Shown: one piece after another, positions 1-64,000 of the stretch
Layout of the letters: each line of letters opens with the position of its first letter
Numbering within the stretch: the first letter of the stretch is position 1
DNA from: Isoetes taiwanensis
Taxonomy: Eukaryota > Streptophyta > Lycopodiopsida > Isoetales > Isoetaceae
DNA length: 64,000 nt
Reading direction: 5' to 3'
NCBI GenBank assembly: GCA_021234155.1
Contig: JAJEKV010000003.1
Coordinates: 27,015,166 to 27,079,165 of the forward strand
Translations under genes and position numbers: made by a program
The notes under the pieces: model-generated
Told to the model about the DNA's origin: nothing
The model's input: the letters and a program-made list of their open reading frames with translations, nothing else
The model's database searches: none

Positions 1-1930
1 TACAGTTGTGGCTGAGGTCCTTGCCCAGGTCTTCTCTCTTGCCGCACAGGAGGGAATCTTACATGGACTTCCTATGAACAATGGGTCGCAGGAGATCTGT
101 AATCAATATGCAGATGACACTTTCCTTTTTCTGAGGGCAGATGAGCAAAATTTGCAGAATCGCCATTTCCTTGTTGGATTCCTTTTTCCCTAGCATCCGG
201 TATTTTTGTGGGTTGGGCGTATGTACGACACTATGGGCATTGGACTCGCCAGTTCCACCATGTGTAGCTACCTTTTCATGGAAGATCCTTCCCTATGGTA
301 AAGCAACCAAACTTCTCGGTATCCCTATAGGTGTTCATATCTCATCAGGAGATGCGTGGGAGGCAGTAATTAAAGGCTTGGAAAGCACCTTTTTTGGTGG
401 TCCACAGCGAAGCTTTCCATGGCAGGATGAATTGTTGTGGCTAAGTCAGTTTTAAGCAGCACCCATGTGTATATGGCTTCGTTCATGTTGGCTCCACAGT
501 CAAAGATACAACTTCTCGTCAGGGTTGTCAGGAACTTCATCTGGGGGGGAACAGAGGAGGGTGCTGTTGTCAAAGTCAGTTGGGAAAAGTGCATGTTGCC
601 AAAGCATTTTGACGGCCTTGGAATGATCAATTTTCTTTTGCAGAGCAAGGTGATGATTTCTAAGTTCATTTGGAGAATTTTGAATAATGTGGATGAGTCC
701 CCGGGTTCCCGCCTTGTTTATCAGTCTTTGCAAATGTGCATTTCTTTTGGGTCTCGGTCTCTTAGGCCACTTTTCCCCTGGGCTCTGTTCTATCCACTGA
801 CAGCATACCCTAATGCATCCCCATTTCTTAGAGGATTGCTAGTTGCGTGGGAGACTGTACAATCTCTGTTTCATTTTCACCATCTTGCGCACACTAGCAT
901 GACTGCAAGTTGTTGGTGGATTCCATTGGATGGTGGTCCTCTGGTTGCTTCATTCCACCCATTGACGCAACGTCGATGGAGAGCAGCAGGTGTGCATATG
1001 ATATCTGATTGGTATAATAATCAAAGGCAGTTGCTGACATGTGAGGGGTTTAGAGCTAAGTTCCTCCTTTTACGGTGGGATCGAGCTATTTGGCAAAAGG
1101 TGTCTTCAATTCTTCCTCAAGTAGCATAAGTGGATGACTCCCAACCGTGGGTAGTTCATGAGCATGTCAAAGCAGATAAGTTGGTGAATTCCATGTATAA
1201 GGTCTTGCTTGATGCTGACGTCTTGCCTCCTTCGTCCAAGTGGCCTTTGGTCATTCCCAGGGATCGACAGAAAGCAGTATGGAAATGGGTATGGGATAAA
1301 CTACTCCATCCCAAAGTATCTGTTTATGGTGGCAAGTCACTCATCGTTGTCTGCGCGTTAGTATTCTGGTGCACAGATTTCGTCCAGAGGTATCTGCACT
1401 TTGTCCCTTATGTGCACAGAGGGACGAGACAATTGAGCATTGCTTCTTCCTATGTAGACATGTCAGACATGCTTGGTTGTGGCTTCAAGGCCTCTTTCAT
1501 TGCAATTTAAATAGCCAGCAGGTGCTATTAGTAGTTTATCCAAGTAGTTGGGATAATTTGGCAAAAAGGGCATTTCATTTGGCTTCTGCATGGATTATCT
1601 GGTCCATTTGGAAAAGAAGGAATCTTCTCATATTCAAAGGTCTTGCTTGTTCAGATGCACAGGTCCTTCTTGATGCCCAACAACGAATTGTCAAAGCATT
1701 CACGTGCTCATCAATTGCTAATGAGGTGAAGAGCCGTATTTGGGAGCACTATCTTCAGATTCATACTTACTTATGAGTTTTTGCTTGCTCTTCATATTGT
1801 TTAGATGTTGTGTTTGAGTGGGGTGGTTTTGCTCTGGTGGACATTCTCTCCACTGAGTTATTAGTCCCCATTGTACTCTGTAACTTTCTCTGGATAATAA
1901 AGGCTCAAGTCCTTCAAAAAAAAAAAAAAA
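1..1930 (+). mobile_element. LINE retrotransposon, 3' part, with poly(A) tail
   Basis: This is the 3' part of a non-LTR retrotransposon whose 5' end lies outside the window. Reverse-transcriptase sequence comes first (QYADDTFLF near 107-133), followed by the region after the RT domain and a zinc-binding zf-RVT-like end (CPLCAQRDETIEHCFFLC, about 1402-1455). An untranslated tail ends in 15 A residues at 1916-1930. The order RT, zf-RVT, poly(A) is usual for plant L1-type LINEs. The coding sequence is broken (next entry). A second, better preserved LINE of the same general type lies at 45,862-49,100 on the other strand. Confidence 0.85.
8..1776 (+). pseudogene. decayed LINE reverse transcriptase / zf-RVT protein
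   Basis: The protein can be followed through four blocks in changing frames: 8-193 with the RT active-site box YADD, a middle stretch to about 455, 437-1129 (IWGGTEEGAVVKVSWEKC, the conserved stretch after the RT domain), then 1130-1330 and 1369-1776 carrying KAVWKWVWDKLLHP and the Cys/His-rich end. At least two frameshifts and the stop at 1127-1129 break it, so this copy makes no working reverse transcriptase. The YADD box itself is intact. Confidence 0.8.
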
Positions 1931-2695
1931 CTTTACATAGATGTCTAGGTTTACCACTAGACTTAAATGTCTAGGTTTACCACTAGAGTTGCATGTCTAG
2001 GTTAACCACTTTACATGGATGTCCAGGTTTACCACTTTACATGGATGTCTAGGTTAACCACTAGACTAGGTTGCATGTCCAGGTTAACCACTAGACTTAC
2101 ATGTCTAGGTTTACCACTAGACTTACATGTCTAGGTTTACCACTTTACATGGATGTCTAGGTTTACCACTAGAGTTGCATGTCTAGGTTAACCACTTTAC
2201 ATGGATGTCTAGGTTTACCACTAGACTTACATGTCTAGGTTTACCACTTGAGTTGCATATCTAGGTTAACCACTAGAGTTGCATGTCTAGGTTAACCACT
2301 TTACATGAATGTCTAGGTTAACCACTAGACTAGGTTGCATGTCCAGGTTAACCACTAGACTTACGTGTCTAGGTTTACCACTAGACTTACATGTCTAGGT
2401 TTACCACTTTACATGGATGTCTAGGTTTACCACTAGAGTTGCATGTCTAGGTTAACCACTTTACATGGATGTCTAGGTTTACCACTAGACTTACATGTCT
2501 AGATTTACCACTAGAGCTGCATGTCTAGGTTAACTACTAGAGTTGCATGTCTAGGTTAACCACTTTACATGGATGTCCAGGTTTACCACTTTACATGGAT
2601 GTCTAGGTTAACCACTTTACATGGATGTCTAGGTTTACCACTAGAGTTGCATGTCTAGGTTAACCACTTTACATGGATGTCCAGGTTACATGCAT
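1931..2695 (+). repeat. minisatellite of near-palindromic ~25 bp units
   Basis: About 30 head-to-tail units of roughly 25-27 bp, alternating between forms with TGTCTAGGTTTACCACTAG and TGTCTAGGTTAACCACTAG, and linkers such as ACTTACA, AGTTGCA or TTTACATGGA. The core CTAGGTTAACCACTAG is almost a palindrome (CTAG, GTTAAC, CTAG with a two-base offset on the right). Larger blocks of several units are themselves repeated. The array starts directly after the LINE poly(A) tail and ends just before the 3' end of MVRTR gene A. Confidence 0.95.
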
Positions 2696-2763
2696 AGTTG
2701 AATATTTCAAATGGATCATAAGTTACAATGGCTTAAAACTGACATTCTAATTCGGAATCATTC

Positions 2764-3340
2764 TCAATCAACATCAAGCACTGTTGCCATGCCTTCTGCC
2801 CGGACGTCCTCAACAGTTACATCTGGCACACCGCATGGTAGTCTCCACATCATGTCATCGAAGATATTGCATAGGGTTGGTTCAGACCCCTCTAGGACTT
2901 CCTTGATCAGAACCTTCTTTCACTGCCTCCATGCAGCATACATTTCCTTGAAGCAGGCTTTTAGGGTGTTGCCTTCCCAGACAACGTCCATAGCTAGCAA
3001 ATACTTCAAAACCTTGCCTTGGATAATACACCTCTTCAATTCAGCCAGCAATGCCCTATGGGTTCGCCTGTTAAGGTCAGTGTCAAGAGGCCTAAGGGTC
3101 TCTCTGAATTCCCCATTCTCCACGGTCTCTGAAAAGATTATGAAAAGATTAATACGAAAGTAGAACATGAATATGAAGGAAGACAAGAACATGCTTACTT
3201 CTGAACGTTTTGATGCTGTTAGGTTGGGCGAGATCTAGCCCCACATCCTCCTGAATTTCATTCAGGTGGATGAGAATATCCTCAAGACTGTGGGCATTGA
3301 TGGCACTGCTCTCACGAATCTGTTGTCGGGTCCTCACCAT
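2764..3340 (-). pseudogene. MVRTR-family small gene A (unknown function, one nonsense codon)
   Basis: I do not recognise this protein. Exon 1 is 3199-3340 (starts MVRTRQQIRES, contains LEDILIHLNEIQEDV). A 70-base intron with GTAAGC and CTTTTCAG borders follows (3129-3198), then exon 2 from 3128 (LLAELKRCIIQGKVLKYLL, ACFKEMYAAWRQ). A TGA at 2920-2922 interrupts exon 2, but the same frame continues as KKVLIKEVLEG to a stop at 2764-2766. That continuation still matches gene B (RKELIKMIMQ), so the full family protein is about 165 residues. It is helix-rich and charged, with no signal peptide or membrane segment. Homologues lie at 4082-4610 and 29,757-30,173. It is divergent from gene B. Confidence 0.6.
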
Positions 3341-3436
3341 CTGTCACTTGGCTTCAACAGCAAGCAAAGGAACTCGACTGCTACTGAACTCAACTGAAAC
3401 CAACTAACTTTCTACCAAAAACAACTAAGGCAATGG

Positions 3437-3444
3437 TATATATA
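3437..3444 (-). promoter_or_regulatory. TATA box of MVRTR gene A
   Basis: TATATATA lies 97-104 bases upstream of the ATG at 3340 on the minus strand, in unique sequence between the gene and the minisatellite. The spacing leaves room for a ~65-base leader. Assigned by position only. Confidence 0.45.
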
Positions 3445-3504
3445 GCTTGAAGGCTAGAAAGAACCGTTAGAAAGAACCGTTGGTTTAAATATTCCCTTCT
3501 ATGC

Positions 3505-3810
3505 TTGTCCAGGTTTACCACTAGAGTGGGTTGTCCAGGTTTACCACTATAGTTGTCTAGGTTAACCATTATACTTATCTAGGCTAACCACTGGTTAACC
3601 ACCTAAGTGGATCATTTGTCTAGGTTAACCACTAGACTTACACGTCTAGGTTAACCACTATAGTTACATGTCCAGGTTGTCCAGGTTAACCACTAGAGTT
3701 GTCCAAGTTATCCACTAGAGTTGTCTAGTTTATCCACTATACTTGCCCAGGTTTACCACTATACTTGTCCAGGTTAACCACTAGGATCACTTGTCTAGGT
3801 TAACCAATAG
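3505..3810 (+). repeat. diverged block of the same minisatellite between genes A and B
   Basis: Units of the form TTGTCCAGGTTTACCACTA, TGTCTAGGTTAACCACTAG and TTGTCTAGTTTATCCACTA continue the 1931-2695 motif, but with more substitutions and shorter linkers. The block lies in the shared upstream region of the divergent pair A/B. Confidence 0.85.
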
Positions 3811-3818
3811 CTAGAATG

Positions 3819-3956
3819 TCGTCTCGAGGGTAGGTAAATGTCGTCTCGAGGATAGGTAAATGTCGGCTCGAGGGTAGGTAAATGTCGTCTCGTGGGTAGG
3901 TGAATGCTCTATAGTAAGGGTACGTAATAGTCGGCTCGTGAGTAGGTAAATGTCTT
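3819..3956 (+). repeat. tandem ~22 bp repeat upstream of gene B
   Basis: Five to six units of about 22 bp built on ATGTCGTCTCGAGGGTAGGT, some with TCTCGTGGG or GGCTCGAGGG variants. The array lies 45-180 bases upstream of the TATA box of gene B, so it may act as an upstream element; that is inference from position. Confidence 0.8.
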
Positions 3957-3980
3957 TATCGATGAAGGGGTGTGTTTCTA

Positions 3981-4007
3981 AAACCCTAAACCCCATATTC
4001 TATAAAT
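3981..4007 (+). promoter_or_regulatory. telo-box and TATA box of MVRTR gene B
   Basis: AAACCCTAA (3981-3989, a plant telo-box) is followed by TATAAAT (4001-4007), 75 bases before the ATG at 4082. Telo-boxes near TATA are a known arrangement in plant promoters of genes active in dividing cells. The arrangement here is seen directly; activity is inferred. Confidence 0.55.
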
Positions 4008-4081
4008 AGTTCTACCTCGTTGCGTTCTTCCATTGTGCAGCTTCCACTCCCATTCTTGCAATTTTTTTTTAGTGACCAGCT

Positions 4082-4610
4082 ATGGAAGATGTGCTCCGAC
4101 GCTTGAACCAGATCCAAGGGGAGCTCAGAATTCGGGAGCAGCATAGTATGGAACCGGTTTTTACTAGTAAGGCCTTGCTTACATGCAACTTCTGTAGATT
4201 TTTCCTTTCTAACTTCGTGTGGGATCTTCTATCTTGGTGTAGGAGCCGTCGAGAAGATGGCCGAGAAGGGAGTCACTCGAATACCCCCTCCTCCGGAAGA
4301 GAAAGAGGACTAGGAGATGAGGATACAACAGATGAAGGTCTTGAAGAAATACATGATCGGCGAAAAGGCAATGAGGGCACTGCTTGAGGGCACTGCACTG
4401 CCTCGAAGGATAAGAGTGTGTCTCCAGGAGATGGCTCGAGTTTGGAAGCACCACAGAAAAGAGTTGATAAAAATGATTATGCAGTCAACTATATTCTGGC
4501 CCGACCTTCTCGACATGGAGTTGTGGTTCAAGGGTGATGGTGAGGTCGAGGACTTAACACTAGAAACCGTGAGTCGAGCTCGAGAGGAATACAGAGAGTT
4601 GTTCGGGTGA
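4082..4610 (+). CDS. MVRTR-family small gene B (unknown function)
   Basis: Unrecognised small protein, homologous to gene A. Exon 1 begins MEDVLRRLNQIQGELRIREQ, matching LEDILIHLNEIQEDV of A. The second exon encodes MKVLKKYMIGEKAMRALLEG, VCLQEMARVWKHHRKELIK and ends EEYRELFG. The intron probably starts near 4156 (CCG/GTTTTT) and ends either at the AG before 4243 or at the TAG/GAG at 4311-4313. If the first acceptor is used, an in-frame TAG at 4311 would stop translation; with the second the gene is open. Both keep the frame, so it is unclear whether the gene is intact. The minisatellite reappears inverted just downstream (4725-4832). Confidence 0.5.
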
Positions 4611-4724
4611 AGTCCTATGGTTCAGATTGACTCGTTATTTTTTCATAGTCTAATGGTCTAAGGTTTCTCATAATGTAATTGTTTTTTTTAAATTTATATT
4701 TGGTTTCTTCTTATTTGAGGGAGT

Positions 4725-4832
4725 GCTTAGACATCTAAGTCTAGTGGTAAAAATGTATGGACAAGGTGGTTAACCTAGACATCTCCAGTGGTTAACCTGG
4801 ACAGCCTAGTTTAGTGGTTAAGTGGACTAAGC
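4725..4832 (-). repeat. inverted minisatellite units downstream of gene B
   Basis: GTGGTTAACCTAGACA and GTGGTTAACCTGGACA are reverse complements of the units at 1931-2695 and 3505-3810. The gene pair A/B is therefore bracketed by the same motif in opposite orientations, as expected for (sub)terminal inverted repeats of one element. Confidence 0.75.
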
Positions 4833-4949
4833 AAAATCTATAATAGTCAGAAGTTTAATATAGAACATCCACAAGTGAAGGATTAAAGTAAACTCCAAGT
4901 AAGGTATATCATAAAATAGAAGTTCCACAAGTCAAGCATTAAGAAAAAT

Positions 4950-6840
4950 TTACTCTTCAAGGTGTCGTGCACATTCACGTGCAAACAGGGTATCCCCCAC
5001 CACTTTCTTCTTCCTCTTATGGCATTCTATGAAAGGAATTGGCCTAGCTATGGTGCTCCCATTGAAGTCCTTTGTTGTTGGCATGCAAGGTGCAACACCT
5101 CTTTGAACAGTAGAGGACTTCAAATTCTCTAACTTTTGGGTGAGCTCTCGAAGAAGGAAATCAACTTCGCGAATGATGTGAGGGTTGCTACTTAATGTAT
5201 CCCTTATGTTATGAAGGCTAGCATCTATACTCTCCAACATATCTCTACGTGTAGGGTCTACAAAGCACTTACCAACATGTGGCTCCTTCTTGACATCAAT
5301 GAGGCTTGTTGAGGTCAAACTAGAAAGCACAACGTCATCGCTACACTCATCCACCTCATAATCCTCTGCAATAGATCTCAAGTTTTCCAAACCACCAGCT
5401 TGGGAACCGTAAAGAGTTCCACACTCTCAATATGTCTTCATCCCTATAACTGCCCATCATTTGAATCACTTTAATTTGATGCTTGCACATGTTACCCTTC
5501 ATACCCCATGGACAATCGCAGCAAGCCCAATTCTCATTTGCCACAACTACCATGTAAGGAAGGGCCTCTCTATTCTCATCCCAAGCATCCATGCTTTGGC
5601 TCCAAACTTCAGCCCTTCCTTGTTGGTAGTCTAGCCACCTCACTGCTGCATCAGGAATCTTTTTTGCTCCAATGATTGCTGTCTCGATAACCTGTTCCTG
5701 TCTGCGGTTGATCTTAAAACCATAGTCTTTCTTGAACCTATCAAAGGATATATGCGTCTCCATTATGCATGTCAGCATGTAAAGCAACCAATCAATCCTG
5801 CGTCCTCTCAATGAATGCTTGGAGAGACCAAGCCTCCTCTTCATAGTGGCATGATATGACTCTATGCTTGCATTTGTCTCTTGATTTGCATGGGGATACA
5901 TCCGAGTAGCAACAATCCAGGAAGTAATGTTCTTTGTCCACACCTTGCTCATGTATTTCACAACTTTCTTGTAGACCTTGTGCCTTTCCTTGAACTCTTC
6001 CAAGCGTCTTAATCCCTCTTCCTTACATGAGTCTATGTAGTCTTGCCCATATCTACCATCCCCATCAACATGAATACCATACATGATGTCTCCTAATTCC
6101 TTGAACATTTGGGCTCTGCGCTTCTTATCTTTAACCCGCTTCACCAACATCTTCAACCAGTTTCATCTCACATGCCACAAGCACAATTGGATACGTAACC
6201 CAGGCCAAACATCCCTCAAAGCATTGATCTCGGCCTGGGCATCATCCACAATGAAGCAAGAAGGGGACCAAGTGGGATCATTATTATGGATGTGTTCCTT
6301 CATGGCCACAAGCCATGGTCGGATCTCCTCTTCCTCTTGACTAGATGTGAGAACCCAAGCTACTGGAACTCCATTCCCATGGCTGTCATAAAGCAACCAT
6401 GTGTACAAACTGTAGCAATGGTCATTGGTTTTGAAAGTGGAGTCCATGGCAATTGCCTCACCTTTTTCATGCTTCAAAAGAGTTTTCAGCTGGAATGGAG
6501 TCATTATACCCAAAGTAAAGGGCCTGCCCTCTTGATACATAAACACGCTCTCAGGATGAATAGAAACCCACATTCTGACACTTAAAGCAACATCTCGATG
6601 CAACATCCAAGTGGATCTAGCAACCTTACGAGATAAGTTGTGAAGGTCATCCATGGCAAGAAATTCATCTCTATGTCTTGGTCTATCTGGATTAATTTGC
6701 TTTTGTAAGCTCCAATGCTCTTTGTGCTTGCTCATGACCTGTTGAGCTGAATGATTTTGTTGTATCAAATCCTTAGCCCAATCCTTCTTCTACTTGGACA
6801 AACGAGGTGCATTCCTCGGGTGCTTCGATATCATACTTCG
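4950..6840 (-). pseudogene. MULE (Mutator-like) transposase, decayed
   Basis: Reading from 6840 downwards: an N-terminal stretch (KDWAKDLIQQNHSAQQ, preceded by a stop), the MULE DDE region (GEAIAMDSTFKTN, PVAWVLTSSQ, FIVDDAQAEI, QLCLWHVR), then NWLKMLVKRVKDKK, a helical region, and a SWIM zinc finger CDCPWGMKGNMCKH near 5490-5530. The C-terminal part lies at 4950-5390. Breaks: TGA at 6163-6165 directly after LWHVR, a TAG in the N-terminal part, and a frame change near 5360-5390. Both catalytic aspartate boxes and the SWIM Cys/His residues are still present, so decay looks recent. No terminal inverted repeats were found. Confidence 0.9.
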
Positions 6841-7679
6841 GGTGGTTCAAACAGCCTGCCACTGCAGGTTGCAAGGGCCATTGCAGGAGCGGGTACGGTG
6901 ATGATTGAGGTATCATCATTCTCCATAGCAGCGACGAGTCCATTCCTTAAGCGGGTGTGAGCAGTCCCTTTCCTTCAGTTCCAATCCATAGCATGGGCTT
7001 GGGATGCATGCCTCGGATAGCGGATGGGCCATCCGGGATGGCCGATGGATGATGCATTGGCGGGCCGATGGTGATTCGATCCATGGCCGAGCTTACCACG
7101 ATTTCCTGCCCGGGTTTACCACTTCTCGGAGTAGGAATACGACGCTCCCCAAAAATGGCCTCGGTCGAGGCTTGCATGCAAAATAAAGACAAGAAGAGAA
7201 AAAAATACATTGCATGTACTATCAAAAGATATACCTACAGAAACCATACTTATAGTCATATGAAATATCATAAACAAGACAAGTTAACAGTATGTGCATG
7301 CTCTAGAAATACGCGCTTCATATGGCAAATTAAATACATGCTCTAAACCATATTAAAACCATAGCAATATGGCCGTATAAATATACGTTTTACGCGAAGA
7401 ACCATTTTTTATGATATTTGAGTTGTGAAGAAAGTTGGTGAACGCCTTCTTTATGTATTTCTATCCTTTTCAAGTGGGAGGTTAATAATCCAGCAAGCAA
7501 AAAGTAGTTGATATACATTAGCACATCAATGTTCTAGTGCTTTAATATCCTGCGGAAGATCAATATTGTGAAAGATAAATCACAACAAGTGCTCCATTTT
7601 GTATTCATTGCAAGGGTCATGTTGTAATATTGCTTGCATCTAAAGATATTCCATGCCATGATATTAGAAAACTATCTAT
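6841..7679. other. no clear gene; possible 5' part of the MULE gene
   Basis: A minus-strand open stretch at 6947-7190 (STEAIFGERRIPTPRSGKPG and onward) follows a possible acceptor after a pyrimidine-rich tract at about 7170-7225 and could be an N-terminal exon of the neighbouring MULE gene. The rest is AT-rich and shows nothing I can assign. Confidence 0.3.
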
Positions 7680-8300
7680 CTCTAAGGAACGAGTCATTTG
7701 GTTTTCTAGATGGAATGTGAAGGAACATGGGTGTATACATGTGCAAAACAACGAGGACCACAATTATCTAAAGCAGTATGATGACATATGTTTCCTTGCT
7801 TAAAGCCAGATTAATTTCATGCTTATTAGGCATTTTTCCATAAAGAAGTGCAAAGCAATTGCATCCATTCACGCCGGTGTAACACTGCCTCAAAATTGAG
7901 ACATGCAGATGGGCTTGGAAAGAATGAGAGAAAAGGGTATGCTAATGTTGCCAAATGGGAGTTATTGAAGATGAATGCCACACTCTTTAGAATTGTATTG
8001 TATTTGCACTTATCTAGGCATGATATGCGAGGTTTATTACAGCTAACCAACCACTATTTGTCATATTGCAGACGCCTCCAGTAGGAGCATTAGCATCATA
8101 GATCTAGAAAGTACTAGAAATGCGCGCTCAATTATACCTTCATCACTCCAATAACATGCACGAGCTTAGTACTGCTAACATTTTTCTTTCACCAACCTTC
8201 GGGTAAGAGTTTTTTTCTAATTTGAATAGTAATGGATTTGCTATATTCTTTATTTTTTGGGCTCTATGGACGATAAAAATCAATTTAGTCCTATAAACAG
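7680..8300 (+). mobile_element. 3' fragment of an RTE-like LINE
   Basis: The block runs parallel, with many substitutions, to the 3' part of the LINE remnant at 53,800-54,480: the stretch before the Cys/His region (7690-7790), ACTGCCTCAAAATTGAGACA (7879-7898), TTATTGAAGATGAATGC (7962-7978), and the 3' end GGACGATAAAAATCAATTT (8269-8287). The coding sequence is fully decayed. Confidence 0.6.
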
Positions 8301-8904
8301 ACCATTCCAAAGCAAAAGTCCATATGAAGTACTCCATTTAATGCCAGCCGAGCATGCAATGATAGACCTTGCTTGAGATGTTGCATATTTATGAGATTAT
8401 AAAACCTTGTATTCATTATAAAACATTTCAATTCTTGTCCCAAGCCTGCCATACTACTAGTTTCCTTAGTGGAGCTCTTGATTACAACTTGTTTGAAGAG
8501 TCCACAAATTCAAGATAGTGCATGGACACTCGAGTCGTCGAACTCCTTGTGAAAGAAGAAAATAAGGTTCTTCGACTTACTCGTAATGGTCACCATACCT
8601 TACCAATACCTATTTACTCTACAAACAAGATAATGCATCGATGCATGTGCGTATGTATTTGTTATCATGATGGTCAAACTATATGAATGAACATAATTTA
8701 AATCCAAACACTCTACATGCAATTCTACATGATTTTGAAACTATATAGTCACTCATGGATGTATGATTTGTAGAGGAAGGAAGGTGGTTTCATGAGTTTA
8801 AATCCTAGAAAGCAATATCATTGATCCATTGTTGTAGCAACTTAAATGTGTTGGTGTCAATATGAATTGATAATATGTTCATACACAACACCGTAATTGC
8901 TTTT
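8301..8904. other. AT-rich stretch without a recognisable gene
   Basis: No open frame, RNA gene or repeat structure that I can support on either strand. Confidence 0.5.
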
Positions 8905-9387
8905 CTTTTTTAGGGTGAGGGGAGCACTAGGAGCTTTTAAATGAAACCAATACATATAACAACCAACATATATATGCCATTAACATTAATTAACTCAAAC
9001 CATTGCATCCAACACATTTAAAATAAAACCCCCCTAAAACCCCCTTTAGTTTGGGTGCATATTCACACGAGGGGTTACTCCAGGCACCGAGAGCTGTCGA
9101 ATGGTTGCCCTTTATTCCTTGATCTGGACCGTACATAGCAATCCTCGTTAATGGGGTATGAGTGTACAAGTTTTTGTATACTGTATATCGAGGTTTGCAA
9201 AATACTATAAGATTTGAGGGAATGTACTTAATGGTGTTAATTTTATACATGTAATGTAAGTTTTTAGGGCTCTCGCTGCCCTACGTAACCCCTCGTGTGA
9301 ATATGCACCCAAATTAAAGGGGGTTTCAGGGGGATTTTATTTTACATGTGTTGGATGCAATGGTTTGAGTTAACTAATGTTAATAGT
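8905..9387 (+). mobile_element. TIR element, left part, split by the LTR element
   Basis: A non-coding element with ~100 bp inverted arms. The left arm includes CCCTTTAGTTTGGGTGCATA and CGAGAGCTGTC; the right arm includes GCTCTCGCTGCCCTACGTAA and TATGCACCCAAATTAAAGGG. Family copies lie at 10,678-10,870, 10,915-10,990, 32,568-32,830 and 51,735-52,165. The expected end of this copy (…GGTTGTTAT, run of A, GGCCC-like end) is found at 17,200-17,262, on the far side of the LTR element, so it was split by that insertion. No protein is encoded. Confidence 0.8.
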
Positions 9388-10596
9388 TGTTGTGTGTTTT
9401 ATCTTGACAATTTTTGCATGATGTCTTAAATTGGTGAAATGTGTGCAAAAATGGAGAACAATATGGATGTAATGCGGAGAAAATGTAAAAAATGTGCAAA
9501 TATTGTGGATGAAGCATTTATGATGTATTGAAGTTGAATTTATGGACTTGAAGGTGTATAAAAGTCCTTTTCAATGGTTAAACCATGGGGGTGAGGTGGC
9601 GCAATCCTAGGAGACATGTAAGTTATTGGAGATCTAATGGTGGAGATTGCTTAAAGATGAATCGAGGAGATTTGTTGTGTAAGTTTAAGAGAAGGCACGT
9701 CTCCTCATTCTCCCCCTCTTCCACTCTTGGAGTTTTCTTGAAGATCTATTGTAGAGTGCATCTTCTATGGAAGAATTAATAATAGAAGAGGAGGATGAAC
9801 CTCCAGACTTGTGTTATCTCTCTTCTTCATCGTCTGTAATACATTCTCCTTCATCTGTGTTTTGTAGTACATTGTCATGCTGATGAAATCCATTGCATAG
9901 ACTTTGCTGAATCTTGTATGTGCATACTCTCTCAGCCCACGTCTGGCACTGGAGGACCTCTTACCATGGGAGTTCACAAGAGTTGACTGACGTAGCAATC
10001 CCGGCCAGGAGAACTAACGCCCGGTGTCACAGAGCACACATACATAGAACATAGAAACATGAGTCATGCCGGAGCAACCCAGGCCACCGAACCTGGAAGT
10101 CCAACCCCGGAGGATCCAAGTACATAACAAAACACGAAGACACTGTGACACAATGAATGAGATGATGACATGTGTTGTTCATTAGTTATTTACCATATAT
10201 ATGTGTCTAAACCATACCCTAGCCACTTGCCGAAGTTGCCCATATAACTGCCCATGTTGAAGTAGCAATTTCGGTGATGAAATCCCGATAATCAACCAAC
10301 CCAGGCGATGTAGCAAACTAGAACCACTTCTTTGGTGTAGATATAGTCCACTTCACAACATTAATTTCTTAAACCATCTCTAGCTATGGTTTTAATGTTT
10401 TATAATTTAAATACCGCTTCCTTAGCTAATCAATTTAATAGCACAATTAATATAGAGCCTCCAAATTACGTCTTTCCAGCTTAAATTCCATAGGGTCTCC
10501 TGACCCCAACTGCTTATATCACCTGTCAAAGGATTCCAGTGCAGTTTGCTTGCCTGAGTTTCTGATTGTGATCTTGCACACGGAAATCCATTTACA
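9388..10596 (+). repeat. left long terminal repeat, with internal insertion
   Basis: Matches 16,615-17,199 with roughly ten substitutions and one short deletion over about 530 comparable bases. The match breaks after CATTGCATAGACTTTGC at 9907 and resumes with AGTTTGCTTGCCTGAG at 10,543; the ~635 bases between are absent from the right repeat. Confidence 0.8.
9908..10542. mobile_element. ~635 bp insertion inside the left LTR
   Basis: Recognised only because the right LTR lacks it. No protein or clear inverted termini were seen (ends TGAATCTTG and GATTCCAGTGC), so the class is unknown. Loss from the right copy is the alternative. Confidence 0.5.
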
Positions 10597-10677
10597 TTTT
10601 TTGGGGGGCATTCCGAAAAAGCAACATTTTACTGGTATGACATCGTGATGATAACCTTCAATAATTATGGCAATCCG

Positions 10678-10870
10678 ACAGCTCTCGCTGCCCTACGTCA
10701 CCCCCCGTGTGAATATGCACCCAAACCAAAGGGGGTTTAAGGGGGATTTTAATTTAAATGTGTTGGATCCAATGGTTATATTTATTAATGTCAATGGTAG
10801 TTATGTGTTGGTTATTATACTAAAAAAAATTTTTGGCCCTTCGGGCCATAAAAAAAAAGCAGACGTGAGA
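10678..10870 (+). mobile_element. TIR-family fragment (right end)
   Basis: AGCTCTCGCTGCCCTACGTC through TATGCACCCAAACCAAAGGG to GGCCCTTCGGGCC matches the right half of the complete copy at 51,735-52,165. A further piece of the same end (GTTGGTTGTTATATCG, GCCCGCCGGGCC) lies at 10,915-10,983. Confidence 0.8.
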
Positions 10871-11719
10871 ATATAAAAGACATTTAAAACATGTAGCAAT
10901 ATGTGTTATGTGTTTATGTTAATAATGTTAATGATAGCTATGTGTTGGTTGTTATATCGAAAAAAAATTTTGCCCGCCGGGCCTAAAATTCTGTTCTCGT
11001 TATTCTAATCAAACTAGAACATAAGCGGTTTGCATAAAAATGGAAAGCAAAGGAGTCAATTAATATACATAAGCAACTTTTGCATTAAATGTACACCGCC
11101 ATTAAAGGTTTAGTAGCTTCTTATCTTTGAGGAAAATAAGAAATGAGGAAGAGCTACATAGTTACTTCCTCCAAAAAGCAAAGCGAGAATAAAATGTAGC
11201 ATACCTTTATGAGAATACACCACTCTTCTAGGTCGGTGAAATTTCGCCATAGCTCTCAAAGGAATGCACAAGCCTAGCGGACCATGCACGGATTGAACTG
11301 AGCAAGTAGAAAAAAGGATTCACCTATTTGGGCACTTGGAAATGGACTTGGAAATGCATGTGGATCTTCATATCGCTATATTCTTCACATACATCTTCAT
11401 AGTCATCTTCATATGCATCTCGCTTCATATTCTTCTTCAAAAAGCCCGGCTTCTTCATATTCATCATATTCATTTTCATCTTGAAAATCATATCCATGAT
11501 AAATAACTTTACCTTGCCTATGTTTAGCATTTGATCTGCGAATCAGATGTTGGAAGAAACATTTAATCTCTGCTTTGAGCTCTCTCTCACATATCCCCGA
11601 ACTCGAGGCATATACTCCACGCTCCGGAGTTGATCAAGATCCAAAGCATCAAGTCCTGAGAATCGTTGAACAGATTTTTCACAAGGTATATGAATAAGAA
11701 GCACCCTCACGCTGCTTAC

Positions 11720-11776
11720 CTTAGCTTTTTTGAAGTTCTCTCTGTCCTCTTTTAGGATCAAGCTTTCGTGTTCCTG
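11720..11776 (-). pseudogene. single captured exon of unknown gene
   Basis: A 57-base open stretch (QEHESLILKEDRENFKKAK) is bordered on the minus strand by a good acceptor (TTTCCTCTGCACAG) and a canonical donor (GTAAGC). Downstream on the same strand, VEYMPRVRGYVRES may be a further exon. It sits inside the LTR element, so I read it as a captured gene fragment. The parent gene is not recognised. Confidence 0.35.
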
Positions 11777-12069
11777 CTGTGCAGAGGAAATCAATCCACA
11801 TGCTTGGAGCATGCCTGGGAAAATGGCAGCTTTGATTCTTCCTCTTCTGGGCGGAAACTTACATGTGTTTCTGTTTTACTTCGGAAGGGCTCGATGAGCT
11901 TCTCCTCTGGAACCCTGCTTGGCAAGCATCTGGAAGCATCTGGGCATGGACACGACTATCAGACCAGATGAAACCCTAAGTCTCTCTGAAACCCTAGAGT
12001 GCATATGCACGATGGTTGCATGTGTTCTCCCTTTTTTTTTTTCTTCCTTATTTCTTTTTTTTTTTTTCC

Positions 12070-12170
12070 TTTTTTCCAAAAAGTGGGCTTTTGTTGTAAG
12101 CCCTTCGATCTTGTCTTTTTAAAGAGGGCTTTTGTTGTAAGCCCTTTGATCTTGACCATTAAGAAGGGCC
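12070..12170 (+). repeat. two tandem ~45 bp units
   Basis: GGGCTTTTGTTGTAAGCCCT occurs twice 45 bases apart (about 12,084 and 12,127), each followed by TTCGATCTTG or TTTGATCTTG. A pyrimidine tract precedes it (12,029-12,075). Confidence 0.8.
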
Positions 12171-12229
12171 AAATAAAAAAGGGCGCAAGTTGCATGCAAA
12201 TACTTGGTGCGCTCTAGATGTACCAATTA

Positions 12230-14900
12230 GTACACCTTATGCAATACGCCCACCAAATCATATGAAAACCTTAGAGAAAACTGTATAAAAGTACAAAAAA
12301 AAACCCATGTTATTATGCTACATATTCAAGATCAAGTTACACTAGTTATAGAAGTTGGAGATTGATGGCCTTGGCAACAATTTTTATGAACCTAGATGGA
12401 ATGGAATCTTTTGGTATTACATGATGCCTAAGAAGGAGAACTTTTAATATGGAGGGGGAGTCGAGGTTGAATTCTCGTATTGTTCTGTTATATAGTCTAT
12501 GGGCAATTGAATTTCAATTATTTCTATTAATTAGTCAACATAAGTTTCGAACATTGTTAAATTGTTGTCATTATGTCTTTTGTCTCTTTTTGAAGTATAG
12601 TTATTTCTCTAAATTAATGAACATAAGCTTCGAACATTGTTAAATTATTCTTACTGACAATGCACCATGTCGCCAATACAACAACAAATAAGCACAATAT
12701 AAAACCTCAATTTTTTGAAATAATGTCACTCAATAATGAAATGATATACAGTTAGGCTATGCAATGTTTTAACCAAAAGACCGATTAAATTCAATTTATA
12801 TGTGAATTTAACGTAGGATTCAATTTCAAAGATATTGTGAGGTGTGATGTAGAGATAATGAGCTTATTAGAAGATTGAAACAGAATTACATGGTGCAGTC
12901 TCAGATTTCTTCACTAATTAGATTGATATGACTATTTTCAAGCCAAATGTTCATTCCAACTATCCATTCAATTGAATACATCTCTCAAACCAGGTCGATC
13001 AACTTATAAATATCATGTTCTTGCATTGCGATATTAGCAACTTGACACAACTACATTTGTGGACAAAACTTTTCTTTTGGATGCATGAAAGTTTAGCTTT
13101 TTCAATGCACAAAAGCTAAACATTTACCTGATATCTTGACCAAAGGAATCGAAAATACTTAATAAGATATTTCGAATCAGAAAGAGCATTTGGAATCAAT
13201 ATGAACATGCTTAATAGCAACAGAATAGTTCAAATTATCATTCTAGGACATCCATACACAATCTGTTGAAGTACGATTAAAAGTTCCCAAGCAATTCATT
13301 TAAAGGTTCATTAATATCACCACCATGTAGAAAACGACAATAGTGGATCTAATAGTGTAGAGAATGTAGAGCTACATGTTACACTCGTATAAACTTGGAT
13401 CCAACAAACAGGCTCAAAGTACAATTACCATGCAAATCAACATACAAAACGGCTGCCCTTAACCCTGGGCATGCATGCAAATTTTGCACACTTTAAAATA
13501 TCCCTTCAAGAAATGGCTTGTATCTTCAACATCGGATTTAATGAGTAAGAAAAAGAAGAGAGCTTAAATGAAACCATACAGGCTTGTAGCTATGGTAGCA
13601 AACATGTGGATAATCAGAGCTTGGATCAAGCGAAGATCGATTGCTGCCATAGGAATAGTCCAAGTCCAATTTCTAGTCAGATAGTGTCATAATAAGGACA
13701 TGGGTTGCATAGATGGAATCAATGTGAAAATGGTTAATAGTGACATTTGAATAATTAGTAATATCACCACCAAGAGCTAATAGTCTAGGTAATATAGAGC
13801 TGCACGTTATACTCATATAGAACTATATAAACATGGATCCAACAGACAGACTCAAAGTAAAATTACCATGCAAATAGATTCCTCTGCCTTATATGCCACT
13901 TGCTAAGAGAGAAATGAGCAGACCGTCTACTCCGTCTACTCTATGACTTTGCCTTGGCCAACACCAGGAGGTAATAAGAAGCACATTGTGGATTAGGTGA
14001 TGCATCATCACCTGCATAAATATAATATAAAAACATGAGAAGATGACATACACTCATCATGTGAAGAAACACATTCTGGATTAGCTGATATGTCATCTCA
14101 GCATTATGAAGCAAACTGTTCCTATTTTTGCATTCTCTAAGAAGCGCAGAAGATAAACTACCATGTAGTTAAAAGAGAGGAAGTTGGGCCAAACAAAGAA
14201 TTGATGATGTTTGGCATTAAGAGGTTATTCCAAAATCTTATTCACCAAATTAGCTCCACAATTGCAAAACTTTAGTTCCCTAATATAATTAAGCCTCATA
14301 GAAAATACAGATTATGCACGTGTGCCATGATTGACTTCTTGAATTTGGAGTGCTTCAAGCTTAAAGTTCAACCTTCACGATTCTCTCCAAACAATTATAG
14401 TTAGTAGGTCTTGCTTATAGAATTGTGATCTGCAAGAAAGCCATCAAGATAAAATCTATCATGAAAAGTGTCAAATCAACTTTCAAGGAAACGGATCCAC
14501 AATACAAACACCAGGGTTCTCCAAGCTATCTATGCTAATCATGCTTGAGGCTTTAACAGAGATGCAGAGCCACAGAAATGAGAAATAAGTTGTATTTAGA
14601 AGCTGCATAAACCAGATTATTGAAAAACCAGACATTAATAAACAAATCAAATAGCATGGCCTATGTGAAAGCTGGTTATTTCTGAGCAAGAAACATTTAA
14701 GAAGATCAGACGTAAGGGGCTTGTGTACGATCGTGCCTAAATGTGAGATATATGGATTCAGAAGGATAGGTCGTAAATGAATTATTAAACTGTTGCAGAC
14801 CGCTTCAGTCTATGTAGCAAAGGAGATCCATGTGTAAGTTGAACAGAAAAGAAATTAGGTTGACAAAGAATTCACGCACCTTTAGCTCTGTAGGATATAT
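12230..14900. other. AT-rich interior of the LTR element, no gene seen
   Basis: No convincing open frame or RNA gene on either strand. A GATCCAACA phrase with similar flanks recurs near 13,395 and 13,835, suggesting an old diverged duplication. Confidence 0.45.
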
Positions 14901-14930
14901 AACCATCGTCATAGCCAAGTATTGAAGCTC

Positions 14931-15533
14931 GCGTAATAAGAGAAAGAAAAATGGTCTCCAAGAGCCAAGAAACAGTACACCAGATGAAGTAGAAGAAATG
15001 ACTGAAGATACTGATGCAGGTGCTTCTGAAGATGATGATGACCAGCCTCCACCAATGGCTCGAAAACCTATCAAAGTCAGAAAGGTAACAATATCCTTAC
15101 ATTCTTTGCAGCTTCTTTCCAAAACGTTGCTTAGCAAGCTCTTTCTATGTAGAATCACGAAGAAACGATTCCAGTGGATTTGTTGGCAGTTCCTAAGAAA
15201 GCACGGACATGTATGTAACCTAAAATTGTTTGTTTTTTCTATTAAAGACCTTACTTGGATTCTTGTGGTGATATCACTTTGCACTCAGCTATGCAGAAAA
15301 GATGTCAGGACTCCGCTCCACCTCCTGTCAGTGACACTGTACAGCACTCTCCACTGCCATCCAATACTCCATCCTCAGCAATCAAGGCTGGGAAAAAATT
15401 GGTATGATTAGTTTTAAGGATATCATTTTCCTAACGATGCATGAGAATGTATTGAAGCTCCAAAAATTCCATACACCACAAAAGGAGTTCCTGTGATTTC
15501 CATCGAGAGAAGGCTTGAAATCACTAACCTGCA
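14931..15533 (+). pseudogene. gene fragment with three to four spliced exons (unknown protein)
   Basis: Exons with GT..AG borders can be joined in frame. The first (ending 15,085) encodes EEMTEDTDAGASEDDDD and ARKPIKVRK. The second begins NHEETIPVDLLAVPKKART after TTTCTATGTAG. The third runs from SMQKRCQDSAPPPVSD to AIKAGKKL before GTATGA. A following stretch reads IPYTTKGVPVISIERRLEI but needs a one-base frame correction. The protein is acidic, then basic and Pro/Ser-rich, like a disordered nuclear protein. I do not recognise it. It lies within the LTR element, so it is probably a transduced piece of a host gene; a nested intact gene is less likely. Confidence 0.4.
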
Positions 15534-15555
15534 GTCATGGAGGAACGACGGATGA

Positions 15556-16614
15556 GACTGTAAAAACAAAATAACATGAGCGCCAAACGCCCCAAAAACC
15601 CCTACTCGAAATCATACCCAAAGTTGGCCGTCTCTGCAGTGCATCTCCGTGCCATATCTGACCAGGATGCTTGATCTATAACTCGACCAGGATGCTTGAT
15701 CTATAACTGCATATCCGTAGCAATCAAGCAGAGGATAGGCCAAGATAAAAAAAGCCACGAAAACTGGGGATGGATAACCCAAAACCACGAAATCCCAAAA
15801 TACCAAATCACCAAGTAATAATAGAAAAATTAATGTTCTGTGATTTTTAGATAATCGGATTTTTTTTTTCCGGCAACTAAAGTCCTTGAAATCTTAGGAA
15901 ATCAGTCTAAAAAAAATTCCAAAAAGTTTTTGGCCACACCAGAAAATCCCAAATTAAAAGGGTTGATTTATTTATTATGCCCAAGTGTTTAAAGGCGAAA
16001 ATTACTTGTTCTCTCCAAGTTATTTGAAGTTCAATTACTATTTTCAAATATGAAGATTGCATATCAATCGCCAGTATTATCTTTTTGTTTATATAGAGGA
16101 AGATCATTTATCCTCCTATTAAAGATCAAGATTATGTGGTTAGTGCTTATGCTTTTGCAATTTGATTGGATTTAATTTACAAGTTTTTTCAAGAATTCAA
16201 GCTATCAAAGGAAGTTGTACAAGTTTTATTTTTTAGTTAAGTGATTATGGATGGCATGATGGATGTGCTGGCCTAGAAAGGTAGCAGCATCACATGATCT
16301 ATATGAAATGTGATGGAAAATGTATAAGTGATGTGAAGGGGATAGAGCGCCATACCAGGCAGAGAGCGAGGGTGCCATTGACTGGATGGGACTTGCCACC
16401 CTATGATTGATGAAGATGAAGTGATGTTAGAAGTTTTTAGTATTTCTTTTCCTTGAAAGACTTCTATAGATATTTTTGAAGACTTGAAGACATTTTGACA
16501 TTGGATTTTTGTTAAGTTGTGATGCTATTTTGAGAACCAAGTTGAAGACATGAAGAGCAAAGAAAAGATTTTGAAGAATTCATCGGGACGATGAATAATC
16601 TCGGGGCGGAATAA
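15556..16614. other. no gene seen
   Basis: AT-rich sequence with a short direct duplication (CCAGGATGCTTGATCTATAA at about 15,662 and 15,689). Otherwise nothing I can assign. Confidence 0.45.
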
Positions 16615-17199
16615 TGTTGTGTGTTTTATCTTGACAATTTTTGCATGATGTCTTAAATTGGTGAAATGTGTGCAAAAATGGAGAACAATATGGATGTAAT
16701 GTGGAGAAAATGTAAAAAATGTGCAAATATTGTGGATGAAGCATTTATGATGTATTGAAGTTGAATTTATGGACTTGAAGGTGTATAAAAGTCCTTTTTA
16801 ATGGTTAAAGCATGGGGGGTGAGGTGGCGCAATCCTAGGAGACATGTAAGTTATTGGAGATCTAATGGTGGAGATTGCTTAAAGATGAATCGAGGAGATT
16901 TGTTGTGTAAGTTTAAGAGGAGGCACGTCTCCTCATTCTCTCCCTCTTCCACTCTTGGAGTTTTCTTGAAGATCTATTGTAGAGTGCATCTTCTATGGAA
17001 GAATTAATAATAGAAGAAGAGGATGAACCTCCAGACTCGTGTTATCTCTCTTCTTCATCGTCTGTAATACATTCTCCTTCATCTGTGTTTTGTAGTACAT
17101 TGTCATGCTGGTAGAATGGGATGAAATCCATTGCATAGACTTTGCAGTTTGCTTGCCTGAGTTTCTGATTGTGATCTTCCACATGGAAATCCATTTACA
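16615..17199 (+). repeat. right long terminal repeat
   Basis: 585 bp, TGTTGTGTG to CCATTTACA, uninterrupted. Followed directly by ATGGT, the partner of ATAGT before the left repeat. Confidence 0.8.
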
Positions 17200-17262
17200 A
17201 TGGTGTATATATATTGGTTGTTATATTAAAAAAAAATTGCGCCCTTCGAGTCCTAATAAAGC
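17200..17262 (+). mobile_element. right remnant of the split TIR element
   Basis: ATGGTGTATATATATTGGTT, a run of A and GCGCCCTTCGAGTCC correspond to the outer end of the TIR family (ATGGTAGTTATGTGTTGGTT, run of A, GGGCCCTTCGGGCCC in the 52,100-52,165 copy). Confidence 0.7.
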
Positions 17263-17689
17263 CCTTCGATCACTTCGAGCACTAAAAATGGCATAACTGC
17301 ATGTAACAATTTTAGAAACACTTCTGCATGTAACAATTTTAGAAGAAACAGCATGTAATCCAATTACATGAATATGTAGCACAATAACAAGGGCTTTCTT
17401 TCGTATTTATATACATTTTTTCCTACGGTTTTTATATGATTTGTTGGCCGTATTGCACGAGGTCTATTAATCAGTACTTCTAGAGTGCACTCCGTATTGT
17501 ATTGTCTAAATTCCACATCCTCAATAGTTTACCCCCCTTTATTTTTATTCCTCGATTTTTTTTTTTTAATAAGCCGTGCATGCAAGCGTCGAGCTCTTTC
17601 ACTTTAGGGTTATTTTAGGGTTATCTGAAGCATTCTATGTCTCAGATTATGTAGGTGTTGCGGGTTCTGGATTTAATTTAGGGTTGTGA

Positions 17690-17846
17690 AGACACCGTGT
17701 TATGGTGAAGACAGATTCGAGGGATGCATATTTGCCCAGCAGATTCGGCCAAGGTCCATGAAATATGAAGGGGCCTTTTTTATATGGATTTTCAAGGTTT
17801 CTCTTATCATCGTGTTATGAAGCACAATTTCATTAATTATGGACAA
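17690..17846 (+). mobile_element. MITE-like element, copy 1 (3' part)
   Basis: Contains GATTCGAGGGATGCATATTTG and AAGGTCCATGAAAT and ends with AATTTCATTAATTATGGAC. A second copy at 30,420-31,010 has the same middle in the same orientation but begins with the inverted end (GTCCATAATTAATGAAATT). Together they suggest one element with terminal inverted repeats, each copy truncated at one side. Confidence 0.6.
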
Positions 17847-17904
17847 TACCTGAATTTATGGACCATTTTTTAGTACACTTGCATGAATGACTCATTTTCA
17901 TACA

Positions 17905-20900
17905 CTAGTTGACATCCCTTGCGAGTGCTGCATATGCCTCAGCAGCATGCACGGGTATCTTAATAGTATTAGGTATCTTCTTCTTGTTTGATAGCTCCCA
18001 AGCGTAGTCGATAGTCTCCAGTTCTATGTGGTCACTTGCAGTCGTTGGCCTCCATCTCTTCTTCCAGCAATTGGCATAATTAGCTGGGTAGACTTGGTTC
18101 CTCACTGGGATTGGCTCCCACCAAGTCACAAGAATAGTCTCAAAGTTCTCCTTCTTATCATCCATTTGTGGGTCCTCAGTAGCTAGGCCCACCCAAGTTG
18201 GGCACAACACATCATCAGGGCATGCCATAATAAACATACCTTTCTTCAAATCTTTGTATGGGTTGAATTCTAATACAGGTTTGTCCTTCCAGGGGCCGAC
18301 ATAAGGAGGAGTGATAGTAGCAATTGGCTCCACCACTACTGACTACATGAGGTGGAGCTGCGCTGCCTACCCTGCAAGTCGTGGCGAGGAAGTCATTATA
18401 AGTGCCTTCGTCCACTGCTGATGTTCCCGAAGTTCTTGCAAGAGTTTCATCCAATATTCAATCGTGGGCGTGAATGCGTGCGAGTACTTGGCTGTTTACG
18501 GAGCACCCTTGTTACTAGTTGAACAAGCAACCCAATGCAATATATGCTTGTGGATCTTTGTTTGCTGACAGAGGCCAAGGTCCTTCACCAATTTCTTGGG
18601 AGGAAGCAGCTTAGGATATCCAACTGGCATCATGGGCTTCCCGTCCTCTTTTTCTTTCCACATCTTTATTCCACCAGCAGGCAATAAGTGGGTCGAGTTT
18701 TGTAATACATGACTGGCCAATCACCATTCATAGTGAATCTGAAAGTTAGAGGGGTGGTATGACCTGTCAATCTATCATCCCCATCTGGTATGTAGCCTTC
18801 TATAAAACCCTTCCAATCTGGAACTTTGTCAACAACATAGGGCACAGGTGTATTCAAGTTGCATTTGTGGAATTCATACAGTAGTTCTGGCATTGTGAGC
18901 TCCTCAGCCTTCTTTAAAGATGTAGAGAAGTTACCAAACAAGGCATCGATATCATCATGTGTATGACCGGGCATCATGAACCCTAACTCAATCTCTTCAA
19001 ACACACCAAGATATACTAGGTAAGAAAGATAGGAGAAGACATACCTATTCTTGTTCTGTCCAGATGCATTGTCCAGCTACAAATAAAGTATCTTGGGCAG
19101 AGGCTTCAATGATGATCCCTCAGCATGTGGCAAATTAGCAGGTATGCTGTTGTTGGATAGTGACAACTTTGACCCCAAGGCCGTGGTGTCTCGCAAGGAG
19201 GACACCCATTCTGGAGCAGATGATTCAGGCACTGACAGGTGGCCTCCTGCATACTCGTGCCCCATCTCTAATCTCTTCAAGATGCTATTCAAAGAACCTA
19301 CATTAGTCATCTGGCCATAAGTCCAGGGCAAAGTTTCCATGGGATCCATTTCCATGACCATGAGTCAATGCACCAGTCAATGTCGTTTTGAGCTTGTCAA
19401 GTCTCCAGAGAGACTTCACAGATTGTTGCAATTTTGGAATCATTATTTTCGCTTGATCCATTTTGTCGTGAATAATACAAAGACATTGGCCGGGATACCT
19501 GTGGGAGTATAATCTCCACGACCAGTACTGTGTGCGACACGAGGCCTGCTCCAGTCTATGCGCTCTTCTTTCATCATGCAGCATCCTCCTCTCTCCTTCA
19601 TCTTTGGTCTTCAGTAACTTTGTACTGATCACCTCACATGTATCACATTTGGAGAATGCAATTTTCTTTGCGATACTGACATCCCGGAAGCTCCGCCTCC
19701 ACGTTCTATGAAAACCTGTCGGTGATACCTTCTTGTCAGTCAATGCCACAACCTCTGCATTAACCTCTTCTAGGGGATTCACCGTTCTCCCTCACAAACA
19801 TGGAAAACACGGCCTCACATGCCAACGTTGAGGAGGGAGGCTTCAAGGTGCCACAGTTAACATGTTCGGCCTTGCGTGCACCCTCAAGAAATTGGGCCTT
19901 CCATTTCAGATACGCCGACTTTGAGATCCCGAGACCAAGGTACCACGCCCTTTCGCAAACGAGATTCCCTTGCAGCACTAGTCGTCCCACTCTTCGACCT
20001 TTTATGTTGTTGGCGAACATGTCATAAACAAAAGTAACCCTATCACTTGATTTCATGGCAAGGAATTCCTTTCGCATGTTAATAACTTGATTCGTAGAGA
20101 ACTTGATGCAACACCTATTCTTGCAACTCAAGGTCTTCCTGTAACTGAGGATAGCATTCTGAGTGGTGAGACGAGCAAGCTTTGGTGGCCTTACAACCTT
20201 CCTGGGCTGTCGGGAATGAAAAGTGTAATGTCGTTTCTCATAATTTGGGTGCTTCTGATGCCCTGAGCTCCCCGGTTGGACACTATATATCGCTTCCCTG
20301 TTGCGGTCTTTGCGGTCAATATCTTCGAGACCTTTACTCCATCACCACAGACGAGGTCATTGTTCCATCTCACGAGCATCCCCAGTTTCGGCAGCTGCAA
20401 GCAACCCTGGCAACAGATGTTCACTTCAGAAAGGGGAGGGAAACCTTGATTCTGAGATACTCCCACAAACTTGAAACCCGTGAAACCTGGTCACAAAGTC
20501 TGCATCATCGGGGCCAGTGAAAGATATGAATCCCTTTCCGGCGATAATGGAGTCACAGGAGTGCCATATCTCACAATCCTTTTCAAGAAGGGTATATCTT
20601 GTCAGCCGTTGTGTCTCCTTTCCCACCCTCGTCCATTTGTCTTTTTCTTTGGGGACGTCATTACCAGACGACTCACGAGCATCTTTACTTCTCCAGAGAA
20701 TGAATGAGCCCCTGGCTTCTGCTATTGTGTTTGCATCTGGAGTTGGCCAAGGAAGGGTATGGTGGCCTTCGAACACTTCCTCCACACCTATGCTAACTAC
20801 TCCATTCGATATTTCCTTGAAGTGGCATTGTGTCATTTGCCCCACAACTCCCTTTGCTACTAGATGTTCATTAAGGAAGAGATACACAACCTGCACAAGG

Positions 20901-21025
20901 ATTTCAGTAGTGTCAAAATTGAGTAAGGAAGACGAGAAAGCAATGCAAAGGACATGGGGGGAAGGCCATTCAATGGGTAGACGGACAATGAAATTCCTCT
21001 TGTTCTTAGATTCCCCTTGTTGCAA
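17905..21025 (-). pseudogene. plant transposon protein, GHTHxDID type (DUF7869-like), decayed
   Basis: Reading from 21,025 downwards: a DUF8039-like stretch (VYLFLNEHLVAKGVVG, HHTLPWPTPDANTI, GSFILWRSKDA), a region at 20,191-20,466, then the body: CCIKFSTNQVINMRKEFL and ERAWYLGLGISKSAYLKWK (19,760-20,131), SKCDTCEVISTKL and CIIHDKMDQAKIMIPKL (19,303-19,782), MPGHTHDDIDALFGNF (18,666-19,004), and a C-terminal part with PTWVGLATED and ILVTWWEPIP (17,905-18,336). This order is typical of a widespread family of transposon proteins assigned from memory to DUF7869; its catalytic role is not established. At least six frame changes or stops break the gene. The first of the 22 bp palindromes lies at its 5' end. 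Confidence 0.75.
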
Positions 21026-21374
21026 ATTGGGCGGCCGCCCAATTTGAACCGAATGAGGCGCTTATATGAGGTTAGTATAGATGTAGGCAGTCTCACACTG
21101 GGCACAAATAAAGGTTCTTGCTCTGAATAGGCTATGACCGCGGACAAATTGGGTGCCCGCCCAATTTGGTCGTGATTGTAGAAGAACTGTAAAGAAGGCA
21201 GAGACTCGGCGCCCGCCCAATTTAGCTGCCATAGAGAAAACACATTCGGGTGACAACTTGAGAATAGGCACAATAGGCACAACTTGAGATACAGTTTGCC
21301 CAACCGGCCAATTTCACCTATCTCGTCATCTAAACAAAGGGACAAACTGGGCGGCCGCCCAATTTGTCCCTTTG
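21024..21374. repeat. 22 bp palindromes, cluster 1 (four copies)
   Basis: Copies at 21,024-21,045 (centre GC), 21,146-21,167 (centre CC), 21,202-21,223 (left arm degenerate) and 21,344-21,365 (centre GC). Consensus arms are AAATTGGGCG and CGCCCAATTT. The last copy is the core of a 40-base palindrome (21,335-21,374): its flanks CAAAGGGAC and GTCCCTTTG also pair. Confidence 0.95.
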
Positions 21375-21699
21375 TGTAGATAAAACTGAACGAGGTATAC
21401 ACTAAAAAAACCCCTTTTGATTGAAGGGACAAGGGTTGGACTGCACACCTGAGTGGAATTATCATTAAGCTACCAAAACAAATACAATCGAGCATTGGAA
21501 GGGCCTGACTGCAGACAAGGGTGGACTTATCAGGGTAGTTCTTGGGGACAAACAAACGACCATGGAGAAAACAGCAAGCACACAATTCCTGCACACCAAT
21601 TTCAGGAAAAGGAAGGACTGCATCAAAACTTAGAGTTTATGTAAATGTGATAGTAGATGTCAAAGTCCAAACTTCAAAAATGTGACCGAACTACCACAC

Positions 21700-21855
21700 C
21701 GGTGAATGATGAGGAATAAATCAACAGGCGCCATCGAAAAGCCGTGAATGAAGAGGTGCGAATGAACAGGCGTGAATGAAGAGGTGTGAATGAATAGGTG
21801 TGCTTGAAGAGGTGTGAATGAACAGCCGTGAATGAAAAGGCGTGAATGATTACAT
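21700..21855 (+). repeat. ~14 bp minisatellite
   Basis: About ten units alternating GTGAATGAAGAGGT, GTGAATGAACAGGC and GTGAATGAAAAGGC, with one CTTGAAGAGGT variant. No gene is involved. Confidence 0.9.
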
Positions 21856-22034
21856 CCCTTCAGATTAGTTTTGCAGCAATTACACATCGAGCTATGGCGA
21901 ATAAAACTGAGGAGCAGCACAAACCTTTGGAGATTTCGTGGCTATGAGTATGAAGCGCTGAAGATCTTTGCGTCTTGAAGAAAGATAGTAGCCAAACAGA
22001 GCAGTGCCAGAAAAACAATAGGTTTGAAGCGCAT

Positions 22035-22160
22035 TTACATTTAAACACAAATTCCCCCCAAAATTTGAATGTAATTTTCCCCCTATTTTGAAAGTTAAAT
22101 GTCCCCCCTAATTTCGAAGTAATATGTCCCGCCCCGAACTTTTAAACACAACTTCCCGCC
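22035..22160 (+). repeat. degenerate ~26 bp tandem repeat
   Basis: Four to five units built on TCCCCCCTAATTTGAA followed by TGTAAT/AGTTAAATG. It lies 500 bases upstream of the ParB-like gene start. Confidence 0.65.
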
Positions 22161-22979
22161 TAAAACACGTGCGCCACGTGCATGACTCGAATTAAATTTG
22201 GGCGGGCTTTAAATGACGGATTTGAAATTTAAAATCTCCGTGCATTTATTAATAAGGTCCACAATTAATTCCTAACACTCGAACCCATCAACGGTCCATT
22301 TTTATTTGAAAAGGCCAAACTCTCACATGCATGACACTTGTCTTTCGCTCATGAAAGGTCCATACCCCTTTAAAAGCCCTTCATTCTCCTTGACTGCAGT
22401 TTTAGAAAATTCTGTGCTTCTTTGGCGCTTTCTGGTTTGCTTAACACTGTCGCCTTCATATTTTTTACCTACGAAACTCATTCTCATCCCTATCCTGTCG
22501 CCAAGAGACTATACTCCCGAACCAGTTGCGGCCGGATCGAGCACTGGCGCCTTGTGTTTTCGGCCGCTTGTCGCCATCTGTTGGCGCCTTCCTCATTCAT
22601 TGTCCTATCGCCTGGGAACCCCTGTACACCAAGGAATCTTAGCAGTTGATGGCATCTCGCCCCACCACAGGAGGCAAAGGTAAGCTGGACTACTATCTTA
22701 ATATAAACTTGAGCGCCTGCCCATATCATAAACCTCGGGGTATCCCACTTATGCTTTGAGGAAATTGGGTTGTGGCTGACAAATTGACCTCTTCTAGATG
22801 CCTCACTGGTCCCCACAAATGCATATCTGTGTGCAGAACTTCATAGGGCACCCAATTGCTTCCCCGAGGGGCTTTCATTTTGCACAACATTGACCTTTTT
22901 CTCCAGTAGGCTACCCTTCCATCACGAGGGGTATCTTAACTATGCTCATGGGCAATAGAACGAACTTCTCCCTCATACC

Positions 22980-23395
22980 AAATTGGGCGGACGCCCAATT
23001 TACTCTTAAGGACACCACGACTTCCTTGGATAGTATACTTGGGCAGAAGTAAATTGGGCGGGCGCCCAATTTGGTGTGCATAGGGATCCGGCCAAATTGG
23101 GCGGGCGCCCAATTTGGCCTCTATGATGCAACAGTCTCTTCAGCCCCAAGTCTCACCATGAATTGAGCGGGAGTAAATTGGGCGGGCGCCCAATTTGTTG
23201 TGCGTAGGGATCCGGCCAAATTGGGCGGGTGCCCAGTTTGGCCTCTATGATGCAACCGTCTCTTCAGCCCGAAGTCTCACCATGAATTGAGCGGGAGTAA
23301 ATTGGGCGGGCGCCCAATTTGGTGTGCGTAGGGATCCGGCCAAATTGGGCGGACGCCCAATTTGGCCTCTATGATGCAACCGTCTCTTCAGCCCC
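22980..23395 (+). repeat. 22 bp palindromes, cluster 2, in a 124 bp tandem array inside intron 1
   Basis: Seven palindromes: 22,980, 23,051, 23,094, 23,175, 23,218, 23,299 and 23,342 (each 22 bp; centres GA, GG, GG, GG, GG, GG, GA). From about 23,048 a 124 bp unit carrying two palindromes 43 bases apart, joined by TGTGCGTAGGGATCCGGCC, repeats three times. All lie in the first intron of the ParB-like gene. Confidence 0.95.
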
Positions 23396-25092
23396 AAGTC
23401 TCCCAAGTTCTAACACTACTTTCCGATTCTGGCAGAATTATTATGGCTTGAACAAAGCGGCATCGCTTTCGGGTTCAGGTCCCGCACCCAGATTTGTAGA
23501 GGCTATAGCAAGAGAGGATGCAAGAACAGAAGAAGAGAAAGAACTATTTGCTGGCATCCAGGTAGTGCCCCATGAAGTTTTGACGGTTGCTGAGAAATGG
23601 TACTAGTGCATAGAGATAGGGAATATTCACCCTGGGTCCCAGACAAACCACCTCAAGGATCTTTTGCTTTTCTTTGGCAAGAGAGGGACATGAAAAATGA
23701 ACTCGGCGGGTATCGTCATCGACATGGAGGTCTCGCCTGAGAACAATCATGACTTCCTCATCGATGTTGAAGACACCGTAGATCGGGCTTTCGTCCGTTA
23801 TAAGGTTTCACTTTCTAGCTACGAGCCATGTATGATGAACGCAAGTATAAAGGAAAGCCCACAATCTTGCGCTCATAGAGGATGGGCACTAGACTCATAT
23901 GAAAGTTTAGAGAGCTCGGGCATCAAATCAAGAACGATATCTTGGATGGCTACTACATTTGTCGGCGGTGGATATTAGAACACAAAGCGAGCAGTCAGTG
24001 CTAATCGTTCACGGAGTATCAAGGCAAAAACTAACCTAAAGTATACGATACTAAGTGGCTTAAGTCTAGATACAAGGAGAGTGAGACATCCTGGCCTTGA
24101 GCGCCGGGCCCATGGAGACCGAGACATCGACAAAGAAGGCGAGGACACACCTCTGACTATTCCCGTAAAAGCGCCCCTAAACTTGTATTGGGTGGAGTGT
24201 CGAGAACAGCAAGGTCGCCCAATGTGAGTCTGAGAGAAGAGGAACAGTCGTCGAAGAGGAACCCTCTAAGCATACGGGGAAAACATTTAGCTGGTCCTCC
24301 CAAGAGGCGCAAGCGGGACATCTCACCACGAGCCCAAATAGTTAGGAGGGAGTCTTTATGCCTTCTTCAACCGAAGAGCGGGAGACTAGCCGGTAGATCG
24401 TGAAGTTCACTCCATCCGGTGGCGGCGTCACTGGGAGAGCGGGACATGAGTTGTCACAGGCGCCATTGCAAGCATCAAGCTAATGGGGAGAGAATCTACC
24501 CTCCGGGGATGGGCTTGAGATTGAAGTCGATGTGTTCAAGATGCATAAAGCCCGGCAAATATGACTTGTAGGGTCATAAGTCCAGAGCACTTGGACACTC
24601 TCTACGAATCGTTTATCAGCCATCGATGCACCCTCCCCGTCTTTGATGTCGTGCCGATTCGATCCACGCATGAGCGGCGAGCAATTAAGTGGAACAAGGC
24701 AGAGGACCTGCAAAATGCAGAATTTTGGATTGTAAATGGCAACCATACGACCACGGTTGCTCAACTGCTTGTCACACAAGCTTTGGCATGGCCTCCTGAA
24801 ATGAAGCACTTGGCAGAACTGATATTCTTTTTCTATGCCAAAAGGAAATGCCGAGTCCTGGCAGGAAATCTCACAGCAATCGAGTACGTTCGTGTCAGCC
24901 AAGGGAATAATGACATAACAAAGAAGACTATACACGAAGAAGTATTCTTCGAAGAAATTCAGCAGCTTCAAAACCAGTGGGCATTCTACGGGAAGCCTAA
25001 GAAGGGCAAACGCGGGCACTCCGTCGGTGGAGCTTATTCTGTGAGTGCACTACCACCATTATTTTTGACAGTTTGTGCTATCCACCAGTGCC

Positions 25093-25273
25093 AAATTGGG
25101 CGCCCGCCCAATTTCAGACTGTTGACACTCTGTTCAAATTGGGCGGCCGCCCAATTCCCTTGAACGAGTGCCAATTGGGCGCCCGCCCTATTTGGGACCC
25201 GTTCAGGGAAATTGGGCGCCCGCCCAGCTCAGCTTAGTGTCAGATGGTCTGAAATTGGGTGGGCGCCCAATTT
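25093..25273 (+). repeat. 22 bp palindromes, cluster 3, inside an intron
   Basis: Five copies at 25,093 (centre CC), 25,136 (GC), 25,172 (CC), 25,209 (CC, right arm degenerate) and 25,252 (GG), spaced 36-43 bases. They fill most of the intron 25,041-25,342, whose GTGAGT and ATGCAG borders are intact. Confidence 0.95.
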
Positions 25274-26359
25274 GGGACTGCTAGTGCAGGCAAATTAAGA
25301 TGATGTGTATGGGCCTTATCTAATGCCTTCTGTGTCATGCAGGATTGGAAAGCTGTCGCGCTGCAAACAATTAAAAATGCAACTATGCGTGACTACGACT
25401 ACTTCGTATATCTTGATAACGAATCGTGGTCAATGTGCACCGAAGTTGCCCAGTTATTTTACGAAGACCGGTTGAAGGATGAGAAGGGAGAAAGAATTGA
25501 AGTGAAAGATAGGCTCGGACTTTTCACCAACAATTCCTGTCGCCCATTAAAGTCCATGCATCCTCTAGATCTGAAAAGGCTGATGAAGGAGATCAAGGAT
25601 GGCACCATATTCCTGAAGGGAAGCAAGGACTATACTGGAAGACGTACCATGAAAGTCAGAGCCTTAGAGCTAAAGAAGATTGGAACAATGGAGCGGGCCC
25701 TTGTCAGATACATGAAGGAAGTGAAGAAACTTCCTTTTCAAGACATGGCTGCCTTGAGGCAAGCTCATCCCATATTCACAGAGAATCTGATGCTTATGTT
25801 CGCCAGTAGTATCAGTGGATGGGCAGAAGGACGCAAAGAGATGGAGAAGGAGCTTTCCGGAGTCCCTCTACGGCAAAGTAGACGAATATCTTCTTGGGCC
25901 AGTTGAGGAGGGTGGCAAACCGTTCAAGTGTTTCCACGTTAGTCCACTAGGTTTGTGCGTGGACGTGGTGAACACTTCTGCCCGCTTCATTGGATGTGAC
26001 TTCAGATATACAAAGAAATGGCCAAAGGAAGATTATAAAAAATTCCTTGACTAGCTTAGCACGATGACGGACCAGCAGCTTTACTGGATAGCTATATTTA
26101 TTACGCCAGACCGCCTCAATGAGTGCCTATCCGCCATGAAGACAATAGACGGTGGCAGCCGTGTTTGGGTTGGTTCCTACCAGGACCCCCGGGCCAGAAC
26201 TGCTTCTACCTCTAGAGTTCGAGAGTTGCAATGTCTTGTCCTGCTAATGTATGTTGCCAGAGACGCAGCGGCTCCGCCATCTGTACAGGAAATAAATATT
26301 TGCTTCGCCAATTCCGACCATCCTAAGCTGATCATGAGTGTGCAGCAGGTATGCATTTC

Positions 26360-26381
26360 AAATTGGGCGCCCGCCCAATTT
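26360..26381 (+). repeat. 22 bp palindrome inside a 71-base intron
   Basis: Perfect arms with centre CC. The intron 26,349-26,419 begins GTATGC and ends TTCCTACAG, so the palindrome takes up almost a third of it and begins only 11 bases after the donor. Confidence 0.95.
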
Positions 26382-27405
26382 TGTTGTTGACTATGAATGT
26401 TTCTTTGTTTTTCCTACAGCTTATTGGCTGTATCGTCCTTGGTGCGACAAGGGTGCAGCAGGTGGGGGAGGAGTACTCGTGCAGAATCAGTTGGAAAGTA
26501 CGACGTGCACCTATCTAGTACAGAAGTTGATGTTGGAAGGTTGCACTTTGTTCTCGACTTCTTTTCGGTGGTGCTTTTAAGCGAAGCTGCGGTGTCGCGA
26601 GGGCTATAAAACATTGTCTTTTGAGACAGACGAGAAGCTGGAAATTAAGCTTGTACAGATATTCGAGCAACTCGATGTCATGTTAGACGAGAAAAAATCA
26701 AGAGCTCGGGCACTACAAAAGATCAAAGAGGGAAAGAAGAAGGCGTCTACTTCCAAAAATGTTCCTCAGCCTCAGCTTCCTGCTCCTGAGACACCTTGTC
26801 CGTTCTCCTCTACAACCATAAACGAAGTGCAATCCATTCTGAGACAGGACAAGAGCTCGATTCAGCAAGAGCTCAAAAAGGCAGCGGCCCTTGGCTCTCA
26901 AGATTTGGAACTATTTAGGAGAAGACATCAACGCATTGGCAGGGACGGCACTGGTGAATACTCAGGACATGATTGAGGCGACCTCAAAGTTCGAGGAAGA
27001 GGTTGCTAGGGATCCCGAGTGCATGCGTTGTCATGGAAACACGGGGAAGGGGACAATCGGGGATGGAGAGGATATGGTCCCCAACACATTGAACAATCAA
27101 GATGTAGAGGAAGAGGTCGCGAACGAGTAAGACAATCGGGGTGCGGATGAGGAGAATGAGGACTGGGGTCCCGAAGATTTTAGGCAAAGAATGGAAAAGA
27201 TCAAGGAAGCAGCACAACAACCTCCGCCCCAGCATGAAGAACCCAGCAAGGATCATTCAGAAGAGGTGCCTCCAGATGAATGAGCGATTTATGATTTCAA
27301 AATATGGGAAATATGTTATGAACATTTGTAATTACTTCTTTTTCAGAAATGATAATGTTGCCCTCATTTCCTTGTCTTAAAATTCTCTAGTTTACTTTGC
27401 TAACC

Positions 27406-27539
27406 AAATTGGGCGGGCGCCCAATTTGGTTACCGTAGAAACTAAAACCTTTAATTTAATTTATTTCACGACCAATCTTGTTGCTGTTAACTTGAGACCT
27501 TCGCTATCCTCGGCCAGAAATTGGGCGGGCGCCCAATTT
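27406..27539 (+). repeat. 22 bp palindromes, cluster 4 (two copies)
   Basis: Copies at 27,406-27,427 and 27,518-27,539, both with centre GG and perfect arms. They lie between the end of the ParB-like gene and SLDPWL gene D. Confidence 0.95.
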
Positions 27540-27715
27540 ACTAGCAGAGGAAACATCATCAAACGTGAAGTGAAGTGGAGGTGCAGAAACAGTGGAGATG
27601 AAAGAGCAGACCCTCAGGAATTATTCAGGTACGTTACATTATATAATATTGACTATGCTTATTACATCCTTACATCATTATTATATCCTTGTCAGGTACA
27701 GTAGTCTACAACGAT

Positions 27716-27958
27716 TCACTCGTCGTCAACGCCTGCCAAGGCGATGCCATTCAGCTCAAAGACCTGCTGATCAGGAAGCCAATACAGGTGGACCACAACA
27801 CGAGTGAGCTTCCTGCAAGCACTCGCAGGTCCATCTGCTTTGGACTGGAGCCATGGATCAAGACTAACACCATTCATATAGCACTGGTTAATATCGTTGT
27901 AGCTCAAGTAGCACTTGAAGGATCGGATGTTCTCCGGACGATCCGGCAAGGAAGCCAT
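27716..27958 (-). CDS. SLDPWL-family small protein D (unknown function)
   Basis: An intact 80-residue open frame. It is homologous over almost its full length to the protein at 28,665-28,898: CYLSYNDINQCYMNGVSLDP aligns with CLMTFDDLHACGFKGISLDP, and VVVHLYWLPDQQVFELN with VTIHIVWVPEREAFEIN. The conserved pattern across reading frames on opposite strands is strong evidence that both are real. No signal peptide or membrane segment. The ATG lies only 25 bases from the TATA box, so the mRNA leader must be very short or the start lies a little further in. I do not recognise the family. Confidence 0.7.
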   Translation of the reverse strand: MASLPDRPENIRSFKCYLSYNDINQCYMNGVSLDPWLQSKADGPASACRKLTRVVVHLYWLPDQQVFELNGIALAGVDDE

Positions 27959-27982
27959 GAGAGATGAATGCAGTGGAGCTGC

Positions 27983-28009
27983 TTTTATAGTGGTGAAAAA
28001 TTATTGATG
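27983..28009 (-). promoter_or_regulatory. promoter module of gene D
   Basis: On the minus strand CATCAATAATT (28,009-27,999) is followed after nine bases by TATAAAA (27,989-27,983). Genes E and F have the same 11-mer at nearly the same spacing before their own TATA boxes. Confidence 0.75.
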
Positions 28010-28070
28010 TCAATTATTGGCATACATTCTAGCGCCAGTATTGACTGTATACGGTATACCTGTATAGCCA

Positions 28071-28157
28071 CGCGAAATTGGGCCCAATTTCGCGTACCAT
28101 TCACTATGCGCATTCAAGGGGAACCATTCTAGGGCAAAGTGGGCGGGCGCCCAATTT
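28071..28157 (+). repeat. collapsed palindrome plus one 22 bp palindrome
   Basis: 28,071-28,094 is a perfect 24-base palindrome with arms CGCGAAATTGGG and CCCAATTTCGCG; relative to the family it lacks the CG-NN-CG middle. 28,136-28,157 is a normal copy with left arm AAAGTGGGCG and centre GG. Confidence 0.95.
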
Positions 28158-28261
28158 CACGGGACATGTTGGACAAGTTGCACATATAGAAGACAAGTTG
28201 TACTAATACTTTATCTCATAGATGATTACAGTCTGATTACAACAATATGACAAGCGTTCAT

Positions 28262-28461
28262 TTAGGGAGACTCTTCTGAGTCATTTTCACCGGGCACCCC
28301 AGCGATCTTCTCTATCATGTACATTTGATGCTCTCTATTCCATATCAGATGGATGATAACATCAAAGGGATCAGGATAATGGCGAGGATTTAGAGCTCGC
28401 GGCACTGCTTGAAGTTTTCGTGATTCATCTTATCACGTTCAGGACCAGAATGAGACCACAT
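28262..28461 (-). pseudogene. SLDPWL-family fragment F
   Basis: The ATG at 28,461 opens MWSHSGPERDKMNHENFKQ, which ends at a stop; one frame over, ALNPRHYPDPFDVIIHLIWN and REHQMYMIEKIAG run to a stop at 28,262-28,264. The second part aligns with D (VVVHLYWLPDQQVFELNGIA) and E (VTIHIVWVPEREAFEINRIT). This is therefore a third family member with a frameshift. It is divergent from E, and its promoter module is intact. Confidence 0.5.
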
Positions 28462-28507
28462 GGCTAGCCGAAGGCCAAATTTGATGGACAAAGTTGGTTT
28501 GAGATAT

Positions 28508-28533
28508 ATTTATACCCACTATAATTATTGATG
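28508..28533 (-). promoter_or_regulatory. promoter module of gene F
   Basis: On the minus strand CATCAATAATT (28,533-28,523) is followed after eight bases by TATAAAT (28,514-28,508). The ATG is 47 bases past the TATA box. Confidence 0.7.
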
Positions 28534-28603
28534 GTATTGTACGCAAAGATTATTGGATATACATACTACTCGTATATACACCCAATAATACTGCTACAGT
28601 GGT

Positions 28604-28628
28604 CATCAATAATTCCATGGCTATAAAT
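28604..28628 (+). promoter_or_regulatory. promoter module of gene E
   Basis: CATCAATAATT (28,604-28,614) is followed after seven bases by TATAAAT (28,622-28,628). The E and F modules face away from each other, about 70 bases apart. Confidence 0.75.
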
Positions 28629-28664
28629 ATAGCCGCATTCGAGGGCACAGCACAATCCTTTGCC

Positions 28665-28898
28665 ATGTGTCGCCGTCTTCAGAGATCCCATCTTGACACC
28701 CTCACTTGCCTTATGACCTTTGACGATCTTCATGCCTGCGGCTTCAAAGGGATCTCCCTTGATCCCTGGCTATATGGTATAGCTACTGGTCGAAAGAAAG
28801 ACTCCCCCGGCGAGTATCATGTTACTATCCATATTGTGTGGGTTCCGGAGCGCGAGGCTTTTGAGATTAATAGAATCACCAATAATTACAATCTATGA
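28665..28898 (+). CDS. SLDPWL-family small protein E (unknown function)
   Basis: A 77-residue open frame starting MCRRLQRSHLDTL. I chose the ATG at 28,665 rather than upstream codons because the TATA box at 28,622 makes it the first ATG of the expected transcript and because it aligns with the start region of D. Conserved blocks: DDLHACGFKGISLDPWL and VTIHIVWVPEREAFEIN. Likely a small soluble alpha/beta protein. It ends INRITNNYNL and lacks the acidic tail of D. Confidence 0.7.
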   Translation: MCRRLQRSHLDTLTCLMTFDDLHACGFKGISLDPWLYGIATGRKKDSPGEYHVTIHIVWVPEREAFEINRITNNYNL

Positions 28899-29022
28899 GT
28901 CATGTATTTCATAACTTTATATGATATGACTGTGTTGTGCATCTATCAGTTGTTATCATTCAGTTGTTATCTTCGTTTCTGATCTAGTTTTTATCATTTT
29001 CCATTCGCTTGCAACTCCAAGG

Positions 29023-29510
29023 AAATTGGGCGCCCGCCCGTTTCTTTCTGGAGGTCTCGATGGAATTCCCAAGGCAAAGTGGGCGCCCGCCTAATTAAGC
29101 TGGGAAGCTTCCAAGGAGCTTTGTTCAGACAATTCCAAGGGCAAAGTGGGCGGGCGCCCAATTTGCTCTGGAGGACTGGAGGTAACTTTCATCAGATCAT
29201 CTCCAGGACAAAGTGGGCGGGCGCCCAATTTGTCGGCGTGGCATCGGGAAAGCTTTGTTCAGACAATTCCAAGAGCAAAGTGGGCGGGCGCCCAATTTGC
29301 TCTGTAGGACTGAAGGTAACTTTCATCAGATCATCTCCAGGACAAAGTGGGCGGGCGCCCAATTTGTCGGGGGTGGCCTCGAGAAAACTTTGTTCAGACA
29401 ATTCGAAGAGCAAAGTGGGCGGGCGCCCAATTTGCTCTGGAGGACTGGAGGTAACTTTCATCAGACCATCTCCTAGACAAAGTGGGCGGGCGCCCAATTT
29501 CTTGGGGATA
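29023..29510 (+). repeat. 22 bp palindromes, cluster 5, with ~134 bp tandem repeats
   Basis: Eight copies at 29,023, 29,076 (both centre CC), 29,143, 29,210, 29,277, 29,344, 29,412 and 29,479 (centre GG, left arm AAAGTGGGCG). From 29,143 a 134-135 bp unit with two palindromes repeats three times. Within each unit one palindrome is flanked by GAGC/GCTC and the other by GAC/GTC in most copies, so the arms are extended differently but symmetrically. Open frames running through this array on both strands are repeat artefacts. Confidence 0.95.
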
Positions 29511-29756
29511 GCCTCCAGATGTTACTTTATCAATGTAGACAAGAAGCATTCTATTCATATAGGAATGTAGTACGTGGCTGGAATACATAGATAATAAAAA
29601 GAACTAAACATCATGCCTCGAAAAAGATAGTTGAACATAAACATAATAGATAATATTGTACATGGAGGTTTCAGTCAATGCTCAGTTCCACCGCAATTAG
29701 ATCCCCCAGATCGAACTCTGTAATGGCATCGGCTATCTGAGATCAAACCCGATCAT

Positions 29757-30173
29757 TCAATTCGCGATCGAATGGGGGTCTTTGAGGATGAGCTTCGTTA
29801 CCAAACCCACACGCTCCCTTTTTTCCTTCTTGTAAAGCTTCTTAAATAAGGACCGGAACCTGTTGTGCAGCCAAACATCCTCCATTTTCAGCAGCCTCTT
29901 CAGAGCTTCTGCCTTGTAAATATGGCGCTTCAATGAAATCAAGCAGCCTTCCAGCTCCACCCTGCTGAGGTGATCCGGCTCATCGCCATCCTTCATCAAC
30001 TCTCCCCTACGGAGGAGCTTCCTGAGTTGGTTTCTCATTTCTTCTGTTCCATCTTGGTTTATATCGTTCTGCACCTCGACATGAAGCTGATTCACATGAG
30101 CTAATATTGGCTCGCAGATATGAGACTGCATTTCGCTCATTGTGAATCCATCGTTGCGCCTGGTTCGGACCAT
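29757..30173 (-). CDS. MVRTR-family small protein C (unknown function)
   Basis: An uninterrupted 138-residue frame starting MVRTRRNDGF. It aligns with genes A and B: ILAHVNQLHVEVQND with ILIHLNEIQEDV, and LKRHIYKAEALKRLLKMEDV with LKRCIIQGKVLKYLLAMDVV, then FRSLFKKLYKK with LKACFKEMYAA. Rich in Lys, Arg, Glu and Leu, probably helical; the start resembles a basic tail. Unlike A and B it has no intron. It shares the block with the SLDPWL genes and the 22 bp palindromes and is the only MVRTR copy here with no visible defect. A weak TATA-like TATTTAG lies at 30,293-30,299. Confidence 0.65.
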   Translation of the reverse strand: MVRTRRNDGFTMSEMQSHICEPILAHVNQLHVEVQNDINQDGTEEMRNQLRKLLRRGELMKDGDEPDHLSRVELEGCLISLKRHIYKAEALKRLLKMEDVWLHNRFRSLFKKLYKKEKRERVGLVTKLILKDPHSIAN

Positions 30174-30419
30174 TTTGACTGTCCCGACTACGAATCTACA
30201 CTATGCAGATTTGCGAATGCGGGCTACTGTGGCGAGACAACCTCTAGTCAAGGCGCTTGGGCAGAACAAAAACTCAGATGGCGCTTCTTTGGCTAAATAG
30301 ATACAAGGCCTGCCATCTCACCTACCTGCACGATTCCCGAAGTTTAGCATCATTCTAACGAATAAAACCCCTATATTCTAAAAATTCGGGTCCATTTGGG
30401 AGTCATATGGACTTGGAAA

Positions 30420-31010
30420 AAGTCCATAATTAATGAAATTATGCTTTATGGTGTAGACGGATTCGAGGGATGCATATTTGACCAACAAATTCAGCCAAGG
30501 TCCATGAAATGCTGTAACGTTCCTAACCGACATGCCCTTAACTAACTGAGCAAAACCGTCTAGACATTTATGAGTAGTCACTTCTACCCATTTATGCCAG
30601 TGTCTCGGGAACGCCCCACATGCACATTCAAGGTTCGAATACTCGAGTAGTCTACCATGGGCCCGTTACAGTCTCTCCCACTAGAACTATGCTCGTCCTC
30701 GAGCATCCAAAGCTATACCATGTCACAATGATTACCAAGTCTTTGCAAATTACCCATGCATATAGGCACCCATGGAGACCCGGAACTTCGAGACCTACTC
30801 AAATTACCAAGCTAAGCGTTCCTAACAGGCATGCCCTTAACCAAGCGAGCAAAGCTGTCTAGACATTTATGAGTAGTCACTTCTACCCATTTATGCCGGT
30901 GTCTCGGGAACGCCCCACAGGCACATTCAAGGTTCGAATACTCGAGCGGTCTACCATGGGCCCGTTACAAATGCAAAGGGGTCTTTTTTGTATGGATTTA
31001 CAGGGTTCCT
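30420..31010 (+). mobile_element. MITE-like element, copy 2, interrupted by a TRIM
   Basis: Begins GTCCATAATTAATGAAATT (30,420), continues with GATTCGAGGGATGCATATTTG and AAGGTCCATGAAATGC, is cut by the TRIM, and resumes at 30,970 with AATGCAAAGGGGTC. The 17,690-17,846 copy shows the uninterrupted version. Confidence 0.65.
30513..30969 (+). mobile_element. miniature LTR element (TRIM-like), 457 bp
   Basis: Direct repeats of ~158 bp at 30,513-30,670 and ~30,811-30,969 (TGTAACGTTCC to GGGCCCGTTACA; the second has a changed first base pair). The interior is only ~140 bp with no coding capacity. The 5 bp AATGC is found directly before (30,508-30,512) and directly after (30,970-30,974), a perfect target duplication. 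Such elements depend on proteins made elsewhere. Confidence 0.85.
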
Positions 31011-31039
31011 GTTATAAGACTGATTCCGTGTGTTTTCAG

Positions 31040-31185
31040 AATGAATTGAATAGAATAGTTTTTTAGCGTCCACGGAGACCAATTGGCCTATGGGACCCAA
31101 ACAAAAAGAGAGCAGCAAGCGTATGCTTGCGAGGATTAAAAACCCCCATACGAAGGGTTTTAGGGGAAAAACCTTAGCAGTAATA
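31040..31185 (-). mobile_element. 5'-truncated RTE-like LINE 3' end
   Basis: On the minus strand: CCTTCGTATGGGGGTTTTTA, TTTGGGTCCCATAGGCCAAT, GGTCTCCGTGGACGC, then TATTCTATTCAATTCATT as tail. It matches the 3' end of the LINE at 33,900-36,046. Confidence 0.75.
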
Positions 31186-31199
31186 AGCATCTTTGGCAC

Positions 31200-32560
31200 C
31201 TTTGTCTACAATTGCATAGGACAGTTCAATACCGTCCCGTAGGACACAAACGAGTCCATGCATCCATAACCTCCTGGAGGTATGACCCCAACAATCCCAC
31301 TGATGCCGTAGTCAATAATGATGCAACGGCTGGCCAGGCACTAGTAATCGAACATATCGCTCTCGGATATGGGCAAATGCTGGGCAGATCAAAGATGTTT
31401 TAGGGTTTTAAAGAGCAGCAGAAGAAGATGTTGCTTCAAGTTATCTCCCAATCATCCGCTAATGAGTTGTGCATCCCTCCTGTTGGCCAAATCGAGCCTT
31501 CTGAACCCCTTTCTATGAGGTGTTTTGATGGAAAACAGATACGAATTACAAACTGGGTCCAAATGTTGCTTTTTTTATTGAGGACTTCTTGCCGTGAGCA
31601 CCTATTTATCTTCTATGACTACCATAAGAGATGCAAAAGACCACAATAAGTTGTATGTTGCAAGCTATATTATGTTTTGGAGTTTAATTACTATCAAATT
31701 TAGTTCAGTATGTGAGATTTGTAGGTGCGGAACTTTATATAGATTGAAGCGGAAGAAGATTAATATTAGGGTTTGGGTGCCATTTCGAAATAGATGGACC
31801 CATCACTTATTTTGCCCAGAAGTTCAAGCCAACTGATTAGTTGATGTAGACTATTTTAGGGCCATCAGCCATTGAAGGTATTGGCGAACAATAAGCTTAT
31901 TTCAGTAATCTATTCGCTTTGTACGCTTTGCATTTGAATTGGGGATATGGACAAGCACTTATATTTAGTGGTATATATCTGGAAAGGACAGAGGCATTTG
32001 CGCAGATGAATCACAATGTGATAAATTTGCAAGACCATCTCTTCTCAAATTCACGACTTAAAGCAACATATGGAGCTCAACACATCTCATTATTCTCCTA
32101 TTTTTCCAAGAATGATCAATACAGGGAATATGTAGCAAGCATTACTTAGACGATGAATCTCTGCAGATTTCAAATGATTCTAAATGCCTATGCTACAATA
32201 TATATCGAGATCATTTCTTCCTATATTTTGTTATTTTTATATGTATTCAGAGACAATTAAATTATAGAAGTCCCGTACCATGTGCTATTGCATTGTTGCC
32301 TTCTTTATGCTTCATAATCCACTGCTTGGTAATGTTTACCTCACATAGTAGTTATGTAGTGCAGATATTTAGTGCAGATATTTCATACTACAACACCACA
32401 ACAGATGTTTGATGCTACAGTATTCGCCATGCAATGCAAGCTCAATAAATTTTGGCAATATGTTAGTATCTGTAGCATGCTTACGTGATTATATGGTGAC
32501 AATTGTGCAAGCAACATTACAATGTTTTTTACTTTGTTGATCAATACCAACACAATTCCT
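31200..32560. other. AT-rich stretch without a recognisable gene
   Basis: Short open frames near 31,400-31,650 and 31,920-32,150 have no features I can support. No RNA gene was seen. Confidence 0.45.
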
Positions 32561-32567
32561 AAGGCCC

Positions 32568-32830
32568 CGAAGGGGCCATAAAAATTTTCACCATTGCATC
32601 TTATACTTTAAAATCAAATTCCCCCTAAACCCCCTTTGGTTTGGGTGCATATTCATAAGGGGGGTGACTCCGGGCATCGAGAGCTGTTAGATGGGCATAT
32701 TTGCCCGTTGTTCCTCGATCCAGACAATACATAGCAATCCTCGTTTGTGGGGTATGCTTGTACAAGTTTTTGTATACGATATGATGAGGTTTGTAAAATA
32801 CTATAAGGTTTTGGGGAATTTACTGAATGA
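32568..32830 (+). mobile_element. TIR-family element, left half
   Basis: GGCCCCGAAGGGGCC, CCCCCTTTGGTTTGGGTGCA and CGGGCATCGAGAGCTGTTAG match the left half of the 51,735-52,165 copy; the right arm is missing. Confidence 0.75.
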
Positions 32831-33880
32831 TGTTGATTAATGACAAAACTGCCTTGTTTTTAATACAAATACAATGATTGCATTAGTTGGATGATGGGAT
32901 GCCTTCCCCATAACTACAAATAGAGTTATGACCATGAGGCCTTGGAAGTTTTTAGATTAATGGAGTTGAAGAGTGTTAACGGCAACAATGTCACGTATGT
33001 AACTGCTCTTGATGCATGCTCCAGTTTAGAATTTTTTTGAAGTGGGAAGAAACATTCACGTTGAAGTATTGAAAAAAAAAAAAAAAAAAAAAAAATTGAA
33101 AACTTTTTATTTTGGTGTATTATGGGATGTATGCTATATTTAATGGTTTATATGTCGTTCATAAACTTGCCAACGTTTTTTGAACCTTTTTTTTCAAGAA
33201 AAAAAAAAAAACATCTTCCATAACACATCAAGAAAAAGCACATACAAATAAGTTGCTACAAGAATAAAAAAATGCAAATTATAAGAGGTACTGTTGAGAA
33301 CCACCAAGAAAAAGCATTTAGTACTATGAATAAGTTGCTACAATAACAAAAAATGCAAATCATAAGAGATATTGTTGAGAATCAACTAATATTGAGGTGT
33401 ATCTCTCCATTGGATCAGATGCTTTTATGATGGTCAACAGTCACGTGCATGTTAGAAATTGTAATTATCCATCAAGGCTACAAAAAATCTTTTGTTGTAT
33501 CTCATTGGCTCTTAAGTACTCAGCAACAATGGATGTGCGCTTTGCTCCAAGATTAATAAAAGTTTGGAATCTTAAATAATTCGCTAGGTTGATTTATTGG
33601 TCATGCCCATTTGTTTTGCAATTATAAGATTCATTCTTTAGTTTAGACATTTGGCCCCAATAACCTTGATCTAATGTATGTATTAGGTCAGATATATTTT
33701 ACATTGATCATGTATATAGCAGGATCTTCAATAGTTTAGGATAGATTTCCGTCTCGAGTTGTATCCTCATTTCTTGTTTCAAATTTAAGTTGGCTACAAA
33801 AAAAAAAATTTGTTTCAGTACCACCTCATCATTTTTGGGTGACATACTTTGCGGAAATTGTATGACCTAATGGGAAGTCG
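32831..33880. other. AT-rich stretch with A/T homopolymers
   Basis: Includes a run of about 25 A near 33,069-33,094 and a short diverged duplication around 33,230-33,370 (AATAAGTTGCTACAA twice). No gene is evident. Confidence 0.5.
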
Positions 33881-33899
33881 GACACGGTACCTCCCATGA

Positions 33900-36046
33900 G
33901 GCAGGCCTAGCACTTGGTCATTACTAAAGGGGATGTCATAATGGGCACCTAGCGCCTAAGCTAGCAGGGAAAGCGGTGATTTGGATGGTATGCGGTGAGC
34001 TTCTCAAGTGGGTAGGGCCCCCAATGGTGCGGTTCTCACATCACTCTTCAACGGGGCATTGCAAGAAGGCTTTCCCCGCCTTTGGACTACCCGGTAGAGT
34101 TGTGCCCATATACAAAGCGAGGGACCCCCACATTGACCAACTATCGTGCCATTATGGTGATTCTGTCTTTGCCAAGTTGCTTGCTTGGGATTCTTGGCGG
34201 TGGCGTGACACTTTGGGCGGAGGATGGAGAAGTCTTGGCTCTCACTTGGCGCGGGCGCCCTTTGCATTCTACTATTGACCATATCTTCACTCTGCGAACA
34301 CTTTCGTAGAGGATAGCGGAATCAACGCCCGAATCGTATTGTTGCTTTGTGGATTTCGCAAAGGCTTTTGACACAATGCCTCGGGATAAGTTGTGGGGCA
34401 GTATTGAGGCGACTAGGGACCCCGTCGACTTGCGAGAATGCTATATACAGACTATCACGAGGCTTGCTCGGTCATCTCACACTTGTTGGGGGCCCGTTGT
34501 TAGTAGCATTGGGGTGCGCCGGGGCTGCCCTCTATCCCCGGCGGCTCTTGGCTTGTACATTGACCAGCTAGAAGAATGGCTAATTTGAGGCATGGGGGGC
34601 TTTCAGTTGATGCACCACATAATCCGGCAACTCATATATCGCGATGATGTTGACTGCTCGCATATACCCGGAGGACATGCAAGCGCCACGGATGCTTTGG
34701 ACACTTTACGCCAATTCGACATGAGAGTTAACTTGGCCAAGACAAAGGGTCTTCTGGTCCCATCATCCGGCACCCACACCTTCCCTCATTCACTTACCCG
34801 AGGCGGGGTAGTGGAGGTGGCTCGATCTTATAAGTATTTGGGCATTGAGTTTTCTACTACCACACACCTTTGGGATGCATCCATCGGGTTATGGATCACT
34901 GCAGTGGAAAGCCCACAGTATGCAATGCAAAACAACTTGATCACAAGGCGAGATTTTGTATGCATGGGGTCACCGGGCACACTTGTTCGAGGGCCTTGGT
35001 TGAACCCGATCCTCCTCTATGGGGGGCGAAGTGTGGGGGCGGTGATATCCCTCACCACTTGGAGCGATATAGAGCAGTGTGAAGGCCTTCTTGGCCGAAC
35101 GGGAGTGTGAAGTCCACGGTCCCATATCGGATCTTGCTCGGGGAGACATGCTTCCTTCCATTCTGAGAGGGCTCTTATTTGGGCGCCATATTATTTACTT
35201 CCATAAGGTGGTGGCTATGGATGAAGGCGGCTGCCCAACCTTGCTTTGGCGATGGCGATGGGGCCCTTGGCGACTCAAAGCCTCTTTGGAAAGACAAGCA
35301 AGCCCGGTGGTTTCGTTATGGAATGTGCGGGCCGAGATGTGGACCGGTGCATACAGGAAGGAACGGCGCTGCCTTGAAGCGATGCTTGGATGCTTGCTTC
35401 ATGGCCAAGCTTTGGGATGCGAGGCCACTGTCACATGTCAAGGTGGCAAATTATCGGACAGCCGAGTTAATCCCATGCTCACAAAGGGGCCCACACCACT
35501 ACTGCGCACCCATCTACCCATGAAAAAGCGCGGGGTGATTGCTTCCATTCCGCAGTGCACACCACCTCCGCATTGGGGCGGGGAGATGGATTCGGGGGCA
35601 GCGTGAGGGGCAGTCTGTCGGCCGGTCCGTCAGCGTGGCGCCATTGAGGATGAAAGTCACGCCCTCGGGCTGTCCGGTGTACCCGGCATATCCGGGCTCG
35701 GTATGCTTTCGGTTAGTTGTGCCCCATCGGGCCTTGCATGAGCTCACGAGCCGCGGCCTCTGTAGGCTTGTTAGGATCATTACCTCAGGAGGTAATGGAT
35801 ACTTGGACTCGGTTATGCCCCCTGTCCAGGCATTAACCTGTTTGTACTTGTGATTATGTATATAACTGTGCAGTATGTCAGCATCCTTATTGCTACTAAG
35901 GTTTTTCCCCCGAAAACCCTTCGGGGCGGGGGTTTTTTAATCCTGGTAGCAATACGCCTGCTGCTCTCTCTTTGTACTTGGGTCCCATAGGCCAGTTGGT
36001 CTCCGTGGACGATAAAATCATATTCTATTCTATTCTATTCTATCAT
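33900..36046 (+). mobile_element. RTE-like LINE, 5'-truncated, with pentanucleotide tail
   Basis: RT sequence from about 33,960, the Cys/His-like end near 35,540-35,720, then a 3' UTR holding a hairpin (GTTTTTCCCCCGAAAACCCT followed by TCGGGGCGGGGGTTTTTT, 35,899-35,937), the conserved end GGTCTCCGTGGACGATAAAA and a (TTCTA)n tail ending at 36,046. Related 3' ends lie at 8269, 31,040, 54,345 and 55,000. Confidence 0.85.
33960..35850 (+). pseudogene. decayed RTE-like reverse transcriptase
   Basis: Recognisable boxes: MDFAKAFDTMPRDKLW (34,349-34,396), GVRRGCPLSPAALGLYIDQL (34,511-34,570), LIYRDDVD where LxYADD is usual, MRVNLAKTKGLLVPSS and YKYLGIEFSTTTH (34,592-34,866), then a C-terminal zinc-binding-like region. 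The order fits an RT with fingers, palm and thumb. Stops and frame changes occur near 34,585, 35,107 and elsewhere. The two active-site aspartates are still encoded. Confidence 0.8.
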
Positions 36047-37080
36047 AAATTCAGATAGTAGTATTGTTCAACCATAATGCATCATTGTGAAAATGCCCAT
36101 ATGATATACTCTAGGTTAAACAAATTTTCACCTTGGTTCATACTGTGATTTGTCAATATTTCAATTGTATCAACTATCTAAATTATGTAATGAATTTTCA
36201 ACATTGGTCACTTTCCCTCAAGAGGATTTTTGGCCACTTTCTCTTTCTTTCCAACTCTTCTGATCACTTTCTTTCACTAGGGTTTCAATCCACTCTCTCT
36301 TTCTAGCTATCAAAGTCACACTGACTGTACCAATAACAGTTCCAAAAGGTTACAAAGCTCAAATGCATTGTGCGAGTGACTCCTAGTCTATTTGAGCGCC
36401 AAATGAACCCAAATATGTTGTGTGAGTGTCTTCTAGTCTGTTTGGATGTTAAATGCGCAGTGCCATCAAAAGGTTTTAGAGCCCAAATGTGCTATGTGAG
36501 TGACTTCTATTATGTAAAAGTTTGTTGAGTCCAAATGCATTGTGTAAGTGACTTCTACTATATTTGGACTTCATGCACTGTATGAATGGCTTCATGTGCT
36601 ATATGAGCGACTCCATCTCTGTTTAGATATCAAAGAGGTTGTGTGAATGACTCCTAATCTGTTTGTGTTGAACGTCAAATGCATTGTGTGAGTAACTCCA
36701 TGTGCTGTATTAATGAGTGACTCTTAGTATGTCTGGGTGAATGACTTCTAGTATGTCTGTGTGAATAACATAATATTAGACAAATGACAATTAGATAAGT
36801 GCTCTTGGGCCTTTGACTTCTCGTTTGTCTGTGTGAATGACTTCTATTTTGTCTGACACGTTTCGATTCTCAATGGTGATTTTTTGAATGAGTGCCCATA
36901 CCAGACGAATTAATACTAATTGAAGAATAATGATTATTTATATGACCAGATCTTCAATTTAGCAATCATCAACTAACTAGACAATTATGATGAACTTCAA
37001 TATATTATGCAACTTCAAGATAATCATATCATCATATGACTATTGAATATATATATATCTCTTATATATATACAATTATA
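36047..37080. other. degenerate repetitive AT-rich DNA, no gene
   Basis: Phrases such as TGTGTGAGTGACTTCTAGT and AATGCATTGTGTGAGTGACT recur irregularly between 36,360 and 36,860, a strongly diverged tandem repeat. No coding signal. Confidence 0.55.
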
Positions 37081-37091
37081 TAAGCACCCCC

Positions 37092-37182
37092 CATGTTCCA
37101 GTACTTTGAGGTGTCGCCGTGTGAGCCGTCCAGATCTGAGATCGACGGTCCATGCGAGGACACCTCAAAGTATTGGAACATG
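37092..37182. mobile_element. 91 bp MITE-like inverted repeat
   Basis: 24-base arms CATGTTCCAGTACTTTGAGG… and its inverted partner ending ATTGGAACATG, with one mismatch. The middle (GCCGTCCAGATCTGAGATCG) resembles the duplicated unit at 45,243-45,387. Confidence 0.75.
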
Positions 37183-37509
37183 ATGAGGTGGCAGCAATAT
37201 TTGGTGTAGCAGATCTTAACCGTTAGATCAAAAGGTGAGCTTAAATCCTAGCCATTAACTTTCTAATATTAAATTTTTTTTTTTAAAAGGAGGTGAGGTG
37301 GCACCCTCATTAATAAAAAAAGTAGTGAGGTGTCAAGGCATTTATGAGTGGACATTCTAGGAAGCTTCCTTTTGCTTAATCGCCTTCAAATGCACATAGC
37401 TTGCAGTAGAGGGGTCGGATGAAGGTGGAGCCCACGCCGTTGGATTGCTCTCATCGAGAGCTTTCCAATGAGTGGTGCTTTGGCACTATTTTTCCGCAGT
37501 TGGAGCCAA

Positions 37510-38180
37510 CATGATCGAATACTAAGAATCTTCTGGGAATCTTTGAGTTTCAAGTAACCTATGGTAAGTTGAGAGAATCTAGGAGAATCTTTATAGGATC
37601 TTAGAGAATCCAAAGGAATATCATGAGAATCTTAGAGAATCTATGGGAATCTCAAGATAGCATGTTTGAGAATGTAAAGGAATTTGTAAAGGAATCTTGA
37701 TAAAATTTTTAAGATCCTAGAGGAAACTTGAAGGAATCTTGGGATCAAGGGGAATCTTTATGGAATCTAAAAGTAATCTTGATGGAATCTTGGAGAATCT
37801 TCATAGAATCTTGGAGAATCTATAGGAATCTTGGGGTATTATTTTGGAATCCAAGGGAATATAAAGGAATCTTCTGAAAATCTTTAAGAATCTATGAGAA
37901 TCTAGATGGAATCTTGGAGAATCTAGGAGAATCTTAATAAAATCTAAGGGAATCTATCTAGAATCTTAAGAGTCTAGGGAATCTTTGTAGAAATTTAAGA
38001 ATTTTAGAGAATCTTTGAGAATCTAAGAGAAACTAAGAGAATCTTTGAGAATCTTTCTGGAATTTTTGAGAATCTAGGGGAATCTTGATGGAATCTTAGA
38101 GAGTCTAAGAGAATCTTCATAGAATCTTGAGAAATCCAGGGGAATACTCATAGAATCTTGGAGAACCTAGAGGAATCATG
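37510..38180 (+). repeat. degenerate GAATCT-rich satellite
   Basis: About 60 repeats of a 10-12 base phrase, GGAATCTT, GAGAATCT or AGAATCTA with short linkers, over nearly 700 bases. No gene overlaps it. Confidence 0.9.
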
Positions 38181-38818
38181 CTTTGTTGTGTGACTGTTGG
38201 GTCCTGCCTAATATCATTCATGGTACAACCACTCATAATGCAACTACTCATAGTACAAAAACTTGTATATATATACAAGTATGGGTACTATGAGGAAGTG
38301 TACAAAGCCGAATGTACATACGTTGGCAAGAATAGATTCCCCGAGTTTCTATAAGATTTTCAAGTTTACCAATATTCCATCAACTACATTGCATTGAAGC
38401 ATTATATAGAAGGGGAGTTTTCGTCCACACCCGAAGTAAAGTTGGAATTTAATGGAAAAGCCAATAAATTCATGCTTTTTGAAAATTACATGGCACGTTT
38501 TTCATGTTCCACCATCAGAAGTTTTCTTCCAAAAGGCTAAGAATTCTCAGTTAGCAAAACCTCCTACATGAGGAGTTTTAGATTTCTTACAAAGTTTAGA
38601 TAAGGATCGCGGTTACGTTACTTGTTGATTCTTTGTGTCAAAAGTATACTTGTCGATTCTTTATGTCAAAAGTATTTGAAACCACAACACACTGGTTTAA
38701 GAAGTTTCTAAGAAATTTAAATTTTGCATACAACCATATCCTATTCACTAATAGCAACCTCTCATGTGTTCAATGATGATTACTACCTTGCCAAATCTGT
38801 TGATGTGTTTCATGAGAG

Positions 38819-38925
38819 GGATAACACCCTGGAACGAGGGTGTTATGCCCTATTATAACAAACGAGGGCCGGAGGCCCGAGTTTGTTATAGTAGGGCATA
38901 ACACCCGAGTTCTAGGGTGTTATCC
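38819..38925. repeat. 107 bp foldback hairpin
   Basis: Two 45-base arms pair at about 41 of 45 positions around a 17-base loop (GAGGGCCGGAGGCCCGA). Each arm also contains its own smaller inverted repeat (TAACACCCT … AGGGTGTTA). No coding sequence. Confidence 0.95.
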
Positions 38926-41900
38926 GCCTTAACAACCTAGCCCGAGAATTTTATAGTGGTTTTATGGTTTTCATAACAAGCTAGGTGTTTATAGCCATTT
39001 AGCATAACAAACTAGGTGTTTATGCACTTTTTAATGTGTTACTGGTGGGTAACACTCTTGCAACCAACGGTTGAGATTTAATCTCAGCCTTTAAACTTGA
39101 AGGCCAGGTTGTTAAGGAACTCTAATCCCATTATCATCGAAGATGGTTAAGTTCTAGTAATTTGATATCCAACTCCAATTTTGAATGTTTAAGTATAAAA
39201 AATGTTGTGCATGTCATGCAAGGACCAGACCAAACGGATTGGAATCGGGCCTGGGAAAACTGATTTAGCCTGCGAAAACTGATTCAGCTCACACTATATT
39301 CGCTCAGCTTGGCTAACATCGATGCAACCGTTGGTATAAATACCATATTATATTTTTCTTTACGGACGTGTGTTGCCCTGTTTTATTGGCACTTATATTT
39401 TAATCTTATATTTTGATGGTGGATTTAACAGTGAAGGTGCTAGGCCCTTTTACCATTTCCAATGTCTGGTCTTAACAAAATTTTGCATTCATTCTCTTAT
39501 TCAAGAACATCTGCACATGATTACTCCATTGTAGTCGTGTTAAAACATCTTTAAAATTAAGTGACGAATAACTTGTTCATCCAATAACATAAGGCAAGTG
39601 ACATGAATAAAATGGTATGATACACGACCATTTACTTATGGGTTCGAACTGAGAGCAGCTTACCTATAAATGATAGAAGCATCGTGTTTACAATTATGAT
39701 TTGAAGGCTGAATTTTACATCAATATTCACAACTTGGTTAAAACAACTACATCGAACACTAGATCCTCGTTTGGTACCATGTAGAATGCACTATATCCAT
39801 TGTACATACTTAGTGAGTAGCATGAATGTAGAGTAAAACATAGTCGTGCGCTTTACTTGACTATTTAATAACCAAGCTGAATACCATCTGGCACCACCTA
39901 CCATCTGGACCACCAGACAACAATAAAGCTTTGTGCAAACTGAGCTTCCATTTTCTTACTTTGGTTTAAGCTGAGAAATCGGTTCCAAGTGTCACTTATG
40001 TATCTCAAAAAGGAAAAAATTACAAACTAAAAAATAAGTAACCTTGTAGGAATGATGACATCCCTATGATGACTCCTATCCACTGGAGCAAGGCAGGCAT
40101 CTCCAAAGAAAATACCCCTGCACATTCTACAGAAGGAAACAAAGCACTCTGATTGCCACATCAACAGATTTGATATGGTTTCATACAAAAACTAGTCATA
40201 GAACGTACAATTGAACGTGTGAGAGGCAATTCATCCGATTGAGTCTGAAGAAGATGAAAGAATGCAAGTCAAATGCACATGGCTTCAAATATATAATCTC
40301 TTTAGTCGTTACCCAAACACCCACGCAGCATTAGTTGTAACACTTGGAAAGTCTGTATAATGCTACTTTTGAATAAGACATTCCAGTTGTACATTTAAAG
40401 TCTCTTGCATTGCAGTCAACAAAGTTCTCCCATCTGGATTAAAGATCATTGCACGGACTCTAGTTCTAGAGGCCGATGTGCAAATAGGGCATTATATTGA
40501 GGGCATTTCAAATGATACTGTTCCAGAGCTTCTAGAAATGTTAGAAATATTGATCCCAATGTGGTGGTGAGGGGAAATAGGTAAATAATAAACGCTTATT
40601 ATCATGAAAGAAGTCAGTATTTAACCGTAAGTTTACCTTGTATAAATGATAACCAATATCTTTGGTGAAGCAAGCAAACTCATCTTGGCGAGCTCTATAA
40701 CAAAGCTTCGGTATTTTGCCATCACCTTTGCATGACACGTGCTTTGCTTTTCGCTTTTGTTCTTCCTTACTTCTCGTATAATCCCACGCACAACTAGAAA
40801 CTACAAATTCAATAAAAAAAGGAATATAATAATGGGTTGTTCCTTGACATTTGCAACCTCAAACTATATGAGCTCGTCCTACATTCAGTGGACTCGAATT
40901 CATGAGAAACAGGAAAACCATATGCAAGCAAAGATTCTTGTAACGAAAGACATGAGTGCTGGAAGGCCTCTTATAAACAGATAGTTTTTAGGAATTCAAA
41001 TGGCATTCTAGATGCATTGTTTTTTTAGTAATTCAAATCGCATTCTAGATGCATTGCCGTAATATAAAATTGACCCATCTTCTAGAAGTGGACTGTAATA
41101 TATGAATTTGGCATGGATGGAAAAATAGTGCAGTTTTGTAGAAGTAAAATTCGTCCCGCAAATGCCTGTCAATCGCAGAGAGGAATTACAAATCTAAATT
41201 TAGATTTGAATTCTCTAAATTTCAAATCCTCTACAGTAAACAAAGCTGCCCATCGCAAGGATCGACTCATCAAATTAAGAGAAGTTTCGGCAAAATGGTC
41301 AGGAAGTACTCACGATTTTTTTGCTTGCTCCAAGGATCTCGCATGCTTGGAATGAGACACATCATGGATGGCATCCTCATAAACTCATCTGCATGCGGCA
41401 TCCATTATATTTCAATACCAGTCCACTTCAATCGTGGTGCTGCAAATCATGGTACCGTATTGATATGATAAAGAACTTCGTGAAAAGAGGCATTGTGCCC
41501 TCGTAATATAGCTCCGTAAATTGTAATAACAGGATGGAAAAAGATATAACATCTATGCATCTTTATAAGAAGAAGCAATGCATGCTTGCTTCGGATAGAT
41601 GGCAGACCATGACTTGGATCCTCTTCTTATTATAAAAGCAATATGTTGGAGAACACGAAAAAAGTTAGAGAAATCCACGAAGAAGGGCTTCAAGGCAATA
41701 TGCCACAAAGGCAATATGGGTTTGAAAACTATTTTTGCTTTCTACCCATTGGTATTATTTGTTTTTGAGATATTCATCCCAATACTGCTTAGCCCGAGAA
41801 CCGAGGACTAGATTTAATGTAGAATCTAACGATGATTGAAATCCCTCCACAAAGCCCTTGCTTCATGATTTCCTATCCCATCCATCTCTATAAACCGATG

Positions 41901-43380
41901 GTGAGATCATCTTCTTTTTACGCAAAATTGAAGCAGATATGGTAGTTAATAATACAGACAAGCAACCAAATTCAATAAAAGCATATGAAGCAACACAAAT
42001 TTAATAATTGTTAAACAATTTCAGGTGGCAACTAAGAGCCGACACATACCTGGTGGTCGTATGGTGGTCGATATCTGCGATTCTGAAAACAAAGGGCACA
42101 CCAACAGCTTTGGGAGCATCTTTCTTGACAGGATCCAGGGCATTACCACAACAGTTTGTCAATCATGGCTGTATGTAGGGCAGACACGAAAATTTAAAGG
42201 GTAAACTCTAATCTGTTCTACAAATGTGCTAGAATCAAAACACAGAGAGCTGGTCGCAAGCCTGCTGCTGCAGTTTGAAGATGGAAACCCTTCTACGGCT
42301 TTGATTCAAGCTGAAAAATGTATCAAGGCCACTAAATTCCTTTACCAAGACCGTTTTGTTCTGAAACAAATACTGGCAGAAAATTTGAGACATGGCGTCC
42401 TCTGCAGGTTAGCCAGAAACATAAGGGCATAAGAGATCCCTTACTTCAAAACATGAAGGAAAAGCTGTAAAGGTAGATTACATCCCGCCAAATAAAGTAG
42501 CACATGCTCCACTTGCTTCAAAAAGCGTCGGACTAACTCTATATGCCGGCCGTCAATCAAAGAGAGCACTGAAAAGATGGGTCCTAAAACCGGGTTCAAT
42601 TTTCCTTCCATGCAACCTTCAAGCATATTCTTTGGCCATAAAAAACATTTTCCCAGCTTATCTGACTTCCATAAAGCTCGGTTTTCCTTCTGTGCAGAAT
42701 TGAATTATAGTTCCATGAAGGGCCTTTACAGAGTTATCTGAGATTTTGGGAACCCGATCCATGGCATTTCAATAACTTGTTTCAATCGGATTATTAGGTT
42801 CGGTTTGAAAAAGACATAGACTGGACAAAGCTTCAAGTCACAAAAGAACCAGGCGGAGGGAGTTATCGAGTTTCTCTGTCTAATTCTTGCTATATGCTTA
42901 TTTACTCAGGCATTTTAGCAGAACTGGCAAATGGGCAGGGATTTTAACAGAAATTGGCAAGGGCTAGGGCTCAATCCCAACGGTTTCAAGGAACAAAAAT
43001 TACATTTAATCTGAATGCTCGGCCATTTGTCTTAGCAAAATTTACATTTGCAATTAATCGGTGCTAAACATCGAATGCGCTTCAACACATCTAAATTGCG
43101 CAACATAGAGGCCGGATGTGTTAGTCCCGGTCTTCTGTTTGTACTTGGAATAACGGCACATACCAGCTAAGCGGTTGCCTCATCCTCTCACCCTTCACCA
43201 ATGACATTTGATACATCCGACCCATAAATTATTCCAAGCTAACCCTCAATTTCATTAACATGCCTCCGGATTCTCCATTTTTGTCTTTTTGCAACATCCG
43301 GATTATTAAAATGTTTCTTCTCAAAATGGTTGCAAACCAAATTTAAACATTGACCATGACAATTGCTAAAGTAGAACACC
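38926..43380. other. long stretch with no firm gene
   Basis: No transposon protein or long frame. A possible minus-strand exon ends at a GTATGTG donor near 42,050 (frame reading GNALDPVKKDAPKAVGVPF), and it may belong to the minus-strand gene described next. The rest is AT-rich without features I can support. Confidence 0.35.
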
Positions 43381-43383
43381 TAC

Positions 43384-44787
43384 TTCCCACCATATCTCAT
43401 TTCGAGTATTTCCTGCTCCCTTGACTCAAGTTTTGTCTTCATAGGGGCATTCGACTCCTCATGGGAAAAGACAATATGAAATGTTTTGGATATTGATGAA
43501 GCTCATACCTCCACAAAGCCTTTCTCGACCATTATCCGGGGCTGCATTTCAATATTTGGATCTGCAAGAAACTCGAGAGAGAAGAAAAAGTTTTGTATTA
43601 GCCCTCCATAAGCAAAGGAATCGAGTTCTATTTAACACGGAAAGATAATGGTCTTACATGGTGTAAATTATCTCCCTCATTTAAATCGCCATTTCTCTTA
43701 CATTTGTTTTGATAGACCCGAGCTTACGTTGATTTTACTCTATACCTACTTGCACGAAAAATACAAAGCAACACATGGAATTTGAGCTCTCCAAAAGTTG
43801 CAAGAGATGTTGGTTATCACGGAGGGCACGCCTTGCACGCTTATTCGTAATTTTAACAAACACTAGCAACCTCCTTCGGGACATTGAGCTTTACATCAAC
43901 AAACCATGAAGTTACTAACTATATCCGAGGATCTTTGACTATAAAAACGACAGAAATTTAAAACAACCATTAAGGGTTTGTTCAAAGGCATGGGCGGTAC
44001 AAAGAGGCTGCAATCTTTAGAAAAAGTGATCACACATTGGTTAAAATGTAGAAAATAGCAACGAGAGCTGTTGACTTGACAGATTGTCTCAATAAGATGA
44101 AATGGCACCCTGACAATTCTAGAAAATCTTGCAATCGATCTTGTGATACCCTGGAAAGAACATATTTTAAACCAATCCTGTTCTAAAACAAAGATTACCT
44201 TATCTTACCTAAAGTATCCACCAGTACACTAAAGTATCCACCAGTACACAGTACACGTAAGTACAAAACTTATATCCTTTTGAAGCTGCAAGATCACAAG
44301 GAATTCCATACTTGGAAGTTCAAAACTACGTCCCTCCATGAATATGAACCATGCTTGAGAATCCAGCCCTCTTTTGTCTACCCATCATAGATATTGTCTA
44401 CCCATCATAGATACGTAATCGTAGGTAACAACATATGACCAAGAAATAGAATGCAGAACAGTTAATATCACGAAGTGCTAGAATAAACATAACATATCTT
44501 ACATGAATGTAAGCAGAGGTATTTTAGAATTACCTTTTTGAGCAGCTATACGGGAAACTTGCATACCGGTACAATTGCGAAAAGGGTTTGTTCATCTCCA
44601 TTGCTCGGTCGTTTAACACGGGCATATGAAATCTTTGGAGGGAGTAAAACGGTGATCCAAAGCTCGAAAGCAGAAAATCGGGCGGTGGAAGCGAAGAAAA
44701 TCCGGGAGTAATGGATTTCACGGATCGATCAATTCGGCAACTCAAAATCCAAAAGGTATTCTCACTTTGGTTGCCCTATATACCATA
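43384..44787 (-). CDS. possible host gene, three exons seen (unknown protein)
   Basis: Exon 44,534-44,625 (MPVLNDRAMEMNKPFSQLYR, ends at GTAATT), with a TATA-like TATATAG at about 44,781-44,787. Exon 43,509-43,561 (PNIEMQPRIMVEKGFVE) lies between TTTCTTGCAG and GTATGAG. A 51-base intron separates it from exon 43,384-43,457 (ESNAPMKTKLESREQEILEM), which ends at GTAGGTG. The last two exons join in phase; the first does not join them directly, so an exon is missing between. The protein is not recognised and the 3' part is unresolved. Confidence 0.35.
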
Positions 44788-44978
44788 AATCTCGCGACCC
44801 ACACAAAAGTAAAAGCGGATATGAAAAAAAATAGGATGGAACCATAGCCACGAGAGGGAAATCACTCCAACATTGTCGCCAAAACTCAAGAAGCTCCTCC
44901 TCGAGGCATCCGATGCAAAGCGTCCATGTTTTTTTTCCAGCTCAAGATTCCGCCATAACACGTGACGCGCTAAGAAAT

Positions 44979-44980
44979 CC

Positions 44981-45008
<28 letters not shown>
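44979..45008 (+). repeat. poly(A) run
   Basis: About 28-30 consecutive A residues. No retrotransposon body could be recognised upstream. Confidence 0.85.
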
Positions 45009-45012
<4 letters not shown>

Positions 45013-45242
45013 CTGCAAATATATTAAAGCCCAAATATGCATGATTCGAGTCACTATCAAGAAGAGTTACTTCCACGAACGTAAAAGCGGGCTATGGCAA
45101 AATCGCAATGAACACAATCCAAATAAAAGCAGTAAGTCGGGAGCAGAGCTGAGCCGAGGTCCGTCAAGAACATCCAGGAAATATGCGGGCTCAGCTCTGG
45201 CGTGAGAACAGAGGATGAAAATTTGGGGCTTTTGTTGTGGGC

Positions 45243-45387
45243 CGTTCATCCCAGAGATGGACGGCCGAGATCAATCTCTACCAACATTTTGGTACACCAA
45301 CAATAGGGATGCTTGGGGAGTTACGAGGTGGCACCGTCTGGACCGTCCATCTCAGAGATGGACGGCCGAGATCAATCTCTACCAAAA
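45243..45387 (+). repeat. two direct ~44 bp units 100 bases apart
   Basis: CAGAGATGGACGGCCGAGAT and CAATCTCTACCA occur in both units, preceded by CCGTTCATCC or CCGTCCATCT. They resemble the middle of the 37,092-37,182 inverted repeat, so both may derive from one MITE family. Confidence 0.8.
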
Positions 45388-45861
45388 ATTTGTGGCATAA
45401 TCTCTACACCATTTGAGACTCTACATCATTTGTGGCACCCAATATAATTGTATATATATAGTGATATTCACATAGTTTTAACCATTATCAGATCAGAACT
45501 ATTCTTCGATAGCACAAGCCTTATATGAAAATGAGCTTCACAACACCGATGTGTTATATCAAACTTCTCCTTGTGATTTTATAGAGCCAAATTTGACCAC
45601 CTAGGTCTAGATTCGGCTGCTTAGCAACTATGATTGGCCGCCTAGCCGCTTATCAGAGTTACCATATTCAAACCATAATTTGGCTCGTTGAAACCATGAT
45701 CTCTGTCTGAATACCTTTCACATATATTATTTTTCTTAATAACTAATGTCAATGGTTAAACTCATTATATCATAACCATTAACCTATTCTTATCCAATGT
45801 TGCCTCAACGTACGGTTATTTGTAAATCTACTTAGAAGACTAACAGTAAAGAAAATATCTT

Positions 45862-48800
45862 TTTTTTTTTTTTTTGAAGAAACGGCAGAAAATATATTAC
45901 TGTATGAAAAAGATTACATGATCATACAAAAACCCAAGGTAGGAAACAACCATCCATTGGGAAAAGATGTTGACACCTAAGGCTAGCCATCAAAAGCCCT
46001 TCATAGGAGGGCACTAAAAGTAGTACGGAATAAAAACCACTTTAAACCAAAAAAGATTGTTCAGAAGTTATGCAGCTCAGAACTGCTATACCATAATCTG
46101 CTTATAACATATCCGGTACTCCATCCAGTGTGATGATAGCAAAGGCCTCATCTATATGAACAAACATCATATTATCAAGCTCATTAGGCCCAAAGCCAGT
46201 AGAGTCCAGCAGATGCATGATCCAAGAGTCCTGAGCATCCTCATGAATCTTCTTCTTCGCCTGGAAATACGGTTTGATCTCTTGATTGAACCTCCAGATA
46301 TCTTCATCAGCCAGCAGACGATCAAAAGTAATGCAACTAATGACTTCTATCTTGACCCAGAATAAAGCCTCAATGGCTTCTTGATTAGATAACTGGGTCG
46401 TGGAAGGATCCACCTCACATACATGTCCTCCCGCATAGTGTCTCTTCAACAGAAATTCTGTCAAGCAAAGCATCCAAATTGTTAAAAGGAATGGAAAAAA
46501 ATTGGAAGAAACCATTAAAAGTTCCTAGAGAATCCCATTGTCGATCATAATTTAATCCATTCTTTGCTCTATGACCCATGGCAGCCTCTGCTAAGAGGAT
46601 CTGAAAGGAGGCTTTGAGTTCAGATTTGGGGCCGACCCTTTAATGGCCACTACATTTCTATGCTTCCATATGGCCCAGCAGCTTAAGGTTCTGATTGTCC
46701 CCTTAAAGGGTGAAGTGTTATTGAGATATTGGAAGAGAGAAACATTATCAAATGGAGTTTGCTGCACCAGAGGTCGGATCCATTGCCAGAATGGGGAGAG
46801 CCAAGAGCAGGTAAAGACATGAGAGCTAGTCTCTCGCTGCCCACACCCCAAGAGGCGCAGATCTGAGATTTGATTGTCAAATTGGGCCCTAAAGCTATTG
46901 GTTTTGAAGCTTTGATTAAGTAGCAACCATCTGAAGAAGACAATCTTATTAGCACACTGGAGCTTCCATACCTGTCTGACAATTTGTATGGCAGTATTTT
47001 GTTGGCAGTTCCAGGCCTTGTTGACTTTCAGCTGATTTTTGTCCAAAAGCAAGCTATATATCTGAGACACCTTATATCCCTGGCCCCCACATGTCCAGTT
47101 ATGAGAACAATTACCCTGTCCCTTAGGGTTCCTGGTTACTATTGAATATACCCTTCTGTTGGTATCTGTATCAGAGAGTCGAGTAGTTAGCTCACTCCAT
47201 TTTTTCCAAGTATCATTGCTCCTTAGGGAGCCTATAGTGTGCAGCTCGGCTTGATGCCATTCCTTGTATGGGCCAAGCAGCCCTCACTCTCATCAACCAA
47301 GTCCTGATGCCAGAAGAAGCCATGATTATCATTGACAGAGTCCAAGGGCCTGACTCGAAATCATGAAGAGGCCAGGTTCCAAGCAGAGAAAATATGCTTC
47401 AAGATTTTGGAAGTACCCGGGGCAGCTCTAAGTTGGTAAAAGGCTGAGTCAGGGAGTTGATGGGGAAGAGCAGGGGCTCCCATTATAGTTTTTGTCCCTA
47501 ACCAATACCTCACCAGCTTGAGGGCAGGTGAGAGAGCATCTGAAATCAGGAATCTCCAAACTATCTTGGCAGCCAAGGCCTGAGCTTGGATAAAGAGGTC
47601 TTTACAGCCTAGTCCCCCCTCCTTTTTTGGCAATGTCAAGTTTTCCCAAGAGACCATTCTGGCCCCTTGCCAAATATAATCCCTCATGGCAGACTCCAGT
47701 TTCCTGTAAGAAGGTTTATCAGCAATAATAACAGAAGAAAAGAAAATATGTGTGCTGGCAATCACACTGTTGACTATTCCCACCCATTCTGCAAGTGAGA
47801 GTGACTTGTACATTTGAATCTTCTTCTTCATCCTATTAACAATGGAATCCCAAAGACCTGGTAAGTTCATATTTATTGTCAAAGGGAGACCTAGCAGTTT
47901 AGCAGTTTTATGCCCTGTAACTTTGATACCATGTATCTCCTCCTGATCTGTTTGCATCACAATTGTGCTTTTACTTTTGTTGAGTAGGACACCAGAGGCA
48001 CCCCCAAAAAGATGTAACATCTGAAGAAAATTTGGCAAACTAAAACTATCATTTTGAAGGAACGCAAATGTGTCATCAGCATATTGCATGATGGCAAAAT
48101 CTCCCAATCCATGTGGCAATTGAAGACACTGAATCCTCTTTGCAGATACCAGGAATAAGGTGGCCCTAGTTACCATTTCAGCAACTATGAGAAAAAGGTA
48201 AGGGGCCAATGGGCATCCTTGTCGAACACCTTTTTTACACTCAAAGAATTTCATGGGGGTCCCATTTACCAGAACAACAGAACAACCAGCTTCATTAAGA
48301 CTGTACACTTTCCCTATGACTTTATCAGAGAATCCAAGTTGTGCCATGGCCTTATAAAGAAATTTCCAATTGACGGTGTCATAGGCACGCCATAAATCCA
48401 TCTATGCTAGCATACAATTTTGCTTGGAATAAGAATTCCAATGCAAACCCTCATGGGCACCAACAAAATTATCCAAGATAATTCTTCCTGGCAGAAAAGC
48501 AGATTGAATTGGATTGATTACCTTTTGGAGGACCTCTTTAATTCTGTAGGTTAGAATCTTGCCAGGATTTTGTATGTTGAATTTGTAAGGGAGATTAGCC
48601 TCTAATCAGAGAATGAAACTGGAGCATCTACTTTGGGTATCAGAGCTATAAGACCTACATTAATTGCAGGATGTATCTTTGGTGCAGACCAAACCCCTTG
48701 TATGAAAGTAGTCAAGTCTTGCTTCATTATATCCCAGAAGGAGACAAAGAACTCGAGGGGAATTCCATCTGGGTCAGGGCTCTTTCCATGAGCCATGCCT

Positions 48801-49100
48801 TTCAGGACTCTTTCAATCTCAATTGTTGAAGGCTGCTCTAGCAAGATAGCATCATCAACTGCAGGGTCAGCTGTCCCTAGCTTGCCAAATAAATCTTCAA
48901 GACTGATATCATCCACCTGTGTTTCAGCAAACAAATCTTATACTTATCATGGAAGAAATCCATTAAGTTCTCTTGCCCAGATATTGTGTGGCTCCCTCTG
49001 AAACCGAAATAATTTTATTATTCATGCCTTTAGCAGTCTTGAAAAGGAGCTTGGAGCTACATCTATCCATACTATTGATATTGATACATTTGCTTTTGAT
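45862..49100 (-). mobile_element. 5'-truncated L1-like LINE with poly(A)
   Basis: Minus-strand element: the poly(A) tail appears as a T run at about 45,862-45,877, then the C-terminal region, zf-RVT (46,591-47,070), RT (47,361-48,934), and truncation near 49,100 before the endonuclease domain. No target duplication was found. A tRNA-derived SINE follows at once, so the 5' end may be cut by it. Confidence 0.85.
46102..48934 (-). pseudogene. L1-like reverse transcriptase / zf-RVT protein, lightly decayed
   Basis: From 48,934: GKSPDPDGIPLEFF and LIALIPK, frameshift near 48,600, INPIQSAFLPGRIILDNF, stop just before MDLWRAYDTVNWKFLYKAM (48,401), GVRQGCPLAPYLFLIVAEM, IMQYADDTFAFL (active-site YADD), GVLLNKSKSTI and AKLLGLPLTI, an IWQGARMVSWENLTLPKKEG stretch, then zf-RVT with LLGCGQRETSSHVFTCSWLS and a C-terminal part at 46,102-46,515. 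Its 346-residue central frame is intact, so decay is more recent than in the 1-1930 LINE. Confidence 0.9.
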
Positions 49101-49107
49101 AATTAGG

Positions 49108-49329
49108 CCCCTGGCTTCTGGTCTAGTGGTAACACACTAGTTCCTTAGCAATGTGGTCTCGAGTTCGAGACCGCCCGACTGCACTTTCGATGCTTGTTGG
49201 GGTCAAATCCCTAAGGCGCTTAATGTAAGGTGGTTGGAGGCAGGGCCCAACCGAGCAATGTAGTGTGGTGTGTGGTCACATGTCCAGTTGGATGCTGCCT
49301 AGTGGCGTGACGTTAAAATCTATCTATCT
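49108..49329 (+). mobile_element. tRNA-derived SINE with (TCTA) tail
   Basis: The head looks like a tRNA gene: an A-box-like GGTCTAGTGGTAACAC (49,120-49,135) and a B-box-like GAGTTCGAGACC (49,161-49,172). A non-tRNA body and a short ATCTATCTATCTG tail follow. These are the internal promoters for RNA polymerase III used by such elements. The body recurs inverted at 55,302-55,450. It is not a functional tRNA: no closed acceptor stem or 3' half. Confidence 0.8.
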
Positions 49330-49506
49330 GACTCCTCAATGTTTTTAACTTTCCTTTCAAGATATTCCTCCTTATGCAAACAATGCACCAAAAGTGATCT
49401 ATTGATGCTTGCACAGAAAGGTCACATGGCATACACCAATATCGAAGGGATGATTTTTACCTAAAAAGGATATGGCGTACTATGTGCCCATATTTCAAGT
49501 GCATTT

Positions 49507-49785
49507 GTGATGATAAGGGAAAAGGAAAGACACCCAACCAGTAACGAGAATATGATTTGGTTCGACCATGGAGTCTGGTATATGCTCAATAATCTCAATA
49601 AAATTTATCCTAACATGTCTATTGCTGGACAGATGGTTGCCTTTAGAAATTGTTTGAAGACCATACTTAAAGAAGGAGTTGCCAATTTTGTGGCATATCT
49701 GGAGGTGAGACGGATCCTAGTTGGAATGACCATGAAATTAGTGGATAATGCAGATGCTGACCTGAAGACTAGGTCCCCTTGGATT
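49507..49785 (+). pseudogene. fragment of unknown open frame, cut by an LTR
   Basis: The frame MMIREKERHPTSNENMIWFD … RRILVGMTMKLVDNADADLK is ordinary in composition and looks protein-like, but the LTR begins at 49,786 and supplies its end. I do not recognise it. It may be chance. Confidence 0.25.
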
Positions 49786-51367
49786 TGTGACGTTCCAAGT
49801 ATTTATACGGTCTACGTATAAATATATTGACACGTCACAGTATAGATACGCCACCCTGGGGTATGATAACCTAGGGGGTTGGCCACAAGGGATTTAATTA
49901 GCTATGTTAAATTAATTATAAAGGATAATTATCTAAATACTTGCTATTAAGTCACCTAATGGTGGGAAAGCCACTTGGCATAACACGAAAGTGGTCAAAA
50001 GCATGGGGTTGCTAAACCGAGCCACCAAAGCGGCGCCACCCCATCTTACCCCATTTTCGACCCGGCCCGGCACCGAGGGGCAGCTAAAGCTCAAGGAGCG
50101 ATTCTTTGAACACCCCCAACCGCCAAGACACCCTCCGGTGTCATTTTGCCACCCGATCTGACACTATGGAAGCACCCCTTGACAACGGGTCGGCCCGAAA
50201 CTTGGTTAGTGGTAGTTTAACTTGCAAATTGTAGAATAATACTTTGGTGTTCTTCTCGACTAGTTGGTTAAGATTAACCCTTCTTTGGTAATCGGGAATA
50301 CTTTTCAATTATGATTGATGCTCTGTTATGGAATGGTCGATGTCTCTATGAGTTAGTTAGGTAGTTTCGATGCTTGAGGGGTTAAAAGGGGGTAGAGGCC
50401 TCTGAACTTGAGTATAGAATGCTCCTAGTAATTCCTTTAACACCCTACTAGTTGCGCGCACGTGTACAAGAGCCCATCGGGTCATAGGCGCTATGGTGCG
50501 GCTTAGCACCGGACAAGGGACCTGATGGTGAAGTAGGGGGTGGGGTCTTGCCACGAGCATAAAGGCTCCCGAGACTCCTACTGATGGGCTAGGCGATAGC
50601 CCGGTCCGCGAGGGGCGGGTATGGGTCCGACACTCACAGGTGCAGTGGTGTGACCCGTATGGGGCACCATGCACTTTGAGTAGATTTAGGGTGAGTAAGT
50701 TGGGTGCGGATCACGAGGGGTGCGGCGACGCCGGCACGTATTCTCTAGCTCACCCATGGAACCACTGTGATCCTGGAAGGGGACACTTCCCCGACCTGCC
50801 TCATCGGACCAGGTGTCATGATCCTGGAGTAGGCTCAAAGGGTGATACCTTGAGTCTGCGTCTCCGGAAGGCTATAGCGAAGCCATAGCGTGAATCGACC
50901 CATCTGCAAAGTGTGCACAGGAGGGGCGGATGGAGTGGACAACCCTAGCCGATGTTCTATGCCAGCCAACGCCATGCCAAGACTCGGTCTGCTGATCTCC
51001 ACGAGACCCGGTAGGTCGATTCGCTCCTCACTAGAGTCTGAGCCGGGGTAGAACCTGGGGTTTGGGTGTTTTCTTAGTTTAGATGCATATTCTTTGCCGT
51101 TGGTACTTGGATGGATGTGCCACCCCTCGTGGTGGTTGTTTATATGTGATTTATGTTGTATGCTAACCTTGTATTCATGCTTCCGCGACGTAGGAGCCCC
51201 ATTGAAGGCGTGGGCCGAATGACCCCTTCGTGTCCTTCTTTCGGGCATCATTTCATAGATGGCCCGGAATAGACGGAGGGCCATGCTCATGGCACGTTGG
51301 TTGCCATGGGACGGGAAAGTCCCCGTATGTATACGGCCGGTGGCGTATATAGTCAGGGAGCGTCACA
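49786..51367 (+). mobile_element. LTR of an LTR retrotransposon (1582 bp), with primer-binding site
   Basis: Begins TGTGACG and ends CGTCACA, a 7-base inverted end of TG..CA type. Directly after it (51,369-51,381) stands TGGTATCAGAGCC, the standard primer-binding site complementary to initiator methionine tRNA. Only ~110 bases of interior remain before the TIR-family sequence at 51,494, so this is a 5' LTR with a stub. No second LTR is in the window. Confidence 0.85.
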
Positions 51368-51368
51368 G

Positions 51369-51381
51369 TGGTATCAGAGCC
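51369..51381 (+). promoter_or_regulatory. primer-binding site (initiator Met tRNA)
   Basis: TGGTATCAGAGCC, one base after the LTR end; this is the site where reverse transcription starts in most plant LTR retrotransposons. Confidence 0.85.
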
Positions 51382-51493
51382 GTGTTTTCGGTTGCTCAAA
51401 ATCATAGCACTGGCCAAACACTAACTCGTAGTACGGTAGTTAGGAGGAGGCTAAGTTAATGTGTTTAGTCCTCTTTGATGTTTGGTTCGGTGT

Positions 51494-51545
51494 TAGGTTA
51501 AATTTCAGAACACATTTAAATTAAAATCCCCCTTAAACCCCCTTT
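51494..51545 (+). mobile_element. short TIR-family fragment
   Basis: CAGAACACATTTAAATTAAA to CCTTTGGTTTGGATGC is identical or nearly so to the first ~50 bases of the complete copy that starts at 51,729. Confidence 0.85.
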
Positions 51546-51719
<174 letters not shown>

Positions 51720-51728
51720 ATTATATGG

Positions 51729-52165
51729 TCAGAACACATTTAAATTAAAATCCCCCTTAAACCCCGTTTGGTTTGGATGCATATTCACACGGGGGGTGAC
51801 TCCGGGCAACGAGAGCTGTTGGATAGGCATATTCACCCCTTATTCCTTAATCTACACCGAACGAAAAGTTCCTCGTTTGTGGGGTATGCAAGTACAAAAT
51901 TTCCTATACTGTATAACAAGATTTGCAAAATACTATAAGATTTTAACCAAAATACTATATGGTGTTGATTTTGTACGTGCAAAATATAATTATAAGGGCT
52001 CTCGCTGCCCTACATCACCCCCCGTGTGAATATGCACCCAAACCAAAGGGGGTTTAAGGGGGATTTTAATTTAAATGTGTTGGACCCAATGGTTGTGTTA
52101 ATTAATGTTAATGGTAGTTATGTGTTGGTTGTTATGCTAAAAAAAAATTTGGGCCCTTCGGGCCC
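51729..52165 (+). mobile_element. complete TIR-family element
   Basis: Left arm ACACATTTAAATTAAAATCC … GGGTGACTCCGGGCAACGAG and right arm GGGCTCTCGCTGCCCTACAT … GGGGGATTTTAATTTAAATG are inverted over ~95 bases with ~160 bases between. It ends with GGGCCCTTCGGGCCC. Non-coding. Confidence 0.85.
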
Positions 52166-52199
52166 TAAAAAAAGCAAATATACATAAAAACATGTAAAA

Positions 52200-52970
52200 C
52201 ATGCAAAACTTCTATGATCTTCTTTCTAAAAGCATGAAATAATCGGTGCCTTTCCAACATGCAAATACATGACCACCACTTTCTAATGTCCATGCATATG
52301 TGCTCCATGTTGGCTAGTGTTGCTCCTAGCATTGTATACTGTAAAATGTAAAATAGATGCTATATTCGATATTTTTGGGGGATTTCATCCCACATACAAA
52401 TATCAATTTCATTGTGTTGATTATTTCTTTTTGCTTCCTGTAAATATCCAAATTGGAGCGCCTGCAATTGTTTAGTGGGTAAATGCTGTTTTAATACATC
52501 AGATACAATATGAAACAACATATATATCAAATGGTAATAAAATAACCATGATATGTTATCATAATAATTGATGCTATAGTTTTCAAATACTTGAAGTATT
52601 AGATCTTTTCTCCAGCAATCACAAAAGGTCCATAGCCGAACCCAAAAGGTGAATGAAACTAAAAACAAATCACTTGTGGAGCACTGTAGACAGAAAGGGG
52701 AAAAAAACCTGGAAAATGAATGAGCTGAGGATCATAGAGCAGCTTCCACCAGTATCCAGCAGCCCCACAAAACCGAATGCACGTGCTGGAGAATTCTGCC
52801 TGGGATACTGACGCAATCTCTAAGCTTCAGAGACTGGAAGAAGCAAGCAACTGTCCATCAAGATCATGACATTTGCAAGCTGAAAAAGACAATGGCCTCA
52901 CAAGGCGAGGGCCTTCATATTGATGCTCACGAGCAAGTACTGAAACCTAGTCAGCTCGAACATCACTCTT
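52200..52970. other. no gene seen
   Basis: AT-rich sequence without supported features on either strand. Confidence 0.45.
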
Positions 52971-54484
52971 AGGTAGGATTATCAATAGTACTACTGGAGT
53001 CCAGTAGGGTTGTCCACTATCTCCTACGATGTTTGGATTATACATTGATCAGTATATAATATGGAGGTAAGGGGCAGGTTTGCTCACCATATAATTTGAC
53101 AACTGATATATGGTGCATATATATATCCTAACGAGTATACATCAACATCTAGATATCTTGAGTACTTTCTATCAAGCCACTGAAATGCGCGTCAACTTGG
53201 CTAAAACCAAGGTGTTCCTGGTGTCATCTTCAAAGCAACAGAAACGACCTCGCTTCACTTGCCAAGGTCAAGATGTGGAGGTAGTGCAAAAGTACAAGTA
53301 TCTAGGAGCAGAGTTCACTACAACAACATATTGGAATACTTGTATTAGGCACTGAGTGACGATAGCTTGGAAGGCTTTCTATGCAATGCAGAATAACTAT
53401 CACAGTGTTGAACTTTACGATTGGTCACACCAATCACATATTTTTTTAGTGTTGGTGGAGACAATGCTTTCATATGGAGTGGAGGTATGGGGACCAGTGT
53501 TATTACTTAATACTTGGGATGCTCTGCAGTAGGTGCAGAAAGTCGTTAACCCAAGCCCACAATCCCTTATCATATTCAGCAGGTGCAGATAGTCATTCTA
53601 ACCCGAGCACTTAGAGTCAAGTCCACCATCCCTTATCATATTCTTCTGCAAGAGATGGGTTTTCTACTTCTTTAGAGAGCTGCTCTGGAGTGTTATATTA
53701 CCAGAAACTGGTGAGCATGAGTGACTCACGCCTTCCAAACCTCGCTTACACAATGGTGATGGGTCCAAATTGCCTTAAAGCATGTTGAAAGGAGAGACGA
53801 GCTACTTGTTTCTCTAGATGGGATGCACAAGAGCATAGGTATATACAAATGCATAAGAATGAGGATCGCAATTGCCTGCAAATTATCTGAACATATGTTT
53901 CTAAAGTAAGCTTTAGAATAACAATGCTTTAAAGCTGGTGAAAACATTGCATACAAAAACCAGATTAACCCTACGCTTGCCAGGGTTCTACAGTGGTACC
54001 TGCTAATGCATTTACTCAGTAGAGCAACTGCCTCTATTCGTAGAGGAGCACACACCTCAAAATTGAGGTAGGCAGATGGGCACAGGAAGAGCAAGAACAG
54101 AGGGGCTGCCAATGCCAGCTAGGAGTTATTGAAGATGAAGACCATACTCTTCAACGCTGCCCAACAATTGCACCTACCCAAACACGTTATGAGGGGTTGG
54201 TTATACACCTAACTGACTGCTATATATGGAGATGAATACAGCTGCAGTAGGAGTCTTGGCATCTTACATAGATATTAGACATGTGGGCTCAGTTAAGCCC
54301 CTGATTATCATACAGCCATGTACATATGTATAGTGATCAAGTCTATTATTGCTAAAGTTTTTCCTTCAAAAACTGGAGGGAGGGTAGTCCTGAACTGTAA
54401 TAGACTGGTTGTTCTCTGTTTCTTAGTTTGGGTCCCATAGGCTGCTTAGTCTCTGTGGACGATAAAATTCAATTCAATTTAATT
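52971..54484 (+). mobile_element. RTE-like LINE remnant
   Basis: GCPLSP-type box near 53,010 followed by LYIDQ, then MRVNLAKTKVFLVSSS and YKYLGAEFTTTTYW (53,185-53,340), matching the RT at 34,592-34,866. The rest is shifted and diverged. It ends GTCTCTGTGGACGATAAAAT plus TCAATTCAATTTAATTC at 54,484. Confidence 0.75.
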
Positions 54485-55130
54485 CTTTAAGACCAGATGG
54501 GCAGAGGCAGTAGATGTGCAGGCCCTCATGCAAGTAGGCTTTAGACCTCGGCACTCAACCATTGACCATATCTTGAGGACCTTGGTTGAAGACAACAGAA
54601 ACTGCCGACATGACCTGTATTGTTGCTTCGTTGGCTAGTCCATGGCCCATACCACTATTTGCGTTCACATCTACCCATGAAAAAGCGCAGGCTCATCACC
54701 TCCATTCGTACATGTGCCCATCATCTCTGAATTGAGATAGGCAGGTGGATTGGGCAGCCATGCCAGGACAGACTTTATCAATGCTACTAGATAGGAGCCA
54801 TTGAGGATGAATGTCATACTTTTCAGAACTGCCCGGCATATGATCAGATCCAGGCATGCTACACTCTCTTGGTCAGCATTCAAGGAATAATGGATCTGAG
54901 GGCTCAAATATGCCCCCGGACAATTACTTGATGAGCAACAAATACTTGATTATGTACATATACATATTTGTACAACTTGTCAGCAATTTTATTGCTACCA
55001 TGGTCTTTCCCTCGAAAACCCTTGGGGGGGAGGGGGTAATCTGGGCAATAATACGCCTACTGCGCTCTTGTAATTGGTTCCATAGATCGATTGGTCTCCT
55101 GAACGATAAGAAACATTCAATTCAATTCAT
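54485..55130 (+). mobile_element. RTE-like LINE with internal deletion
   Basis: RT start (VGFRPRHSTIDHILRTLVED, then DLYCCFV, 54,534-54,640) runs directly into the C-terminal region (HLPMKKRRLITSI, IEDECHTFQNCPAY), so the central RT domain is deleted. The 3' end CGAAAACCCTTGGGGGGG, GGTCTCCTGAACGATAAG and TTCAATTCAATTCAT closes it. Confidence 0.75.
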
Positions 55131-55301
55131 ATTTAATTTTATTTTTGTAGTTTGTGTACTTGGGATTCATAGCTATATTTCCTCGTCCAATATATTGTTC
55201 TATTTGTCATCAAGGATAAGGGATAACTTCCAATGAGGGCATGGATGTGATGAGCAAAAAAGTGGAAGCGGATGTTAAACGACATCCAATGGGCTTAGCA
55301 T

Positions 55302-55450
55302 AGAAGATAGATAGATAAATATTAACGTTAAGGAAGGAAAAGGAGGAATTTTTACATCATGCCACATTGGCAGCATCCGTTTGGACATATGACACGCACA
55401 CCACACCAACATTGCTTCGTTGGGTCCTGCCACCAACCATCTTAATTTGT
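55302..55450 (-). mobile_element. diverged SINE body copy
   Basis: On the minus strand it matches the body of the 49,108-49,329 SINE (AAGATGGTTGGTGGCAGGAC, CATATGTCCAAACGGATGCT) and ends ACGTTAATATTTATCTATCT, the same tail type, after a short insertion. The tRNA-like head is missing. Confidence 0.65.
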
Positions 55451-56600
55451 GAGTGCCAAGCAGAAGAAGTGCAATGCATGCTTGTCATAGTGTCCACCGT
55501 TCAGAACTATATGAGCTACTTGAGGTAGCCTAGTTTTCTAGATAACATTAACGCTGATTTCATTTCATTAAATTAGATTAACGATGAAGCTAATTGTAAT
55601 CATACACTATATATCCTACACTATATATCTTTATAGCCATTATTAGTAATGGATCAAGTTGTTGCAGAAATATCTAGAAGTTCGTGTTGCAGTGACTTTC
55701 ATGATGCGAATTAATGGCGCGATCACACAACCATTGGATCATGTTGAAAGCAGGATTTGCTTGTGGTCATTTAAGGGTTAATACAAGTGGACTCTTCAAA
55801 CTGTGTGATTAAATGGTTTACTCATAGATTTTTTTGGGAAAATTTGAGGTTTTGCTAGGTGCTACTGAACGATCTTCGTACGTCTTTCTCAACTGCCACA
55901 GATAAGGCATAAACCCTTACGATGAAAGCAATAAGCTAATTTTGTTGTAGCCACTCTTTGCAAAGACCACACAACAAAGGTGCAATGAATGTGGGCCATG
56001 AATGTGGACACTAGAAAAGTGGAGTTGGCGGCGTGGGCGGCATTCTTTCAACTAGAGCTTTTGAGAAAGATAGAAAATTGCTTGAAAATATCATTGTTCA
56101 TTGTATCATCCTATGGCCTTTTGGTGGTCTTCGTCACATGGCCTTTTGTGGTCTTCGTGGACGTAAAAATTCTATCTATCTATCAATCTATTTATTTCTA
56201 TTCATCTTTCTATATATTTTTCAGAAACGTGAGGTGGAATTCATTGATTGAATAATAGAGATCCTTAATAAGAACGTGCTTACACTGCAGAAATATACCG
56301 ACAGTTCTATACCCTCCTCTGGGCCTCCTCTGTATGCATATTCTGGGCCGTGTTTTCCTTCTCGAGGACGGCAACCACATTTCGTATCAGTCCCATTCAA
56401 GCCTCCATCATTCGATCCCTTTCCCCTGATATCAGCACCCACTTGTCGGATTCTAATCTACCTCTTGCATCCTTAAATCTTCCGTTTCCTCATGTAATTT
56501 TCTAATCCAGCTTTGTTTTGCAAAATGCTGGCATAATTCTTGTGCCCAGTTGATAGATCACATAAAACAGCAATGCCCACCATGAGCTTCTCCACCGAAG
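55451..56600. other. upstream region of the MA3 gene; LINE-like tail
   Basis: GTGGTCTTCGTGGACGTAAAAATTCTATC at about 56,147-56,175 resembles a LINE 3' end with tail. No gene. The promoter and leader of the MA3 gene must lie near the right end, but no clear TATA box is visible. Confidence 0.4.
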
Positions 56601-56627
56601 ACAGGCGCTGCGGCAATTTTGTCCACG

Positions 56628-59449
56628 ATGGTCGAGTTCCGTTTGCATGAGGAAGAAACTTTTTCTGGGTACAATTTTGGGATCGAAAATCCTGCCATGG
56701 CAAGTAATGCGGGGTTTCTTACCGAAGAACAGCGCTCATTGATGTGTTCTGTTTGGTCTGGCAAAAACATTTTGGTGCGTGAAGAGCCTGAGGTTTGTTC
56801 GGGAGATGATTGCTTGAAAAATCTTTCTAGCAGCCCCCGTAAAAGCCCCAAAGTTATTTCCCAATCAGTAAAGGAGAAGAAAAGCCATAGCGGAAGAAAC
56901 GGCAGGCCAAAGAAGTGTACGCTTTTGTTTTGCTCTATCCGTTCTTTTAATTCTATTATATTTTAGTTTTATCTTCATGCGGTATTATGGGTTTGGCAGG
57001 TGGCTGGGGGCGGAAAGGAGCCTGGGGAACTCCAATGGAAGATGGGATTGAGCTGCACACTGATTATAGTGATCCAAATTATGATAGCGAAGAGGTAAGC
57101 CTGGTATTTATTTGTTCTGTGTATTTTCTTACTCTGTAGGGTAATCTTTTTAATGAAAATTGGAAGTATATTATGCGGGAAGTCTATGTTTATTTTGCTT
57201 AATGCTCTTTAATTGCGGACATTCAAATCCCTTGGACTGATAGACTCTTATATGCTCTCTCTATTTGTTTCTGGGCTGATAAACTCCCAATATGCTCTAT
57301 TTGGTGTTTTTGTTTGTTGTGTGTTTTGGTTTGTAAGAGTTGATAATCTTTTGCTGCATTCAATAGCATCTTTGTGTTTTTCTGAGGATCTTGAAATTAA
57401 AGTTGTCTTACATAGTACGATTAAGAATTAGAGCTTGACGTATACAAGATAACTTTTCTTTAAGTTTTTAAGTCCATTAGCGCATTCTGGAATTCATATA
57501 TCCGCTCTTTTATTGCTTTTGTCCTCATTATGTTTCACCTTGTGAAACATTTCAGCACTTAGTAGTGTTCAAGTAGAATAACCAGTTACTAGATTGTTGT
57601 ATCTGGCCAGATGGTAAAGGGTTGCTATATGAATGCATTCGTCGTACATTTAGATTTAATCTGCTTAATGTCACATTCTCAGGCACCTTTTCAGTTGATA
57701 GAGACACCAGTTGCTCGATCGCTTGAGGAATTCAAGGAGAAGGTTGTTCTCATTGCTACGGAGTACTTTACTAACGGGAATGTGGATGAAGCTGCCAACG
57801 ATTTGCGGGAGCTTGCTTCTCCAAATCATCACCATTATTTTGTTAAGAAACTCATCTCAATGGCTATGGACAGGCATGATCGAGAAAAGGAAATGGCAGC
57901 TGTTTTGCTGTCTGCATTATATGCAGATGTTATTAATCCTGAACAGCTTTCAAAGGGCTTTGAAAGATTATTGGATTTAATCAATGATCTGGTTCTTGAT
58001 ATTCCAGATGCAGTAGACACCTTGGCTTTATTTCTTGCTCGAGCTGTAGTTGATGACATCCTGCCTCCCTCCTTTTTGGACTATATGAAGAACGAACATA
58101 TTGGAAGAGGCCTTGAAGCATTAGAGAAAGCTGAAAAGAGTTATCTGAAAGCTCCTCATCATGCAGAAGCTATTGAGAGAGTCTGGGGGGGAAGCACTCA
58201 TACCACTGTTGTGGAAGTTAAGAAAAAAATTGATGAACTTCTAAAGGAGTATGTTGATAGTTGTGACATGACAGAAGCATGTTATTGCATACGAAAACTC
58301 AACGTGCCTTTCTTTCATCATGAGATAGTAAAACGGGCATTTATTCTGGCAATGGAGAATAGAAATTTGGAGGACTCTCTCTTGTCACTGCTTAAGGAAT
58401 GCCTGAATGAGGGACTCATATCATCGAGCCAGATGTACAAAGGTGTTAATAGAGTGTGCGATTCTTTGTCTGATCTCACTCTTGACATACCTCATGCCAA
58501 GGACATCCTATACTCGATTATATCTACAGCACACGGTGATGGCTGGCTCCAATTTTGCTCCCTTCATATGATACCTACTGATGTGATGAAGGCTCCTGAA
58601 CGAGATGAGATTTCCATATACAAACAGAAAGCATTAGCTGTGGTCCAAGAATACTTCCTCTCTGATGACATTTCTGAGGTGTCTCAAAGCCTAGATGATA
58701 TTTGTTCACCAGATTTCAACGTTATTTTTGTCAAGAAACTAGTGATGCTTGCAATGGACAGAAAAAACCGTGAAAAGGAAATGGCTTCTGTTCTTCTATC
58801 TGCAGAACTTATTCCATCCGAACAGGTCATGGCTGCTTTTGTATCACTTCTTGATTCTGCAGAGGATACTATTCTAGACATTCCTAATGCTGGAAATGAG
58901 CTTGCATTTTTCCTTGCAAGGGTTATGATTGATGATGTAATACCCCCTGTGTGTATTGAAGAAATGAATATGCAACTAGAGGAAGGAACATTTGGGAAAG
59001 AGATTATACGAATGACAAAATCACTTTTCTCAGCAGTTCATGGTGAGGAGCGAATACTTCGATGTTGGGGGGGCAGCAGTGGATGGGCTATTGAAGATGC
59101 CAAAGAAAAGATTATGAAGTTGTTGGAAGAGTTCGATAGTGGGGGTGATTTTGACGAGGCCTGTGAATGTATTCGGGATCTTAATATGCCATTCTTTCAC
59201 CACGAAGTTGTGAATGCAGCATTAATAATGGCTATGGAGAAGCAAAATGACCAGATTTTTGATCTTCTAAAGAAATGTGCAGATGAAGGCCTCATTACAA
59301 CCAGTCAGATGACCAAAGGTTTTAATCGTGTGATAAATCATATTGATGATCTTTCTTTAGATATTCCAGATGCAAAGCAGAAAATAGCACACTATGTTGA
59401 TATAGCCCTTGCTGCTAAGTGGTTGACATTCCCTGGACGAAAAGTATGA
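56628..59449 (+). CDS. MRF: MA3-domain translation regulatory factor (PDCD4-like)
   Basis: Three exons: 56,628-56,916, 57,000-57,094 and 57,683-59,449, all with GT..AG borders and matching phases. The N-terminal part has GFLTEEQRSLM, a Ser-rich stretch and KSHSGRNGRPKK; exon 2 gives GWGRKGAWGTPMEDG and DYSDPNYDSEE, as in Arabidopsis MRF proteins. Exon 3 holds four MA3 domains (starting about EEFKEKV, EVKKKID, IYKQKAL, DAKEKIM), alternating between DxxREKEMAxVLLSA and PFFHHEV types. MA3 domains bind the helicase eIF4A and restrain or tune cap-dependent translation; plant MRFs do so in the cytosol under energy control. Translation may also start at 56,697 (MASNAGFLTEEQ). Intact; the only clear host gene. 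Confidence 0.92.
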
Positions 59450-60430
59450 TTTAAGGAAAAAGGTCGAAAATTTATTAAGTTTGGGTTCATTTTTGCACTT
59501 TTATCTGACATTTGGTGCACAGTGTTTCGTCTTTAGTGAAACGCATATCTTCAATTGTAATAAGCTGGAAGGTAGAATGAAGGACAGCCGTTGCCAATGA
59601 TACCATCTTCCCTAAAGGCCCTTTTTAACCGTGTCCTTTTCTTGGCTTCAGCTGACTTCAGGATATTTTGATTGATTTTTTTTTTCTCTGGTAAGCTGTT
59701 AATAATACTCAATTTTTTACTTTATGATCTTAATTGGATGTCGAACATTTTTTTATTATTGATTGCATGGAATTGTTGGATGGGTTTTAGTTTATAAAGT
59801 TGATGATCTTCACATGCCAGCTAGAACCAGAGCTAGTAACTCATGTGATATGGTATCAAGGATGCACGATACCATATTGCAAGAAATTACAGCGGCTGGA
59901 ATGTGGGGTTGAACCCAAAATAAACATTTCATTATACAATGCTTGGTTAATGATGGATTTGTGTCAGTCTGAAACCCAATTGCCTTGCCCAATTATAATG
60001 CATAGCAAGTTTTGACTAACAAAAGTAACCAAATTGTGAGTATTAAATTGCCCAATCATAAGTGTAACTAACAAAAGTAACCAAATTGTTGGGTATTAAA
60101 ATGGTGTGGAATTGTGGAACTACTATAGTAAGAGAACTTCCCAATTTGATCTTGATGGCAAAAACACCACGCCATTTTGCCTATGCCACTTTATTTAGCA
60201 CCTTATTATTCAGCATCTGTATCTCATAGATTTGACATCTCCTTTTGTGGAAACTAAACATTAGCTTAAGAGCCAACGCCAGTACCAAACAATGAACTTA
60301 GCAAGAGCGCTTCAAAGGGAGACAAGGAAAAAGTTGGTGGTTCTGCTAGTATCCAAAGGTAGAAATGGGCAAGATAGATGGTGCTGGTAGATATGCAAAT
60401 ATGCAAGATGGAAAGATAAGTGGATTGCTT
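59450..60430. other. 3' flank of the MA3 gene, no further gene
   Basis: Transcript end sequence is expected in the first few hundred bases. A short phrase (AACAAAAGTAACCAAATTGT) is repeated at about 60,018 and 60,070. Confidence 0.5.
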
Positions 60431-60469
60431 CCTTGATCCATCTCTGAGGGGAGATCCATGATGAATTTT

Positions 60470-61044
60470 CTAGACCCCTCAAGCAAGGTGTGAATCTTTG
60501 GATTACAGTTTGGACAAAGCTTGTAGCAGTGTGCCCGGACTTTTACAAGGATCACGAAGCATGCAAGAAGAAGTGTAAGGCCTTATACAATGAATTCAAA
60601 AGAATCAAGGCACATAACAGTGTCTCAAGCAATGATAGTTCATATGGGTCTCAGTGGTACCTTTTGATTGATGAGTACATGGGGAATAGAGCAAATGTTT
60701 GCAAAGCAATCCATGGTGCAACTATCTCAGAAACAATTAATGATGCAGATGTTCGAGTTAACGAGAAGCCAAATAGAGCATGGAGCAGGTCATGGGAGAA
60801 AGAACGGGCAAGAACTGTTTCGACACATGGTGGTTTGGGAGAGAAAAGAGTTGCAGCTATAAACAGCCTAAATGCATCTATTGCATTTAGGCTGTTTATA
60901 GCCTAAATGCAATAGAGCATGGAGCAGGTCATGGGAGAAAGAACGGCAAGAACTGTTTCGACACATGGTGGTTTGGGAGAGAAAAGAGTTGCAGCTATAA
61001 ACAGCCTAAATGCATCTATTGCAAAGCTAGTCAAGAAAATCTAG
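60470..61044 (+). pseudogene. trihelix/Myb-SANT-like protein fragment with internal duplication
   Basis: GVNLWITVWTKLVAVCPDFY, EACKKKCKALYNEFKRIKAH and QWYLLIDEYMGNRANV have the Trp-spaced helices of Myb/SANT-like (trihelix) DNA-binding domains. The C-terminal part ends INSLNASIA and, after a duplicated copy, INSLNASIAKLVKKI at 61,044. A ~112-base segment is present twice (about 60,773-60,885 and 60,911-61,023), separated by an inverted piece, which destroys the frame. The parent may be a transcription factor or a transposon-linked protein; context does not decide. Confidence 0.55.
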
Positions 61045-63563
61045 GCCCATATCCTGTTGAATCAATTTAAATATTGTGATCTTGATTCTACGACTTGAGT
61101 ACTAGTTTATCTACGTTGTAATTGAACACCTATTTACTTTATGGAAGATTTTAAGTTTTCAGTTTATTATTATGTTTTAAGCAGATTGCACTTGATGGGC
61201 ATTTTATTTTCCTTCTATTCCATGCGTTGTAGGTTTTACGTAAAAAGAGTCTGCATGCAATCATTTTTTCTCTATGCAGCTTTACATTTCTAAAAACTTT
61301 TAACATGGGGATTTTCTCTACTGTCTCCAATATTAGGGTATTTGCGGCATTTTTATTTATTTTAGGTGGAAGGTCCCTAAAAGATTGTCATCTCCTTAGG
61401 AGTCATGACAGACCATCAATCATGGAAACCAGTGATGATTTTAGGGGCGAATTTTCGCAAATAAGCGAAATTTTTGAAATTTGAAAAAAAAAGCCACGAT
61501 GGTTGAGTAGGTCCTGTTCATTAATTTTTTTCTTTTTTTAGCCCAATTTTTTTTTAGGTCGGTTCCCGCTCGTGCAATATTCGCCTACAGTTCTTGAGTC
61601 CGGGAGGAAAACTTTCGCCCTCCATTTTATACAATTTCATTCTAATTTCCATCTGTTCGCCAGGTTAGAGATGCTTCAATGGGAGTGGTCCTTTCATAGC
61701 CAATTCACGTTAGCATTAATTTTTTCTATATCATCTTTGCAAATTTTGGACTGAAAGCATTTCTTTGACATCAATTTTATAGTTTTTAAGAATGCACTGC
61801 CCGAGGATGATCTGAGGCTATTGCTTTTTGATTATCAGATGAGACGATTTATTTAATTTGCTTTGAGATTGAAGGCTTGTGTAGGTGAGAATTCTTATTT
61901 GATTTTGAAATATCATAAAGTTCTGATTGCATGTTGTCATTCTAATTTTTTGCAGCCCAGCATATTGGTTGCAATCTTGTGTTGAGAGCTTATATGTGAT
62001 TCAAGTACAGGTAATTAAATTATACTCTTTATTACAGTAATGAAATATGGAGATGACACTACTGCATTAGTAATTAACTATGGAACAGGACTTGGTATCA
62101 CTAGTCTCACTCCATAACTTGGTATCTTTGAAACTTGGTCTCTCCTTTATGTGTAAGCACTTGATCTTTAGCCCTTACCTCTGATCTTCTGCCTCATCAA
62201 GCAAACCAAAACGCCCAAGGTGATCAAGAAGGCAGTCATAGTGATCAGTTCTTGGTGACACATTCTTATGGTTACTGATGTAAAGGAAATGGTGAAACCC
62301 CTCATGTATTAAACCTGCATGGCTACATGCTGACAGAATGGCAACAAATGTGATTCCTCTTGCCCTTTAGCTATGGCTCCCAAGCTCTTAGACAAGCACA
62401 TGCATCAAGCAAACTAACAAACGTGGCCTTGTTTGGCTTTATGGATCTCTGCTGTACTGCCCTGCTTCTAACCACTGCTTCTAGATGGTGTGTTGTTTGT
62501 CCTGATATCCTATGCATTTGTATTTAGCATCATTCTACTGTATTCAGCCCAATGTTTCTTTCCTTTCCTTTGTTTCAGCTCAATGTGAATGAAGCACTCT
62601 TACTATTCCCTAGGGTTGAGTTAATTGTGGAAATGCTATTTGGGTTGCCCAGCAAAACCTTGTTTGGTGGTATTGTATAGTGGGGTGGGAATATGTCAAG
62701 ATTCCCAGGCCATAGAGACAATATGAATCAAGAATAGCAGAATGATGGAAAAATCTGTGGAGTGAACTCTATGAAATACGGGCGTAAATAATTTTGCATG
62801 GAGTGAGACTTCTCTAGGAAATACAGGTGTAAATAATCTCCAATATGTGCATCCTCTTCACCTGGCTTATGATAATTTTCTCAGAGTCTCAAGTCTGTCC
62901 CAAGTCCACTTTAGATGCCACTCTCATGACACATTTCATGACATATTGATCTTCCTGAGATTCTGGAAGTCTCAAAGCACTGAACATGTTGTAAAGCAGG
63001 ATCTCCTGGTAACCAGCAAGGTCTGCTGATGAAATACGAGGTTCCTTACCATCCCTTATCAAAAGCAGCTTCTCAATGCATGTTGCTCTACTGCTCTACA
63101 TTGACTAGATCTGTTTCCAGGGCACCAATCGAAGCTTGCTTGGGTGCTAGGGTAGCCACGAGGTAAATTCCACAGTCTTTCTCCCTCTAGTTTTCAACTG
63201 GATTAGACATGTATTTATCCAGCATGCTCTGGATATAGCTCTAAACATAACTGTTACTTGTTCCTTGTAATGAGTCAGCAGTCCTTTAACAAGCTCACAA
63301 GACATTCGTCTTCTTGTATCAATATCACTTCCTTCCATATCTTTCCTAATATATTCAAAAGGATTACTCTCAAATAGCTCATCATCTTTAGCATATTTTT
63401 GCAGCAGAAATCAGATCCTTTTGCTAATGGAAAATCCTTTTGCTTATAGTTCATGCACATTGCATAGGTTTATGTCTGCTTTATGTCCATTGTTACAGTC
63501 TTGCACTATAGTTTACATATAATTCTCCTCTTTATACTAATTTGCTCCTTGAATCCATTTGCA
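61045..63563. other. AT-rich region upstream of the right-end gene
   Basis: No firm coding exon. It may contain the promoter and 5' exons of the gene starting at 63,573, but I cannot place them. Confidence 0.4.
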
Positions 63564-63572
63564 GAATTTGTA

Positions 63573-64000
63573 ATGAAGAGCATTGATGCCTTTTTTTCTT
63601 CTCAACGAGAAGACATTCCAAGCTCAAGTTCAGCGAATGCCTCATTTGACGATGTTAGTGGTTCTCAAGAGACATTTGTCTCCCAATTAAATTCTGGTAT
63701 GCATATGTCTGCTAGTATTTTAGTAAATAATGTTGGAGGTGGAGAAAATGTTGAGGGAGTAGACAGGGGTTTGGATAACAGTACAGGCTTCGGACATGAT
63801 GAGACAATCAATGATAAGGCAGAGAAAAAAGGAAAAAAGAGAAAGAGTGGAGATTGGGATGCAGGCCAAAGATTCAAGATTAATTGGGCTGAGAAGTACC
63901 TGTATATTGAAGAGGAAGTTGACCCTAAAGGTGGACCAGCAAAAAGGGCTCGTTGTGTGCCTTGTTCTTGGAAGGATAGAAAACCGTGTTTGTTGCAATT
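63573..64000 (+). CDS. BED/hAT-related zinc-finger-like protein, 5' part (runs off the window)
   Basis: An exon begins after CATTTGCAG at 63,563 and is open from ATG 63,573 to the window end (142 codons): MKSIDAFFSSQREDIPSSSS, a Ser/Gly/Asp-rich stretch, a basic patch KAEKKGKKRKSGDW, then RFKINWAEKYLYIEEE and RARCVPCSWKDRKPC. The Trp-x2-KY-type start and the C-x2-C pair resemble the zinc finger at the front of hAT-derived ZNF862-like proteins; the remaining ligands lie beyond the window. The basic patch is a likely nuclear localisation signal. Could be domesticated or transposon-borne. Confidence 0.55.
   Translation, partial: MKSIDAFFSSQREDIPSSSSANASFDDVSGSQETFVSQLNSGMHMSASILVNNVGGGENVEGVDRGLDNSTGFGHDETINDKAEKKGKKRKSGDWDAGQRFKINWAEKYLYIEEEVDPKGGPAKRARCVPCSWKDRKPCLLQ

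What the first reader, a model, noticed from the sequence alone, without database searches (positions are those of the whole stretch)
21024..29500. A family of ~29 copies of a 22 bp palindrome confined to one 8.5 kb block
Copies start at 21024, 21146, 21202, 21344, 22980, 23051, 23094, 23175, 23218, 23299, 23342, 25093, 25136, 25172, 25209, 25252, 26360, 27406, 27518, 28071 (collapsed), 28136, 29023, 29076, 29143, 29210, 29277, 29344, 29412 and 29479. The arms are AAATTGGGCG and CGCCCAATTT; only the two central bases vary freely (GG 15, CC 8, GC 3, GA 2). I found none in the other 55 kb. The flanks differ from copy to copy, so most copies are not one long repeat. This pattern fits binding sites or recombination sites better than ordinary satellite DNA. 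It is not a repeat I can name.
Basis: seen in the sequence. Interest (0 to 1): 0.87.

Follow-up and report, generated by a model that had tools for sequence, protein, structure and literature searches.

The report
A transposon's private palindromic docking sites
The repeated 22-letter palindrome belongs to a large family of jumping genes in this plant-like genome, sits in their non-coding parts and stays unchanged while its surroundings drift, so it is most likely a landing site for a protein that controls the jumping gene.

Summary
In detail: 28 copies within 3 mismatches plus one collapsed copy, none elsewhere in the window. The block is a 12.6-kb TIR DNA transposon, 17820-30446, with 4-bp TSDs and a DUF7869 gene. 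The 1.66-Gb genome holds 2720 exact palindromes, control 0. Of 20 stretches read around the first-listed places, 19 hold palindromes and all 20 match the element. The palindromes avoid coding matches (0 of 190) and lie in the same intron in 8 of 10 copies. The word is constrained: in six arrays the arms differ 0-4% between units, the spacers 16-45%. A MULE-like family sharing a 740-bp module (90% identical) with the MVRTR gene carries another 22-bp palindrome instead, 352 exact copies. Best reading: docking sites for a transposon-encoded, probably dimeric, DNA-binding protein, working like VANC targets of Arabidopsis VANDALs (anti-silencing) or, less likely, TNPA sites of CACTA elements. The binder and its effect are inferred; no ORF scanned has a VANC or ParB domain match. 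New variant of a known kind.

The parts
17816..17819 (.). target-site duplication, left (TATG)
   Evidence: equal 4-bp duplications also at both ends of the C20 element (L010/L011), L014, L016 and L023
17820..17844 (+). left terminal inverted repeat AAGCACAATTTCATTAATTATGGAC
17905..20131 (-). transposase-candidate gene with DUF7869 (18666-19004 hits PF25273, E 4.8e-20), split over several frames (decay or introns, not resolved)
   Evidence: homologous pieces in other copies
21024..21365 (.). palindrome cluster A: 21024, 21146, 21202, 21344
22980..23363 (.). palindrome cluster B: 7 copies, six of them in a 124-bp tandem array
24561..25040 (+). exon 1 of the 'ParB-like' gene (160 aa), 71-72% identical in L033 and L034
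   Evidence: no accepted Pfam, NCBIfam or PDB match
25041..25342 (+). predicted intron (GTGAGT...CAG) with palindrome cluster C (25093, 25136, 25172, 25209, 25252); 25057-25305 is one hairpin
25343..25867 (+). exon 2 of the 'ParB-like' gene; later frames look broken
26349..26419 (+). predicted 71-bp intron with palindrome 26360, kept with 0-2 changes at the same place in three other copies
27406..27539 (.). palindromes 27406 and 27518, each in a longer imperfect inverted repeat
27716..27958 (-). 'SLDPWL' gene 1 (80 aa)
28070..28157 (.). collapsed palindrome 28075 (intact in the C20 copy) and palindrome 28136
28599..28898 (+). 'SLDPWL' gene 2 (99 aa)
29023..29500 (.). palindrome cluster G: 8 copies, mostly in a 67/135-bp tandem array between convergent genes
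29757..30173 (-). 'MVRTR' gene (138 aa); 150 scored matches of 2184 candidates in the genome; shared with a MULE-like family
30422..30446 (-). right terminal inverted repeat
30447..30450 (.). target-site duplication, right (TATG)

Best explanation
The palindrome is a cis-acting site of a TIR DNA transposon family (DUF7869-encoding, 4-bp TSD). Arrays of the site lie in introns and intergenic DNA of the element. SHOWN: membership in the element family, non-coding placement, conservation of the arms inside arrays and between subfamilies, and a different palindromic word in a second, MULE-like family that carries the same MVRTR gene module. INFERRED: a protein encoded by the element, dimeric because the site is two 10-bp mirror halves about a 2-bp centre, binds these arrays. 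Dense binding marks the element's own copies and regulates them, most likely by keeping the regulatory DNA active against host silencing, as VANC does for VANDALs; helping transposition, as TNPA does for CACTA elements, is the alternative effect. Arrays grow by tandem duplication and by palindrome-centred inverted duplication.
For: 2720 exact copies, control 0; 20 of 20 stretches of the first sample match the element, 19 of them with palindromes. TIRs and identical 4-bp TSDs in five copies. 0 of 190 palindromes overlap coding matches, and the same intron holds 1-10 copies in 8 of 10 elements. In six arrays arm divergence is 0-0.042 against spacers 0.165-0.453, Fisher p 2.5e-5 to 3.2e-11. Fourfold-site divergence of the window copy from L033, L034 and L017 is 0.60-0.69, yet the word is the same. 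209 sites: 1.3-1.9 bits per arm position against 0-0.14 in the flanks beyond the first base (0.37-0.42); the sites were picked by up to 5 mismatches, so part of this is built in. Among 31 sources word 1 is in 28, word 2 in the other two that have either, never both; word 2 has 352 exact copies, control 0. Derivatives L014, L016 and L023, with TIRs and TSDs but only about 80-390 bp at either end in common with the window element, hold 4-6 copies. The VANC precedent has motif arrays in introns and upstream DNA that diverge between related elements (PMC5735166: abstract, passages and section 9 seen).
Against: No binder identified: MVRTR and the ParB-like exon have no accepted Pfam or PDB match and single-sequence models are unusable (pLDDT 44 and 39). 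MVRTR lies in a module 90% identical at the DNA level between a word-1 and a word-2 element, so it is unlikely to set the specificity. Silencing or activity cannot be measured here. Six of 12 facing TIR pairs (within 20 kb, contigs C1-C137) hold no exact copy (lists compared by eye); one of those, read over 2.3 kb, has decayed copies. CpG transitions are commoner than other G/C transitions in the arms (47 of 836 against 15 of 1254 position-cells, counted), so many copies look to have been methylated. The derivatives were found through the palindrome, so their keeping it is partly a matter of choice.
Confidence: 0.6

Rival explanations
1. TNPA-type transposition sites: the sites are bound by an element protein chiefly to bring the ends together for excision.
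For: Element-specific repeated motifs bound by an element protein are established in CACTA elements (PMC2613891, passages). Gene-less derivatives with TIRs and TSDs hold copies.
Against: Not subterminal: nearest copy 3204 and 946 bp from the window element's ends, 3062 and 959 in C20, 872 and 1102 in L014, 2461 and 1702 in L023; only L016 has one at 210 bp, the other end 1359. The derivatives were sampled because they hold the palindrome.
Confidence: 0.2
2. A parasitic palindrome that spreads by itself inside these elements (as REPINs or organellar palindromic elements are said to, recalled), helped by fold-back template switching; no protein-binding function.
For: Locus-specific flanks that mirror each other, a hairpin of about 250 bp centred on one copy, nested and collapsed copies.
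Against: Several copies sit at the same positions in separate element copies, so they are inherited with the element rather than freshly inserted (21024, 26360, 27406, 28136). No clean 22-bp empty/filled pair was seen in the nine alignment blocks (the C138 copy lacks 28075, but in a larger gap). Arms stay constant inside tandem arrays where each unit is already a copy. No stretch without a match to the element in the first sample.
Confidence: 0.12
3. RNA hairpins: the arrays act in transcripts, as small-RNA sources or decoys or in splicing.
For: Introns and intergenic transcripts would fold strongly.
Against: A hairpin needs complementarity, not a fixed sequence; here each arm position keeps one base in 88-99% of 209 sites, which were picked by similarity. 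Matched double changes were not counted; one is visible (L033:579). Sites also lie between genes.
Confidence: 0.08

Closest known systems
VANC target arrays of VANDAL (MULE) transposons, Arabidopsis (PMC5735166, PMC10398659)
   Same: Element-specific short motifs accumulated in non-coding parts, introns included, as tandem repeats, with different motifs in related elements (abstract, passages and section 9 of PMC5735166; abstract of PMC10398659).
   Different: Here the site is a 22-bp palindrome, not YAGTATTAY; the main element has DUF7869, TIRs and 4-bp TSDs instead of a MULE transposase; none of the ORFs scanned has a DUF1985 or DUF287 match, though not every exon was scanned.
TNPA subterminal motifs of CACTA (En/Spm) elements (PMC2613891, passages)
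   Same: Repeated element-specific motif, with lineage-specific versions, presumed bound by an element protein.
   Different: Internal and intronic instead of subterminal; 4-bp instead of 3-bp TSD; no CACTA ends.
Sola2 DNA transposons (PMC3627910, passages)
   Same: TIRs and 4-bp TSDs.
   Different: Transposase not compared; the TSDs here (TATG, CATA, AAAT, GATG, GGAT) are not all AT-only; palindromic arrays are not mentioned in the passages seen.
ParB-parS (recalled)
   Different: No profile match to ParB; the resemblance is by eye only.

Membership tests
VANDAL/VANC anti-silencing system | motif arrays in introns and other non-coding DNA of the element | tested here: met
VANDAL/VANC anti-silencing system | motif differs between related elements | tested here: inconclusive
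   two words, never together in 31 sources, but only one word-2 family was read (two copies, 92-93% alike) and it is related through the MVRTR module, not shown to be through the transposase
VANDAL/VANC anti-silencing system | VANC protein with DUF1985/DUF287 | tested here: inconclusive
   no such match among the ORFs scanned; not every exon was scanned and some genes look broken
VANDAL/VANC anti-silencing system | MULE transposase | tested here: not met
   the window element has DUF7869; L030 has ZSWIM1-3 RNaseH-like 1.5e-5 and MULE 0.0035, both under the curated cut-offs
VANDAL/VANC anti-silencing system | protein-dependent loss of methylation | not testable with these tools
   needs methylomes or expression of the protein
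CACTA (En/Spm) with TNPA sites | CACTA ends and 3-bp TSD | tested here: not met
   TIR AAGCACAATTTC..., 4-bp TSD
CACTA (En/Spm) with TNPA sites | motifs subterminal at both ends | tested here: not met
   five TIR-delimited copies measured
Sola superfamily | 4-bp TSD | tested here: met
   feature from passages of PMC3627910
Sola superfamily | Sola transposase | not tested
   no Sola transposase was compared; that DUF7869 could be one is a guess
ParB-parS | ParB nuclease/CTPase domain | tested here: not met
   no match in Pfam, NCBIfam or PDB profile searches with exon 1; a remote fold cannot be excluded (model unusable)

The most novel reading that the evidence does not exclude
A modular control cassette, an MVRTR-type protein plus a lineage-specific palindromic site array, is exchanged between unrelated transposon superfamilies (DUF7869-type and MULE-type) in this genome, each family keeping its own 22-bp word. 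It would be a VANC-like system evolved outside VANDALs, using long dimeric sites that could act as exact addresses for reading or lifting silencing.
Probability: 0.3. Interest if true: 0.8.

Novelty: new variant of a known kind. Interest (0 to 1): 0.62.

Why it matters
Sequence-specific self-recognition by transposons is known to me mainly from VANDAL/VANC and TNPA. A family with 1040 matches to its terminal pattern and 2720 perfect 22-bp sites, beside a second system with another word and a near-identical accessory gene module, is a natural experiment on how such address codes arise and change. The long exact site makes it easy to test by EMSA, DAP-seq or methylome data, and could yield a tool for locus-specific epigenome editing.

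Tried and rejected
Viral origin: the 20-bp form of the word has 0 matches in viral contigs, and the ParB-like protein has no relative there by the tool's test. Prokaryotic origin: the 22-bp pattern occurs once in each of 2 contigs of genome contigs, taken as chance. Public protein searches with SLDPWL 2, the ParB-like protein and the MVRTR alignment found nothing at E<=0.001. ARAGORN (bacterial settings) and Rfam at gathering thresholds: none in the window. Paper searches: six forms of the word, 0 papers; DUF7869, 0 papers; two searches on palindromic repeats in transposons or introns gave listings with no title that fits (not opened further); one paper held VANC, palindrom-, anti-silencing and transposable element together, with no palindromic target in the passages shown. 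The library lacks most subscription journals. The 108-bp direct repeat outside the element was first taken for a long TSD; it is an older tandem repeat in the target. The 1.9-4.8 kb repeats were first taken for a third palindromic word; the motif is directional. AlphaFold models were too poor for a fold search, so none was run. I did not find the ends of the word-2 element; its copies have no match to the word-1 TIR within 6 mismatches in the 7 kb read.
Full report
OBSERVATION. With up to three mismatches the pattern has 28 matches in the window, all between 21024 and 29500, against 0.02 expected; the collapsed copy is at 28075 within a 26-bp perfect palindrome. Central dinucleotides are GG 15, CC 8, GC 3 and GA 2.

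WHAT THE BLOCK IS. Short terminal inverted repeats AAGCACAATTTCATTA... begin at 17820 and end at 30446, with TATG on both outer sides. Identical 4-bp duplications flank the C20 copy (L010/L011), L014, L016 and L023. A 108-bp direct repeat just outside is an older tandem repeat into which the element jumped. The DUF7869 gene and the later part of the ParB-like gene run over several frames, so the window copy is probably dead. The surroundings (LINE reverse transcriptase, MULE, an MA3-domain gene) look to me like a plant nuclear genome; the species was not identified.

GENOME-WIDE. The window lies in a 1.658-Gb assembly that holds 2720 exact palindromes, 0 for the control. I fetched 20 stretches around the first-listed places; some are neighbours, so they cover 17 places. 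19 contain palindromes within 3 mismatches and all 20 match the element, L012 (among matches of 60 bp or more) only over its terminal 79 bp. The places come first in contig order and are not a random sample; in a few stretches (for instance L025, L026) the palindromes lie beside, not inside, the aligned parts. The terminal pattern has 495 + 545 matches on the two strands, control 0. By eye, on contigs C1-C137, 12 facing TIR pairs lie within 20 kb; 6 contain exact palindromes and 6 do not (lists). One of the latter (C81), read over 2.3 kb, has two sites within 3 mismatches and others more decayed, at the matching places.

PLACEMENT. None of 190 palindromes overlaps coding matches, which cover 10.6% of the bases searched, a lower bound for coding. 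In 10 copies both exons of the ParB-like gene were found; a GTRAGT donor stands at the projected end of exon 1 in 8 of them and an AG acceptor at the projected start of exon 2 in 7. The interval between the exons carries palindromes in 8 of 10 copies (window 5, L024 2, L034 7, L033 10, L017 5, L013 1, L027 9, L010 2; none in L015 and L008). Site 26360 lies in a predicted 71-bp intron and is kept with 0-2 changes in three other copies. The sites are not subterminal, one copy in L016 excepted.

CONSTRAINT. In six arrays the arms differ by 0 to 4.2% between units while the spacers of the same units differ by 16.5 to 45.3%. Units were found by matching the word with up to 4 mismatches, which could hide decayed ones; in L033, L034 and L017 the spacing has no doubled gap (positions), so nothing was missed there. 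Between the window copy and L033, L034 or L017, fourfold sites of exon 1 differ at 60-69%, yet the word is the same. Over 209 sites, redundant copies included and picked by up to 5 mismatches, the arms hold 1.3-1.9 bits per position and the flanks 0-0.14 beyond the first base. Copies decay: CpG transitions are in excess (counted) and some copies lose their centres.

A SECOND WORD. Ten stretches around MVRTR matches of 58-93% identity: eight carry word 1, two (L030, L031) carry only GAAAATCGCTTAAGCGATTTTC, 8 and 9 sites within 4 mismatches. Its centre is nearly always TA, so the 10-2-10 geometry is compatible rather than shown. Word 2 has 352 exact copies, control 0, in clusters; two of the listed ones (C917) lie 0.7 and 1.1 kb from a further MVRTR match. 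L030 and L031 are 92-93% identical where they align and so count as one family; their transposase resembles MULE/ZSWIM (E 1.5e-5 and 0.0035, both below curated cut-offs). Within the 7-kb stretches compared, L030 shares with the word-1 element L033 only a 740-bp module around the MVRTR gene, at 90% identity. The word therefore follows the rest of the element and not MVRTR.

MIRROR FLANKS. Some copies sit in the middle of longer imperfect inverted repeats with locus-specific arms (21344, 25172, 27406); the excess is modest but significant over 47 non-redundant sites. I take this as palindrome-centred inverted duplication by fold-back or template switching (mechanism recalled, not tested). It helps to explain growth of the arrays, not the constancy of the word.

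HOW IT PROBABLY WORKS. VANC21 of Arabidopsis binds YAGTATTAY, arrayed as fast-changing tandem repeats in introns and upstream DNA of VANDAL21, and VANC proteins cause loss of methylation there (PMC5735166: abstract, passages, section 9). CACTA elements have TNPA-bound subterminal motifs (PMC2613891: passages). The anatomy here fits the first better. Shown: element membership, non-coding arrays, constraint, a second word. Inferred: a dimeric element-encoded binder and its anti-silencing effect. Candidates are the ParB-like and SLDPWL proteins; no ParB domain is detectable.

VERDICT. Real, not chance, not satellite DNA in the ordinary sense; a new variant of a known kind, with a bolder reading (a cassette exchanged between superfamilies) that the evidence does not exclude.

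Noticed in passing
window 1930-4830: Arrays of a directional motif TGTCYAGGTTWACCACTAGA (43 matches of its 18-bp core within 5 mismatches, 40 on +, 3 on -; 1 per strand elsewhere in the window) around two divergent genes, one with an MVRTR-like protein (2.9-3.34 kb, minus; 30-45% identical to MVRTR proteins of L029, L031, L033, L034), beside a MULE transposase at 5.3-6.8 kb: possibly a third such system.
   Followed up: partly
window 30511-30970: An insert with two 153-bp direct repeats (93% identical) splits the right copy of the 108-bp target repeat; looks like a small terminal-repeat element.
   Followed up: no
window 9388-9907 and 16615-17145: Two copies of a 530-bp repeat, 97% identical, and another set of related repeats at 9.0, 10.7, 32.6 and 51.7-52.2 kb.
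   Followed up: no
window 31038-31308 and 35754-36041: Inverted arms of about 290 bp, 74% identical, 4.4 kb apart, around an open frame at 34.6-35.1 kb without a Pfam match.
   Followed up: no
window 57611-59449: Single-frame gene with four MA3 domains (E 7.8e-108) and no palindromes nearby.
   Followed up: no
window 38819-38925: Strong 52-bp-arm hairpin with a 3-nt loop, 88% complementary.
   Followed up: no
L014 5241: An extra inward-facing TIR-like sequence inside this short derivative, 650 bp from its left end.
   Followed up: no
window 28075; L037; C20 copy (L010/L011): Some copies of the palindrome lose central bases, leaving a shorter palindrome.
   Followed up: partly
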